Origin: Neoarius graeffei
Taxonomy: Eukaryota > Chordata > Actinopteri > Siluriformes > Ariidae
Direction of reading: 5' to 3'
Assembly: GCF_027579695.1 (NCBI RefSeq)
Contig: NC_083579.1
Span: 71,595,371 to 71,659,370, forward strand
Length of the DNA: 64,000 nt
Shown: positions 1 through 64,000 of the stretch, one piece after another
How positions within the stretch are numbered: the first letter of the stretch is position 1
Layout of the letters: each line of letters starts with the position of its first letter
Notes under the pieces: generated by a model
The model's input: only the letters and a program-made list of their open reading frames with translations
Told to the model about the DNA's origin: nothing
Databases searched by the model: none
Translations under genes and position numbers: made by a program

Positions 1-476
1 TTTGTTGCTTGAACAGATGTGTTTTCACAATGACTCTCTGAGATATTATTTTTGAACGAAGTGGCTTGGTTTGTAGACAGCTGGAGTAAAAACAAATCAG
101 AACTAAGAACCACAACCATATTGTCAAGTTGTGGATGATTTTCCCCAGTTTTGTGCCCCAACTTCAAAAGAGCTTTGATCACACAAGGAACACTCAGTTT
201 TTCCCCTTTTTTGTTTTTTATTGAAGTTCAAAGGTGATGAAGGGGTTGATTAGGGCTTGATTAGGTTGATAACCTTAAGAACAACAGAAAAACATTGCAT
301 CATTTTAAGTTTAAACTAATAAAAACAAGTCATCACAACATTACTTTAAGTTTCAAAAATAAAAAAAATGAGTAATTAGTGCACGTATTGCACTAAAAGA
401 AAAGCAAAAGAAGGTTTAACACCTTTAAGTTTACTAATCACATACAAACACCTTTAAGTTTAACTAAGTTCACTAA
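1..476. other. unassigned AT-rich sequence, possibly hAT interior
   Basis: I see no gene or recognisable element here. It may be the interior of the hAT element whose transposase fragment and end follow at 477-1176, because no left end of that element is visible in the window. Confidence 0.3.
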
Positions 477-1176
477 TCACCAAACCGCTCTCACGGTGCG
501 CTCACTGGATGCGACCCAGCGCACGGAAAGGACGCGGCCAATAACAAGAAGGCGCTGCTCAACGCGCTGCGCACAGCTGCTCAGCTCGCGCTGATTTTTT
601 GGCGAAGCGTGATAAAGGCTGTACAGCTTGTCGAAGAAGATCTTAAAGTTGTTCATGCCATTGATCTGCTTTAAAACATCCCCAACTGCTAATTCAAGCC
701 TGTGGTTGAGGCAGTGCCAGACAAACAAATGGGGAAACTTCGCACACAACTGCGCTGCCACTCCGGTGAAAATAAAGAAGTGCAGGAACGCAGTTCCGGT
801 GCGTTCCGGCCCACTTCAAGCCCTGCCTGAGGAAAGAATTACGACTATCTTTTAGTTTTGTGAGAGGTTCCGAGCAGTGACCTTGGTCAGACTAGCGCTA
901 TGGTTCTGACAGTCTTCTTCACAGACATGCAATTAAAATCAATGTGTAATTACTAGACTGCCACCTGCTGTACTGGAGAGGGCGGGGACGTGAATTCATG
1001 GCCCGACTTCCTGCTGTAAACTCCTGTCAGAGGCGCGTCATGAATTCTGGACCTACCGACTTTTTTATATTGTGAAAATACGGGATATTTTCGGGAAAAT
1101 AAAAAAACGGGAAGACAGCGGGAAATAAGTCAAAATAAGGGATTTCCCGGGAAAAACGGGAGGGTTGACAGGTATG
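477..1176 (-). mobile_element. hAT-type DNA transposon end with transposase fragment
   Basis: The minus strand at 477-761 codes a 94-residue fragment with the hAT-like signature WHCLNHRLELAVGDV followed by LYSLYHASPKNQREL and a RWVASSERTV motif. This resembles the core of hAT transposases and their domesticated ZNF862/KIAA1586-like relatives. The right edge at about 1176 is a typical hAT-like terminus: read on minus it begins CATACCTGTCAACCCTCCCG and continues into CCCGGGAAA-rich subterminal sequence. Sequence beyond 1176 matches an inverted copy at 4911-4921, which fixes the edge. Only a fragment of the transposase is open, so the copy is dead. The family name is inferred from motifs. Confidence 0.6.
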
Positions 1177-1350
1177 CTACGGTGTCGTTAAGTCATCCTG
1201 TTGGTGTGGGTCACTGGGGGCTGGATGTGAACGGCCTCGAGAGTCGTTAGGGTGATCAATGGATTGCCCGTTAAGGTGATCAATGGAATGCTGATTCTCT
1301 CTGTCCTCTTGTGAGTCACTGAAAACAGCTGGGTTTTGGTGTGCATTCAG
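1177..1350 (-). mobile_element. Penelope-like element 3' piece (separated part)
   Basis: Read on the minus strand this codes NAHQNPAVFSDSQEDRENQH and onwards. It is the continuation of the Penelope-like C-terminal region at 3999-4540, displaced by the element inserted at 1351-3995. It is also the inverted counterpart of 4774-4921. It is one part of a fossil element. Confidence 0.55.
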
Positions 1351-1409
1351 GCCCTGTCCACACGGCAACGGATTCAGGTGAATCTGATAAAATTTTTTAT
1401 CGTTTCGGC

Positions 1410-1802
1410 TGGGCGGCACGGTGGTGTAGTGGTTAGCGCTGTCGCCTCACAGCAAGAAGGTCCGGGTTCGAGCCCCATGGCCGGCGAGGGCCTTTCTGTG
1501 TGGAGTTTGCATGTTCTCCCCGTGTCCGCGTGGGTTTCCTCCGGGTGCTCCGGTTTCCCCCCACAGTCCAAAGACATGCAGGTTAGGTTAACTGGTGACT
1601 CTAAATTGACCGTAGGTGTGAATGTGAGTGTGAATGGTTGTCTGTGTCTATGTGTCAGCCCTGTGATGACCTGGCGACGTCCGGGGTGTACCCCGCCTTT
1701 CGCCCGTAGTCAGCTGGGATAGGATCCAGCTTGCCTGCGACCCTGTAGAACAGGATAAAGCGGCTACAGATAATGAGATGAGATGAGATGAGATGAGATG
1801 AG
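1410..1802 (+). repeat. tRNA-derived SINE (DANA/HE1-type)
   Basis: The head GGGCGGCACGGTGGTGTAGT contains a pol III A box, and GGTTCGAGCCC is the B box. The body matches the widespread fish DANA/HE1 type (TTTGCATGTTCTCCCCGTGT and CCAAAGACATGCAGG). The tail is (ATGAG)n. An 11-bp target duplication ATCGTTTCGGC flanks it at 1399-1409 and 1803-1813. Confidence 0.85.
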
Positions 1803-2211
1803 ATCGTTTCGGCCTGGTGTCCACATGGCACCGGCGTTTTGGGTGCCCCACAACGATATTTTTTGAGAACGGGTCCCAGAGTGGAAAAATCTGGCAACGG
1901 CGCCATTGCAAAGTTGTCTGGATGAGTAGAACGGATTTGTTTACGATGACGTCACAACCACATGACTAGAACAAGCAGCACTCTCGCTGTTTTGTATGAA
2001 CCACTGCATTGCATTCACTTTTGTATACAGCTTTTCTTTTAAATAAACAAGTAACTGAACCATTTCTTGAATTTCTTTTTTTTATTGGATAAGACTGCTT
2101 TTCAAAATGTTCACACACAATATAAAAAGTTATATAAATTATATAAAAATGCTTTTCAAAATGTTCACACACAATAAGAAAATTGTTATATAAAACTATG
2201 CACACTAATAA

Positions 2212-3695
2212 AACTAATTTGTGACCCCTCACCGAATCCAGGGACACATGTCGGCCGAAACGAATCCGAGATAATCGCAAAAGAAGCATTTTTTTTTCGA
2301 AATTTGTGATTTTTGTTTTTTTTCATCATGTGCAAGTTGAGATCTTGAAGAATGCAATCAGTATTTCAGATAATAGATTGTTTTGTTGGAAAAGCATACA
2401 TTTTTTTGTTGCAAATTGTCTCGTTTTTGTCAGGACTGTAGCCTGCTGGGGGGTGTGGGTAAATTACCATATGGGCCATTCACATGATGATTTAAGTCAT
2501 TTGTTTTTTTTTTTCTGCGAATCAGCTGTATGATCCGAGTTGAGCGCATGGCTACTTAACTGCATACAGGCGTGTGATTTCACTATGGAATGAGTTACTA
2601 AACAGAGCGCAGAGGAGCTGACACACCGCGAAGCAAACAGACACACGGTATTTACATCGGAGATCACCATTTCTAGCAAAAAAAAAAAAAACGCAACCTC
2701 GTTTTCCAGATTGAATGGAATACTTAAATGATTGGATGATACACGGACCGTTCTAGGATTACATTCCATCGGAGGCATTGGTGTGTGCAAGGCGCCGTTT
2801 CTCTTTCTGATGGGGTAAGTTTATTAATCTAAGGCTGTGTGGTTATTTTTGCATGTAACGGAGAGTGTTGTGGTTTGGTTAAGCCTAGGTCACAACCGGA
2901 CGTACGATTTTTTGGCCGTGTGATTTTTGGCGTTTCCCAAATCGCTGTGGTTTTTTTTTTGTTCACGGAGAAAGATGCGCGTTGGCCGTAAGTTTGTCTT
3001 GCAACCTGAAAAAAACGTAAGCGCCTGTAGAGTTTGTTTGACATGACAAAGAACCTCTGCGGCCGGTCTGTGGCTCGAAAATCAGCACATCACACGCGCG
3101 CTCTCGTGCGTTTCATGCGCGCTCTCCGTGTGTTTCTTGCGTTTTTTGCATGTAGACCGGCTGTAGGAGCGCGTACTGTACGGCCGGTTGTGACCGAGGC
3201 TTTACATGAAACTAGTGTTGTGTTAGTTGTGTCATCATTGTGCTATCTTTCTTTCTTACGGTGTGAGTAATTTTTCAACCACAAAACGTTAAAGTATACT
3301 TTAGGACTTATTTTTGTACTTCATAATTGTGTTGGGCATACTTTTCATGGAAGAAAAATTGACGTGGTGATCTTTGTTTACATGAAAGTAGTATCGTGCT
3401 AGCTCGTAGGGGGTAGGGCTTTCCTTAATGTCATGCAAATGAGCACCATTATGTGCCCGCCCTACACCCAGAGTAGCTGAGATGGAAAACTTTGAGGGCG
3501 ATTTTCTCCCCTTTCTGTTTTAAGAAGTATACACTTTCAAAAGGCCACACATTCTTCAAATATTGTCAGATCTCCACATGGAAGGCATCATTGGAAAGCT
3601 TAGAAACTGTACTTTCTGAATCTGTCAATAACTCAAAATGCCCCCGGGCCGACATGTGTCCCTGGATTCTGTGATCTGCCACATTTGTACACACA
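2212..3695. mobile_element. inner inverted-repeat element
   Basis: CCAGGGACACATGTCGGCC near 2240 is repeated inverted as GGCCGACATGTGTCCCTGG near 3650, with matching flanks. This marks a second element inside the 1351-3995 transposon. No coding capacity is recognisable. It carries the MITE at 2882-3201. Confidence 0.5.
2882..3201. mobile_element. PIF/Harbinger-type MITE with TTA target duplication
   Basis: The left end AGCCTAGGTCACAACCGG and the right end CCGGTTGTGACCGAGGCT are near-perfect inverted termini. TTA is duplicated on each side (2879-2881 and 3202-3204). The 320-bp length, absence of coding sequence and TWA-type target duplication suit a non-autonomous PIF/Harbinger element. Confidence 0.7.
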
Positions 3696-3998
3696 GAAGG
3701 CACGATTTCCTCGCGTAGTCACAGCCATCTTCTTGTTGTTGTGTGTTTGTTCCTGACAGTGCTTCACACCTGGTAGAAGAAGGGGTTTATGCGCATGCGT
3801 CTACTTCTTCTATTGTTCTGGTGTCTCCGATGGGACCGTCTTACAGTGCCCCTAGAGGTGTGGCATGTGTATTGCATCGTTTTCAGCAAGCGTTGTGTTG
3901 CCATATGTACCTGATATTTTACTGATCCGTTGCCCATGTGGACGCGATATTTTTTTTAATAAAATCTCGTTGCCGTTGTCGTGTGGATGTAGCCTCAG

Positions 3999-4921
3999 TT
4001 GTCTGGGAAGTGTGCCAAGGACTGCATTGTAGGTGGCTGATAATTGATGTCTTAGACCCCCACCTCTGTTCAGTGATGGCCGTTCCAGGTTGACAAAAAT
4101 GGCTTCTTTAACTCCTCACTCATACCAACGATCCTCTCTGGCTAAAATGCGTACGTTGCAATCCTGAAATTAGTGTCCTTTGTTGTTAAGATGAAGGTAG
4201 ACAGCAGAGTCCTGGCCTGAGGAACTGGCTCTCCTGTGTTGAGCCATACGCCTGTGGAGCGGTTGTTTAGTTTCTCCAATATACGAGTCCGTGCATTCCT
4301 CACTGCACTGAATTGCATACACTACGTTGTCCTGTTTGTGTCTGGGTATTCTGTCCTTAGGGTGGACCAGTTTCTGCTTCAGGGTGTTACTGGGTCTGAA
4401 ATGTACCGGAATGTTGTGTTTGTAGAAGATCCTCCTGAGTTTCTCAGATAGACCAGAAATGTAGGGAATGACAATGTTCTTGCGTTTGTTCCTGTTATCC
4501 TCCTTGTCCGTTATGTTCCTTTTTCTGCTCTTGAAGAAAGACCAGTTCCTCAGGCCAGGACTCTGCTGTCTACCTTCGTCTTAACAACAAAGGACACTAA
4601 TTTCAGGATTGCAACGTACGCATCTTAGCCATAGAGGATCGTTGGTATGAGCGAGGAGTTAAAGAAGCCATTTTTGTCAACCTGGAACGGCCATCACTGA
4701 ACAGAGATGGGGGTCTAAGACATCAATTATCAGCCACCTACAATACAGTCCTTGGCGCACTTCCCAGACAACTGAATGCACACCAAAACCCAGCTGTTTT
4801 CAGTGACTCACAAGAGGACAGAGAGAATCAGCATTCCATTGATCACCCTAACGACTCTCGAGGCCGTTCACATCCAGCCCCCAGTGACCCACACCAACAG
4901 GATGACTTAACGACACCGTAG
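3999..4921 (-). mobile_element. Penelope-like retroelement 3' part with GIY-YIG domain, inverted duplication
   Basis: On the minus strand, about 4480-4210 codes sequence with NVVYAIQC, then SYIGETKQPLHRRMAQH. This is the GIY-YIG endonuclease signature (YxxxC, then YIGxTxxPLxxR) found at the C terminus of Penelope-like elements. Downstream minus sequence codes GVKEAIFVNLERPSLNR. Sequence at 4549-4921 is an inverted copy of 3999-4224 plus 1177-1350, so the fragment is a large hairpin with a spacer of about 320 bp. Inverted or tandem terminal copies are known for Penelope-like elements. It is a broken fossil with no reverse transcriptase in view. Confidence 0.6.
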
Positions 4922-5098
4922 ATGAGCTTTTAATCCATGAGAGGATAAATACCTGATACTCCCTACTAGTCAGACAGAACTGAAGAAGCCTTTCGGATGA
5001 GAGGTGAAACATCTTCAAGAATCTTCAAGCAAGTCCAGTTGCTCTCTTTTACCACCCACAGTTACTATGACCTGGATGACTGAGAATCTTCACAGACA
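4922..5098 (+). mobile_element. Penelope-associated 3' flank
   Basis: This stretch directly follows the inverted Penelope copy and codes nothing clear. The phrase ACTATGACCTGGATGACTGA and surrounding sequence recurs beside such elements in fish, from general knowledge, so I treat it as part of the same fossil. Confidence 0.35.
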
Positions 5099-5306
5099 TC
5101 CCATCAACCAACTTCCGCGTTGACTTACGTCACGCCTGGGTGGGATCACCTATGTTACTTCCTCCATGAGCTCATAAGTGACTCAAACACAGTCCGTCTA
5201 AGAACTACAACTCCCATCAACTAACTTCCGCGGTGACCTACGTCACGCCTGGGCGGGATCACCTACGTCACTTCCTCCATGATCCTATAAGTGACCCGGA
5301 AATCCA
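5099..5306. repeat. 113-bp tandem duplication with TACGTCA motifs
   Basis: Two copies start at 5099 and 5212. Both share CAACTTCCGCG, TACGTCACGCCTGGG, GGATCACCTA and ACTTCCTCCATGA. CRE-like TACGTCA cores occur in both copies, suggesting a duplicated promoter of a retroelement. What it drives is not identified. Confidence 0.6.
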
Positions 5307-6185
5307 CCATACTTCCTCTTTGGCTCTGCAACCACGCGGGAACAGACATAAAGAGGCACTCTCTCATCGGACCGTCCAAAACCACGACTTCTTTCTTGCA
5401 AGAAGAAAGATTCAGCGCGTTTTTTTCTGTTTACCATTGGCCACGGTAGAACTACTTGAATCGCGCGATCTAACTCAGATGAGTTACAACCGGTTTTTAT
5501 TCGTATTATAGTAACATACGACTGCCGCCCAAAGCAGTTAATTTAAAGTTAGAAGCGACCGGATTCCTTCTAGCTAAAAGCGCTGTGCACACTGTTTGAT
5601 CAGAGACTTCTTTTCTTCACGAATGACAACGCGTCGGACCAAGAAATTCTCTGTGCTTCATGGAGGCCTCCACAAACTGTGACACTCTGTCTCTCCAGAA
5701 CCTCTCCTCATAATCTTGCGTCGAGGCAAGATACTGAAGTAAGATTGGCCTTTTGGGCAAAAAGACTAGTCTTAGGAATTAGCTTTATTAAGTAGTGTGA
5801 ATTTAAACTCAGGAACGGTTTAATTGTGTACACTGTAGACACTCGGTGTTGAATTGATTATTGTTCTATTTGCGTTGATCTCTCAATTGTTTAATAGATA
5901 GGCTTTTGCATGCTCTCTACTCCTTCCTAACACCTTTATTTTCATTATTACACATATTTTGACCTCATCAAGATTTCAGTGGATTTAGTAAATGTTATAA
6001 GCTAGTGGAATTAGCGACCACGGCTAATTTGTTTTGTCACCTTCGCTAGCAACCTAGAGTTAATTCTTTTGTTCCCACCACGTGGTCACACTCACCCAGA
6101 GTTAATTCTTTTGTTTAGACCACAGGCCTCACAAACACACCTTAGCTAGCAACCCAGAGCTAATTCTTTTGTTGGAGGCCACAGG

Positions 6186-6234
<49 letters not shown>

Positions 6235-6574
6235 CTCCCATATATACACATACCTCACTGTTTGCTGAAGATTTCAACTGCTATTATTCAATTTTATCTT
6301 TGTTATAATAAATTCAATTAATTGTTAAACTGTGTCTGTGTTGCTTCTATATTCTTTGAAGTACCCAATCTCAAAGAATTCCAAGGTGCATATGAGTTGT
6401 GTAATACGGTAAGTGATCATAATAATTTGGAATATACCATAATTTAGCTGTTTGGTAATTTATTATTAAGCACCAAAATTAAAGGTATTATTTAATGAGA
6501 CTGATTCAATGAGACTGATTTAATGAGATTATTAATGAGACTGATCACTTAATTACAAATTGCACCTACTGTAC
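5307..6574. other. unresolved retroelement-like leader and simple repeats
   Basis: No open gene is recognised. The stretch follows the duplicated CRE-rich block and may be the leader or terminal region of an old retroelement, which I cannot name. About 6050-6190 has three loosely repeated blocks around GAGTTAATTCTTTTGT. About 6187-6232 is a (CA)n microsatellite. Confidence 0.3.
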
Positions 6575-7116
6575 AGTAGAATGTTGTAGGCATAATTCTG
6601 ATATGTTTGAGGGAAAAACAAAACAAAACACACAAGACAACTCACCACTCAAAGAACACCATTTCCATGGTGAAGCATGGTGGTGGCAGCATCATGCTGT
6701 GGGGCTGATTCACTTCAGCTGAGAATGGTGCTTGAATCAATGTAGAGGAATCATGGTTCACTCCAAATACCAATCTATCTTGGCAAAACAAAACAAAACA
6801 AACCATCCAGCATCTGTTAGAGAGCTGAAGATGAAACAAATCCATTTACCAGCATGATATCGACCCAAGCATGAATCCAAGTCAGCAAAGGAATGGCTTC
6901 AAAAGAAGATGATCAACATTTTGGAATGTTCCAGTCAGATCCCTGATCAAAATCCAATCGATAACATGTGGAAGGACTTGAAGAAGGCTGGGCACACGAG
7001 ATCTTCTCACACTTTGATACATATGGAGCATTTTTGCAAGGAAGAGTGAAATAAATTTGCCAAATCATGATGATTAAGTTGGTAGACTCTTAACCAAACA
7101 AGGCAGAGTGCTGTAT

Positions 7117-8611
7117 CTGGGCTGCCAACTCTCATGCAATGAGCGTGAGACACACGCATTTGACTGTCTTCACACGCTCACACGCCATACCTCCGATTTC
7201 TCATGCTAGAAAAAAAATCTAGTTTATCTATCTGATCTAGGCTACCCATTGCGTCGTGCCAACCACTTGCGATCGATCAATTATGCCTTACGCATGGCTA
7301 AACAGGCAGAGAGGTGTTCCCTTCTGTACACACTCCCCTTTGGTAGGTGGCGCATCTAATGATGCTGCACTCACCGGAAGTTCGATAATTGCCTACCGTC
7401 AATTTAGAGGAAGAGGAGGGAGAAGAAGGTATCCGAGTTGAAGACGAGTGTCTCAGACAGGTTTGTACATATGCACGCCAATGTGTGGCATTACTGGCGT
7501 AATTATGAACTTATATAAAGTTTCTTAATCGTTTTAGCCTATAAGTGTTGTGAGAATATTTAATGCCATATCAAGAGCTGTGTACTAAGCATGATAAATC
7601 ATTATAGGCCTACTGCCGTGCCACAGCCTCTATCTTCCCCAACAAGCAGCACGGGAGAGCACCTCCTAAGCACACGTTTATTAAGGCACATTTTTAGTTT
7701 GTTTACTGTATGTTATCATACTTTATGACTTTATTTGAAGCCATACTGGAAATGTTGTAAAATAAAGCAAGTAAAAGATAATATTACAAATGCAAGAAGA
7801 GCCATTAGCCACCATACCTATTGTTTATTTACAGGGTATTTATTTTTAATTATTTATGATGTATGTAATTGCTCAGTTAAAGTAAATAAAGCATGGTCAC
7901 CTGTAATATCAAAGAACTTGACCATTTTGCTGTAGGCCTGCCTACCACTCAGAGCAGGTAAGATTCAGAATAAACACAAGAAACTTGTCCTCCAGGAAAA
8001 GGCATGTTGTTGTGACTGCGTAGATTTATTAAACCAACATGACTATTTGAATTCTTTCAAAGGTAAGATGTCCCGAAGGGTAAGACCACTGGCAGGACAA
8101 AAGTGGAATATTTTATTTTGACAGTCCAGCCAAGCCAGAAAAGGCAGACAGGACAGACAGAACAACAGACAGAAGAGCAAAAAACAGGGCAGACAGAAGA
8201 GCAGGTCTATAGGGCTACAGGAACATTGGCAGTCATCTGTAGTTTTCTAGTGTGGGGGCTTTTAAGCCAAAACTTGGTGCTTTTGTTGGCCACAAGCTGA
8301 AGGCCTGGCAAGTCAGGGTGTGTAAGAATGTAGGTATGGCACAGCAGGCCACTCCAAAAATCCACCAGAATGCAGGAACATCTACTAAATCCAAAATCTC
8401 AACCCCCCCCCCCCCCCCCATTGTCCATCTCCAGCTGGACGACCCACAAACAAAACACCAGAATGCAGGGGGACAAGTGAATATCAAACTGAATACAAAA
8501 TTCCCACTTACTGCGTGGTGTGTGGAAAAATTTTGCCGTCGACCCCCCCCCCCAAAAAAAAAAAAAAAAAAAAATCTCACTCCAAGGAATTTTGAAAAGT
8601 TGGCAGCCCTG
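7117..8611. mobile_element. non-autonomous hAT-like element
   Basis: The left end CTGGGCTGCCAACTCTCATG and the complement of the right end AGGGCTGCCAACTTTTC are inverted termini. GCTGTAT is duplicated at 7110-7116 and 8612-8618. The empty site is preserved in the paralogous Tc1 copy near 20718. The element includes poly-C (near 8403) and poly-A tracts. No transposase is seen. Confidence 0.65.
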
Positions 8612-8956
8612 GCTGTATTGTAAGCTAAACGTGCTTTAACCAAGTATTACTTTAAGCTCATAGGCAAGGGTCGGAGGTGGAACGTAGATTATCAACTTTA
8701 TTTTCTAGAAGAATGACCCAAAAAATGAATTCAATCTTCCTGATGTCTAATTTCTACCCTTAAATTGAATAAAATGGTTAAAATATACTGGTTTGTGCAA
8801 GTTCCAGAGGTTTGTTTACATCTCACTTACGCACACTTTTACTGCCGGGGGCAGTTGTTGTGATGTCATTCAAGGCAAACCGCCTGGGAGCAGTTCTGTG
8901 TTTACTTGCGAACCGAGCATACGTGTATAGACTTTGGTCGTGAGAGGTTGTGTAAA

Positions 8957-9058
8957 ATGTCTGAAAGCGATAGCGATTTTGAAATAGGAACTCTCCAAAT
9001 TGAATATCGAGAGGTGAAACCATATATGTATGAACCTATGGCTGTTGCAAAGCCATAG
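8957..9058 (+). pseudogene. short exon resembling N terminus of P2X7-like fish proteins
   Basis: From ATG 8957 the frame reads MSESDSDFEIGTLQ, then REVKPYMYEPMAVAKP and a stop at 9056. The acidic serine-rich start and the PYMYEP motif recall fish proteins annotated as P2X purinoceptor 7-like (intracellular-domain family), which are often repeat-encoded. A plausible donor AG/GTAACG follows at about 9070, so this could be a first exon whose partner exons are gone. Similarity is from memory. Confidence 0.35.
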
Positions 9059-9222
9059 TGGATATAGGTAACGATTACTTGACAGTGTGCCGGTAGGCCA
9101 CATTAGCCTGCCATCCGCAGCATTTCCCGGTGTCAGTATATCGGGCCTGACATCTCATCTCGTCTATCAGTGATTTTTTTTCAACTACCGAGCATTTAAA
9201 TAAAAAAGGTAAAAATGTTTAC

Positions 9223-10060
9223 CTCCTATCTTTTCCTTTTTGCTTGAGTGTTGCTGGTCAATTTCTTCTTTGACTGCTTGAATTTGTGTTCGAATTTTGT
9301 CGGAACAGCATCAGGTTTGAGCCTTCTCTGTCCGACACTGACACCTAAACTCTCCAACAGATGGGGATTCTTTAAAAATGAATTGTTGTCGAAGTGATCG
9401 GAGCACAGAGTGGAGTATTTACCCAGCTGCCAACCCTCTCGCTTCACACGCACAATCCACACTGTCCGCCTCTTCTCCTATTTCGGAAAAAGCCAACCCT
9501 CTGGCTTCCTGCGCACAATCCACTCTCTCTGCCTCTTCTCCTATTTCGGAAAAAGCCAACCCTCTGGCTTCACACACACAATCCACTCTATCCACCTCTT
9601 CTCCTCTTTCGGAAAAAGCCAACCCTCTGGCTTCACGTGCACAATCCACTCTCTCTGCCTCTTCTCTTCTTTTGGAAAAAGCCAACCCTCTGGCTTCACG
9701 TGCACAATCCACGCTGTCCGCCTCTTCTCCTCTTTCGGAAAAAGCCAACCCTCTGGCTTCACGTGCACAATCCACGCTGTCCACCTCTTCTCCTCTCTCG
9801 GAAAAAGCCAACCCTCTGGCTTCATGCTCACAATCCACTCTCTCCGCCTCTCCTCCTCTTTCGGAAAAAGCCAACCCTCTGGCTTCACGCGCACAATCCA
9901 CTCTCTCTGCCTCTTCTCCTCTCTCGGAAAAAGCCAACCCTCTGGCTTCATGCGCACAATCCACTCTCTCCGCCTCTTCTCCACTCTCGGAAAAAGGTAA
10001 AAACTTCTTCCTGAACCGGTCCCATTGTTCCAGTTCACTGCACAACAATAAGGCATGTTT
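9223..10060 (-). pseudogene. THAP-domain exon with 63-bp repeat expansion
   Basis: Read on minus from ATG 10060 the exon codes MPYCCAVNWNNGTGSGRSF YLFP, the start of a THAP zinc finger. It resumes far downstream as GKYSTLCSDHF (the C-x2-H half) and SLGVSVGQRRLKPDAVP. A donor GAG/GTAAAC ends the exon at about 9223. Between the halves, the 21-residue stretch FPKEEKRR-x-WIVxVKPEGWL is repeated nine times in frame. Two repeat copies carry the same TAG codon (plus positions 9478-9480 and 9541-9543). The second zinc cysteine of the C-x3-C pair is Trp (TGG). The exon is therefore broken as a DNA-binding domain. It belongs to the 8650-10343 element. Confidence 0.65.
9430..9996. repeat. 63-bp minisatellite, nine exact-length units
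   Basis: CCAACCCT recurs at 9430, 9493, 9556, 9619, 9682, 9745, 9808, 9871 and 9934, exactly 63 bp apart, giving 567 bp with no length drift. Units differ by scattered substitutions. The array lies inside the THAP exon and is a multiple of three, so it keeps frame on minus and also leaves long open frames on plus. I regard those plus-strand frames as by-products. Confidence 0.9.
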
Positions 10061-10675
10061 TTTCTTTGGAAATTCCCGAACGCACGTCTGCACTCAAGCC
10101 TAACGGCAATGCAGATAAACGGAAGTGGACTCAACTCAAGCGATTTGTTTGTCTTGAATGACATCATGCGCCGAGTGGTCACAAAAATCGCTGAGCAGAA
10201 ATTCGCCATGATCCGCACCAACTTATTTTAATTATTACTTGTTAACAATCCTTCTTGGGACCAGAAGAAAATTACAGAGGTTTTTTTAACATATAAAGTT
10301 TCAAATGTGCATAAATTGAAAACCTTTGCCGAAGATCTTTAAGGGGTGTGCACGCTTATGCAAAACAGTTATTGTTAGTTTTTTCTTTTTTTCCAAAAAA
10401 ATTCTATTTGTATTTTAGTTGAATTTTGTTAGCTGCTATATCACATTAAAGGTGAAAAATAATCTGATATGATTGATTTTGGTTTCATTTTTTACATCAT
10501 GAAAAGCGGCAAATTTAATAGATGTGTGTCGACTTTTATATATACTGCAGTGACATGGAGAGAGAGAGAGAGAGAGAGTGTGTGTTCCATGGGTCCTGCC
10601 ATGACTTCCAGACACTTTGAAACGAGAGAAAAACATCACCTGAGATAAACCCCAGCGTATGTAATGCTCCAGCTG

Positions 10676-10682
10676 TGACGCA
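10676..10682 (+). promoter_or_regulatory. V1 promoter block with CRE-like TGACGCA
   Basis: TGACGCA sits about 100 bp before the V1 leader within a block (TGACGCAGGGTGAACTCGCA) found in near-identical form upstream of V2 and V3 and recognisably before V4. Mammalian TRBV promoters carry a CRE/ATF decamer at a similar place. Regulatory function is inferred. Confidence 0.5.
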
Positions 10683-10777
10683 GGGTGAACTCGCACAGGG
10701 TCCCACCCCATTGCTCAGTAACAGCCTGTTTCAGCACAGAGCCCGAGTTACTACAACTGCTACTGCATGGTGTCCTA

Positions 10778-11220
10778 ATGATCATGATGCATTTGCATTT
10801 AGCTCTTTTTATTCTGATAGTACACTGGCTTTCAACTATATGTAAGCTAATAGTGTGATTAATTCAGCATTACTGAGAACTTTTAGAACAGCAATATCAG
10901 GCTAATTACCTTTTTTTGTATCCACAGGTATGCAGCTCATACAGGTCCAACAGGACCCAAGGGACCTGGTTCTGTCCAAAGGATCATCGCTGAACGTCAC
11001 CTGCTCTATAACGGGCACTACTAACCCATATCTTTATTGGTACCATTGGAATGAAACATCAGGTTTCACACTGGTCTTCACATCTACAGTTACTGGTTCA
11101 GTGACTCCTGCCAGTGAGGGTCAGTTTAAAGCTCACAGACCTAATTGGCTTCAGATCATTCTGGAGTCTGATGGAGTGAGTGAGATCGGCTCTGCAGTGT
11201 GGTACTGTGCAGCCAGACTC
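10778..11220 (+). CDS. T-cell receptor beta variable gene V1 (inverted orientation)
   Basis: The leader exon 10778-10841 codes a signal peptide ending in MMHLHLALFILIVHWLSTI and stops at donor T/GTAAGC in phase 1. The V exon starts at 10928 after TCCACAG and codes MQLIQVQQDP with first cysteine NVTCSITG, core tryptophan YLYWYHW and second cysteine AVWYCAA. There is no stop or frameshift, so the gene looks functional. It encodes the variable Ig domain of a TCR beta chain, which joins D-J by V(D)J recombination. D, J and C lie on the opposite strand, so joining must be inversional. Three in-frame ATGs (10778, 10784, 10787) could start the leader. Family assignment to V-beta rests on locus context and the 23-RSS. 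Confidence 0.88.
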
Positions 11221-11259
11221 CACAGCATCACAGTATCATCACAGAGCTGTACAAAAACC
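11221..11259 (+). other. V1 recombination signal, 23-bp spacer
   Basis: Heptamer CACAGCA (11221-11227), a 23-bp spacer, and nonamer ACAAAAACC (11251-11259) follow the V1 coding end directly. The nonamer matches consensus; the heptamer departs at its last two bases, as in all four V genes here. Confidence 0.92.
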
Positions 11260-11533
11260 ACAACATCTTCTAAAGCTTGGGTTTTATGCTCAAATACACA
11301 GTATTATATACCTTTTTAAATTGTTCATCAGTACAATACTTTAACTGATAGAAATTTTATGGAGCTACAAAGTCAGATGGTTGCTTTATTGAAATATTCT
11401 AAAGATATTGTCGTCTGCATTTTTTCCCAATTAATCTTTTTTCATTGTTTCTTAAAGTTTCTCAATTACTTGCTTTTGCACTAAAACAATAAATAAAGTA
11501 ATAATGAATATTTGCATTATTGTTGTTTACAGT
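11260..11533. other. V1 3' flank
   Basis: The first part (GCTTGGGTTTTATGCTCAAA) is shared with the V2 flank at 19340 and with the V-less copy at 17500, marking it as part of the duplicated V unit. No other feature is seen. Confidence 0.5.
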
Positions 11534-12342
11534 TGTGGCAGCGGGGGCATGGTCAAGCGTCGGTCTGTGACCGGAGGGCGGAGTCAGGGAAGGTAAGTGG
11601 CAGAATCACTGCACCTGAGGTCTATTAACGTGTGTTTGTGTGTCTTCCCCAGTGACCGCACCCTATTTAAGGAGAGAGCGAGAGCAGAGGGGAGCTCTCT
11701 CCCCAACCAAAAGACTAGTGTGTGTGCGTGCATGGCTGGGAGAGTGTTCAAGCTGAAAAGCTGAAAATAAAAAAAGAGTTTGGAACTTAATTCTGGGCTG
11801 CCGTCTTTCTGTGCTCCTCCCACTCATATGAACTGCCACAGTGGTGCCGAAACGCCTGTCGATCTTCCTGCTGCGCCAACACCAGGGTCTCAAACCGGTG
11901 CTCTTGCTCCTTCCGGAGGGCGACTAGCGCTTGGTGCTGGCTCTGCTGGGCCGTGGCGAGGGTGTGGACCAGCTCTGCGAAGGGGGAGGACTCCATGGGG
12001 CTGTTCTTTTCCTGTGCTCCATCCTGGGTTTTGGCACCACTGTGGCAGTTCGTATGAGTGGGAGGAGCACAGAAAGATGCCAGGCCAGAATTAAGTTCCA
12101 AACTCTTTTTTATTTTCAGCTTGAACACTCTCCCAGCCATGCACGCACGCACACACACTAGTCTTCTGGTTGGGGAGAGAGCTCCCCTCTGCTCTCGCTC
12201 TCTCCTTAAATAGGACGCGGTCACTGGGGAAGACACACAAACACACGTTAATAGACCTCAGGTGCAGTGATTCTGCCACTTACCTTCCCTGACTCCACCC
12301 TCCGGTCACAGACCGACACTTGACCACACCCCCGCTGCCACA
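11534..12342. mobile_element. LTR retrotransposon remnant, Ty3/Gypsy-like, LTRs head to head
   Basis: Two LTRs of about 305 bp (11534-11840 on plus, 12041-12342 on minus) begin TGTGGCAG and end CTGCCACA, each with a TATTTAA box and an AATAAA. A primer-binding-like GTGGTGCCGAAAC follows the first LTR. Between them, minus strand 11990-11850 codes the start of a Gypsy-type gag (MESSPFAELVHTLATAQQ). ACAG flanks both outer ends. The element is a short broken fossil; pol is absent. Confidence 0.65.
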
Positions 12343-12706
12343 ACAGTATCTTGCTTACTTTTGCTTACTTGCTTAAGGCAGTCTGTCGTTGCCGACGATG
12401 ACGTCACTCCTATGTGTCCGCACGTGTCCTGCTGTGGCTGATTAGACCAATTCTTGATTTGCATGTCCGTCCGCAGACGCCGCATGTGTGTTCACCTATG
12501 CTGTTTGGGGGCTGATGTCGCCGTCTTCTTCTCTCCTCGCACTGCTGATTGTAGCCGGATGTGAATGTGGCAGTTCCTGCAGCGCATTCCTGATGCCACC
12601 TGCTCCTGTTCGCAGCAATTTCCTCTAGGCGCTGAGGCTGCATGCCACATTTTTTAAGGTTTGCCTTCAGGTTGTCCTTGAAGCGTTTGTGCTGCCCTCC
12701 AACAGT

Positions 12707-14167
12707 TCATCTGCCATTGGAGAATTCCCCATACAGCATGTGTCTCGGCAGGCGGTTGCTGGGCATGCGGATGATGTGGCCAACGCATCTGAGCTGCCTC
12801 TGGAGGAGCAGTATTTCCAGTGGCTCGATATCAGCCCTGCGGCGAATCTCGGTGTGTGGAACCTTGTGCCACCACTTTAGTCCAAGTATTCTTTGGAGAC
12901 ATCTCGTGTGGAACTGCTCGAGCATGCGGATGTGCCACCTGTATGATGTCCAGGTCTCGCTAGCATATAGCAGAATTGACAGGCAGATGGCTTTGTACAC
13001 TGCGACTTTTGTTTTGATTGTAAGGTCTTTGTTGAGGAATACCCTGCCCGCAAGTCTCCCAAAGGATGAGGAGGCAAGGCCGATGTGCCTCTGCACCTCA
13101 TCTGTGATGTCACCTGTGATGCTGAGCAGCGATCCTAAGTAGGTAAATACTGGAACTTTCTTTAACGCTGTGTCTTTGATGGAGAACGTGGCAGGCTCTG
13201 TGCCTGGCTGACCCTGGTCCATAGCTTTGGTCTTGTCGCAGTTAATGAGAAGACCAGCTCGTGTGTAAGTGTCGTCCAGTATGTTTAGGTTTCTCTGAAG
13301 CCCTGCGGCTGTGGGGCCAGCAACGGCAGCATCGTCTGCGTATTGTAACTCCAGTATGTCCTTGTGTGTGACCCCTGTGTGAGCTTTCAGCCTGCGCAGG
13401 TTGAACAGGTTGCCGTCCAGCTGGTATATGAGAGAGATACAGTCCTCTGGCTTAATCCGCTGCTTAGCTGCCAGCATCACAGCGGCGAGGAACAGATTGA
13501 AGATCACTGGAGCGATAACACACCCTTGTCTAACACCTGTGCAGTCTTGGAAGGGGTCAGACTTGCTCCCACTGCCCAAGACCCTTACCATGGCTCCTTC
13601 ATGCAGACCTTTGAGAACTGTCAGGAACTTGTCAGGGCAGCCAAATCTCTTGAGCACTTCCCACAGTCGCGGCCTGTTCACTGTGTTGAATGCCTTGGTT
13701 AAGTCTATAAAGACTATGCAGAGATCTTGGTGCTGCTCCCTGAACTTCTCCTGTACCTGTTTGAGTACGAAGATCATGTCGACGGTGCTGTGATCCTTTC
13801 TGAAGCCACACTGACTTTCAGGGAGGACCTCTTCTGCCATGGCCTTGATGAGTCTCAGAAGCATGATCCTTATGAGCACTTTGCCCGCACTCAACAAGAG
13901 TGAAATGCCACGACTGTTGCTACAGGTTGCTCTGTCTCCCTTCTTCTTGTAGATACTGACAAGGTCTGCATCTTTCCATTGCTGTGGGACACAGCCTGAG
14001 GTCCAGCAAGCAACAACGAAGGAGTGTAGACAGTGAGCAACTGCTTCGCCACCGTACCGAAGAATTTCACCAGGTACCTCATCAGGGCCTGCTGCCTTGT
14101 TATTTTTGAGGGAGTTCACCAATGATCGCACCTCTTCAAGTGTAGGAAGATCATCTAGGCTTTCCAT
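12707..14167 (-). pseudogene. LINE reverse transcriptase segment
   Basis: The 486-residue open stretch contains the thumb-palm order of LINE reverse transcriptases: NNKAAGPDEVPGEILR, GFRKDHSTVDMIF, the catalytic FIDLTKAF, GVRQGCVIAPVIFNLFLAAV and the second catalytic motif ELQYADDAAVAG, followed by TYLGSLLS. All catalytic aspartates are present. It is a segment of the larger LINE frame, continuing through the zinc finger to about 12410, and is separated by frame breaks from the linker and endonuclease upstream. Confidence 0.85.
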
Positions 14168-14323
14168 TACTGGAAGCTTTGGGACATCATCCAGGATACT
14201 GTCATCGACTTCTGTGTGTCTGTTTAGGAGTTGTCTGTAGTGTTCTGCCCAGCGGGCCAGGATGGCGGATTTCTCAGTTATGAGAGTTGTTCTATCTGCG
14301 CTTTGGACAGGGAAGTGTGTGCC

Positions 14324-15367
14324 TCATCTCGGCCCATATGCAGCCTTGAGAGCACAGTAGAATTGTTGCTGGTTGCCTTTGTCTGCGTAGCCCTGTATTT
14401 CTGTGGCAAGGTGGATCCACCATTCATTTTTCATTTTCCTTAGTTCTCGCTGTACGTGGGACCGTACTTCAGCTAGCCTGGCTCTGTTGGCTGGAGATGG
14501 GTTCCTGAGGATAGTGGCATGAGCAGTGTGTTGCTCCGTTAGGAGGATACGTATGTCCTCCCTTTGTTCGTCAAACCAGTCTCTATTCTGTCTAGTAGTG
14601 GTGCCGATTACTTGGCATGAGGTGGTGTTAAGGGTGCTGGCCACTGCATCCCAGGCAGTGGTCAGCAGCTCTGTGTTGACAGATGTGTCTTCCAGCACTT
14701 GGGTAAGACGGCTGGCCAATGCCATTTGCAGTTCTTTTCTTTTGCCACTGTCTTCTAAGGCTTTTATGTTGAGTTTTCCAGCATGTGCCTTCTTGCGTAT
14801 GTGTTTCTTGATGTTTAGTCCAAGTTTTGTGCATACCATTCTGTGGTCAGTCCATCCTTGTGCTCCTCTCATTACTCGTGTGATTTTAACGTCTTTCCGG
14901 TCACATTGTCGGACTAGGACTTAGTCCAGCATGTGCCATCTCTTTGACCTGGGGTGCATCCAAGTGGTCTTGTGCATTGTATGCAGCTGAAACAATGTGT
15001 TTGTAATCACAAGGGCGTGCTCAGCACAGAAGGAGAGGAGACGCAGCCCATTGTCATTGCACTTGCCTACTCTGTGGACTCCCAGTACTCCCTGCCACAG
15101 ATGGTGACTGTTGCCAACTCGGGCATTGAAGTCCCCCAGTATGGCCAGTTTGTCTGCATGTGGAACTACTCTTACAGCTGAGTTTAAGGACTCGTAGAAT
15201 TGATCTTTGTCAGCTTCGCTGGCAACAAGTGTGGGTGCGTATGTGCTGATGATTGACAAGTGCCGATTGTTCTGTAGTGGGATGTGCCATGTCATTATCC
15301 TCTCACTAATTCCTTGTGGGTCTTCCTTTGCAGCTTTCAGGAGCTCTGTCCGTATTGCGAAGCCCAC
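14324..15367 (-). pseudogene. LINE endonuclease and linker segments
   Basis: Minus strand 15367-14921 codes the APE-type endonuclease part (ERIMTWHIPLQNNRHLSII, STYAPTL, GDFNARVGN). Minus 14872-14324 codes the linker (WTDHRMVCTKLGLNIKKH, WFDEQREDIRILL). TDHR is the conserved end of the endonuclease. The two stretches are in different frames, showing decay. Upstream, about 15600-15370 adds the N-terminal NVRTLL-like part in yet another frame. Confidence 0.7.
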
Positions 15368-16510
15368 TCTGTACAGCCTTCTTTCACCTTCAGGGAGGCC
15401 TTTCCAAAAGAAGGTGTAACCTTCGCCTTCTTCTACCAGCTAGCTCTCCTCTGCTAGGCGTGTCTTAGAGAGTGCGGCTATATCTATGTTGTATCTGCCA
15501 AGCTCGGCTGCAATCAGTGCAGTGCGTCTCTCAGGGCATTCAGATTGGTCTGTGTCCAATAGTGTTCTGACATTCCAACTTGCAAGGGTTAAGTTTATTC
15601 TGTTTTTGTTGTTTCAGCTGCATAAGTGGGACGCCACGGCAGGTACGGCCGCCTGCCCGTGGTTTGTTGGAGCGAACAATGTTTAGGCCACCTTTTCTAG
15701 GCCCTCCCCCGGCTTTGGGGTGGGCAGTGTAGACCCTGAAAAGGGCTGCCCAGACACTGCGGGCACTGCCTTTGGAGGCTGTCGCTCCTCTCCCAGCCAG
15801 CCAACGACCATCATCACCGAAGCCGCCGCACGTGCAGGGTAGGAACTGGGAGCTTCCAGTGGCATCCTCACCTGCTCCCGTCACTCCGTCCCTGTTGCCG
15901 TGGGACTTGTAGAGATTCAGTAGATACTTCTGTGACACACGGAAAATAGGAGTGAAACATGTGCTTGGGAAGTTTTAAGTGTAGAGGGGGTGCACGGGCC
16001 CAATCCACTGGCTTGGCCACCCTGGCAAGTGCTCCAGTGGCAGGGAAAACCGAGATGACTGGCGTGCCAGGGGGTTGCAGAGTGTCTGCGGTAGTAGTCG
16101 ACTGCTGCGCTAACACCCAAGCACTCGCTCCGAAGGGGGGGCGTAAGGGTAGGAGGTAAGGGTAAGGGGGTGAAAGGAGTAGGGGGTACTGGGAAAGGCG
16201 GGGTATGGGGGGTATGGGGGGGTACTGCCTTTCGTCTGACCTCTCGCCTGTAACCTGCCCGGCATGGTTGAACCTGCCTATATTTGACCCCCGCCGGTAT
16301 AGCCCACAGGGTCTTTGAGGAACTCAAGCCTCCCCACCATGGCAAGGTAGCATTACAGTATCATACACACTATAAAGCACAAGATTATTTCAGAGAAAAA
16401 CTTTTTCAGCAAGAAAATGATTGAAAGCAGGCCTTCAAATTCATCAAACACAGAATCACACCGTTAAGTCAAATCAGAGTGCATCCTTGTGGGGAAAGTC
16501 CTATACAGTA

Positions 16511-17490
16511 CATAGAGTGGATATAAAAAGTTTACACACCCCCTGTTAAAATTGGAGTTTTTTTAATGCAAAACAAAAAAAAAAAATCACGTCAGATCTT
16601 TTTCTACCTTAAATGTGATACAGCAATAAACAGGATTCAAGTAAGAAATGTTTCAGGAGAAAAATAATAAGAATAAAAATACAATTACCTGGATGCATAA
16701 GTGTGCACACCTTTTTTTTTTTATAATGGGACATGTGACTGTCCTCAGAATTCACCAATCACATTCAAACTCATGTTCAAAAGTAATGATCATCAACCTG
16801 TCATCAATGAAGGGATTCTGATGAACTCCGAATCAAGATCAGCTGTTTCTGTAAGATTTTATTGACATCTTCTTTGTTTCATTTGACTGCTGGAGCCAGG
16901 ATTTACAAAGAACTTACAAAATCTGGACAGGATCTCATTGTTGAAAGGTATGACACAGGAGAGGAGTACAAAAAATTTTCCAGCACCATGGAACAGAATG
17001 AAGGCCATCATTAAGAAGTGGAGCACATTGAGCACCACAGTGACATGATCAAGAACAGGACCTCCCTCTAAAATTAATGAAAAGACAAGACAAAAACCTA
17101 TCGGGGACGCTGCCAAGAGAGCTTGGCAATGTTAAAAGAGGTGCAGGAATATATTGCTAGTACTTCTGTCTCTCTGCATGTGACAACAAGCTCTCGTATT
17201 CTTTATATATCTAGTCTACAGAGTAGGGTGGCTCGACTGACGCTGTTTATCTTCCATTTTTAGACATGTTTACTTCTTCTTTGATTCAGGAGCTTCGTAG
17301 CAAATTTGAATTTCCCTCTGGGGATATAAAATAATTCTGATTCTGATTTCTCACAATAAAAGAAAGCACCCAAACCTACCTAAATCACCCAAAGCCATAT
17401 GGCAAAATGTGCTATGGTCTGATAAGACCAAGGTAGAATGTTGTAGGCATAATTCTGATATGTTTGAGGGGAAAAAACAAAACAAAACAC
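16511..17490 (+). mobile_element. Tc1-like transposon copy, 5' half
   Basis: It starts after TA with terminus CATAGAGTGGATATAAAAAG and runs through transposase-derived sequence (GTTGAAAGGTATGACACAGG, GGACGCTGCCAAGAGAGCTT) to 17490, where it is cut off abruptly. What follows is V-gene 3' flank rather than the second half of the transposon, so the second half and a V gene were deleted together. Confidence 0.65.
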
Positions 17491-17760
17491 CTTCTTCTTC
17501 AGCCTGGGTTTTATGCTCAAATATACAATTTTATCCTCCATTTTACATTGGTTATCAGCACATGGCCTGAACTGATAGAAGCCTGACTGATCTCTGAAGT
17601 TAAAATTCTACAAATTTGTCCTTGGCTATAAATGGCTAAGAATTTTTTTTTCTTCTGTCAAGCACACAGAACTAATAATCCCCACCAGAATTACTTGCTT
17701 GTTCAATCAAACAATAAAGAAAATAATAAATAATATTTGCGTTATTGTTTTAAGTATAAA
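17491..17760 (+). other. 3' flank of a deleted V gene
   Basis: TTCTTCAGCCTGGGTTTTAT and the following 250 bases match the 3' flank of V2 (19340-19600). No V exon or RSS precedes it, so this is a scar of a lost V unit. Confidence 0.6.
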
Positions 17761-17966
17761 AGGATCGTGAAGACAGCCAGCAGGATCATTGGATCATTCG
17801 TGCCCCTCTCCCTTCCCTGATGGAGATCTACCAGAAGTGCTCCACCTGCAGGGCTATCTCCATCATTAAGGACCCTTACCACCACATTTTCTCCCTCCTA
17901 CTATTAGGGAAGAGGTACTGTACAGAAGCATCAGCTGCAGAACTAGCAGGATGCTAAACAGCTTCA
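17761..17966 (+). repeat. LINE 3'-end fragment
   Basis: The plus strand codes MEIYQKCSTCRAISIIKDP and then GKRYRSISCRTSRMLNSF, the C-terminal tail typical of fish jockey/L2-like LINEs. A second copy is at 19601-19805, carried along with the V unit. Confidence 0.55.
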
Positions 17967-18640
17967 AATTGTTGAAAGGTATAATACAGGAAAGGAGTAC
18001 AAAACAATTTCCAGCACCATGGAATGGAATGAAGGCCATCATCAAGAAGTGGAGAAAATGGAGCACCACAGTCACATTATCAAGAACAGGACCTCCCTCT
18101 AAAATTGATAAAAAGACAAGACAAAAACCTATCGGGGACGCTGCCAAGAGAGCTTGGCAATGTTAAAAGAGGTGGAGGAATATATTGCTAGTACTCCTCT
18201 ATTTCTTCATGTGACAACGATCTCATGCATTCTTCACATATCTAGGCTATGGAGTAGGGTGGCTCAACTGATGCTGTTTCTCACAATAAAGGAAAGCACC
18301 CAAGCCTGCCTAAATCACCCAAAGCCATATGGCAAAATGTGCTATGGTCTGATAAGACCAAGGTAGAATGTGGTAGGCATAATTCTGATTTTTTTTTTTT
18401 TTTGGGGTGGGGGGACAAAACACACAAGACAACTCATCACCCAAAGTACACCATTTCCATGGTGAAGCATGGTGGTGGCAGCATCATGCTGTGGGGCTGC
18501 TTCACTTCAGCTGAGATTGGGACTTTAATCAACAGACAGGAATCATGGTTCGCTCCAAATACCAATCTGTCTTGGCAAAACAAAACAAAACAAAACAAAA
18601 CAGCCAGCCTCTGTTAGAGACTTTTATATCCACTCTAGTG
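17967..18640 (+). mobile_element. Tc1-like transposon copy, middle part
   Basis: It joins the LINE fragment at TTGTTGAAAGG and includes transposase sequence coding [19 protein letters not shown]. It stops near 18617, where the 3' half is missing compared with the copies upstream of V1 and V3. V2's promoter follows. Confidence 0.65.
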
Positions 18641-18744
18641 ACATGGAGAGAGAGAGAGAGTGTTCCATGGGTGATAATATCCTGTCATGACTTCCAGACA
18701 CTTAGAAATGAGAGAAAAACATCACCTAAGATAAACTCCAGCTG

Positions 18745-18751
18745 TGACGCA
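18745..18751 (+). promoter_or_regulatory. V2 promoter block with TGACGCA
   Basis: TGACGCA lies in the same conserved upstream block as V1 and V3, about 100 bp before the V2 leader ATG. Function is inferred from position and conservation. Confidence 0.5.
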
Positions 18752-18846
18752 GGGTGAACTCGCACAGGTTCCCACCCCATTGCTCAGTAACAGCCTGTTT
18801 CAGCACAGAGCTCGAGTTACTACAACTGCTACTGCATGTTCTCCTA

Positions 18847-19291
18847 ATGATCATGATGCATTTGCATTTAGCTCTTTTTATTCTGACAGTACACTGGCTT
18901 TCAACTATATGTAAGCTAACAATGTTTTAATTCAGCATTACTGAGAACTTTTAGAACAGCAATATCAAACTAATTACATTTTTTTTTTGCATTCACAGCC
19001 ATGGAGGTCATACAGGTCCAACAGGACCTGAGGGACCTGGTTCTGTCCAAAGGATCATCGCTGAAGGTCACCTGCTCTATAACCGGCACGAGTACTCCAA
19101 CGCTGTACTGGTACCACTGGAATGAAACAGCAGGTTTCACACTGGTCTTCACCTCTACAGCTCCTGGTTCAGTGAATCCTGCCAGTGAGGGTGAATTTAA
19201 ATCTCACAGACCCGATTGGCTTCAGATCATTCTGGAGTCTGATGGAGTGAGTGAGATCGGATCTGCAGTGTGGTACTGTGCAGCCAGTCCC
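18847..19291 (+). CDS. T-cell receptor beta variable gene V2 (inverted orientation)
   Basis: The leader 18847-18910 (21 codons plus one base) ends at TAT/GTAAGC. The V exon begins at 18999 after ATTCACAG and codes MEVIQVQQDLRDLVLSKG, then KVTCSITG, LYWYHWNETAGFTLVFTS and IGSAVWYCAAS. All core residues (two Cys, Trp) are intact with no breaks. It is closely related to V1 and V3, differing mainly in the CDR1-like stretch (GTSTPT) and framework 3. It lies opposite to D-J-C. A Tc1 fragment abuts it on the left and a LINE fragment follows its 3' flank. Confidence 0.88.
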
Positions 19292-19330
19292 CACAGCATC
19301 ACAGTGTCATCACAGAGCTGTACAAAAACC
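19292..19330 (+). other. V2 recombination signal, 23-bp spacer
   Basis: Heptamer CACAGCA at 19292-19298, a 23-bp spacer and nonamer ACAAAAACC at 19322-19330. Confidence 0.92.
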
Positions 19331-19600
19331 ACAACATCTTCTTCAGCTTGGGTTTTATGCTCATATACACAATTTTATTCTCCATTTTACTTTGGCTATC
19401 AGCACATGGCCTGAACTGATAGAAGCCTGACTGATCTCTGAAATTAAAATTACACAAGTTTGTCCTTGGCTATAAATGGCTAAGAATTTTTTTCTTCTGT
19501 CAAGCACATAAAACAAACAATCCCCACCAGAATTACTTGCTTGTTCAATAAAACAATAAAGAAAATAATAAATAATATTTGCATTATTGTTTTAAGTATA
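19331..19600 (+). other. V2 3' flank
   Basis: This is V-unit flank shared with 17491-17760 and, for its first part, with V1. No gene is seen in it. Confidence 0.5.
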
Positions 19601-19805
19601 AAATGATCGTGAAGACAGCCAGCAGGATCATTGGATCATTAGTGGCCCTCTCCCTTCCCTGATGGAGATCTACCAGAAGTGCTCCACCTGCAGGGCTATC
19701 TCCATCATTAAGGACCCTTACCACCGCATCATCTCCCTCCTACCATCAGGGAAGAGGTACAGAAGCATCAGCTGCAGAACCAGCAGGATGCTAAACAGCT
19801 TCAAA
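19601..19805 (+). repeat. LINE 3'-end fragment (second copy)
   Basis: This is the same LINE tail as at 17761-17966 (MEIYQKCSTCRAISIIKDP, then LPSGKRYRSISCRTSRMLNS). The paired copies show that the V unit duplicated after the LINE inserted. Confidence 0.55.
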
Positions 19806-20965
19806 TTGTTGAAAGGTATGATACAGGAAAGGAGTACAAAACAATTTCCAGCACCATGGAATGAAGGCCATCATCAAGAAGTGGAGAAAATGGAGCACCA
19901 CAGTCACATTATCAAGAACAGGACCTCCCTCTAAAACTGATGAAAAGACAAGACAAAAACCTATCGGGGACGCTGCCAAGAGAGCTTGGCAATGTTAAAA
20001 GAGGTGCAGGAATATATTGCTAGTACTCCTCTATCTCTTCATGTGAGAACGATCTCATGTATTCTTCACATATCTAGGCTATGGAGTAGGGTGGCTCGAC
20101 TGACGCTGTTTCTCACAATAAAGGAAAGCACCCAAGCCTGCCTAAGTCACCCAAAGCCATATGGCAAAATGTGCTATGGTCTGATAACACCAAGGTAGAA
20201 TGTGGTAGGCATAATTCTGATATGTTTTTTTTTTTGGGGGGGGGGATAAAACACACAAGACAAATCACCCAAAGGACACCATTTCCATGGTGAAGCATGG
20301 TCGTGACAGCATCATGCTGTGGGGCTGCTTCACTTCAGCTGAGAATAGGTCTTTAATCAACAGACAGGAATCATGGTTCACTCCAAATACCAATCTGTCT
20401 TGGCAAAACAAAACAGTGTGCCTCTGTTAGAGAGCTGAAGATGAAACAAATTCATTTTCCAGCATGATATCGACCCAAGCATGAATCCAAGTCAGCAAAG
20501 GAATGGCTTCAAAAGAAGAAGATCAATATTTTGGAATGTTCCAGTCAGATCCCTGATCAAAATCCAATCGATAACATGTCGAAGGACTTGAAGAAGGCTG
20601 GGCACACGAGATCTTCTCACACTTTGATATATATGGAGCATTTTTGCAAGGAAGAGTGAAATAAATTAGCCAAATCATGATGATTAAGTTGGTAGACTCT
20701 TAACCAAACAAGGCAGACTGCTGTATTGTAAGCAAAAGGTGCTTTAACCAAGTATTACTTCAGGGGTGTGCACACTTATGCAAAACAGTTATTAAAAGTT
20801 TTTTCTTTTTTTTCCAAAAAAATTATATTTGTATTTCAGTTGAATTTTGTTAGCTGCTATATCACATTAAAGGTGAAAAATAATCTGATATGATTGATGT
20901 TGGTTTCATTTTTTACATCATGAAAAGCTGCAAAATTAATAGATGTGTGTCGACTTTGATATTCA
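19806..20965 (+). mobile_element. Tc1-like transposon copy, most complete 3' part
   Basis: It runs from the LINE junction through the degenerate transposase to the right terminus near 20960. It preserves the empty sites for the two insertions that split the copy at 6575-10550: GCTGTATTGTAAGC near 20718 and TATTACTTCAGGGG near 20757. It has no intact coding frame. Confidence 0.65.
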
Positions 20966-21098
20966 CTGTAGTGACATGGAGATCGAGAGAGAGTATGTGT
21001 TCTATGGGCGTTAATATCCTCTCATGACTTCCAGACACTTTGAAACGAGAGAAAAACATCACCTGAGATAAACCCCAGTGGATGTAATTCTCCAGCTA

Positions 21099-21105
21099 TG
21101 ACGCA
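21099..21105 (+). promoter_or_regulatory. V3 promoter block with TGACGCA
   Basis: This is the same conserved block as before V1 and V2. Here a (GA)-rich run at about 21145-21195 has expanded between the block and the leader, moving the motif about 50 bp further from the ATG. Confidence 0.5.
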
Positions 21106-21162
21106 GGGTGAACTCGCACAGGGTCCCACCCCATTGCTCAGTAACAGAGAGAGAGTAGAGAG

Positions 21163-21197
<35 letters not shown>

Positions 21198-21242
21198 AGC
21201 ACAGAGCCCGAGTTACTACAACTGCTACTGCATGTTGTCCGA

Positions 21243-21687
21243 ATGTTCATGATGCATTTGCATTTAGCTCTTTTTATTCTGATAGTACACTGGCTTTCAA
21301 CTATATGTAAGCTAATAGTGTGATTAATTCAGCATTACTGAGAACTTTTAGAACAGCGATATCAAGCTAATTACATTTTTTTTTCTATTTACAGGTATGC
21401 AGCTCATACAGGTCCAACAGGACCCACAGGACCTGGTTCTGTCCAAAGGATCATTGTTGAAGGTCACCTGCTCTATAACCGGCACTAATACCCCATATCT
21501 TTACTGGTACCATTGGAATGAAACAGCAGGGTTCACACTGGTCTTTACTTCTCTAACTACTGGTTCAGTGAATCCTACCAGTGAGGGTCAGTTTAAATCT
21601 CACAGACCTGATTGGCTTCAGATCATTCTGGAGTCTGATGGAGTGAGTGCGATCGGATCTGCAGTGTGGTACTGTGCAGCCAGTCCC
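21243..21687 (+). CDS. T-cell receptor beta variable gene V3 (inverted orientation)
   Basis: The leader 21243-21306 ends TATAT/GTAAGC. The V exon begins at 21395 after TTTACAG and codes MQLIQVQQDPQDLVLSKG, KVTCSITG, YLYWYHWNETAGFTLVFTS and IGSAVWYCAAS. It is intact and close to V1 in its 5' part and to V2 in framework 3. Both conserved cysteines and the tryptophan are present. Like its neighbours, it points toward the C genes from their 3' side and would rearrange by inversion. The flank after its RSS differs from V1 and V2. Confidence 0.88.
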
Positions 21688-21726
21688 CACAGCATCACAG
21701 TGTCATCACAGAGCTGTACAAAAATC
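21688..21726 (+). other. V3 recombination signal, 23-bp spacer
   Basis: Heptamer CACAGCA (21688-21694), a 23-bp spacer and nonamer ACAAAAATC (21718-21726), one base off the others. Confidence 0.9.
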
Positions 21727-22179
21727 ACAACTGCTCAGCAGGAACACGAGAACCATCAAATACACACTTCTGCATGCATTTTACATGGTTAAGATCACAG
21801 CATGACTGTAGTTAATCTTGTCATGTGTTTCCATCTCCTACAGGGAAGAATAAATGAGTGTAGAGTGACATTTTTGGGTGAGACAGTCAACAGGAAGCCA
21901 CCAAACAATAAAAAAAAAAAAAAACAGAGAAAGATTCTCATTTGGAACGGGGTGATAGTGTTGGATTACTCACAGCTCATGACTGTTTCAGTAATGCTTT
22001 TACCAAGGTATTGATTCCCCCCATCCATATTATCATATTAATCAGTCACAATCACATCATATCGTTTCTGTGCAAATGAGTGAAATTAAAAATGATATTG
22101 TTTTGTCATAACATTATGACAAAAACTAATTGAACAGAAAATATTTTTCTGAAAAAAAGAAATTTCAAGCACCAATGTA

Positions 22180-23190
22180 CAGTGTCTTGCAAAAGTATTC
22201 ATCCTCCTTGGTGTTTGTCCTGTTTTTATCGCATTACAAGCTGGAATTAAAATGGATTTTTGGAGGGTTAGCCCCATTTGTTTTACACAACATGCATACC
22301 ACTTTAAAGGTGCAATTTTTTTGTGTGACACAAACAAGAATTAAGATGAAATAACAGAACTCTGGAGTGTGCATAGGTATTCACTCCCTTTTATATTTCA
22401 TCTCATCTCATTATCTCTAGCCGCTTTATCCTGTTCTACAGGGTCGCAGGCAAGCTGGAGCCTATCCCAGCTGACTACGGGCGAAAGGCGGGGTACACCC
22501 TGGACAAGTCGCCAGGTCATTACAGGGCCGACACATAGACACAGACAACCATTCACACTCACATTCACATCTACAGTCAATTTAGAGTCACCAGTTAACC
22601 TAACCTGCATGTCTTTGGACTGTGGGGGAAACCGGAGCATCCAGAGGAAACCCACGTGGACACGGGGAGAACATGCAAACTCCACACAGAAAGGCCCTCG
22701 TCGGCCATGGGGCTCGAACCCAGACCTTCTTGCTGTGAGGCGACAGCGCTACCCACTACACCACCATGCCGCCCCAATTCACTTCATACGTCACATAATT
22801 AGTTCATTAAGATCCACCTGTGTGCAATCAAAGTGTCACATGATCTGTCACATGATGTCTGTATAAATCAACCTGTTCTGGAAGGACCCTGAGTCTGCAA
22901 CACTACTAAGCAAGCAACATGAAAACCAAGGAGCCTCCAATCAGGTCAGAGACAAAGTTGTGGAGAAGTACCGGTATAGATCAGGGTTGGGTTATAAAAA
23001 ATATCCCAAACTTCGAATATCTCAGGGAGCACCATTAAATCCATTATAGCAAAATGGAAAGAATATGGCACCACTACAAACCTGATAAGAGAAGGCCCCG
23101 CCCACCAAAACTCACAGACCGGGCAAGGAGGGCATTAATCAGAGATGCAACAAAGACACCAAAGATAGCACTGAAGGAGCCGCAAAGTTC
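22180..23190 (+). mobile_element. second-family Tc1-like element with SINE insert
   Basis: Terminus CAGTGTCTTGCAAAAGTATT after TA opens a Tc1-type element. After the SINE it continues through ACCTGTGTGCAATCAAAGTG and GATAAGAGAAGGCCCCGCCC and fades near 23190 without its right end. Coding frames are broken. Confidence 0.6.
22396..22776 (-). repeat. tRNA-derived SINE (DANA/HE1-type)
   Basis: On minus it has head GGGCGGCATGGTGGTGTAGT, B box GGTTCGAGCCCC and tail (ATGAG)n. It interrupts the Tc1-like element. Target duplications are not clear. Confidence 0.8.
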
Positions 23191-24068
23191 CACAGTGGAG
23201 ATGGGAGTATCTGTCAATAATAATGGGGTAAAAATTATATTGTGGAAATAAACTAAATTCTTAATCCAAGGTCAGGAGCTCAGTTCAGGGTTTTAGTGTG
23301 GAATTTAAAGCAGTAGCCAAGCTAATTCACACCAACACATGAGGTCGTTTGAAGAGAGATAACATTAGACTGTGACATGGTGTAACTTCAACATAATTTT
23401 ATTGTAAAAACAGTGAGGCAGTAAAGACACATGACTGACTGAAACCCCTCCTACCTTGAGGAGGAGGCTGAATGTGGGTGTGGTCCAAAGGAGCACTTCC
23501 TCTCAGCATGTGGCGGTAAACGCAGTATCCTGCACCAGCAGACAGCATGAGCAGCACAGTCAATCTCCAACAGCGTTCAGGTCTTCAGATCTGGCACAGG
23601 TCTTCAGAAATCCATGGCTTTCTTTGTCCAGAGTCACTTTTTGAACAGTTTAGAGTTCAGTCGATCCGTAGTGAAGGAGAAACTCGATGCTGTGTTTTGG
23701 TTTAAAACTCATCGATGGAACACATTTATCACCACAGAGACACGGACAGTTCAAATACAACCAGTTTCAACACAAACAGTTAAACACATGCAGATGACAC
23801 AGAAGATTTAACGCACAGGGTCTCCAGCTGAGGGTCGCGACCCCATGTGAAATTGACTGAGATCTGGATTGGGGTCTCTGTGTAGAAACCTAATTTATGG
23901 CATATTTAATAATTAAATATACCAGATGATGATGATGATGATGATTATTGTGCCATCCACAGTTATTGGCACCCCTTGCAAAAATTAGGAAAAAAGGTTA
24001 GCTTCATCTCAGACTCTGAAAAAATGTGAGATGCAACCTTTATTTGAAAACAAAAACCCATATATATA
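23191..24068. other. no recognised feature
   Basis: No gene or transposon is recognised here. A short (GAT)n run lies at about 23924-23945. Open frames are short and unconserved in appearance. Confidence 0.4.
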
Positions 24069-24441
24069 TCATCTCATCTCATTATCTCTAGCTGCTTTAT
24101 CCTTCCACAGGGTCGCAGGCAAGCTGGAGCCTATCCCAGCTGACTACGGGCGAAAGGCGGGGTACACCCTGGACAAGTCGCCAGGTCATCACAGGGCTGA
24201 CACATAGACACAGACAACCATTCACACTCACATTCACACCTACGGTCAATTTAGAGTCACCAGTTAACCTAACCTGCATATCTTTGGACTGTGGGGGAAA
24301 CTGGAGCACCCGGAGGAAACCCACACGGACACGGGGAGAACATGCAAACTGCACACAGAAAGGCCCTCGTTGGCCACGGGGCTCGAACCCGGACCTTCTT
24401 GCTGTGAGGCAACAGAGCTAACCACTACACCACCGTGCCGC

Positions 24442-24442
<1 letters not shown>
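24069..24442 (-). repeat. tRNA-derived SINE (DANA/HE1-type) in a (TA)n tract
   Basis: The SINE lies on minus with ATATAT on both sides, having landed in a (TA)n microsatellite that continues at about 24443-24510. Body motifs are as in the other copies. Confidence 0.8.
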
Positions 24443-24510
<68 letters not shown>

Positions 24511-24514
<4 letters not shown>

Positions 24515-26850
24515 CCCGATTCCAAAAAAGTTGGGACAAAGTATAAATTGTAAATAAAAATAATTTGCAAATCTCAAAAACTGATATTGTATTCAAAATA
24601 GAACATAGACAACATATCAAATATCGAAAGTGAGACATTTTGAAATTTCATGCCAAATATTGGCTCATTTGAAATTTCATGACAGCAACAGATCTCAAAA
24701 AAGTTGGGACAGGGGCAATAAGAGGCTGGAAAAGTTAAAGGTACAAAAAAGGAACAGCTGGAGGACCAAATTGCAACTCATTAGGTCAATTGGCAATAGG
24801 TCATTAACATGACTGGGTATAAAAAGAGCATCTTGTAGTGGCAGCGGCTCTCAGAAGTAAAGATGGGAAGAGGATCACCAATCCCCCTAATTCTGCGCTG
24901 ACAAATAGTGGACAAATATCAGAAAGGAGTTTGACAGTGTAAAAATGCAATGAGTTTGAACATATCATCATCTACAGTGCATAATATCATCAAAAGATTC
25001 AGAGAATCTGGAAGAATCTCTGTGCGTAAGGGTCAAGGCTGGAAAACCATACTGGGTGCCCGTGATCTTCGGGCCCTTAGACGGCACTGCATCACATACA
25101 GGCATGCTTCTGTATTGGAAATCACACAATGGGCTCAGGAATATTTCCAGAGAACATTATCTGTGAACACAATTCACCGTGCCATCCGCCATTGCCAGCT
25201 AAAACTCTATAGTTCAAAGAAGAAGCCGTATCTAAACATGATCCAGAAGCGCAGACATCTCACTCTGGGCCAAGGCTCATTTAAAATGGACTGTGGCAAA
25301 GTGGAAAACTGTTCTGTGGTCAGGTGAATCAAAATTTGAAGTTCTTTATGGAAATCAGGGGCGCCGTGTCATTCGGACTAAAGAGGAGAAGGACGACCCA
25401 AGTTGTTATCAGCGCTCAGTTCAGAAGCCTGCATCTCTGATGGTATGGGGTTGCATTAGTGCATGTGGCATGGGCAGCTTACACATCTGGAAATACACCA
25501 TCAATGCTGAAAGGTATATCCAGGTTCTAGAGCAGACCTGGGCATTTTACGGCCCGCGGGCCGCATCCGGCCCTTTGGTTCATTCTGACCGGCCCACGTA
25601 AGGTTAATGAGAAATTACAAAATAAACGCATTTTCTAATTTTACCTCATGCATGGACTGAATGTGCATTGCTTTTATTTTGAAGTTGTGTTCAACAAAAA
25701 CGCAATGTGCGCGACATGAAAATGACATGAAATCCCACGAAACCTAATCCCGCGATAACTACTTCCGTAATTTGTCCAGACCAACCACAAACTTGTACAT
25801 CATCCTTCAAACGGTCCAGCCAATCACATAGTGTGACGTCACCAGCAGGTGCCGGAGCCGATCTCCGGCGAAAAGCACCAAATGAGGTGATTAAACTACA
25901 AATGTGGGCATCATTATTATAATATGATGTATCTTGCTTGATACTTGGAGTAGAAAGACAATATTGTGATGTCTTCATTGTGTTTTGGGGTGAATGTGAC
26001 TGGAAAAAAATGGTACAAACATTCATATTTTGTTAACCATTGTTTTGGGAAATTTGATTGAATAAATGACATTTTTTGTAAGGCAACCTCGTTTTTTCCC
26101 CATACTCTTACCAGTCTTAGCAGCTTGTAAAAACAATGTTATTTATTGCTTTATATAAAGAAATACAATTAATATTATGCAGAATTTAGTTCAGCCTTTT
26201 GGTCCGGCCCTCCACAAAATTTTCTGTTTCTCATGTGGCCCCATGGAAAAAATAATTGCCCACCCCTGGTCTAGAGCAACATATGCTCCCATCCAGACGA
26301 CGTCTCTTTCAGGGAAGACCTTGCATTTTCCAACATGACAATGCCAAACCACATACTGCATCAATTACAGCATCATGGCTGCGTAGAAGAAGGGTCCGGG
26401 TACTGAACTGGCCAGCCTGCAGTCCAGATCTTTCACCCATAGAAAACATTTGGCGCATCATAAAACAGAAGATACGACAAAAAAGACCTAAGACAGTTGA
26501 GCAACTAGAATCCTACATTAGACAAGAATGGGTTAACATTCCTATCCCTAAACTTGAGCAACTTGTCTCCTCAGTCCCCAGACGTTTACAGACTGTTGTA
26601 AAGAGAAAAGGGGATGTCTCACAGTGGTAAACATGGCCTTGTCCCAACTTTTTTGAGATGTGTTGCTGTCATGAGATTTAAAATCACCTAATTTTTCTCT
26701 TTAAATGATACATTTTCTCAGTTTAAACATTTGATATGTCATCTATGTTCTATTCTGAATAAAATATGGAATTTTGAAACTTCCACATCATTGCATTCTG
26801 TTTTTATTTACAATTTGTACTTTGTCCCAACTTTTTTGGAATCGGGGTTG
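24511..26850 (+). mobile_element. Tc1/mariner element with transposase, interrupted by a hAT element
   Basis: The terminal inverted repeats read CCCCGATTCCAAAAAAGTTG at the left and its complement at the right (ending ATCGGGGTTG). The plus strand codes a Tc1/IS630-type transposase in pieces: a helix-turn-helix part with SSSTVHNIIKRFRESGRISV and KTILGARDLRALRRHC, a catalytic part with [12 protein letters not shown] and [12 protein letters not shown], and after the hAT insert FQHDNAKPHTA and SPDLSPIENIWRIIKQKI. The first catalytic aspartate (WSDESKF in relatives) is Gly here. With the insertion and frame breaks, the copy is dead. Confidence 0.8.
25533..26268. mobile_element. non-autonomous hAT element with 8-bp target duplication
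   Basis: It begins CAGACCTGGGCATTTTACGG and ends TTGCCCACCCCTG. The flanks TTCTAGAG (25525-25532) and GTCTAGAG (26269-26276) are an 8-bp duplication with one mismatch. GCCCGCGGGCC lies near the left end. There is no transposase. It inserted into the Tc1/mariner transposase. Confidence 0.75.
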
Positions 26851-27019
26851 TAGCTGTGCATAAATCTTACCAAGTAATTTCCTCATAAAACTGCACAAAT
26901 TGTACCTGAGTCATCTTTTTTCTTTTCTTCTTTCTTTTTTTTTTTGAAGAAAAGGGTCATCACACCAAAGTAGGCTACAGACTGAAAGATGGTCTGTCTG
27001 CTGTTTAGATTATATTTAG

Positions 27020-27055
<36 letters not shown>

Positions 27056-27372
27056 TCAGTTGGAAGACCATGACCATGTGATGCAAAAATAATAATATCC
27101 TTACACACACACACACACACACACATATATATTCAAACTCTCATGGTTACCAGAGGACTAGCCCCCCCACTGTAACCCTAGCTATGTAATATAGGCGAGA
27201 GGCCAAGGGCTATGAAATGGAGATCGGCGCCACCAATTGCACCATATATGTATCTGTAGAAATGATCTGAGCAGCCATCCAGGTTGCACATGCACTGAAT
27301 ATGGGCTAAGTTTATATGCCAACATTTCCAGGAACCGTTAAAGTAAAGAAAAAAAAGGTGATTCTCCCACTG
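26851..27372. repeat. microsatellites before V4
   Basis: (AAT)n lies at about 27023-27055 and (AC)n at about 27102-27124. The rest shows no gene. Confidence 0.6.
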
Positions 27373-27379
27373 TGACGCA
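27373..27379 (+). promoter_or_regulatory. V4 promoter TGACGCA motif
   Basis: TGACGCAGGG, with a diverged version of the V1-V3 upstream block (CACAGCGTCCCACCTCATT), lies about 90 bp before the V4 leader. Its survival in the most diverged V gene argues for function. Confidence 0.5.
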
Positions 27380-27464
27380 GGGTAAAGTAGCACAGCGTCC
27401 CACCTCATTTCTCAGCACTGAGTCCTAGTTACTACAACTAGTACTGTATGTTGAGCTGCCTGAC

Positions 27465-27896
27465 ATGATGCATTTGCATTTAACTCTTTTTATTCTGACA
27501 TTACACTGGATTTTGACTCTATGTAAGCAAATAACATGATTAATTCATCATTACTGATAACTTTTATGACAGTATTTGAACTAATTCATTTTCATCACTG
27601 CAGGTTTAGCGCTCATACAGGTCCAGCAGGACCCAGAGAACGTGGTTCTTTCAAATGGATCATCACTAAGTGTCTCCTGCTTCATCAGTGGTACTGATGA
27701 CCCATATCTTTACTGGTACCGCTGGACTCCTGCAGAAGGGTTCACACTGGTATTCTACTCTATAAGTGCTGGTTCAGTGGATCCATCCAGTGACGGTCAA
27801 TTTAAATCTCATAGACCCGATCGGCTTCATATTGTTCTGGAGTCTGAAGGCGTGAGTGAAATTGGTTCTGTAGTGTGGTACTGTGCAGCCAGTCCC
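27465..27896 (+). CDS. T-cell receptor beta variable gene V4 (inverted orientation)
   Basis: The leader 27465-27522 codes MMHLHLTLFILTLHWILTL and ends at T/GTAAGC. The V exon begins at 27604 after ACTGCAG and continues in frame as LALIQVQQDPENVVLSNG, SVSCFISG, YLYWYRWTPAEGFTLVFY and IGSVVWYCAAS. It has no breaks. It is the most diverged of the four (for example Arg for His after the core Trp, and PSSDGQFKSHRPDRLHIV), yet shares leader, promoter block and RSS. It sits nearest to the C genes. I assign it to TRBV by context. Confidence 0.87.
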
Positions 27897-27935
27897 CACA
27901 GCATTCCAGCATAATGGCAAAGCTGTACAAAAACC
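27897..27935 (+). other. V4 recombination signal, 23-bp spacer
   Basis: Heptamer CACAGCA (27897-27903), a 23-bp spacer and nonamer ACAAAAACC (27927-27935). The spacer differs from those of V1-V3 while the length is kept. Confidence 0.92.
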
Positions 27936-28183
27936 ATAAATGTTCATGAGGACTAGGACAACTGTCTGAGGCCTCATGACCTTTATTGTCAGGGCCACAG
28001 ATATGTTTGTTCAGGTGCTCTCCTTACTTACAGTCAAGTATGAGTCAGATTAATGAACATTTCCATTCACATTTGTTTTTATTCCATCCGGCTATATCTG
28101 GCGTGTTTTGGCTGAGGTGACTGTCTGTCCTTCTTTTGACTCAGAATTCAAAGAAAGTTTTAAAAAACACCATGCTAGGTGTG

Positions 28184-28549
28184 GGCGGCACGGTGGTGTA
28201 GTGGTTAGCGCTGTCACCTCACAGCAAGAAGGTCCGGGTTTGAGCCCCGGGGCCGGCGAGGGCCTTTCTGTGCGGAGTTTGCATGTTCTCCCCGTGTCCG
28301 CGTGGGTTTCCTCCGGGTGCTCCGGTTTCCCCCACAGTCCAAAGACATGCAGGTTAGGTTAACTGGTGACTCTAAAATTGACCGTAGGTGTGAATGTGAG
28401 TGTGAATGGTTGTCTGTGTCTATGTGTCAGCCCTGTGATGACCTGGCGACTTGTCCAGGGTGTACCCTGCCTTTCGCCCGTAGTCAGCTGGGATAGGCTC
28501 CAGCTTGCCTGCGACCCTGTAGAAGGATAAAGCGGCTAGAGATAATGAG
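28184..28549 (+). repeat. tRNA-derived SINE (DANA/HE1-type)
   Basis: The head is GGCGGCACGGTGGTGTAGTG. A perfect 12-bp target duplication ATGCTAGGTGTG lies at 28172-28183 and 28550-28561. This is one of the best preserved copies. Confidence 0.9.
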
Positions 28550-28561
28550 ATGCTAGGTGTG

Positions 28562-29792
28562 ACATGCAAACCTCATTTAAAATTCATAGCACTAATCATT
28601 TGAGTACTTTCTATTCCAGAACAGAAATGTTTTGCCTTGTGTTTCAAACTAGGTAGACTAAACATCTCATAAGCTCATTGTGTCACACGTGTGACACAAA
28701 CAATGAGCAAACTCGAAATGTTGCACACACATTTCACAAATGAAAATGCTCTGCACCAGTTTCCACACTGCAGGCTTTCTACTTTGCAGAGCTCTGTGAG
28801 CTCTGAGGCTTTGTTCGCAGCAGCAGGTGTTTGCAAAAAGTAGCTCTGCGGTGAAAAACCGGGTGGAACAAAAACTTCATTCTGAGACTGCATTTCCCAC
28901 ATCCTCTCCTTTGTCTGCCCCGATATCATCGCCCTGCTCTCAGCAAGCAGCTACCACATCCTGCCCTCAGCCCTCACTGACATGCTTTAACACACATGGC
29001 TTGCATAGAGGTTGATCTTAAGTTTTCGATAAGTGAATAAAAATAACAGTGCACGTACAAATGTACTATTTTGTCTCAGTTTCAATACCTGTTTGGTATT
29101 GAAAAAAAAACCCCGAACAACATTTGTATTATATTGTCACAAGGCACTTTCAGTAAAACTGAAAAAAAGTGTTTTTCCACATGCACATTTTGATCTGTTT
29201 TGCTGGCATTATAATATCTGATTTACATATGAGCTACATTTCCATTAGTCATTCACCATACTGTGCATATACCAGTCATATAGCATTAACAATCTTCATG
29301 TTAAACTGGAAAATCCTGATATGACCCGTGGAACACACCTACATAGTTTCAAATATGCAGACTTTCCATTGTAGAAATACAGATTTTAATAGAAATGCTG
29401 TTTCTGAGAAGCCACTGTGCTGTGCAATAAAATATTTTGTTTTGATCAAAACATTCATTCATGGTATACGGGAACAGTACAGTGTTATTCTCTTGTAGAA
29501 GGAAAATGTGGGCAGGGAACAGTTTTACTTGCTTTATTGTTCCCTTATTGTTCTTAGAAACATTTTTAAAGTAAGAATTTACATTCAGGTTCCTTTAACT
29601 AATATTACTTACTGCATAAGTTAATATTAATAAACTGTAATGGTTATAAAAGTAACAAAGTATGTTAACACATGAATTAATCAAGGTTTGTTCAATGTTA
29701 ACTAAATACACTAGCATTGATTAATATTCAAATAATGACTTACAAATCAGTCCATACAAATTAGCAAATAATGGTAAAGCAGTTTCTAAATA
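28562..29792. other. no recognised feature
   Basis: About 1.2 kb of AT-rich sequence with only short open frames. I recognise no gene, repeat family or regulatory motif. Confidence 0.4.
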
Positions 29793-31127
29793 ATGGCTAT
29801 GTCTGAAATCACTCCCTACTCACTATATAGGGAATTCTACAGGGTGTTCCAAGAAAATGTACTCACATTTTGACTCCTCTTAACTCATTGGATTTTTCAT
29901 TTCTTTTCAGATCAAATTAGCCCCAATAATGGCAGAAGTACGACTAAGTTTTGAAGAAAGAAAATTTATCATAAAGTGCTACTGGAAGCACGAAAACATC
30001 ATGGAAGTGCAAAGACAATTTAGAAGACATTTTCACAAAGATCCACCAACACGACACATCATTGCTCACATCCGAGATAAGTTTGAGTCAGATGGAACTG
30101 TGCATGACGTCCATAAGGAGCGTTCAGGAAGACCACGGTCATCAAGCAGCCCCACAAATTGCTGGAAACCCTCAACCGATCCCCACAGAAATCTGTACGA
30201 TAAATGGGCCGTGAGACAGGAATCTCAAAATCAAGTGCCCATCACATTTTGAAGTGAGTTCATTGGAAATGTTACATTCCAACATTAATTCACGCTCTAA
30301 ATGAAGACGATCCTGAGTGAGTGCATTTTTTTGGGACACCCTGTATATAGAGGACTACATAGTGAGCTCACTGGTAAAATGAAAAAAACACTTTCGGACA
30401 CTACTCCGTCACACCGTTATTTACGTCATTATTGTCGCACAATTAAAACTTGCCAGATCAGTTGGCTGGTGGGTTTTCAAAATAATAAATACATGCATGT
30501 ATTTTTGTGATAAATCCATATTATACTGAGCGTATTTCCCACATTAATCAATACAAAGTACTTTGTATCTGCTGCATCTTTCAGTTCTTTTAAATCAAGG
30601 CTGAATACTTTCATTCTTCTTTTCCGCTGCCTTTTCTTCAATCACATTTGAGGCTTTTGATTAATTTCTCGCTCTGCACTGTAACTTTTATTCTTGTACT
30701 TCATCTGTATTTATTCTATTTTAGCTTTTTTTCTATTCTCTTACTATTTTTAATTGTACTTGAATGTCCATTTATAATGTGTTTCTTCCTCTGTCCGTTC
30801 AGCCCAACACACTTTTTTTTTTCTTTCAGCGCGACCGCAATGCATGATGGTATATATTGCTTGGTTAGTGATCATCAGTTGTACACTACTTTTCACGATG
30901 CATTATGCGATACTAGGAGTCCACTATATAATGTGTAAGAATTCTTACTATACATTCGGACAGCACTACAAAATGGCGAACTCACTATATAGTTCAAGAT
31001 TCAAGATGTTTATTTGTCATATACACAACAACAGACACAGCGGTTTATTATTGGGTTATGAAATTCTTATTTATATAGTCCACTATATAGTGAGTAGTGA
31101 ATGATTTCGGACACAGGGAGTGAGTAG
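29793..31127. mobile_element. inverted-repeat element rich in CACTATATAG
   Basis: The left end GTCTGAAATCACTCCCTACT and the right end, which reads as the complement of a near-identical sequence (CACTATATAGTGAGTAGTGA then GATTTCGGACAC), are long inverted termini. CACTATATAG motifs recur inside. Family and target duplication are not clear. It contains the mariner-like element at 29840-30343. Confidence 0.55.
29840..30343 (+). mobile_element. short mariner-like element with DUF4817-type helix-turn-helix
   Basis: Termini CAGGGTGTTCC and GGGACACCCTG are flanked by TA (29838-29839 and 30344-30345). From ATG 29929 the plus strand codes MAEVRLSFEERKFIIKCYWK, then VQRQFRRHFHKDPPTRHII. This is the N-terminal helix-turn-helix seen in some Tc1/mariner transposases (DUF4817). 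The catalytic domain is missing, so this is a 504-bp deletion derivative. Confidence 0.7.
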
Positions 31128-31259
31128 CTATGACTATGAAATCCTGAAACATTGGAGCCTCAGTTCTGAACTTTTACCTTTTAAGTCAATTATCAACTGC
31201 AAACATTTAATAAGGTGTTCATATTCAATATTGTGGACTTAGTTTTAATTTGAATGCAT

Positions 31260-31657
31260 AATATCCATCCATCCATCCATCCATCCATCCATCCATCCAT
31301 TATCTCTAACCACTTATCCTGTGCAGGGTTGCGGGCAAGCTGGAGCCTATCCCAGCTGACTATGGGCGAGAGGCGGGGTACACCCTGGACAAGTTGCCAG
31401 GTCATCGCAGGGCTGACACATAGAGACAAACTAGGTGTGAATTCACACTCACATTCACACCTATGGTCAATTTAGAGCCACCAATTAGCCTAACCTGCAT
31501 GTCTTTGGGGGAAACTGGAGCACCTGGAGGAAACCCACACAGACACGGGGAGAACATGCAAACTCCACACAGAACGGCCCCCATCGGCCGCTGGGCTCGA
31601 ACCCAGGACCTTCTTGCTGTGAGGTGACAGTGCTAACCACTACACCACCATGCCACC
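31260..31657 (-). repeat. tRNA-derived SINE with (CATC)n tail
   Basis: The SINE lies on minus, with tail ATCC repeats at 31261-31300 and head near 31657. TGAATGCAT is duplicated at 31251-31259 and 31658-31666. Confidence 0.85.
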
Positions 31658-32093
31658 TGAATGCATCATATATGAATACATATTGAATTTATGAACATTA
31701 GTTAATTCAGTTCTTGATTATTTGGCTTATCTGGTTAATTTAAAAGAACAAATTATTAATTGCTTTGTTAATGTTACTTCAGGCATATGTATGTTTAGGT
31801 TCGTGGTTTGTTGTATACTAACTAATCTGCTAAATGATGTCAGCAAAAAGAAAATTATATTGTATGGTAAGAAATATAAAACAAACATAGTTACATAGTA
31901 TAGTTGTACAGCAATACAGAACATATTAGCATGCACTATAACTTTTATCCTGAGCTATAACAATTGCATTAATGCGTTAAAGTCACATCAATTAAAGCGG
32001 TATGTAATTTTAATCATATACAATAGTGAATAATTCTGTAATTTGTGACAGTGCTTGACAGTTTTATTTATAAGCATATTGGTTGAATATTAT
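31658..32093. other. AT-rich sequence downstream of Cbeta3 tail exon
   Basis: This would be the 3' untranslated region and flank of Cbeta3 if the exon at 32094-32147 is right. I saw no coding feature. Confidence 0.35.
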
Positions 32094-32147
32094 TTAGCTG
32101 ATCATAATGTCTCCATTTTCTGTCATCAGAGTCTTCTCTTTTGTAGC
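32094..32147 (-). CDS. probable Cbeta3 exon 4 (cytoplasmic tail)
   Basis: On minus, an acceptor CCCTGCAG is followed by GCT ACA AAA GAG, coding ATKEKTLMTENGDIMIS then TAA. It is in phase 0, as exon 3 requires. A short cytoplasmic tail exon is expected in TCR beta genes. The evidence is only the acceptor, phase and stop, and it lies 2.45 kb from exon 3 because a transposon nest fills the intron. Another exon could be the true one. Confidence 0.45.
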   Translation of the reverse strand, partial: ATKEKTLMTENGDIMIS

Positions 32148-33383
32148 CTGCAGGGAAAATACGCATCTTTAAATAAATACCAAAATCTAAACAATTTGCG
32201 ACAGCTGTTTTATTTCTTGTAAGGGTTATATTACATCATGCTACTTAATAACTCATTTATGGATATTCTATAAACATTCATACATTAATTATACATAAAA
32301 TATATTATAGTATAAATATAAGTATTAATTAAGTGTATTAATTATTAATTACATGTTTGGTCAAAACACACTACAGTCAATATGAACACATCCATTAAAA
32401 GGTAGCTATATGGTAGGCTATATGTGCAGCTAATATAGTTATATAATACACTGCTTGGCCAAAAAAAAAAAAAGTCACCATTTGGATTCAAATAAACAAA
32501 TAATTAAGAGCCTTTGATTGGATAATTGCTGCAGTGATTAATGTTTTTCAGCTGGCAACAATTCTTTTAACCCAAATTGATGCAGTGAGTAGCTTCTCAT
32601 TTCTTAAACAAACATGTCAGAATACGTATCCCGTGGTCATGGAAAATATATTACTGTGTTTCAGAAGAGTCAAATTATTGGCCTGCGTCAAGCAAAGACA
32701 ACAACTAAGGAGATTACTGAAATGACTGGAATTGGGTTAAGAACTGTCCAATGCATTATTAAAACCTGGAAGAATAGTGGTGAAATGTAAAATTTGTAGA
32801 AGAAATGTCATCGGAAAACAACAACAACAACAACAACAAAAAAACCTTGATTGACGATGATTGGAAATCACTTTAATATTTGGTGAAGTCAAACTGTAAA
32901 AAAAAAATCGGCAGTAGAATTCACATCTATGTTTAAAAGTGAAATTAAGAACATTTCCACACTCACAATGTGACAAAAACTCACAGGCTTGGGACTAAAC
33001 AGCTGTGTGTCCAGAAGAAAACCACTTATTAGTGAGACTAATCAGGAGAAAAGGATTCAGTTTGCTGGGGAGCATAAAGATTGGACTGTGAAGCAATGGA
33101 AAAAGAGTCATGCGGTTTGATGAGTCCAGATTGACCCTATTCCTTAGTGATGGGTGTGTCAAGGTAAGAAGGGAAGCACATGAAGCGATGCATCCATCAT
33201 ACATAGTGGCCACTGTACAAGCCTCTGGAGGCAGTGCTATTTTATATCTGGGGTTACTTCAGTTGGTTATTTTGAGGCTCAGCAAAGTTATGGGGCAATA
33301 AAATGAAGTCCGCTGACAACCTGAATGTACTGAATGACCAGGTTATCATCACATCAATGGACTTTTTCTTCCATGATGGCACA

Positions 33384-34207
33384 CAGGGCACCATTAGGGG
33401 GGTAGTTAGGACAATTCTAAGGACCCAGCATTGACAGAGGGCCCTCAGAAGATAATGTTAACATTATTACCATGTGTAAGTTAAATTAATAAAAAAAATA
33501 ATAATAATTTTGTCTCTTAAAATAAGCAAATACAACAACCTTCTGGTTTGGTTCCCATCCACCTATCCATTATCTGTAGCCACGTATCCTGTTCTGCAGG
33601 GTCACAGGCAAGCTGAAGCCTATCCCAGCTGACCATGGGCGAGAGGGGGGGAACACCCTGGACAAGTTGCCAGGTTATCTCAGGGCTGACACAGAGACAA
33701 ACAACCATTCACACTCACATTCACACTTATGGTCAATTTAGAGCCACCAATTAACCTAACCTGCATGTCTTTGGGGGAAACCCACACAGACACAGGGAGA
33801 ACATGCAAACTTTACACAGAAAGGCCCTCACCAGCCGCTGGGCTCGAACCCAGGACCTTCTTGCTGTGAGGTGACAGTGCTAACCACTACACCACCGTAC
33901 CGCCCAGTTTGGTTCCCATTTTCCACAAAATTATTAGAATAGATAGTCTTTATATTTCACCCCTGTCCCTATTCATTACATGGTACAGTCTTGTGTAGGC
34001 GGAGCCAGAACGTGACACCGTGTTAGGTTTGTTGCTTTCCAATCCAGCACTAACGGTAGCTGCGTAGAAGCAGAATTGATAGTGAACCATCAATAGATTG
34101 ACACCATCATGACGAAGTCGGGTTACTTGAAATGTAAAAGGGGTGTGTGGGGGGGGGGGGGGTATTATATTCTTTTATAGGGCCCAAAATTTCTAGCAGC
34201 GCCCCTG
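33384..34207. mobile_element. non-autonomous hAT-like element
   Basis: Left end CAGGGCACCATTAGGGGGG and the complement of the right end CAGGGGCGCTGCTAGAAAT suit a CAG-terminated hAT element. The Tc1 sequence (ATGATGGCAC / ACACGGGCAT) resumes on each side. A poly-G run lies near 34150. It carries a SINE. Confidence 0.6.
33559..33906 (-). repeat. tRNA-derived SINE nested in hAT in Tc1
   Basis: The SINE lies on minus with a perfect 13-bp target duplication GTTTGGTTCCCAT at 33546-33558 and 33907-33919. Confidence 0.9.
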
Positions 34208-34600
34208 ATAACACGGGCATAAAATCAGGGCTCAAATTGTGAAATAGTGGTTCATGGAGCATGAGGAATCATTTTCACACATGAATTGGCCACCTGACCT
34301 TAACCCCATTGAAAGTCTTTGGGATGTGCTGGAGAAGGCTTTATGGAGTGAGTCGACTCAGCAGTTGTCAAGACAACATCTTGGCGAAGGCTTAACACAA
34401 TTCTGGATGGAAATAAATATTGTGACATTACATAAGGTTGTCGAAACAATGCCATGCTGAATGCGCACCATCATCAAAGCTAAAGGTGATCCAACAAAAT
34501 ATTAGAGTGTGAGACAATTTTTTTTTTTTTTGGCCTGGCAGTGTATGAAAGATATAATATACAGACTACATTGTGTTGGTGACATCATGTCGTGTTGTAC

Positions 34601-34698
34601 CTTGCATTTCCATATGAAAAAGCTGACAAACCCAGCATACAGCAGACTCTTGATAATAACCGTCCAGTAACCAAGTTGTATTGTGAGATACACTCGTA
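34601..34698 (-). CDS. Cbeta3 exon 3 (transmembrane)
   Basis: On minus, acceptor GATTTTAG precedes a 98-bp exon ending at donor AAG/GTACAA. In the phase set by exon 2 it codes VRVYLTIQLGYW, then TVIIKSLLYAGFVSFFIWKCK. The lysine inside the hydrophobic stretch is the hallmark of TCR beta transmembrane helices, where it pairs with acidic residues of CD3. There is no cysteine before the membrane segment. It lies 125 bp after exon 2, and the next intron is swollen by transposons. Confidence 0.82.
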
Positions 34699-34823
34699 CT
34701 AAAATCATGGATAGTCAAATATTAGTTTAATTAGCTACACATCTATATAAATGCTACTTTTCTCTTTAACATACATTCATAATATAAACTATGAAAATAT
34801 CCCTGATATTCATTTCAACTCAC

Positions 34824-34835
34824 CTGGTATTTTGA
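34824..34835 (-). CDS. Cbeta3 exon 2 (12-bp micro-exon)
   Basis: Minus reads TTTTTCAG/TCAAAATACCAG/GTGAGT: good acceptor and donor around only 12 bases. It is in phase 1 on both sides, adding VKIP between the Ig domain and the membrane exon. The second exon of mammalian TRBC and of Cbeta1 here is 18 bp, so a tiny exon is expected at this place. Confidence 0.65.
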
Positions 34836-35371
34836 CTGAAAAACAAACAAAGCAAAAAAATTTAAATTAATTCATCTCACACTGGACCAAGTATTTTTAA
34901 AGAACCATAAATATGGGTTCTCTACTCTATGTCTGTGGTGCTGCAGGTCTTCAGTTTTCCCCTGGACATGTTATTACTGCCCGAACACAACTGAATCAAC
35001 ATCACAAAAGGGGATGAGTTTATGGTGTTAAGGGAAACAGAACACGTCCTTACCGATTGGGGTGCCATTTTTTCTCATTAAAGAAATGCATGTAAAGTAA
35101 AGGTAAAAGACATGTGAACGTAGGTAGTACTATCCTACTTTTTGATAAACACAAATCAGACTTTATTTTCTGAAGATCACGGGAAGAAGAAAAGTATGTT
35201 CTCTCATCTTGATTTGAAAGTATAACCCCGTTACCAAGTTTATTAACTGAAAGTAAATTATTAATTACTTTATGTTTGTATGTGATTAGCATGGATACTA
35301 GTTTGACACATTTTATACATTTGCTAATTCTTTGCTAAAAAATTAAACCTTTTTCTCATTTAAGATCAAAA
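34836..35371. other. Cbeta3 intron 1 (outside the duplicated unit)
   Basis: Intronic sequence of Cbeta3 with no exon recognised between the duplication edge at 35372 and exon 2. Confidence 0.5.
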
Positions 35372-35625
35372 TACAGTCAATTATCAGCAAAGGAACTTGA
35401 ATAAAAAAAGAGGCACTGTTGCATGAGATGCCTTTTTTTTAATGGTTTAATGAATGGTTTTCTTGGATTAAAAAAAAAGAAGATAAAAATACAGTTTAAA
35501 ATTTAAACCTTACAAGTTCAAAATGGCAGCCCAATCATGGAATCATCATGTGCTTCTGAAATTGAGAACCATGATCTTGACGTCGAGGGTTATGTTCATT
35601 TTGTGTATATGTTTGTGCGTTTTAC

Positions 35626-35982
35626 CTGGTGAAAATGTGATGGTGTCTTCAAGCACCACGTACTCGTCTTCCTTGTAGAAAGCAACGCTGCACTTGAATT
35701 TGTTTTTGATGTTGGTCCACTCAGTTTCATTGACTCTCAGTCTGCTGGACATGCTGTAGAGCCTTGTGTCTGGATCTTGTAGGGCTGCATGGTCTGTCGC
35801 AACACGATGCGTTCTATTTTCCCCATTCACTTTCCAAACAATGCTAATGTGATCTGGATAAAAATCTGTCACTAAGCACACCAAAGTTACAAAGCCTTTT
35901 TTTTTTTTCTGGGCTTCGCAGAGCTCTACCGGAGAAGGTGGCATCAACTTTATTTCTGGCTCAGATATGTTCATGTTGGGAT
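35626..35982 (-). CDS. Cbeta3 exon 1 (TCR beta constant Ig domain)
   Basis: Minus reads acceptor TTCTAAG, then 357 bp in phase 1 to phase 1, donor CACCAG/GTAAAA. It codes DPNMNISEPEIKLMPPSP, VTLVCLVTDFYPDHISIVWK and KFKCSVAFYKEDEY: a C-type Ig domain with both cysteines and the tryptophan, and the FYPDH motif usual in fish C-beta. It is identical to the exon at 42293-42649. Read through past the donor, it would add GKTHKHIHKMNITL and a further 12 residues before a stop. It pairs with exons at 34835-34824 and 34698-34601. It is clearly different in sequence from Cbeta1. Confidence 0.93.
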
Positions 35983-36551
35983 CTTAGAAGAAAATGAAAA
36001 GAATTTCAGGGGAAAATGTCATTATGAATGTCATCAGTGACATTTAAAAAATATATATTATTTGCCAGTCATTGTAAATGTGTGAAAGGTTGCTCAGAAA
36101 TAATCACATGAAAGATTATTTCAAAATATTATTTCACATAAAATGCATGGAATGATGAATGATTTTGATTTTAAATAGATTTTCACTGCCATTTTATCTT
36201 GCTTTTTTATCAGGTGTTTTGTAAACTACATTAGAACTGCATGATGTGCTTGAAATCATGTATTATACACTAAATATCATTAGGAAGCACATTTAATTAT
36301 TACACCCTTTTTCAATTCTCATCAGATTTTAATATTTTTAAGTACTGTCATGATATGCTAATTTTCCTCATAGTTATCAGGTTTTTTATATATTTATTTT
36401 TGAACCTTGGTAACAATTTACTATGAAGTCCAAAACTAAGCAATGTATTAAGACTTAACTCATTTGTTCATAATGATGAATGAATACATGCACTAATCCT
36501 TAGCACATCCGGAAATCTTGATGTGCTTATATTAACAGGCTCCGAGTCATA

Positions 36552-37780
36552 CAGTCCCCTCCAAAAGTATTGGAATAGCAAGGCCTGTTCTGATATTTTT
36601 GCTATACACTGAAGACATTTGGCTTGAAATCAAAATATGAATATAAGACGATAGATTAGAATTTCAGCTTCCCTTTCCTGATATTAACAGGAATGTACAT
36701 ATATTAAACAAATTAGATCATGGCATCTTTTGTTTGAATCCACCCATTTTTCAAGTGATCAGAATTATTGGAACACATGACTGACATGTGTTTCTTGTTG
36801 CCCAGGTGTGGCCTACGCCTCTTGGTTTTGGTTTTCATCAATGCAGACTGCATTTATTGTTTAAAAAAATGAAGACCCGAGAGCTTTCTATGCGATACAC
36901 GCAAGCCATTTTAAAGCTGCGAAAAGAGGGAAAATCATTCAGAGCTATTGGAAAAGCATTGGGCAAAGCCAATACAACAATTTGGAATGGCCTGAAAAAG
37001 AAGCCACTGGTTTCTACTGGTTTCACATTGAACATGTTGGCCAAGGAAACAACAGCAGTTGATGACAGAAATATTATGAAATATAGGTCAAGCATGGTGG
37101 AGGTACGGTAATATCATGGCTTGGGCTTGCATGGGTGCTTCTGGAATGGGCTCACTAATTTTTATTGATGATGGAACTCATGAAGGTAGCAGCAGAATTA
37201 ATTAAAAAGCCTACAGAGACATTCCTGCTGCCAATTTACAGAGAAATGCTTGAAATCTAATTGGGAGGAACTTCAAAACAAGTGGAAGGTTTTAGACTAG
37301 CCAAGTCAAACACCAGACCTTAACCCAACTGAGCATGGATTTGACTTCCTGAAGAGGAGACTGAAGGAAGAAACCCCACAAAACAAACAACAACTGAAAG
37401 AATCTGTGGTTGACCTCTGAAAAAAAAAATCACAAAAGAAGAATGCAACAGTTTGGTGATATCAGTGGGTCATTGGCTAGATCCAGTTATTGCAAACAAG
37501 GGATATGCAGCCAAATAATGAAGTGTTATTTATTTAAAGTTACTAAGACTAGGTGTTCCAATACTTTTGCTCACCCAAAAATGGAGTGGTCTGCTAACAA
37601 AGGTATCATGTTCGAATTGTTTAACACATCTAGATGTAAATATCAGGGAAAAAAAACCCCTGACATTCAGATGTATCTTTTGTCTGATATTTATCTTTTG
37701 AGCTTGAACCCAAATGTTTGCATGGTACAGCAAAAACAAAAGAACTGGCCTTGCTGTTCCAATAATTTCGGAGGGGACTG
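36552..37780 (+). mobile_element. Tc1-like element (unit copy B)
   Basis: Terminus CAGTCCCCTCCAAAAGTATT after TA pairs with CGGAGGGGACTG at the right. It includes the transposase N-terminal helix-turn-helix remnant TRELSMRYTQAILKLRKEGK. It is non-coding otherwise. Copied at 43219-44447. Confidence 0.75.
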
Positions 37781-37829
37781 ATGAATATGAATATTGTACC
37801 TTATTCTGTTAATTAGTATTAACTCCTGA

Positions 37830-37978
37830 TAGATACATATCAGACAAAAGATACATCTGAATGTTAGATTTTTTTCTCCTGATATTTACATCTAGATGTG
37901 TTAAACAATTAGAACATGACACCTTTGGTAGCAGACCACTCAATTTTTAGGTGAACAAAAGTATTGGAACATCTCGGC
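37830..37978 (-). repeat. inverted fragment of the adjacent Tc1 element
   Basis: Sequence such as ACATCTAGATGTGTTAAACA followed by TGGTAGCAGACCACTC is the complement of 37560-37700 in the neighbouring element. This shows a second, partial and inverted copy. Copied at about 44497-44645. Confidence 0.6.
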
Positions 37979-38692
37979 AAAGTTTGAGACCCTTGATATC
38001 AAAACAATTTGTTAGTGGTGTTGGTTTCAAATTCTGAATTGTTTCAAGTTACTTAAACAACCTTAGGGTTTGGTTAATCTACACTGTGCACAAAAAAAGA
38101 CAATGTAAATAATCTTTATTAATGCTGCATAGGTAATTTTAATTAGTGGAATGAGTTCACAAGATATTACCATTATTAATGGCTATTCATATATGACTCA
38201 GCTGTTAATGTGAACACTTAATTTTTTCCTGATGGGCTAAAGATTAGTGCATGGATTAATTTGTCATATTTTTAAGTTATATCCATATAATTCTTGGTGA
38301 AGTATTAATATATTACTTATTTGTGGACCTTAAGCAATATCATATAGTATAGTAACTCACTGTGTTACCGAATGCTTTTTGGTTGGAGTAAAGTAAGAAC
38401 ATTTAAAAAGGTGATTTAAAACTATCTTGACAATTACAAAATTCAGGGCTACATAATTGTTAATTAGCTAAATTCTTAATGATAATAGCCGAAGAAAACA
38501 AGGTTAAATCTATGAATCTAAATTGTACTCTACGTAGAACTTCCAAACTTTAACTGTATGCTTGAATAGATAATTTTGTTGGTTAAAAACGAGACTTGTA
38601 ATGACTTGTAGCATCTAGTTGATTAGTAAAAGTGAGTACTTGTAAAATGATCACTGAGTGTTATAATAATAACAACACAATATGTAACTTAC

Positions 38693-38745
38693 CCAAGACT
38701 GTTAGTTTGGTCCCTGATCCAAATTCCAGTTTTGCATAACCAGTA
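38693..38745 (-). CDS. Jbeta3-2
   Basis: Codes TGYAKLEFGSGTKLTVLG with donor TTGG/GTAAGT. The 12-RSS follows on plus: CACGTTG (38746-38752), a 12-bp spacer, ACAGAAACT. It is the J segment nearest to Cbeta3 exon 1. Confidence 0.9.
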
Positions 38746-39258
38746 CACGTTGATTTAACTCATGACAGAAACTAAACTTGCAGAAATAAGCTTTATTGGG
38801 GTTTTGCTATCTCATTAATAAAATTACCATTAAATCACCAAATAATTCTGTCACTGCAAACTTGATATGATTGTAAACAGTATAAAGGTGTATTTTGCAA
38901 ACTATATAGTACAGTAACTGACGTTTAGCAGTGGATTGTAACTGCATCGCTGAAAACTAGTTTTCCAAGAGAGTTATAAAAGCTGTGTGGCATGTTTCCC
39001 GAGTTGTATAAGTGAAATATCATTTAGATTTATGTGAGAGAATGTTATTGAGGAAGTCATGAAAATTCAATGTTATTCCATGAAGCTATAAAATGAACAC
39101 AAAACATAGTTGAGATTATTGAATAGCCAATCAAACTGACTTCGTGCACTATAATTATGACTATGCCGAGGTAAATGCTTTTAGTAATGGAATAAAAGAG
39201 AACAATGAAGAACCCAATGATAATCCTTTTAGGTTTTTTTTTAAAGCAACTTACTCAC

Positions 39259-39309
39259 CTCGAACTGTTAATTTTGTCCCAGGTCCAAATTTCAAGTCGG
39301 TGAGGCTGA
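39259..39309 (-). CDS. Jbeta3-1
   Basis: Codes SLTDLKFGPGTKLTVRG with donor CGAG/GTGAGT. RSS: CACACTT (39310-39316), a 12-bp spacer, ACATAAACT. Confidence 0.88.
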
Positions 39310-39337
39310 CACACTTACACAAGGCCTGACATAAACT

Positions 39338-40041
39338 GCAGCAGCGTAAAGGCACTGATGGCTATCAGCGTTTGAGGCCCCTCATCTATTAGAAACTGGA
39401 AAAGACAAAGCTTTCCTCTGTACAACCTAAGAGGGGCCTCTCATAACCTCCAGAACTCTGCAGTATCTGCTAGGTCTGATTTGTTTGTTGGGAATGTTTG
39501 CTGGAATCATTTTCATTTTTAAATAAGCCCTCTCTGGGAATTATCGCGTTATTTATGATTAGCATGATTAGTCTGGGATTAGTTGGGTTGCTAGCTGGGA
39601 TGTTGTTTGTCAGCCATTGCTGCTGCCTCCAAAAAAAGTCACAGGATCTTCAGATGTTAATAATCGAATAAAATATAAACATGGATTTTAGACATGTAAT
39701 ATACTTCACCACCGGGGAACTGTCAGGGCCTTCTAGGTGTTCAGAGAAGGCCCAAGCATATCAGCATTCAAATGTTATATTTAATTTTTTTCATTCTTTA
39801 ATTGCTTTCATTCTTTTATAATTTCATTATAATTATTCTCTTCTAATTCTAATTTGGCCTCATTTTCTATCAAATTTGCTTCAGAAATGAAAGCGTTACT
39901 GTCCTGAAAACATTAAAATCGAGTTATCCAATGAGATTGTTTTGTTTGTTGTCTCCAGGCTGAGAAGAGTTTAGAGCTGCTCACTCATTGGTTAGGACTT
40001 CATTGCCGGGACAGAAGGCCATGGCAGTGTATGTTTATGTA
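39338..40041. other. no recognised feature (unit copy B)
   Basis: No J, D or repeat family is recognised between Jbeta3-1 and the first MITE. I looked specifically for a D segment with paired RSSs and did not find one. Confidence 0.4.
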
Positions 40042-40569
40042 CACTACCGTTTAAAAGTTTGGGGTCACCCAGACAATTTTGTGTTTTCCATGAAAAGTCA
40101 CACTTTTATTTACCACCATAAGTTGTAAAATGAATAGAAAATATAATCAAGACATTTTTCTGGCCATTTTGAGCATTTAATCGACCCCACAAATGTGATG
40201 CTCCAGAAACTCAATCTGCTCAAAGGAAGGTCAGTTTTATAGCTTCTCTAAAGAGCTCAACTGTTTTCAGCTGTGCCAACATGATTGTACAAGGGTTTTC
40301 TAATCATCCATTAGCCTTCTGAGGCAATGAGCAAACACATTGTACCATTAGAACACTGGAGTGATAGTTGCTGGAAATGGGCCTCTATACACCTATGGAG
40401 ATATTGCACCAAAAACCACACATTTGCAGCTAGAATAGTCATTTACCACATTAGCAATGTATAGAGTGGATTTCTGATTAGTTTAAAGTGATCTTCATTG
40501 AAAAGAACAGTGCTTTTCTTTCAAAAATAAGGACATTTCAAAGTGACCCCAAACTTTTGAACGGTAGTG
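40042..40569 (+). mobile_element. 528-bp Tc1/mariner MITE (first of inverted pair, copy B)
   Basis: It begins CACTACCGTTTAAAAGTTTG and ends CAAACTTTTGAACGGTAGTG between TA dinucleotides. It has no coding capacity. An opposite-facing copy of equal length follows at 40871-41398. Confidence 0.85.
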
Positions 40570-40870
40570 TAGGAAGTGACAGATGAATTCAGCAATCAGA
40601 TACTGATTTATAGTAGGAGGGACCAAAAATTGATCTCCCTCAGCCTTCTCGAAGGCCAACATGAGCTTAACCGTGAGTCGGTGCTGTCAGTGTAGCAGTG
40701 AAGTCACCTTCCAGCCAGTGTAGCGTTCATCAGTAGTGTTAGCGAATGCTAATAAAGCGATCAAGCCAGTGCTATCGAGAGCAAGTAGCACAGGCTAACG
40801 GCTGAGAAACTAAGATTTCTGTCTCCAGACTCTTCTTCCATGCTGCTCGCAATAGTATTTTTCACTCATA

Positions 40871-41398
40871 CACTACCGTTCAAAAGTTTGGGGTCACTTT
40901 GAAATGTCCTTATTTTTGAAAGAAAAGCACTGTTCTTTTCAATGAAGATCACTTTAAACTAATCAGAAATCCACTCTATACATTGCTAATGTGGTAAATG
41001 ACTATTCTAGCTGCAAATGTCTGGTTTTTGGTGCAATATCTCCATAGGTGTATAGAGGCCCATTTCCAGCAACTCTCACTCCAGTGTTCTAATGGTACAA
41101 TGTGTTTGCTCATTGCCTCAGAAGGCTAATGGATGATTAGAAAACCCTTGTACAATCATGTTAGCACAGCTGAAAACAGTTGAGCTCTTTAGAGAAGCTA
41201 TAAAACTGACCTTCCTTTCAGCAGATTGAGTTTCTGGAGCATCACATTTGTGGGGTCGATTAAATGCTCAAAATGGCCAGAAAAATGTCTTGACTATATT
41301 TTCTATTCATTTTACAACTTATGGTGGTAAATAAAAGTGTGACTTTTCATGGAAAACACAAAATTGTCTGGGTGACCCCAAACTTTTGAACGGTAGCG
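40871..41398 (-). mobile_element. 528-bp Tc1/mariner MITE (second of inverted pair, copy B)
   Basis: This is the same family as 40042-40569 in reverse orientation, also flanked by TA. The two arms enclose 301 bp. Confidence 0.85.
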
Positions 41399-42292
41399 TA
41401 CTTAAGTATTCATTTCCCTGTGTAATTTACTGAGTTACTTTTAAAATCAGCATCGACAGCTACACACAACGGAGCGACTTGGCAGCCTGCCGCTAATCCC
41501 CTGCAAAATCCTTTGCCCTGTTGCTTTTTTGGTGTCTGGCTAAATTTTGGCTGAACTCAAGTCCCAGTTCGCCACTGTATTTCACACATTTTTATGTGGA
41601 CCTTTCACATGTAGTGCATGTGCTTTTTATTTTTCCAGATATGTATTTTTGTATATGATTCACTTATATTCACATTTTAATCTTTCATATGTTGGACGCA
41701 GGCCATCGCAAGGCCGTCACCTTGCTACCTAAGAGTTTAGAGCAGAATTCCACATGTTCTCCATGTGCATATGTGGGTTTCCTTGGTTTTCTCAGATTTT
41801 GTCCTACTATCAATAAACATGCAAGTAAGTGGATTGGCTATGATAAATTGCCCCAGGTATGAATATGTGCATGTACTGTAAATGGTGCCCTGTGATGTCC
41901 TGACATCTCCTTCTGGCAGAAATCTCCCTCCTTGCTCTCAGTGTTACTGGGCTTGGCTCAGAATTCACTGACTCTGAGCAGGACAAAACACTTCCTGGAC
42001 ATAAATGATGAAGATAATTTAGGACACGTTGTTTTATTTACAGTCAATTATCAGCAAAGGAACTTGAATAAAAAAAGAGGCACTGTTGCATGAGATGCCT
42101 TTTTTTTAATGGTTTAATGAATGGTTTTCTTGGATTAAAAAAAAAGAAGATAAAAATACAGTTTAAAATTTAAACCTTACAAGTTCAAAATGGCAGCCCA
42201 ATCATGGAATCATCATGTGCTTCTGAAATTGAGAACCATGATCTTGACGTCGAGGGTTATGTTCATTTTGTGTATATGTTTGTGCGTTTTAC

Positions 42293-42649
42293 CTGGTGAA
42301 AATGTGATGGTGTCTTCAAGCACCACGTACTCGTCTTCCTTGTAGAAAGCAACGCTGCACTTGAATTTGTTTTTGATGTTGGTCCACTCAGTTTCATTGA
42401 CTCTCAGTCTGCTGGACATGCTGTAGAGCCTTGTGTCTGGATCTTGTAGGGCTGCATGGTCTGTCGCAACACGATGCGTTCTATTTTCCCCATTCACTTT
42501 CCAAACAATGCTAATGTGATCTGGATAAAAATCTGTCACTAAGCACACCAAAGTTACAAAGCCTTTTTTTTTTTTCTGGGCTTCGCAGAGCTCTACCGGA
42601 GAAGGTGGCATCAACTTTATTTCTGGCTCAGATATGTTCATGTTGGGAT
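42293..42649 (-). CDS. Cbeta2 exon 1 (orphan constant-domain exon)
   Basis: Identical in coding sequence to Cbeta3 exon 1: DPNMNISEPEIKLMPPSP onward, 357 bp, phase 1 at both ends, intact splice sites. The duplication did not include exons 2-4. A membrane receptor using this exon must splice about 7.5 kb on to Cbeta3 exon 2 (34835), skipping or including Cbeta3 exon 1, both of which keep frame. Otherwise, read-through gives a 26-residue tail and a domain with no membrane anchor. Confidence 0.9.
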
Positions 42650-43218
42650 CTTAGAAGAAAATGAAAAGAATTTCAGGGGAAAATGTCATTATGAATGTCA
42701 TCAGTGACATTTAAAAAATATATATTATTTGCCAGTCATTGTAAATGTGTGAAAGGTTGCTCAGAAATAATCACATGAAAGATTATTTCAAAATATTATT
42801 TCACATAAAATGCATGGAATGATGAATGATTTTGATTTTAAATAGATTTTCACTGCCATTTTATCTTGCTTTTTTATCAGGTGTTTTGTAAACTACATTA
42901 GAACTGCATGATGTGCTTGAAATCATGTATTATACACTAAATATCATTAGGAAGCACATTTAATTATTACACCCTTTTTCAATTCTCATCAGATTTTAAT
43001 ATTTTTAAGTACTGTCATGATATGCTAATTTTCCTCATAGTTATCAGGTTTTTTATATATTTATTTTTGAACCTTGGTAACAATTTACTATGAAGTCCAA
43101 AACTAAGCAATGTATTAAGACTTAACTCATTTGTTCATAATGATGAATGAATACATGCACTAATCCTTAGCACATCCGGAAATCTTGATGTGCTTATATT
43201 AACAGGCTCCGAGTCATA

Positions 43219-44447
43219 CAGTCCCCTCCAAAAGTATTGGAATAGCAAGGCCTGTTCTGATATTTTTGCTATACACTGAAGACATTTGGCTTGAAATCAA
43301 AATATGAATATAAGACGATAGATTAGAATTTCAGCTTCCCTTTCCTGATATTAACAGGAATGTACATATATTAAACAAATTAGATCATGGCATCTTTTGT
43401 TTGAATCCACCCATTTTTCAAGTGATCAGAATTATTGGAACACATGACTGACATGTGTTTCTTGTTGCCCAGGTGTGGCCTACGCCTCTTGGTTTTGGTT
43501 TTCATCAATGCAGACTGCATTTATTGTTTAAAAAAATGAAGACCCGAGAGCTTTCTATGCGATACACGCAAGCCATTTTAAAGCTGCGAAAAGAGGGAAA
43601 ATCATTCAGAGCTATTGGAAAAGCATTGGGCAAAGCCAATACAACAATTTGGAATGGCCTGAAAAAGAAGCCACTGGTTTCTACTGGTTTCACATTGAAC
43701 ATGTTGGCCAAGGAAACAACAGCAGTTGATGACAGAAATATTATGAAATATAGGTCAAGCATGGTGGAGGTACGGTAATATCATGGCTTGGGCTTGCATG
43801 GGTGCTTCTGGAATGGGCTCACTAATTTTTATTGATGATGGAACTCATGAAGGTAGCAGCAGAATTAATTAAAAAGCCTACAGAGACATTCCTGCTGCCA
43901 ATTTACAGAGAAATGCTTGAAATCTAATTGGGAGGAACTTCAAAACAAGTGGAAGGTTTTAGACTAGCCAAGTCAAACACCAGACCTTAACCCAACTGAG
44001 CATGGATTTGACTTCCTGAAGAGGAGACTGAAGGAAGAAACCCCACAAAACAAACAACAACTGAAAGAATCTGTGGTTGACCTCTGAAAAAAAAAATCAC
44101 AAAAGAAGAATGCAACAGTTTGGTGATATCAGTGGGTCATTGGCTAGATCCAGTTATTGCAAACAAGGGATATGCAGCCAAATAATGAAGTGTTATTTAT
44201 TTAAAGTTACTAAGACTAGGTGTTCCAATACTTTTGCTCACCCAAAAATGGAGTGGTCTGCTAACAAAGGTATCATGTTCGAATTGTTTAACACATCTAG
44301 ATGTAAATATCAGGGAAAAAAAACCCCTGACATTCAGATGTATCTTTTGTCTGATATTTATCTTTTGAGCTTGAACCCAAATGTTTGCATGGTACAGCAA
44401 AAACAAAAGAACTGGCCTTGCTGTTCCAATAATTTCGGAGGGGACTG
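43219..44447 (+). mobile_element. Tc1-like element (unit copy A)
   Basis: Duplicate of 36552-37780, carried within the 6,667-bp unit. Same termini and same transposase remnant. Confidence 0.75.
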
Positions 44448-45359
44448 ATGAATATGAATATTGTACCTTATTCTGTTAATTAGTATTAACTCCTGATAGA
44501 TACATATCAGACAAAAGATACATCTGAATGTTAGATTTTTTTCTCCTGATATTTACATCTAGATGTGTTAAACAATTAGAACATGACACCTTTGGTAGCA
44601 GACCACTCAATTTTTAGGTGAACAAAAGTATTGGAACATCTCGGCAAAGTTTGAGACCCTTGATATCAAAACAATTTGTTAGTGGTGTTGGTTTCAAATT
44701 CTGAATTGTTTCAAGTTACTTAAACAACCTTAGGGTTTGGTTAATCTACACTGTGCACAAAAAAAGACAATGTAAATAATCTTTATTAATGCTGCATAGG
44801 TAATTTTAATTAGTGGAATGAGTTCACAAGATATTACCATTATTAATGGCTATTCATATATGACTCAGCTGTTAATGTGAACACTTAATTTTTTCCTGAT
44901 GGGCTAAAGATTAGTGCATGGATTAATTTGTCATATTTTTAAGTTATATCCATATAATTCTTGGTGAAGTATTAATATATTACTTATTTGTGGACCTTAA
45001 GCAATATCATATAGTATAGTAACTCACTGTGTTACCGAATGCTTTTTGGTTGGAGTAAAGTAAGAACATTTAAAAAGGTGATTTAAAACTATCTTGACAA
45101 TTACAAAATTCAGGGCTACATAATTGTTAATTAGCTAAATTCTTAATGATAATAGCCGAAGAAAACAAGGTTAAATCTATGAATCTAAATTGTACTCTAC
45201 GTAGAACTTCCAAACTTTAACTGTATGCTTGAATAGATAATTTTGTTGGTTAAAAACGAGACTTGTAATGACTTGTAGCATCTAGTTGATTAGTAAAAGT
45301 GAGTACTTGTAAAATGATCACTGAGTGTTATAATAATAACAACACAATATGTAACTTAC

Positions 45360-45412
45360 CCAAGACTGTTAGTTTGGTCCCTGATCCAAATTCCAGTTTT
45401 GCATAACCAGTA
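45360..45412 (-). CDS. Jbeta2-2
   Basis: Duplicate of Jbeta3-2 (TGYAKLEFGSGTKLTVLG) with the same 12-RSS (heptamer CACGTTG at 45413-45419). It lies 5' of Cbeta2 exon 1. Confidence 0.9.
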
Positions 45413-45925
45413 CACGTTGATTTAACTCATGACAGAAACTAAACTTGCAGAAATAAGCTTTATTGGGGTTTTGCTATCTCATTAATAAAATTACCATTAA
45501 ATCACCAAATAATTCTGTCACTGCAAACTTGATATGATTGTAAACAGTATAAAGGTGTATTTTGCAAACTATATAGTACAGTAACTGACGTTTAGCAGTG
45601 GATTGTAACTGCATCGCTGAAAACTAGTTTTCCAAGAGAGTTATAAAAGCTGTGTGGCATGTTTCCCGAGTTGTATAAGTGAAATATCATTTAGATTTAT
45701 GTGAGAGAATGTTATTGAGGAAGTCATGAAAATTCAATGTTATTCCATGAAGCTATAAAATGAACACAAAACATAGTTGAGATTATTGAATAGCCAATCA
45801 AACTGACTTCGTGCACTATAATTATGACTATGCCGAGGTAAATGCTTTTAGTAATGGAATAAAAGAGAACAATGAAGAACCCAATGATAATCCTTTTAGG
45901 TTTTTTTTTAAAGCAACTTACTCAC

Positions 45926-45976
45926 CTCGAACTGTTAATTTTGTCCCAGGTCCAAATTTCAAGTCGGTGAGGCTGA
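45926..45976 (-). CDS. Jbeta2-1
   Basis: Duplicate of Jbeta3-1 (SLTDLKFGPGTKLTVRG) with RSS heptamer CACACTT at 45977-45983. Confidence 0.88.
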
Positions 45977-46708
45977 CACACTTACACAAGGCCTGACATA
46001 AACTGCAGCAGCGTAAAGGCACTGATGGCTATCAGCGTTTGAGGCCCCTCATCTATTAGAAACTGGAAAAGACAAAGCTTTCCTCTGTACAACCTAAGAG
46101 GGGCCTCTCATAACCTCCAGAACTCTGCAGTATCTGCTAGGTCTGATTTGTTTGTTGGGAATGTTTGCTGGAATCATTTTCATTTTTAAATAAGCCCTCT
46201 CTGGGAATTATCGCGTTATTTATGATTAGCATGATTAGTCTGGGATTAGTTGGGTTGCTAGCTGGGATGTTGTTTGTCAGCCATTGCTGCTGCCTCCAAA
46301 AAAAGTCACAGGATCTTCAGATGTTAATAATCGAATAAAATATAAACATGGATTTTAGACATGTAATATACTTCACCACCGGGGAACTGTCAGGGCCTTC
46401 TAGGTGTTCAGAGAAGGCCCAAGCATATCAGCATTCAAATGTTATATTTAATTTTTTTCATTCTTTAATTGCTTTCATTCTTTTATAATTTCATTATAAT
46501 TATTCTCTTCTAATTCTAATTTGGCCTCATTTTCTATCAAATTTGCTTCAGAAATGAAAGCGTTACTGTCCTGAAAACATTAAAATCGAGTTATCCAATG
46601 AGATTGTTTTGTTTGTTGTCTCCAGGCTGAGAAGAGTTTAGAGCTGCTCACTCATTGGTTAGGACTTCATTGCCGGGACAGAAGGCCATGGCAGTGTATG
46701 TTTATGTA

Positions 46709-47236
46709 CACTACCGTTTAAAAGTTTGGGGTCACCCAGACAATTTTGTGTTTTCCATGAAAAGTCACACTTTTATTTACCACCATAAGTTGTAAAATGA
46801 ATAGAAAATATAATCAAGACATTTTTCTGGCCATTTTGAGCATTTAATCGACCCCACAAATGTGATGCTCCAGAAACTCAATCTGCTCAAAGGAAGGTCA
46901 GTTTTATAGCTTCTCTAAAGAGCTCAACTGTTTTCAGCTGTGCCAACATGATTGTACAAGGGTTTTCTAATCATCCATTAGCCTTCTGAGGCAATGAGCA
47001 AACACATTGTACCATTAGAACACTGGAGTGATAGTTGCTGGAAATGGGCCTCTATACACCTATGGAGATATTGCACCAAAAACCACACATTTGCAGCTAG
47101 AATAGTCATTTACCACATTAGCAATGTATAGAGTGGATTTCTGATTAGTTTAAAGTGATCTTCATTGAAAAGAACAGTGCTTTTCTTTCAAAAATAAGGA
47201 CATTTCAAAGTGACCCCAAACTTTTGAACGGTAGTG
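46709..47236 (+). mobile_element. 528-bp MITE (first of inverted pair, copy A)
   Basis: Duplicate of 40042-40569 within the tandem unit, flanked by TA. Confidence 0.85.
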
Positions 47237-47537
47237 TAGGAAGTGACAGATGAATTCAGCAATCAGATACTGATTTATAGTAGGAGGGACCAAAAATTGA
47301 TCTCCCTCAGCCTTCTCGAAGGCCAACATGAGCTTAACCGTGAGTCGGTGCTGTCAGTGTAGCAGTGAAGTCACCTTCCAGCCAGTGTAGCGTTCATCAG
47401 TAGTGTTAGCGAATGCTAATAAAGCGATCAAGCCAGTGCTATCGAGAGCAAGTAGCACAGGCTAACGGCTGAGAAACTAAGATTTCTGTCTCCAGACTCT
47501 TCTTCCATGCTGCTCGCAATAGTATTTTTCACTCATA

Positions 47538-48065
47538 CACTACCGTTCAAAAGTTTGGGGTCACTTTGAAATGTCCTTATTTTTGAAAGAAAAGCACTGT
47601 TCTTTTCAATGAAGATCACTTTAAACTAATCAGAAATCCACTCTATACATTGCTAATGTGGTAAATGACTATTCTAGCTGCAAATGTCTGGTTTTTGGTG
47701 CAATATCTCCATAGGTGTATAGAGGCCCATTTCCAGCAACTCTCACTCCAGTGTTCTAATGGTACAATGTGTTTGCTCATTGCCTCAGAAGGCTAATGGA
47801 TGATTAGAAAACCCTTGTACAATCATGTTAGCACAGCTGAAAACAGTTGAGCTCTTTAGAGAAGCTATAAAACTGACCTTCCTTTCAGCAGATTGAGTTT
47901 CTGGAGCATCACATTTGTGGGGTCGATTAAATGCTCAAAATGGCCAGAAAAATGTCTTGACTATATTTTCTATTCATTTTACAACTTATGGTGGTAAATA
48001 AAAGTGTGACTTTTCATGGAAAACACAAAATTGTCTGGGTGACCCCAAACTTTTGAACGGTAGTG
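47538..48065 (-). mobile_element. 528-bp MITE (second of inverted pair, copy A)
   Basis: Duplicate of 40871-41398. Its terminal CGGTAGTG differs by one base from CGGTAGCG in copy B, the only unit difference I noticed. Confidence 0.85.
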
Positions 48066-48707
48066 TACTTAAGTATTCATTTCCCTGTGTAATTTACTGA
48101 GTTACTTTTAAAATCAGCATCGACAGCTACACACAACGGAGCGACTTGGCAGCCTGCCGCTAATCCCCTGCAAAATCCTTTGCCCTGTTGCTTTTTTGGT
48201 GTCTGGCTAAATTTTGGCTGAACTCAAGTCCCAGTTCGCCACTGTATTTCACACATTTTTATGTGGACCTTTCACATGTAGTGCATGTGCTTTTTATTTT
48301 TCCAGATATGTATTTTTGTATATGATTCACTTATATTCACATTTTAATCTTTCATATGTTGGACGCAGGCCATCGCAAGGCCGTCACCTTGCTACCTAAG
48401 AGTTTAGAGCAGAATTCCACATGTTCTCCATGTGCATATGTGGGTTTCCTTGGTTTTCTCAGATTTTGTCCTACTATCAATAAACATGCAAGTAAGTGGA
48501 TTGGCTATGATAAATTGCCCCAGGTATGAATATGTGCATGTACTGTAAATGGTGCCCTGTGATGTCCTGACATCTCCTTCTGGCAGAAATCTCCCTCCTT
48601 GCTCTCAGTGTTACTGGGCTTGGCTCAGAATTCACTGACTCTGAGCAGGACAAAACACTTCCTGGACATAAATGATGAAGATAATTTAGGACACGTTGTT
48701 TTATTTA

Positions 48708-49033
48708 TCTCGTGTGTTTACTTGAATTCACATGTGCAATTTCAGGCCGTAACACGTTGAAATGCACAGTCGCATGTTTTTCAAATGTGACCACACATGA
48801 CTCACATAATCGCATGTGAAAATCATCGGATCACGTGTATGTGAAATGTACGTGAATAAAGTTGCAAACATCCTTCAGCAATATTTTTCATGCCATGAAC
48901 GAACATACATTTTGTTTTAATACCAAAATCATCATTATACTGAAGCATTACAGGCAAGCTTGAATGATGTGTACAGTCATTAAAAAATGCAAAAGATTCT
49001 TGTTTTAAACATCAAGTGAAAGAACAAGTGCTG

Positions 49034-49111
<78 letters not shown>

Positions 49112-49336
49112 TCATAAAATATGTACAGTATAAATTTTGTTAAACCAAACTGAAGACAACAGTAAGATAAATAAAGTAGGGCAGAATTAGCAAAGCGCTT
49201 GAAAATAATCATGCTTTTAAATACACAGCTCATGTCTGAACTAGCTGTTAGCATATTCATATAAACTCTTCCTCTTCCTCTGTCACATGACCACATGGCT
49301 GTTCTCCATCATCAGACTCCATCAGTTTCATTGCCT
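48708..49336. other. Cbeta1 3' untranslated region and flank with microsatellite
   Basis: Downstream of the Cbeta1 stop. About 49037-49110 is a poly-A run joined to (TA)n. Around 48720-48850 short CACATG/CATGTG motifs recur in both orientations, suggesting an old MITE. A TTTATT (AATAAA on minus) lies near 48702, at the far end. Confidence 0.4.
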
Positions 49337-49791
49337 TTACTTTGAAATAAAACCCTGTGCAACAGAAAATTACACTTTTATAAAACTATTGCTCTCAATT
49401 TAAGCAGTTAAAAGTAATTGCAGTACAGAGCCTTCATGTAATAGGTGGACAGTAACATTGTAAATACAACAGCACTGAAGGAGGTCTTTACCTGTTTCTT
49501 AATGATGACCAGGATGAAAAAGCCGTATGCAAAACTTTTGGCAATGAACATGCCATAGGCTAGCATAGTTGTTTTCACTGTTCGAGCATATCTTTCTAAA
49601 ATCAGACAAAAGAGAAAACAATCGAACTGTAAATTGAATTGTTTCAAAAATATTCAAACGAATGCGTGTATTTAAATAAAGGTATTTAAAGTGTATTTGA
49701 AGTTTCATTTATGTATTGCGATGAAGGATCTTACCGGCATTATCCTCATCACCTGCAACTGCGGGGGGAGGTTTTGAACACATTAGTGTTT

Positions 49792-49843
<52 letters not shown>

Positions 49844-50187
49844 CCTACTTTTAGGTCCTACTATACTGTCGGAATAGATTTCGTACTTTTCTGTCTCGTT
49901 AAAGAATCTGACAAGACATGTAAAGGTTTTGCCTTTGGTCCACTCTTTGTAAAAGATGTTCAGTCTGCTGGAGATGCTGTAGAACTTATTATCATGTTGT
50001 ATGGGAGCACTGTCTGTACTAACATCAGTGGTACGTTGTTCTCCATCAATTTCCCAGGACACAGTCACATGGTCAGGGTAAAAATCTTCAGCCACACATA
50101 CCAATGTGACATTTTCTTTTGTACACACTTCACTCTTAGAGACATTTAGCACCCGGACAGTTGGTGGTGTGATATCAATGGCTGGAT
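49337..50187 (-). CDS. T-cell receptor beta constant gene Cbeta1, four exons
   Basis: Exon 1 (50187-49849, 339 bp) codes DPAIDITPPTVRVLNVSK, NVTLVCVAEDFYPDHVTVSW and TFTCLVRFFNETEKYEI: a complete C-type Ig domain. Exon 2 (49752-49735) is 18 bp and codes SDEDNA. Exon 3 (49595-49492, 104 bp) codes ERYARTVKTTMLAYG, then MFIAKSFAYGFFILVIIKKQ, a membrane helix with the conserved lysine. Exon 4 starts at 49354 and codes GFISK then stop (49339-49337). All splice sites are GT-AG and phases agree (1, 1, 0). The gene is compact, with introns of 96, 139 and 137 bp. There is no connecting-peptide cysteine. It is the constant gene served by the 30-member J cluster; the product is the constant part of the membrane TCR beta chain. 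Confidence 0.93.
49795..49842. repeat. (AAT)n microsatellite in Cbeta1 intron 1
   Basis: About 16 ATT units (on minus) begin within seven bases of the exon 1 donor and fill half of the 96-bp intron. Read through, they would code a run of tyrosines. Confidence 0.9.
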
Positions 50188-50679
50188 CTGAAAACAGAAG
50201 AAAAGGAACATTTGTGATTATCAGTGTAAATGGCTTAATAATTAAGAAAAGGTTATTACAAGGGATTCATCAAATTATTACTCACACCTCATAGTTTTTT
50301 TTTTAAAAGGAACTCTTTATTTTAAGTAACTGAATGATATTGTATAACCAAGAGACGAATGTATAAAATATTCCCTTTTATCTATGTTTTTCCAAACCCA
50401 AGTGTTTTGGAAATGTAAATCATTTTCACCCAGGTTGTCAATGTAAGGTTAGGTTAACCTTTTTACACTAATATCTTAAGTATTCATGCTCATTCTTTGC
50501 AATATTTATGTATTTAATAAATCACATGCCCAAAATTCGCCAACAGCAAAGACTATACTGACCACACTGTCTGCAATTTAAGGTAGAAATATTCTAAGGT
50601 CCTTTTGCCATTTCATTCTTAAGCTTCAAGCTTGACAATTTTTTTCCCCAAATAATACACCTATTATGAGACTGTAATT
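50188..50679. other. J1-Cbeta1 intron, no recognised feature
   Basis: Intronic sequence between the J1 cluster and Cbeta1, AT-rich, no repeat family recognised in this part. Confidence 0.4.
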
Positions 50680-52475
50680 TCATATTTCTTTTCCTTACAT
50701 CTATATGGGTTAAACAGCTTAGAACATGACACCTTCTGTTTGAACCTACCCACTTTTCAAGTTTTCCAAAGATGGATATGAGACAATAGATTACAATTTC
50801 AGCTTTGATTCACATCTAGATGTGTTACATGATTTAGAACATGATACCTTTGGTGGCTGACCACCCAATTTTCCACCCATCCATTATCCGGTGCAGGGTC
50901 GCAGGCAAGTTGGAGCCTATCCCAACTGACTATGGGCGAGAGGCAGGGTACACCCTGGACAAGTCGCTAGATCATGGCAGGACTGACACACAGAGACACA
51001 CAACCATTCACACTCACAGTCAATTAAGAGCCACCAACTAGCCTAACCTGCATGTCTTTGGACTGTGGAGGAAACCAGAGCACCCAGAGGAAACCCATGC
51101 AGACACAGGGAGAACATGCAAACTCCACACAGAACGACCCCTGTCAGCTGCTGGGCTCGAACCCAGAACCTTCTTGCTGTGAGACGACAGTGCTAACCAC
51201 TATGCCGCCTGTCACCCAATTTTCATATTTCATATAAGGAAAATAATTAGAGCAGCTGGACTTAAAATAAATTAAGTTAATAACACTTAATATTTGGCTG
51301 CATATCCTTGCTTGAAATCAGTGCATCAAGCTGGCAGCGCACTGACATCACTGTTGCATTCTTCTTTTACGATGCTTTTCCAGGCTGGTACCACAACTTT
51401 TTCAGTTGTTGCTTATTTTGGGGGGTTCTCCCTTCGGTCTGCTTTTCAGAATGTGAAATACATGCACGGTTAGGTGGTATTTGACTTGGCCAGTCTAAAA
51501 CCCTCCAGTTTTTCCCCCGGATGAAGTCCTTTGCTGTGTTGCCAGTGTGTTTTGGGCCAAATTGTCTTGCTGCATGGTGACATTCCTCCCAATTAGACCA
51601 GATGCATTTCTTTGTAAATTAGCAGACAGAATGTTTCTGTAGACTTCTGAATTTTTTTCTACCATCATGAGCTACATCATCAATAAAAATCAGTGAGCTC
51701 ATATTTCCCCTCTTTTCTCAGCTTCAAAATGGCTTGCTTTTTTCCCCATAGATCAGCTCTCTGGTCTTATCCTTTTTAACAACAAGTGCAGGTGAAACCC
51801 AGGGTTCAAACAAAGAGTAGATGTTCAGAGTTATTACTTCATCAATCGATCTATCTAACATCAATCAATCAATCAATCAATCTAACCGGACACACCTGGG
51901 CAACTTGAAAAATGGGTTGGTTCAAACCAAAGGTCTCATGTTCTAAGTTGTTTCACCCATGTAGATGTAAAATATAAGGAAAATAAATATGAAATTTAAA
52001 TTTATCGTCTCATAATAGGCATATTATTGGAAGTCAAATACCACCCAATTGAGCATGTATTTCACATTCTGAAGAGCACACTGAAGGGAGAAACCCCCCA
52101 AAATAAGCAATACCTGAAAAAGTTTTGGTACCAGCCTGGAAAAGCATCATAAAAGAAGAATGCAACAGTGATGTCAGTGCACTGCCAGCTTGATGCACTT
52201 ATTGCGAGCAAGTCATAACCACATATTAAGTGTGATTAACTTAATTTATTTTAAGTCTAGCTGCTTTATTTTCCTTATATGAAATATGAAAATTGGGTGG
52301 TTGGTCAGCCACCAAAGGTGTCATGTTCTAAATTGTGTAACACATCTAGATGTAAATATGAATGAAATCTGAAATTATAATCTATTATCTCATATCCAGC
52401 TTTTGATCTCAAATCCAAATGTCTTGTGTACAGCAAAAACAAAAGAACTGGCCTTGCCGTTCCAATACGGTCATA
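50680..52475 (-). mobile_element. Tc1-like fossil, rearranged, with SINE
   Basis: Sequence related to the 36552-37780 element occurs here mostly on minus (ACATGCACGGTTAGGTGGTA, CCCTCCAGTTTTTCCC). A further inverted piece at about 51900-52475 ends GGCCTTGCCGTTCCAATACG. Stretches around ACATCTAGATGTGTTA repeat. It lies in the J1-Cbeta1 intron and is much decayed. Confidence 0.55.
50874..51212 (-). repeat. tRNA-derived SINE (DANA/HE1-type)
   Basis: On minus with a perfect 12-bp target duplication CACCCAATTTTC at 50862-50873 and 51213-51224. The middle is slightly shortened. Confidence 0.88.
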
Positions 52476-53598
52476 AATTTTAAATTATTACACGGTTAAA
52501 GTCAATTCTTTTCCTAAATTCACTTCCTTTAAGAAAGTGCTTGTTTTTAGACCTTGATACTGTAGTTATTTTTCGGAAGCAGTCTATTTGTCGTAAATGA
52601 GCCGTTTGTAAAGAAGACTTTGATTTAAAGGGATACAACATGCTGTTCATGGACACAAAACTGGGGGGAAAATAGAATTATTGATTGGTTGTACCTCAAG
52701 GCAAGGTAAATGTTTTAAACATATTAATAAGCAACACATCCAGTATTATGTACATGCACATGGAAGTTCACGATACCAAGATACCACAATAATAATTATA
52801 TTTAATAAAATGCATGGCTGTTATGGATAATTATTGATTATTAATAATGAAATAGAAAATACTCTGAAAATACATTGCTGCCTTAGATGATGTACTTAGT
52901 GTCTGGTTAACTTAGTTGGAACACAAGATTTTTTTAAGACGATGACTCAAAAATAGCAACTTTTCAGATTCTTAATAAGGAATTAGATTGATGATTGAAC
53001 TCTGCAAACTACAACCAGTAGAATACAAATAAGGGATTGACTTCTCAGACAATCACCTCAAGAATAATACAGTATTACTGAATAAAGTTTATATTTATAT
53101 GACATTAACGTATGAATGGCACAAACACTGATAAATCAGTATTAAATTTTATCGCAGAAAAAGTACGTTTTGGCAAACAAACACTGCCATTTTTTTTCTG
53201 ATTGTACTTTCTTGGATTATTCATCTGATGTTACAGTTGTATGTTGAACTCAACTGACTCCTTGGCAGGAAAACCACAAGCAGTTTTCTCAGAAATTACA
53301 ATGATCTTGTGAGTTTTCATTCCAACGTACAAACCATTTCAAGCAAGTCTTTGAGCACAATTGCCTTTAAGTCTTTAAATTCATACATTTATACATCACA
53401 GACACTGATAAATAAAGCTTAATTTTCTTTTGCTTGCACTGAATACAAAAAATACAGCATTTTACAGTGATTTGTAGTCATCATAATAATATGTATTACT
53501 TTCAAAGATTACAGGTATGCACTAACTTCTCTGACATAACAAAACAGTGTCTAAAAGCCATTACAATGCTTGAATAAAACGGATAAGCTTAACCTTAC
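52476..53598. other. J1-Cbeta1 intron, no recognised feature
   Basis: About 1.1 kb of AT-rich intronic sequence between the last J1 segment and the Tc1 fossil. No J, RSS or repeat is recognised. Confidence 0.4.
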
Positions 53599-53647
53599 CG
53601 AGAACAGTGAGCTTGGTCCCCTGGCCAAAGTATGCAGGCTGGTTGTT
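53599..53647 (-). CDS. Jbeta1-30
   Basis: Codes NNQPAYFGQGTKLTVLG; donor CTCG/GTAAGG. RSS on plus: CACACTG (53648-53654), a 12-bp spacer, AGTAAAACA. It is the J1 segment nearest Cbeta1 and close in sequence to Jbeta1-23. Confidence 0.93.
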
Positions 53648-54112
53648 CACACTGAATTTCAGTAAGAGTAAAACAATCTGCAGCTCCTCGGCTTGAAAGA
53701 AGCCTATCTGATCCAGCTAGACTATAATTTAAATCCTTGCGTTCTTTAAAATACCATACTAAAACAAATTTGTCTACCATGCACTTTTATGCACTTTCAA
53801 ACTGAAGAAAACTGTCAAAGATGCAACATAAATGTAAACATAACTCTAAAAACATGTCCTAGTAAATAATAACTTGCCAGATCATTTGGAAGGCCTAAAG
53901 TGCCTCATTTAATTTAATGAATCATTCTAGTATCAAGAACGAGATCTATTCAAAAATTGATAGATTTTCGAATCAACAAGTATGAATTTTGAGCTGAGGT
54001 TTAAGGAACTGCCTTCAAGAGTAAATATAAAAATTCAATAAAATAAAGGTAAGCAAAACGTCCACTTATGAATCTGAACATGAGCAAACTCAATGAATTT
54101 AGTAACTCTTAC

Positions 54113-54164
54113 CTAAAACGGTGAGTCTAGTACCAGGACCAAACACAGCTTTTTCACCATAGCC
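54113..54164 (-). CDS. Jbeta1-29
   Basis: Codes GYGEKAVFGPGTRLTVLG; donor TTAG/GTAAGA. RSS heptamer CACAGAG (54165-54171), 12-bp spacer. It is unusual in having Val-Phe rather than Ala-Tyr-Phe and Arg in GTRLTV. Confidence 0.88.
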
Positions 54165-54345
54165 CACAGAGTTCAATCCATCCACATCAATGCTTTTATC
54201 AACATACTATACTGTATCTTTACTCACAAAATGACCAATTCCAAGATATTCATTACTCAGGGAATGCTGTAAAAGTTAGTGTGAAGGTAATAACAAAAAC
54301 CAATGTTGAAAGGTATTTTTTTTTAAAGAGTAGTGAATTTCTCAC

Positions 54346-54397
54346 CTCTCACTGTGAGTTTGGTCCCACTGCCAAAGTATAGTGGGTTGTTGGAGTT
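54346..54397 (-). CDS. Jbeta1-28
   Basis: Codes NSNNPLYFGSGTKLTVRG; donor AGAG/GTGAGA. RSS heptamer CACACTG (54398-54404). A close duplicate of Jbeta1-27, including the spacer ATATCACGCTAT. Confidence 0.92.
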
Positions 54398-54517
54398 CAC
54401 ACTGATATCACGCTATAGAGAAAACCTGTACTACTCTCAAGGTCTGCTACACACCAGCAATCAAGCAATCACACCAGTAAAAGGTACAATTTTTTAAAGG
54501 AGTAGTGAATTTCTCAC

Positions 54518-54569
54518 CTCTCACTGTGAGTTTGGTGCCGCTGCCAAAGTATGCTGGGCTGTTGTAGTT
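54518..54569 (-). CDS. Jbeta1-27
   Basis: Codes NYNSPAYFGSGTKLTVRG; donor AGAG/GTGAGA. RSS heptamer CACACTG (54570-54576), same spacer as Jbeta1-28, 172 bp away. Confidence 0.92.
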
Positions 54570-54866
54570 CACACTGATATCACGCTATAGAGGAAACCTG
54601 TACTACTATCAAAGTCTGCTACACACCAGCAATCAAGATTTTGAAGGGTATTTTAAAGCAAATCTACTCTACTTCGAGCAATACAGTTAAGCGTGGAGCA
54701 AAAAATATTTGCACTGGAGCTGTAACGGACTGTTTTGCATCAGATCTATAAAGATTTATAGATTTATCACATGGAGTTACAAACCAATATCAAATAGTTA
54801 TCACCAGAACAGTTAGCATATTAAATAGTGATTGCAGGATATGATTAGTAGCATGAAATTTCTTAC

Positions 54867-54920
54867 CAAGGACTGTTAACTTGGTCCCTCCACCAAAATA
54901 AGCTGGAAGGCTCCCAGAGG
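54867..54920 (-). CDS. Jbeta1-26
   Basis: Codes SGSLPAYFGGGTKLTVLG; donor CTTG/GTAAGA. RSS heptamer CACAGCA (54921-54927). Belongs to the SG-x-x-AYFGGG group with Jbeta1-15, -17 and -19. Confidence 0.92.
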
Positions 54921-55210
54921 CACAGCATACACTAATAGCTCACTATCGAAATCAACCGAGTATCATACTCCAAATAGTCCATGCAATCTATTATCTGCCT
55001 GTTGTTGAATTATTTAGTGCATCATCATGCCCTTAACATGTCTATAATGCCCATGTTATCAGTTCTATCCAAAAGGAGACCAGACTGTCTTTATTGTTAT
55101 GTTTCAGCTAAATAGACATGAATATACATTACATTAAAATGTAAATTAAATACATAATCCCTTTCAGGAAACCTCAGAAAGGTTTAAACCACCAAATCAA
55201 ACTTTCTCAC

Positions 55211-55262
55211 CTCTGACTGTGAGTTTAGTTCCACCACCAAAGTACACTTGATTGGAGCCTGT
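55211..55262 (-). CDS. Jbeta1-25
   Basis: Codes GSNQVYFGGGTKLTVRG; donor AGAG/GTGAGA. RSS CACATTG (55263-55269), 12-bp spacer, nonamer TGAAAAACC. Confidence 0.92.
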
Positions 55263-55387
55263 CACATTGACACTAAGCAACTGAAAAACCCTCAATCTTT
55301 GTGCAAAACTAATACAGCTCTGCTATTACACAATGATGATTTTTAGAGGATTGTAAGAAATTATCTTCAAGATTTGGTTTTCCTTAC

Positions 55388-55437
55388 CTAAAACGGTGAG
55401 TTTGGTGCCTGCTCCAAAATATGCTTGCAAACCAGAG
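55388..55437 (-). CDS. Jbeta1-24
   Basis: Codes GLQAYFGAGTKLTVLG; donor TTAG/GTAAGG. RSS heptamer CACAGAG (55438-55444); the nonamer (ATCTTTAAC) is poor. Confidence 0.88.
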
Positions 55438-55582
55438 CACAGAGTTTCAAACCTGTATCTTTAACACCTAGACTTCGCTTAGCATTTTTTTTTAGCCATT
55501 TACATCAAACAAGTGATGCATTTCTTTCACACCTAAAGCTGTATTAGCTCAGGACATTTATCGACAGATTTAGTAGTTCTTA

Positions 55583-55602
55583 CCAAGAATGCTAAGTCGA
55601 CA
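55583..55602 (-). pseudogene. J-segment 3' remnant
   Basis: Minus reads CTTAGCATTCTTG/GTAAGA, the last few J codons with an intact donor, but no FGxG core or RSS lies upstream. It is a truncated J relic beside Jbeta1-23. Confidence 0.5.
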
Positions 55603-55639
55603 TTAAACTGCTTAACCTGAATAAAACACGTAAGCTTAC

Positions 55640-55688
55640 CGAGAACCGTGAGTTTGGTCCCCTGGCCGAAGTATGCAGGTTGAGTGTT
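55640..55688 (-). CDS. Jbeta1-23
   Basis: Codes NTQPAYFGQGTKLTVLG; donor CTCG/GTAAGC. RSS CACACTG (55689-55695), 12-bp spacer, nonamer ATTAAAACA. Confidence 0.93.
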
Positions 55689-55982
55689 CACACTGAACAG
55701 CAGTAAGATTAAAACAGCCTGCAGCACTTAGGCTTACATGGATGCTCACATTGAAATCTTTACATTGCACTTTTAATTGCAAATTTTCTCAAGAACCTTT
55801 ACTATAATGTTTCTCATGCACGCCGATTGACTCTTTTAAGAGGTGAAAAAACCCTTCATACAGTAATCATGATTAGAAATATATACGAGTTCATCTAAAA
55901 ATGCAAACTGTTCACATTGCTTTAGGCCTTCGTATACACCTCACAAATAAATATTAATCATACGAAAATCATATTTTCTCAC

Positions 55983-56034
55983 CTCTAACCGTGAGTTTAG
56001 TTCCACTGCCAAAGTATGCAGGATCTGTCGTTGT
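55983..56034 (-). CDS. Jbeta1-22
   Basis: Codes TTTDPAYFGSGTKLTVRG; donor AGAG/GTGAGA. RSS CACACTG (56035-56041), spacer ACACTGAGCTAC, nonamer TGAAAAACC. Confidence 0.93.
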
Positions 56035-56188
56035 CACACTGACACTGAGCTACTGAAAAACCTCCACTCTTTTTGCGCAAAATGAATGTGAATCTCACTG
56101 AAGCTCTGCTATTATGCAGTACAGTAATAATGGCAACATTTCTATGTTCTTAAGAAGATATACAGTACAGATATGCATTTTTTCTTAC

Positions 56189-56238
56189 CTAAAACGGTGA
56201 GTTTAGTGCCTGCTCCAAAATATGCTTGCGTTGTAGAG
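56189..56238 (-). CDS. Jbeta1-21
   Basis: Codes TTQAYFGAGTKLTVLG; donor TTAG/GTAAGA. RSS heptamer CACAGAG (56239-56245). Duplicate type of Jbeta1-24 and -12. Confidence 0.9.
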
Positions 56239-56404
56239 CACAGAGTTTCAAAGCTGTATCTTTAACATCTACACTTCAGCTTAGAGAATTACCCTCGATA
56301 TTTCAGTATTGTTTACAGTATCAGACGTTTACAGTACATTAAAACAAGCACAGTGTAAGCAGATTGAGTTTAGTGAATCTATAGAGCAAGTTTATGTTTC
56401 TTAC

Positions 56405-56458
56405 CAAGAACAGTTAGTTTGGTTCCTTCACCAAAGTAAGCTGGATTGTATCCATTAG
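56405..56458 (-). CDS. Jbeta1-20
   Basis: Codes ANGYNPAYFGEGTKLTVLG; donor CTTG/GTAAGA. RSS heptamer CACAACA (56459-56465); nonamer AAAGAAAGG is weak. FGEG is unique in the cluster. Confidence 0.9.
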
Positions 56459-56642
56459 CACAACATGAACACTTAAGAAAGAAAGGGCTTGAAGTGCATT
56501 CATGCTCTTTGCTGGAGAACAAATTCATCTGCTGTTTTTTTTTTTTTTGAACATAACCCTTCAGGATTTGTCTGCTTTTCACATAATACACTGAATGTCT
56601 TCAAAACTCAATGTTTATCATAATCAACATAATATTTCTTAC

Positions 56643-56696
56643 CAAGAACTGTTAACTTGGTGCCTCCACCAAAGTAAGCTTCGCGGCTCCCAGAGG
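56643..56696 (-). CDS. Jbeta1-19
   Basis: Codes SGSREAYFGGGTKLTVLG; donor CTTG/GTAAGA. RSS heptamer CACAGTG (56697-56703), exactly consensus. Confidence 0.93.
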
Positions 56697-56959
56697 CACA
56701 GTGCACAAACTCACTAATTAAATCATCTATCCACCAACTCCTATATAGTCTGTACAGTCCATGATTTGCTTGATTATTTTGTGTGCATCACATTTCTACC
56801 ATGTACATAATATCTACGCTCTACGACAGCAGTTCTTTATAACAATAAATTTTGTTCAGCAAACTGGACACAATTGGTTCACATTGTTTTAAAGCTTTTT
56901 AAAGAAACACAACAAAACATTACCCATGCTTTTTACAACAGCTGATGAAACGTTCTCAC

Positions 56960-57011
56960 CTCTTACTGTAAGCTTAGTTCCACTGCCAAAGTAAGCAGGA
57001 TAGTTGCCTGT
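56960..57011 (-). CDS. Jbeta1-18
   Basis: Codes GNYPAYFGSGTKLTVRG; donor AGAG/GTGAGA. RSS CACACTG (57012-57018), spacer ATACTAAGCTAC, nonamer TGAAAAACT. Confidence 0.93.
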
Positions 57012-57176
57012 CACACTGATACTAAGCTACTGAAAAACTCCTGAAGGACTGAATATTTTTATGCCCTAAAAGAATTACCTTCTGTATAACCTTCCTATTT
57101 TACACAGATCACTAAAGCTGAATACGAATGATATTCAAGAGGAATTGCCATCAAATAGTAACGTAATATTTCTTAC

Positions 57177-57230
57177 CAAGGACTGTTAACTTGGTTCCTC
57201 CACCGAAATAAGCTTGACTGGCCCCAGAGA
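57177..57230 (-). CDS. Jbeta1-17
   Basis: Codes SGASQAYFGGGTKLTVLG; donor CTTG/GTAAGA. RSS heptamer CACAGCA (57231-57237). Confidence 0.93.
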
Positions 57231-57541
57231 CACAGCATACTAGCTCACTAATGAAATCACCCAACCATCATGTGCCATATAGTCTATACAATCTATTGCT
57301 TACTTATTTTTTGTGCATCGCACGTACATCATGTGCATATTTGTATAGCAAGTGGAGCAAATCAATAAGTAAGCTTTCTCCTTGTAGTATTTTAATTGTA
57401 GGTTAAAAAAAAAAAACAACAACAGCCAGATGAAATGAGCAACTTCTTTCAGGAAACATAATAAATTGTCTCACTGAAATTTAATCCTTTATATACATAT
57501 ATATCATACTTTTAAAAAAATATATAATTAAGCATTCTCAC

Positions 57542-57593
57542 CTCTGACTGTCAGTTTAGTTCCACTGCCAAAGAAAGCAGGATCGTTGCCTAT
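57542..57593 (-). CDS. Jbeta1-16
   Basis: Codes GNDPAFFGSGTKLTVRG, with Phe-Phe where most have Tyr-Phe; donor AGAG/GTGAGA. RSS CACACTG (57594-57600). Confidence 0.92.
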
Positions 57594-57722
57594 CACACTG
57601 ATACTCAGCTACTGAAAAACTCCCGAAGGACTGAACATTTTTCAATGCCCTAGATAAGCAAAGCTATATGCTGATGATATTAAAGAGCTATTGCAATTGA
57701 TTAGTAACATGATATTTCTTAC

Positions 57723-57776
57723 CAAGAACTGTTAACTTGGTTCCTCCACCAAAGTAAGCTTGACCGGTCCCAGAGA
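57723..57776 (-). CDS. Jbeta1-15
   Basis: Codes SGTGQAYFGGGTKLTVLG; donor CTTG/GTAAGA. RSS heptamer CACAGTG (57777-57783), exactly consensus. Confidence 0.93.
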
Positions 57777-58085
57777 CACAGTGTACAAACTCACGAATGA
57801 AATCAACCAAGCATCATGTGCAAATAGTCCACAAAATCCATCATCTGTCTACTGCTGAATTACTTTTGTGCAGCACATGTGCATAATTTGTACATTTTTA
57901 TAGCAAGCTTATCAACCTTGTAAAGAAGGTCTTTTCCTCAGAATAGCGTTTCAACTACAGATTTCTCGAAACGCAGCTCAAATGAGCAATCTCTTTCAGA
58001 AATATAATAAATACACACAATGAAACTGAATCCTTTATATATATATATCATACTTTAAAAAATATATATAATTAAGCTTTCTCAC

Positions 58086-58136
58086 CTCTGACTGTCAGTT
58101 TAGTTCCACTGCCAAAGTAAGCAGGATCGTAGTTAT
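58086..58136 (-). CDS. Jbeta1-14
   Basis: Codes NYDPAYFGSGTKLTVRG; donor AGAG/GTGAGA. RSS CACACTG (58137-58143), spacer ACACTAAGCTAC. Confidence 0.92.
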
Positions 58137-58390
58137 CACACTGACACTAAGCTACTGAAAAAACCTCAACTTATCTCTATAGTGCTATACATTTTACTAT
58201 AATATTACAATACACTATAACAAATAGATGTATGATACTGTAGCAGAATTTTAACATAATTAATTAAAGAAAGGACATGATATTACCAGCACACGAGCCC
58301 CTTTATAATTTTGAATCGAATAAGTTTTTGTTCAGATTGCTTTAAGAAACCGTTATCATGCATTTGAAAAGTCGAATCAAATTTTCTCAC

Positions 58391-58442
58391 CTCTTACTGT
58401 GAGTTTAGTTCCACTGCCAAAGTATGCAGGATTGTAGTTCGA
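58391..58442 (-). CDS. Jbeta1-13
   Basis: Codes SNYNPAYFGSGTKLTVRG; donor AGAG/GTGAGA. RSS CACGTTG (58443-58449), spacer ACACTAAGCTAC, nonamer TGAAAAACC. Confidence 0.92.
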
Positions 58443-58567
58443 CACGTTGACACTAAGCTACTGAAAAACCTCCACTCTTTGTGCAAAACCCTCAATGTGA
58501 CCCTCAGTGTAGCCCTTCTGTTATACAATACATACACAATATTGAGTTTTATTGTATTTTTTCTTAC

Positions 58568-58617
58568 CTATAACGGTGAGTTTGGTGCCTGCTCCAAAAT
58601 ATGCTTGTGAATATGAG
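58568..58617 (-). CDS. Jbeta1-12
   Basis: Codes SYSQAYFGAGTKLTVIG; donor ATAG/GTAAGA. RSS heptamer CACAGAG (58618-58624). Together with Jbeta1-13 it repeats the pair layout of Jbeta1-21/22 and -24/25. Confidence 0.9.
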
Positions 58618-58789
58618 CACAGAGTTTCAGGGCTGCATCGTAAATGTCTACATCTTATCTTAGAGAATTACTGCCTGCTTTGCTTGTCTGACTCTCTATG
58701 TTTGTACATCACACATTTTCCTATAATCAACACAGTAAACCTTAACAGTTATGAGCATTTATATGGTAGAGCAAGTTGATATTTCTTAC

Positions 58790-58838
58790 TTATATCAGTA
58801 ATTGTTCCTTTACCAAAAGTAAACTGGGTTTCTATAGT
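58790..58838 (-). pseudogene. Jbeta1-11 pseudogene
   Basis: Minus codes RNPVYF-like sequence, then an extra T (TTTTGGT for TTTGGT) shifts the frame before GKGT, and TVLG has become TDI. The donor reads ATAA/GTAAGA, losing the final G, and the heptamer is CACAAGG (58839-58845). It cannot give a normal J. Confidence 0.8.
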
Positions 58839-59032
58839 CACAAGGTGAAAGCTTGTAGTGAAAATGACTTAAATGAAGGATCCCTATTGTCTAACTGGCT
58901 CCTGGGCCTTGAACAGGATCAGATTTACCTGATTTTCCTAAAGAGTTCTTGTAATACCACTTGTAGAAACCTGTTCCTTCCTACAGCAAGAATGGCTAGA
59001 AATATTTTCAACAAAACACAAGCAGTACTTAC

Positions 59033-59080
59033 CAAGAACGGTCAATTTTGTGCCGCTGCCGAAATAGGCTTCATAATTGG
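59033..59080 (-). CDS. Jbeta1-10
   Basis: Codes NYEAYFGSGTKLTVLG, the shortest intact J1 segment; donor CTTG/GTAAGT. RSS heptamer CACAGCA (59081-59087), nonamer ATCAAAAAG. Confidence 0.92.
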
Positions 59081-59218
59081 CACAGCATTTGGGTGTCATA
59101 TCAAAAAGTGCGTCTCAATTCACGCTCTAATGGCTTTTTATATAATTACAGTGATGCATGATTTTTTACACTGGTGTTTGCTTAGTAGATTTTTTTTTAG
59201 TATTCTTTACTTTCTTAC

Positions 59219-59270
59219 CTAAAACTGTCAGTTTTGTTCCATCTCCAAAGTATGCTGGATCATTGAAGGT
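59219..59270 (-). CDS. Jbeta1-9
   Basis: Codes TFNDPAYFGDGTKLTVLG; donor TTAG/GTAAGA. RSS heptamer CACAGTC (59271-59277). First of three FGDG segments. Confidence 0.92.
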
Positions 59271-59408
59271 CACAGTCTGATTGCATTCACTAATTTCCCA
59301 GATCTCTCTAATGCTAACTGTGTCAACCTGACATGATAAAATTTTCATATACAGTAGCCTTGTCTCGAAATAAAACATGCAATGATTTTAAGACCAAAAT
59401 GATCTTAC

Positions 59409-59459
59409 CTACAACTGTGAGTTTTGTTCCATCTCCAAAGTATGCTTGATCACGGTTGT
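59409..59459 (-). CDS. Jbeta1-8
   Basis: Codes DNRDQAYFGDGTKLTVVG; donor GTAG/GTAAGA. RSS CACAGTA (59460-59466), spacer TGATTGTGTGAA. Confidence 0.92.
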   Translation of the reverse strand, partial: TTVIKHTLEMEQNSQL

Positions 59460-59551
59460 CACAGTATGATTGTGTGAACAAATTTTTCAGATCGCTCTAA
59501 TGCTATTTGTCTGGATTTTTGCCTCAACTCTCTAGTTTTTATATCATGAAA

Positions 59552-59608
59552 CAAACAAACAAACAAACAAACAAACAAACAAACAAACAAACAAACAAAC
59601 AAACAAAC
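59552..59608. repeat. (AAAC)n microsatellite
   Basis: About 14 AAAC units between Jbeta1-8 and Jbeta1-7. Confidence 0.9.
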
Positions 59609-59758
59609 CTCCTGGGTCCTGCTAAGGCTGAGTGAAATATTAATCTACACTACATGTTTTTCTGTAATGCCTAATGGATGAACAGTTCAGATTTCCAATT
59701 AGCAATGCAATCTTACAATCTTATATTGGTGATAATTACAAGATCAAAACATTCTTAC

Positions 59759-59812
59759 CTAAAACGGTTAATTTTGTTCCATCTCCAAAGTATGCTTGAT
59801 AACTACCGCTGT
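59759..59812 (-). CDS. Jbeta1-7
   Basis: Codes SGSYQAYFGDGTKLTVLG; donor TTAG/GTAAGA. RSS CACAGTA (59813-59819), spacer nearly that of Jbeta1-8. Confidence 0.92.
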
Positions 59813-60130
59813 CACAGTATGATTGTATGAACAAATATCCCAGATCTCTCTAATGCTAATACTGTGAAACTAGCTTGACAAAATTTCCCATACATTCACA
59901 TTGTATCTGATGGTTCACAACTTTAGGAAGAAAAAAACATCTTGATTGTTCTAACAGCTGAACGAAACAGTGCTATAGAAGTAAAATATGACCTAGACTT
60001 GAACCACTAGCACTAGAAAAGTTCTCAAATCATTCATTTAAATCCTAAAATCTGGAATACTTCAGAATTTTCATTACCATCAAAAATACATTTGACATTG
60101 TTGGAAATTTCAAGAAGTAAACTTTCTTAC

Positions 60131-60181
60131 CTAAAACAGTGAGCTTTGTTCCAGCTCCAAAGTATGCTGGATTGACGTTGG
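60131..60181 (-). CDS. Jbeta1-6
   Basis: Codes NVNPAYFGAGTKLTVLG; donor TTAG/GTAAGA. RSS CACAGTA (60182-60188), spacer TACTTGTGCAAA. Start of the array of 343-bp repeats running to Jbeta1-2. Confidence 0.93.
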   Translation of the reverse strand, partial: PTSIQHTLELEQSSLF

Positions 60182-60474
60182 CACAGTATACTTGTGCAAA
60201 CAAATTTCCTAGATCTTTCTAATGCTATTTTTTTCTCAACTCTCTAAAACTACATGACTATATAATTTTTCCTGGTTACTGCTATGGCGAAGTGAAACGG
60301 TACATTAAATAGAGAACATTACTGGCTCAGAGAGTAGCCATTGCTGCATAAAGAAACAATCTGGAACCATTAAGTCAAAGCAAAGTTACATTCTTCATTA
60401 TCTAATGAATGACCACTTTATGCATTTCCATTAATTAAACATTGTTGACAATTACAGGCCCAAAACTTTCTTAC

Positions 60475-60525
60475 CTAAAACTGTCAGCTTTGTTCCAGCT
60501 CCAAAGTATGCTGGATTGGCGTTGG
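60475..60525 (-). CDS. Jbeta1-5
   Basis: Codes NANPAYFGAGTKLTVLG; donor TTAG/GTAAGA. RSS CACAGTA (60526-60532). 344 bp from Jbeta1-6. Confidence 0.93.
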
Positions 60526-60816
60526 CACAGTATACTTGTGCAAACAAATTTCCTAGATCTTTCTAATGCTATTTTTTCTCAACTCTCTAAAACTATATGA
60601 CTATATAATTTCTCCTGGTTGCTGCTATGGCGAAGTGAAATGGTACATTAAATAGAGAACATTACTGGCTCAGAGAGTAGCCATTGGCACATAGAGAAAC
60701 AATCTGCAGCCATTAAGTCAAAGCAAAGTTACATTTTTCATTATCTAATGAATAACCCCTTCATGCATTTCCATTTATTAAACATTGTTGACAATTACAG
60801 GGGCAAACTTTCTTAC

Positions 60817-60867
60817 CTAAAACTGTGAGTTTTGTTCCAGCTCCAAAGTATGCTGGACTGGTGCTGG
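60817..60867 (-). CDS. Jbeta1-4
   Basis: Codes STSPAYFGAGTKLTVLG; donor TTAG/GTAAGA. RSS CACAGTA (60868-60874). 342 bp from Jbeta1-5. Confidence 0.93.
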   Translation of the reverse strand, partial: PAPVQHTLELEQNSQF

Positions 60868-61159
60868 CACAGTATACTTGTGCAAACAAATTTCCTAGAT
60901 CTTTCTAATACTATTTTTTTCTCAACTCTCTAAAACTATATGACTATATAATTTCTCCTGGTTGGTGCTATGGCGAAGTGAAATGGTACATTAAATAGAG
61001 AACATTACTGGCTCAGAGAGTAGCCATTGGCACATAGAGAAACAATCTGGAACCATTAAGTCAAAGCAAAGTTACATTCTTCATTATCTAATGAATAACC
61101 ACGCCATGCGTTTCCATTAATTAAACATTGTTGACAATTACAGGGCCAAACTTTCTTAC

Positions 61160-61210
61160 CTAAAACTGTGAGTTTTGTTCCAGCTCCAAAGTATGCTGGA
61201 CTGGTGTTGG
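61160..61210 (-). CDS. Jbeta1-3
   Basis: Codes NTSPAYFGAGTKLTVLG; donor TTAG/GTAAGA. RSS CACAGTA (61211-61217). 343 bp from Jbeta1-4. Confidence 0.93.
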   Translation of the reverse strand, partial: PTPVQHTLELEQNSQF

Positions 61211-61503
61211 CACAGTATACTTGTGCAAACAAATTTCCTAGATCTTTCTAATGCTATTTTTTTCTCAACTCTCTAAAACTATATGACTATACAATTTTTC
61301 CTGGTTGCTGCTATGGCGAAGTGAAATGGTACATTAAATAGAGAACATTACTGGCTCAGAGAGTTAGCCATTGGCACATAGAGAAACAATCTGGAACCAT
61401 TAAGTCAAAGCAAAGTTACATTCTTCGTTATCTAATGAATAACCACGCCATGCGTTTCCATTAATTAAACATTGTTGACAATTACAGGGCCAAACTTTCT
61501 TAC

Positions 61504-61554
61504 CTAAAACTGTGAGTTTTGTTCCAGCTCCAAAGTATGCTTGATACGCGTTGG
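61504..61554 (-). CDS. Jbeta1-2
   Basis: Codes NAYQAYFGAGTKLTVLG; donor TTAG/GTAAGA. RSS CACAGTA (61555-61561). 344 bp from Jbeta1-3; its upstream flank leaves the repeat. Confidence 0.93.
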   Translation of the reverse strand, partial: PTRIKHTLELEQNSQF

Positions 61555-61750
61555 CACAGTACACTTGTGCAAACAAATTTCTTCGATCTTTCTTATGCTA
61601 GCTTTAAGAACCTGGCATAATTGCATTTTGCAGAATCTGCTTAGGGCTAATGTCGCTCAATAAAAATGGATTTTAGATGTACAAATGTGCAAACACAGAC
61701 GTAAACTATGTTACAAGCTACATGTTAAAATTTGAAACGAGTGGACTTAC

Positions 61751-61801
61751 CTAAAACGGTTAGTTTTGTTCCAGCTCCAAAATATGCTTGAGAGCCAGTG
61801 T
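61751..61801 (-). CDS. Jbeta1-1
   Basis: Codes TGSQAYFGAGTKLTVLG; donor TTAG/GTAAGT. RSS CACATTG (61802-61808), spacer TAAAGCAGTGCT. First J after the D segment, 387 bp from it. Confidence 0.93.
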
Positions 61802-61808
61802 CACATTG

Positions 61809-62148
61809 TAAAGCAGTGCTTCAAAATATGCATCATGTCCTCATGGTATTCCATAATAAAAGATAAAAACACAAAACAAAGCAGATCCAGAATGATTTCC
61901 AATTAAAAAGCACTTTGGTTTAAAGTTTTCAGTGATGCGTCATGATAAAAATAAATAAAGAAAGAAGAGCTAAGATGCAGCAGTGTGCATTTCCATGATG
62001 GAAAAATAAAATAAAATTAGCAATAATGAGTAGAAAAAGAAAGTTGCATACTGAAAAGAATATGTAGAGACTGGAAGTTTAAATTGATGTGAAATAAACC
62101 ACATGTTCCAGTTCTCTGATCGACTAACACAAACAGTAAATGCAGGGA
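61809..62148. other. D-J1 spacer
   Basis: No J, RSS or repeat recognised between Jbeta1-1 and the 3' RSS of Dbeta1. Confidence 0.5.
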
Positions 62149-62187
62149 GGTTTTTGTACAGCGGCTCTATGGAAATGTATCATCGTG
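62149..62187 (-). other. Dbeta1 3' recombination signal, 23-bp spacer
   Basis: On plus: nonamer complement GGTTTTTGT (62149-62157), a 23-bp spacer, heptamer complement CATCGTG (62181-62187). On the coding strand it reads CACGATG-23-ACAAAAACC, fit to join the 12-RSS J segments. Confidence 0.93.
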
Positions 62188-62199
62188 GCCCCCTGTCCC
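62188..62199 (-). CDS. Dbeta1 diversity segment
   Basis: The minus strand reads GGGACAGGGGGC, 12 bases, flanked by a 23-RSS on the J side and a 12-RSS on the V side. This is the defining layout of TRBD. From general knowledge the sequence is the same as human TRBD1. Glycine codons appear in more than one frame (GGGACAGGG gives GTG; GACAGGGGG gives DRG). It supplies the centre of CDR3. It is the only D segment I found in the window. Confidence 0.95.
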
Positions 62200-62227
62200 C
62201 ACGGTGTTAAAACATTAAACAAAAACA
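62200..62227 (-). other. Dbeta1 5' recombination signal, 12-bp spacer
   Basis: On plus: heptamer CACGGTG (62200-62206), spacer TTAAAACATTAA, nonamer ACAAAAACA (62219-62227). It is suited to joining the 23-RSS V genes. Confidence 0.93.
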
Positions 62228-62917
62228 AAATTGTGCATTCTGCCTCTAACCCACACCCCTCCCATGGCTCACTTTATCTTTATTTCTCATCGGACACTTT
62301 GCACACTATTATAATTTTGTCAGGTGTTTTAGCAGGCAGTGTAATCTAAACTGAATGTTGCTATTTCTGTGAGTACCAAGAAATCGAGCAGGTGCATCGT
62401 ATCAAAAAGAAAAAAAAAAATCTTCCTGTGTCATAACCCCCACCCACATCCTCCTGTAACTGTATCAAAGTATGATTGATTCCAGGATCTGCTGCCTTCA
62501 CTGTAACTACACCAGGAGATGGAGACACAGAAGCCTTAAGTTAAAATATTCATTTACTTACGAATGCTGAAAAAGCCCTGAAATACTGATGTACTGTGGT
62601 TTACATAAGTATTTACTTTTACACATTTTGTAGCCTAAGATAGAATGGATATGGACAGAATTGGGATTTTGTAAAAAACATGCCTACCATGCATATTTCC
62701 AAGGCCCAGGACAAACTATTCGATATGACTATATTATATGATGAAATTACAAAAGATGACCACACCTACATTTTTGAACATTATAGTTTGATCAAACAGA
62801 TTTTTGTTCATATAGCATTATTCTTCATATCAATGGACAACTAAACCCTCCTGTCCCACCCCGCCCCTTCCACCAAAATTCTTAACAATAACAAAGAACA
62901 GGCATGGACAACAGTTG
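62228..62917. other. upstream of Dbeta1, no recognised gene
   Basis: This flank would hold the D-region promoter in a TRB locus, but I cannot point to a specific element. No V gene is seen. Confidence 0.4.
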
Positions 62918-63107
62918 TGATTGCAAAAGTATTCACCCTCATTGTTTGGTGAAAAATTCACCAAATGTTTTCGCCTAACTAATTCTTCTTCTCATATATC
63001 AGCTACACGCAATCAAATTAATCAAGGCTGTAGTTGACTGTTTTACTGTAGATTTCTTAAAGTGAATGTAATGTCCCTAAACACACTTTTTTCCTTCGTA
63101 CAAAGCA
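62918..63107 (+). mobile_element. degenerate Tc1-like fragment
   Basis: TTGCAAAAGTATTCACCCTC and CTACACGCAATCAAATTAAT recall the Tc1 family at 22180. The element is short, decayed, and interrupted by the hAT at 63116. Confidence 0.45.
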
Positions 63108-63115
63108 GGGCTTTG

Positions 63116-63943
63116 AACCGGTTCAAGGAACGAAAACGAAAACCGGGAACTTTTTCTATTTCACATGGAACAGAAACGAAACCAGAAACTTTATTATTTT
63201 TTATGTTCTGGAACAGAAACGCTTATTAAAAATAATGGTAACCGGTTAATACCGGTTTTTATTTCATTCCTCAAAGTTTCCGTAGCCTACAAATAAAAAA
63301 AGTCATTCTTCTCCTGTGCAAGTTTCTATGACCCGCTGGGGTTCACTTCCTGTGTGACGTTCGCTGACTGAATGGAGAGAGCGGAAGGGTGGACTACTAT
63401 CACGTCTCTACATCTTAAATAAGAGGTAAATATTGCAGTCTATCGTTATTCAAAAACGTCAATTTCAAACACGATATCAGTATATTTGTCCACGTTAATG
63501 AGAGGCTCGCGAACATTAAATGACGTTAACCTCTGTTAGCCGATCAATGCATAGGGCCTGACTAGCCTTTGGTAACACACTAAACGAATTCTCTTTCATT
63601 TTTGGCACTTTTTCTGTTTGTGTAGATGGGAAGACATACTGAGAATCCAAATCGCCAACATTTGAAATAATAATTGTTTTGAATTATTTCTTGTCTTATT
63701 TAATGAAGGTTGTAATAGAATTAGCCTACATTTGGCTTAAGCTGGATGAGACAGAGACATAATTTTATAGCCATTTGTTAAACAGCTGACAGGGAACGTA
63801 ATTAACCGTTCCGGGAACGAAATTTTTTTGTTCTAACCGGTTCGGGAACGTCTATTTAATGGTGGAACCCAAAACCGGAAACGTTAAAATTCCGTTTCTG
63901 TTCGGAACGAAACAATAGAAAAAAATTCTGGTTCAAAGCCCTG
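63116..63943. mobile_element. non-autonomous hAT element with perfect 8-bp target duplication
   Basis: Begins CAGGGCTTTGAACCGGTTC and ends GGTTCAAAGCCCTG. GTACAAAG is duplicated at 63108-63115 and 63944-63951. Subterminal GGAACG/CCGGTT motifs recur. No transposase frame over 828 bp. Confidence 0.85.
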
Positions 63944-64000
63944 GTACAAAGCAATCATTATGTTGATTGACCATGTGTTTTCGAGCTATAGCTGATCCAA

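Follow-up and report, generated by a model that had tools for sequence, protein, structure and literature searches.

In this catfish-like (otophysan) fish, the assembled TRB locus contains two tandem copies of a 6,667-bp segment, and we consider it likely that they arose by a very recent germline duplication that is probably still polymorphic. The window analyzed here, the whole stretch of 64,000 nt, contains no N, and neither does the 264-kb region used for self-comparison, so there is no gap at the junction between the copies. When the sequence is compared with itself base by base at a fixed shift of 6,667 bp, positions 35372–42040 align with 42039–48707 over 6,669 positions, with one mismatch and no gaps or indels, in agreement with the preliminary description, which had claimed near-identical units with a single difference. 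Outside both ends of the duplication, the identity profile at this offset drops straight to background. Self-BLAST of the 264-kb region recovers the same pair of units at 99.985% identity. Unit 1 is thereby placed at 35372–42038 (plus a 2-bp TA overlap that extends to 42040) and unit 2 at 42039–48707, with the TA overlap at its end. The novel junction between the units (42028–42054, plus strand) was located with a 27-mer that occurs once in the window when up to three mismatches are allowed.

The locus is TRB, lies on the minus strand, and follows the published layout of the channel catfish. The gene order is one TRBD, 29 J segments, TRBC1, and a J2-J2-TRBC2 set that is doubled here, with inverted V genes downstream. 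The TRBD (GGGACAGGGGGC, 62188–62199, minus strand) carries both a 12-spacer signal (12-RSS, 62200–62227) and a 23-spacer signal (23-RSS, 62149–62187); a single TRBD of identical sequence is given for channel catfish and zebrafish (PMC8656973). The J scan places 29 of the 33 J segments found in a TRBJ1 array (53599–61801, minus strand) that lies 5' of TRBC1, and two directly 5' of TRBC2 exon 1 in each unit. TRBC1 comprises exon 1 (339 nt, 49849–50187, minus strand) and a transmembrane exon (49492–49595, minus strand), the latter found by the membrane-exon scan. Plus-strand V genes are found in the window and its left flank, that is, downstream of TRBC2 and in the opposite orientation. The published catfish locus (PMC8656973) shares the long J array before TRBC1, the two J2 segments before TRBC2, and the inverted V genes downstream of TRBC2, but it has one set of J2-1, J2-2P, and TRBC2, whereas the J2-J2-exon-1 part is doubled here. 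This agreement in layout with a locus holding a single J2-J2-C2 set makes one unit the likely ancestral state.

Each unit contains two TRBJ2 segments and one TRBC2 exon 1, all on the minus strand, which is the content that had been assigned to them at the outset and is confirmed by the sequence and the J scan. The TRBJ2 segments encode FGPGTKLTVR (45926–45976 in unit 2, 39259–39309 in unit 1) and FGSGTKLTVL (45360–45412 in unit 2, 38693–38745 in unit 1). Their frames are open and their recombination signals are present, with scores of 4 in comparison with a range of 3–7 for the 29 J1 segments. That both J2 frames are open sets this locus apart from the J2-1/J2-2P set of the catfish (PMC8656973). 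Exon 1 of unit 2 (42293–42649) and its identical copy in unit 1 (35626–35982) are 357 nt long, symmetric in phase (1-1), and encode a C1-set domain; the unit 2 copy matches Pfam C1-set with E 5.9e-17, and many TCR beta chains are among the 60 PDB matches listed for it. Beyond exon 1, the unit continues for 254 bp (35626 to 35372), less than the 400 bp first estimated.

The putative TRBC2 membrane exons appear not to have been copied along with the J segments and exon 1, in line with the preliminary description. A candidate TRBC2 connecting micro-exon (34824–34835, 12 nt, VKIP), identified by eye from its splice signals and phase, and a candidate transmembrane exon (34601–34698), also identified by eye, lie on the minus strand outside the unit. 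For 30 residues, the latter can be aligned with the membrane exon of TRBC1 without a gap, and 6 of 2,000 shuffles scored equally high. With a hydropathy cut-off of 1.7, the automatic membrane-exon scan found the TRBC1 exon and missed the TRBC2 candidate (1.59). The TRBC1 and TRBC2 membrane peptides have no PDB matches up to E 10, and a terminal (cytoplasmic) TRBC2 exon was not located. Two groups of other hydrophobic frames from the scan lie to the left of the unit, at 31819–31954 and 32925–33037. The one hydrophobic candidate inside a unit (39101–39177) was rejected as a membrane exon because, read in the phase imposed by exon 1, it is interrupted by stops.

Several lines of evidence favor a germline duplication. 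First, the units differ by a single mismatch, and their identity reaches both breakpoints. Second, the junction is gapless, and no repeat pair beyond TA is found at the breakpoints in the unit alignment. Third, no further copy was found in the assembly (38 contigs): a 701-bp probe (42000–42700) has three matches genome-wide, all within the two units, and a genome search with the exon-1 protein gave two matches at 100% identity, followed by TRBC1 at 45% and, for the remainder, by at most 39% identity with E of at least 7.5e-5 (88 matches, 150 of 231 candidates scored). Fourth, a TRBJ13-TRBJ14 tandem duplication is polymorphic among individual catfish (PMC8656973). Fifth, the joined translations are in frame, and the J2 signal scores fall within the J1 range.

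The breakpoints share only TA, as first described, and this overlap had been taken as a pointer to a microhomology join. An overlap of this size arises by chance with a probability of 0.17 by base composition and 0.27 from 20,000 random breakpoint pairs; since it is expected in 17–27% of joins, it provides no evidence for microhomology repair. Unequal crossing over between breakpoint repeats is unsupported, with homology absent beyond TA. A D-J-C cassette duplication, whose copies would each have D, J, and a complete C gene, does not fit either, as the window has a single D place above the scan threshold and the units contain exon 1 only. Dispersed, diverged repeats flank the right breakpoint on both sides (40 of 283 candidates scored), and alignment of the right-breakpoint repeat with five other copies yielded nothing decisive. 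No known RNA family reaches the Rfam gathering score in 34000–50500.

The sole difference between the units (C at 41397, T at 48064, plus strand) falls near one extremity of an inverted-repeat arm that resembles a transposon. The transposon-end pattern has eight matches across the 264-kb region and a further 50 kb, all within the two units; seven of them carry T, so C at 41397 is probably the derived state.

The preliminary description had left the choice between a young change of the TRB locus and an assembly error. These two alternatives still stand, and what was copied had been described correctly, while the inferences of a microhomology join and of a stranded constant exon do not hold. An assembly artefact, in which one genuine unit appears twice in the assembly (haplotypes set in tandem, an under-collapsed copy, or a chimeric-read copy), is unlikely but carries real weight. 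The near-total identity of the units speaks for it, and vertebrate genome assemblies are known to contain false duplications (PMC9516828). A second near-identical tandem pair of 6.3 kb also occurs ~76 kb beyond the first (124600–137217 in window coordinates, within the 264 kb), with no internal substitution and length differences confined to simple repeats; a second, equally fresh tandem duplication could mean that the assembly has a general habit of making such copies. In a 50-kb control, whose size falls far short of what a base-rate estimate for fresh tandem copies would require, the pairs above 300 bp and 95% were a minisatellite with a 50-bp period and a single inverted pair of 373 bp. 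When a false duplication lies on one scaffold, a gap separating the copies is among its listed marks (PMC9516828), but here this mark is absent from the 264-kb region and the junction is ungapped. A two-haplotype origin would need a local heterozygosity of at most ~8e-4 (1 in 6,669, 95% upper bound). Moreover, as the overlap at the junction does not exceed 2 bp, an assembler working from overlaps would presumably have needed a junction-carrying read.

An older duplication whose identity was maintained by gene conversion is very unlikely. The duplicated TRB loci of trout and salmon, located on one chromosome, have near-identical constant-gene products, but the authors ascribe this to minimal divergence after duplication and not to conversion (PMC10464911). 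Here, the identity continues without interruption up to each breakpoint, through introns and transposon-like DNA alike, and an unconverted edge is absent. An event driven by RAG or by recombination signals, whether in the germline or somatic, is extremely improbable, for although V(D)J recombination acts on the TRB locus, there is no flush CAC or GTG at either breakpoint within the 2-bp ambiguity, and the J signals closest to the outer breakpoints lie ~2.7 kb and 3.3 kb away.

For the germline duplication, the splice phases allow several products to be predicted. The preliminary description regarded the constant exon at 42293–42649 as stranded from a transmembrane exon; this does not hold, because with symmetric phase 1-1 its donor at 42293 can reach the shared candidate exons (34835–34601) in frame, directly or via the unit 1 copy. 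All splice combinations tested by joined translation, with one or two C domains, are in frame. When V-D is joined to the upstream J2 pair, in unit 2, the transcript would be spliced to the exon-1 copy close by (42649). From there, donor 42293 could be joined to the second exon-1 copy (35982), giving an in-frame V-Cbeta-Cbeta-TM chain, or to 34835 with unit 1 exon 1 skipped, which would restore an ordinary Cbeta2 chain. If the downstream J2 pair is used instead, the J segments and exon 1 of unit 2 would be deleted and a normal chain would result. Because the splice signals of the second exon-1 copy are the same, default exon inclusion would favor a double-Cbeta2 chain; that such a beta chain, with its Cbeta2 domain repeated in tandem, is in fact produced from the upstream J2 pair of a natural TRB allele is a tentative and rather doubtful proposal. 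It is very unlikely that the upstream copy of the same duplication yields a soluble or truncated chain. An AATAAA at the junction (42033–42038, minus strand), a copy of 48700–48705 downstream of TRBC1, could act as a premature poly(A) signal 255 nt past donor 42293, and the frame of the retained intron is open, adding 26 residues before a stop. However, an AATAAA within 255 nt has a chance probability of ~0.24 (0.38 for AATAAA or ATTAAA), and both units also have ATTAAA sites after exon 1.

Duplications of an entire TRB D-J-C cassette in mammals and the local D-J-C duplication of chinook salmon (PMC10464911) likewise add J and C in tandem, but they copy D and C genes, whereas the units here lack a D and include exon 1 only. 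The catfish TRBJ13-TRBJ14 pair is also a tandem duplication within the J-C part of TRB, but J segments alone are named there, with no constant exon (PMC8656973). In the human TRGC2 alleles with duplicated or triplicated exon 2, an internal constant exon is also repeated within one TR constant gene; that case concerns a TRG exon 2 and an established allelic state (PMC8945572), whereas here a whole TRB C-domain exon and its J segments are repeated in a duplication known from one assembly. As in a TRGC2-type repeat, inclusion of the repeated exon preserves the frame (357 nt, phase 1-1, joined frame open).

If the pair is an artefact, fresh tandem copies in the TRB locus of this assembly should not be counted as genes. 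TR loci evolve through cassette duplication, mostly observed long after the event. A TRB copy this young, with J segments and a C-domain exon but without membrane exons, would show an intermediate state of this process, and the duplication would allow testing whether a beta chain includes, skips, or tolerates an extra C domain.

The base-by-base comparison at a constant offset of 6,667 bp matched 35372–42040 (unit 1) to 42039–48707 (unit 2) over 6,669 positions with no gap and a sole mismatch, 41397 (C)/48064 (T). The two surplus positions are the TA common to both ends, and identity drops to background level just beyond either end of the match. Self-BLAST of 264 kb (the window and 100 kb on each side) recovered the same pair at 99.985% identity, confirming the tandem duplication with constant offset and single difference of the preliminary description. 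Each unit carries two J segments and one Cbeta exon 1, as also proposed there and now seen in the J scan and C1-set domain search; the unit end, placed earlier 400 bp past that exon, is 254 bp away (from the exon end at 35626 to 35372). In the 2.34-Gb genome of 38 contigs, a 701-bp probe spanning the junction and the exon matched at three places, each of them within the two units. The exon-1 protein gave 88 genome matches, with 150 of 231 candidates scored: two at 100%, then TRBC1 at 45%, and the remainder on other contigs at no more than 39% identity and E values of 7.5e-5 or worse. Neither a third copy nor an alternative contig of TRBC2 exon 1 was thus found by this probe or, among the candidates scored, by this protein.

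The D, J and C elements of the locus lie on the minus strand and are described from right to left. TRBD GGGACAGGGGGC (62188–62199), flanked by 12- and 23-spacer signals, is followed by a TRBJ1 array of 29 J segments detected by the J scan, TRBC1 exon 1 (50187–49849), the TRBC1 membrane exon (49595–49492), unit 2 and unit 1. Splice signals and phase, read by eye, then point to a candidate 12-nt TRBC2 exon (34835–34824) and a candidate TRBC2 membrane exon (34698–34601), the latter absent from the automatic membrane-exon scan, with hydropathy slightly below the cut-off. For 30 residues its peptide aligns ungapped with that of the TRBC1 membrane exon, and 6 of 2,000 shuffles reached this score; neither membrane peptide had a PDB sequence match, and a terminal TRBC2 exon was not located. 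Among the 60 PDB rows shown for the Cbeta exon, the majority are TCR beta chains and the best is an IgA1 heavy chain. In the J1 array, a 343-bp tandem repeat (60104–61605) multiplies J segments, so the array grows by small tandem duplications.

In the accessible text on channel catfish TRB (PMC8656973), a single TRBD and 27 J segments precede TRBC1, J2-1 and J2-2P precede TRBC2, and past it come nine V genes and one remnant in opposite orientation. The locus here has this arrangement, with 29 J segments before TRBC1 and the same 12 TRBD bases; the duplication thus covers the two TRBJ2 segments and TRBC2 exon 1, and by analogy a single unit is likely the ancestral state. Plus-strand V-like exons occupy the left side: 28 places form an inverted array over the 100 kb adjoining the window on its left (71495371–71595370 of its contig, G000:C11), at least four being fragments or broken, and four more lie within the window (10900–27950), opposite to D-J-C. 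Against the catfish count in that text (PMC8656973), this V array looks expanded. Minus-strand V-like exons, with only 23–33% identity to four query V, lie on the right. A 63-bp minisatellite (9366–10058) has repeats open in several frames. Accessible published text describes TRB cassette duplications (PMC10464911), a J duplication differing between catfish (PMC8656973) and TRGC2 exon-2 repeats (PMC8945572); no description of a tandem TRB J and C exon 1 copy without membrane exons was found in accessible literature covering few subscription journals.

A real and recent germline duplication, counted jointly with its poly(A) variant, is the probable explanation of the pair. An assembly artefact is unlikely: the units adjoin without a gap (N bases number 0 in the window and in the surrounding 264 kb), the junction has no overlap past TA, and the differences are too few for two ordinary haplotypes. 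What speaks for an artefact is a second fresh tandem pair in the same 264 kb, of 6.3 kb, in the V region (window coordinates 124600–130918 and 130915–137217; G000:C11:71719970–71732587). Its one mismatch sits at the extreme alignment edge, internal substitutions number 0, and all 26 gapped bases fall inside three simple repeats. Because this unit begins within a V-like exon, the second copy has its V cut at one end. The other 37 self-BLAST rows of at least 1 kb, among the matches listed and with some inverted pairs counted twice, show 95.0 to 98.4% identity. Two very fresh pairs beside older ones may reflect either a repeatedly duplicating locus or a duplicating assembly, between which a 50-kb control does not discriminate; repeated duplication is described for catfish TR loci in the accessible text of PMC8656973.

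The units diverge by 1 in 6,669 bp, or 1.5e-4 (95% interval 3.8e-6 to 8.4e-4). At an assumed substitution rate of 5e-9 per site per year, on which the estimate rests, the germline duplication would be about 15,000 years old, with bounds of ~400 to 84,000. Each unit contains an inverted-repeat element (40020–41420 and 46687–48087) with 555-bp arms at 97% and a 291-bp spacer, and the right breakpoint region (48450–48949) holds dispersed diverged repeats matching both sides of the breakpoint. The sole difference sits inside this inverted-repeat element, near the end of a transposon arm; since seven of the eight matches to this arm end carry T, all eight being within the two units, it is probably the C of unit 1 that changed, or that was miscalled. 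The breakpoints do share TA, as first described, but the microhomology join read from it does not follow: an overlap of at least 2 bp has a chance of 0.17 by base composition and 0.27 over 20,000 random breakpoint pairs in the window, so TA tells little of the repair route. Unequal crossing over between repeats is unsupported, because the breakpoints have no repeat in common.

The unit-2 exon had been regarded as stranded from any membrane exon. It is not cut off, because TRBC2 exon 1, at 357 nt with phase 1 at its 5' and 3' ends, would join the candidate 12-nt (e2) and membrane (e3) exons in frame, J-C-e2-e3 and J-C-C-e2-e3 both being open. The predicted introns are 7,457 nt with the second exon-1 copy skipped and 6,310 nt up to that copy. 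The J2 segments bear no visible mark of being dead, since their frames are open, FGXG motifs and donors are present, and their signals score 4 against consensus motifs, inside the 3 to 7 range of the 29 J1 segments. V-D joined to the downstream J2 pair would remove the J segments and exon 1 of unit 2 and yield an ordinary chain. V-D joined to the upstream pair would lose TRBC1 and keep both exon-1 copies, and the transcript would be spliced to exon 1 at 42649. It could possibly end at an AATAAA carried to the junction (42038–42033), a motif expected within 255 nt by chance with P 0.24. If the second exon-1 copy were skipped, the product would again be an ordinary chain; because that copy has identical splice signals, the simple expectation is that both would be included, giving a chain with two Cbeta2 domains.
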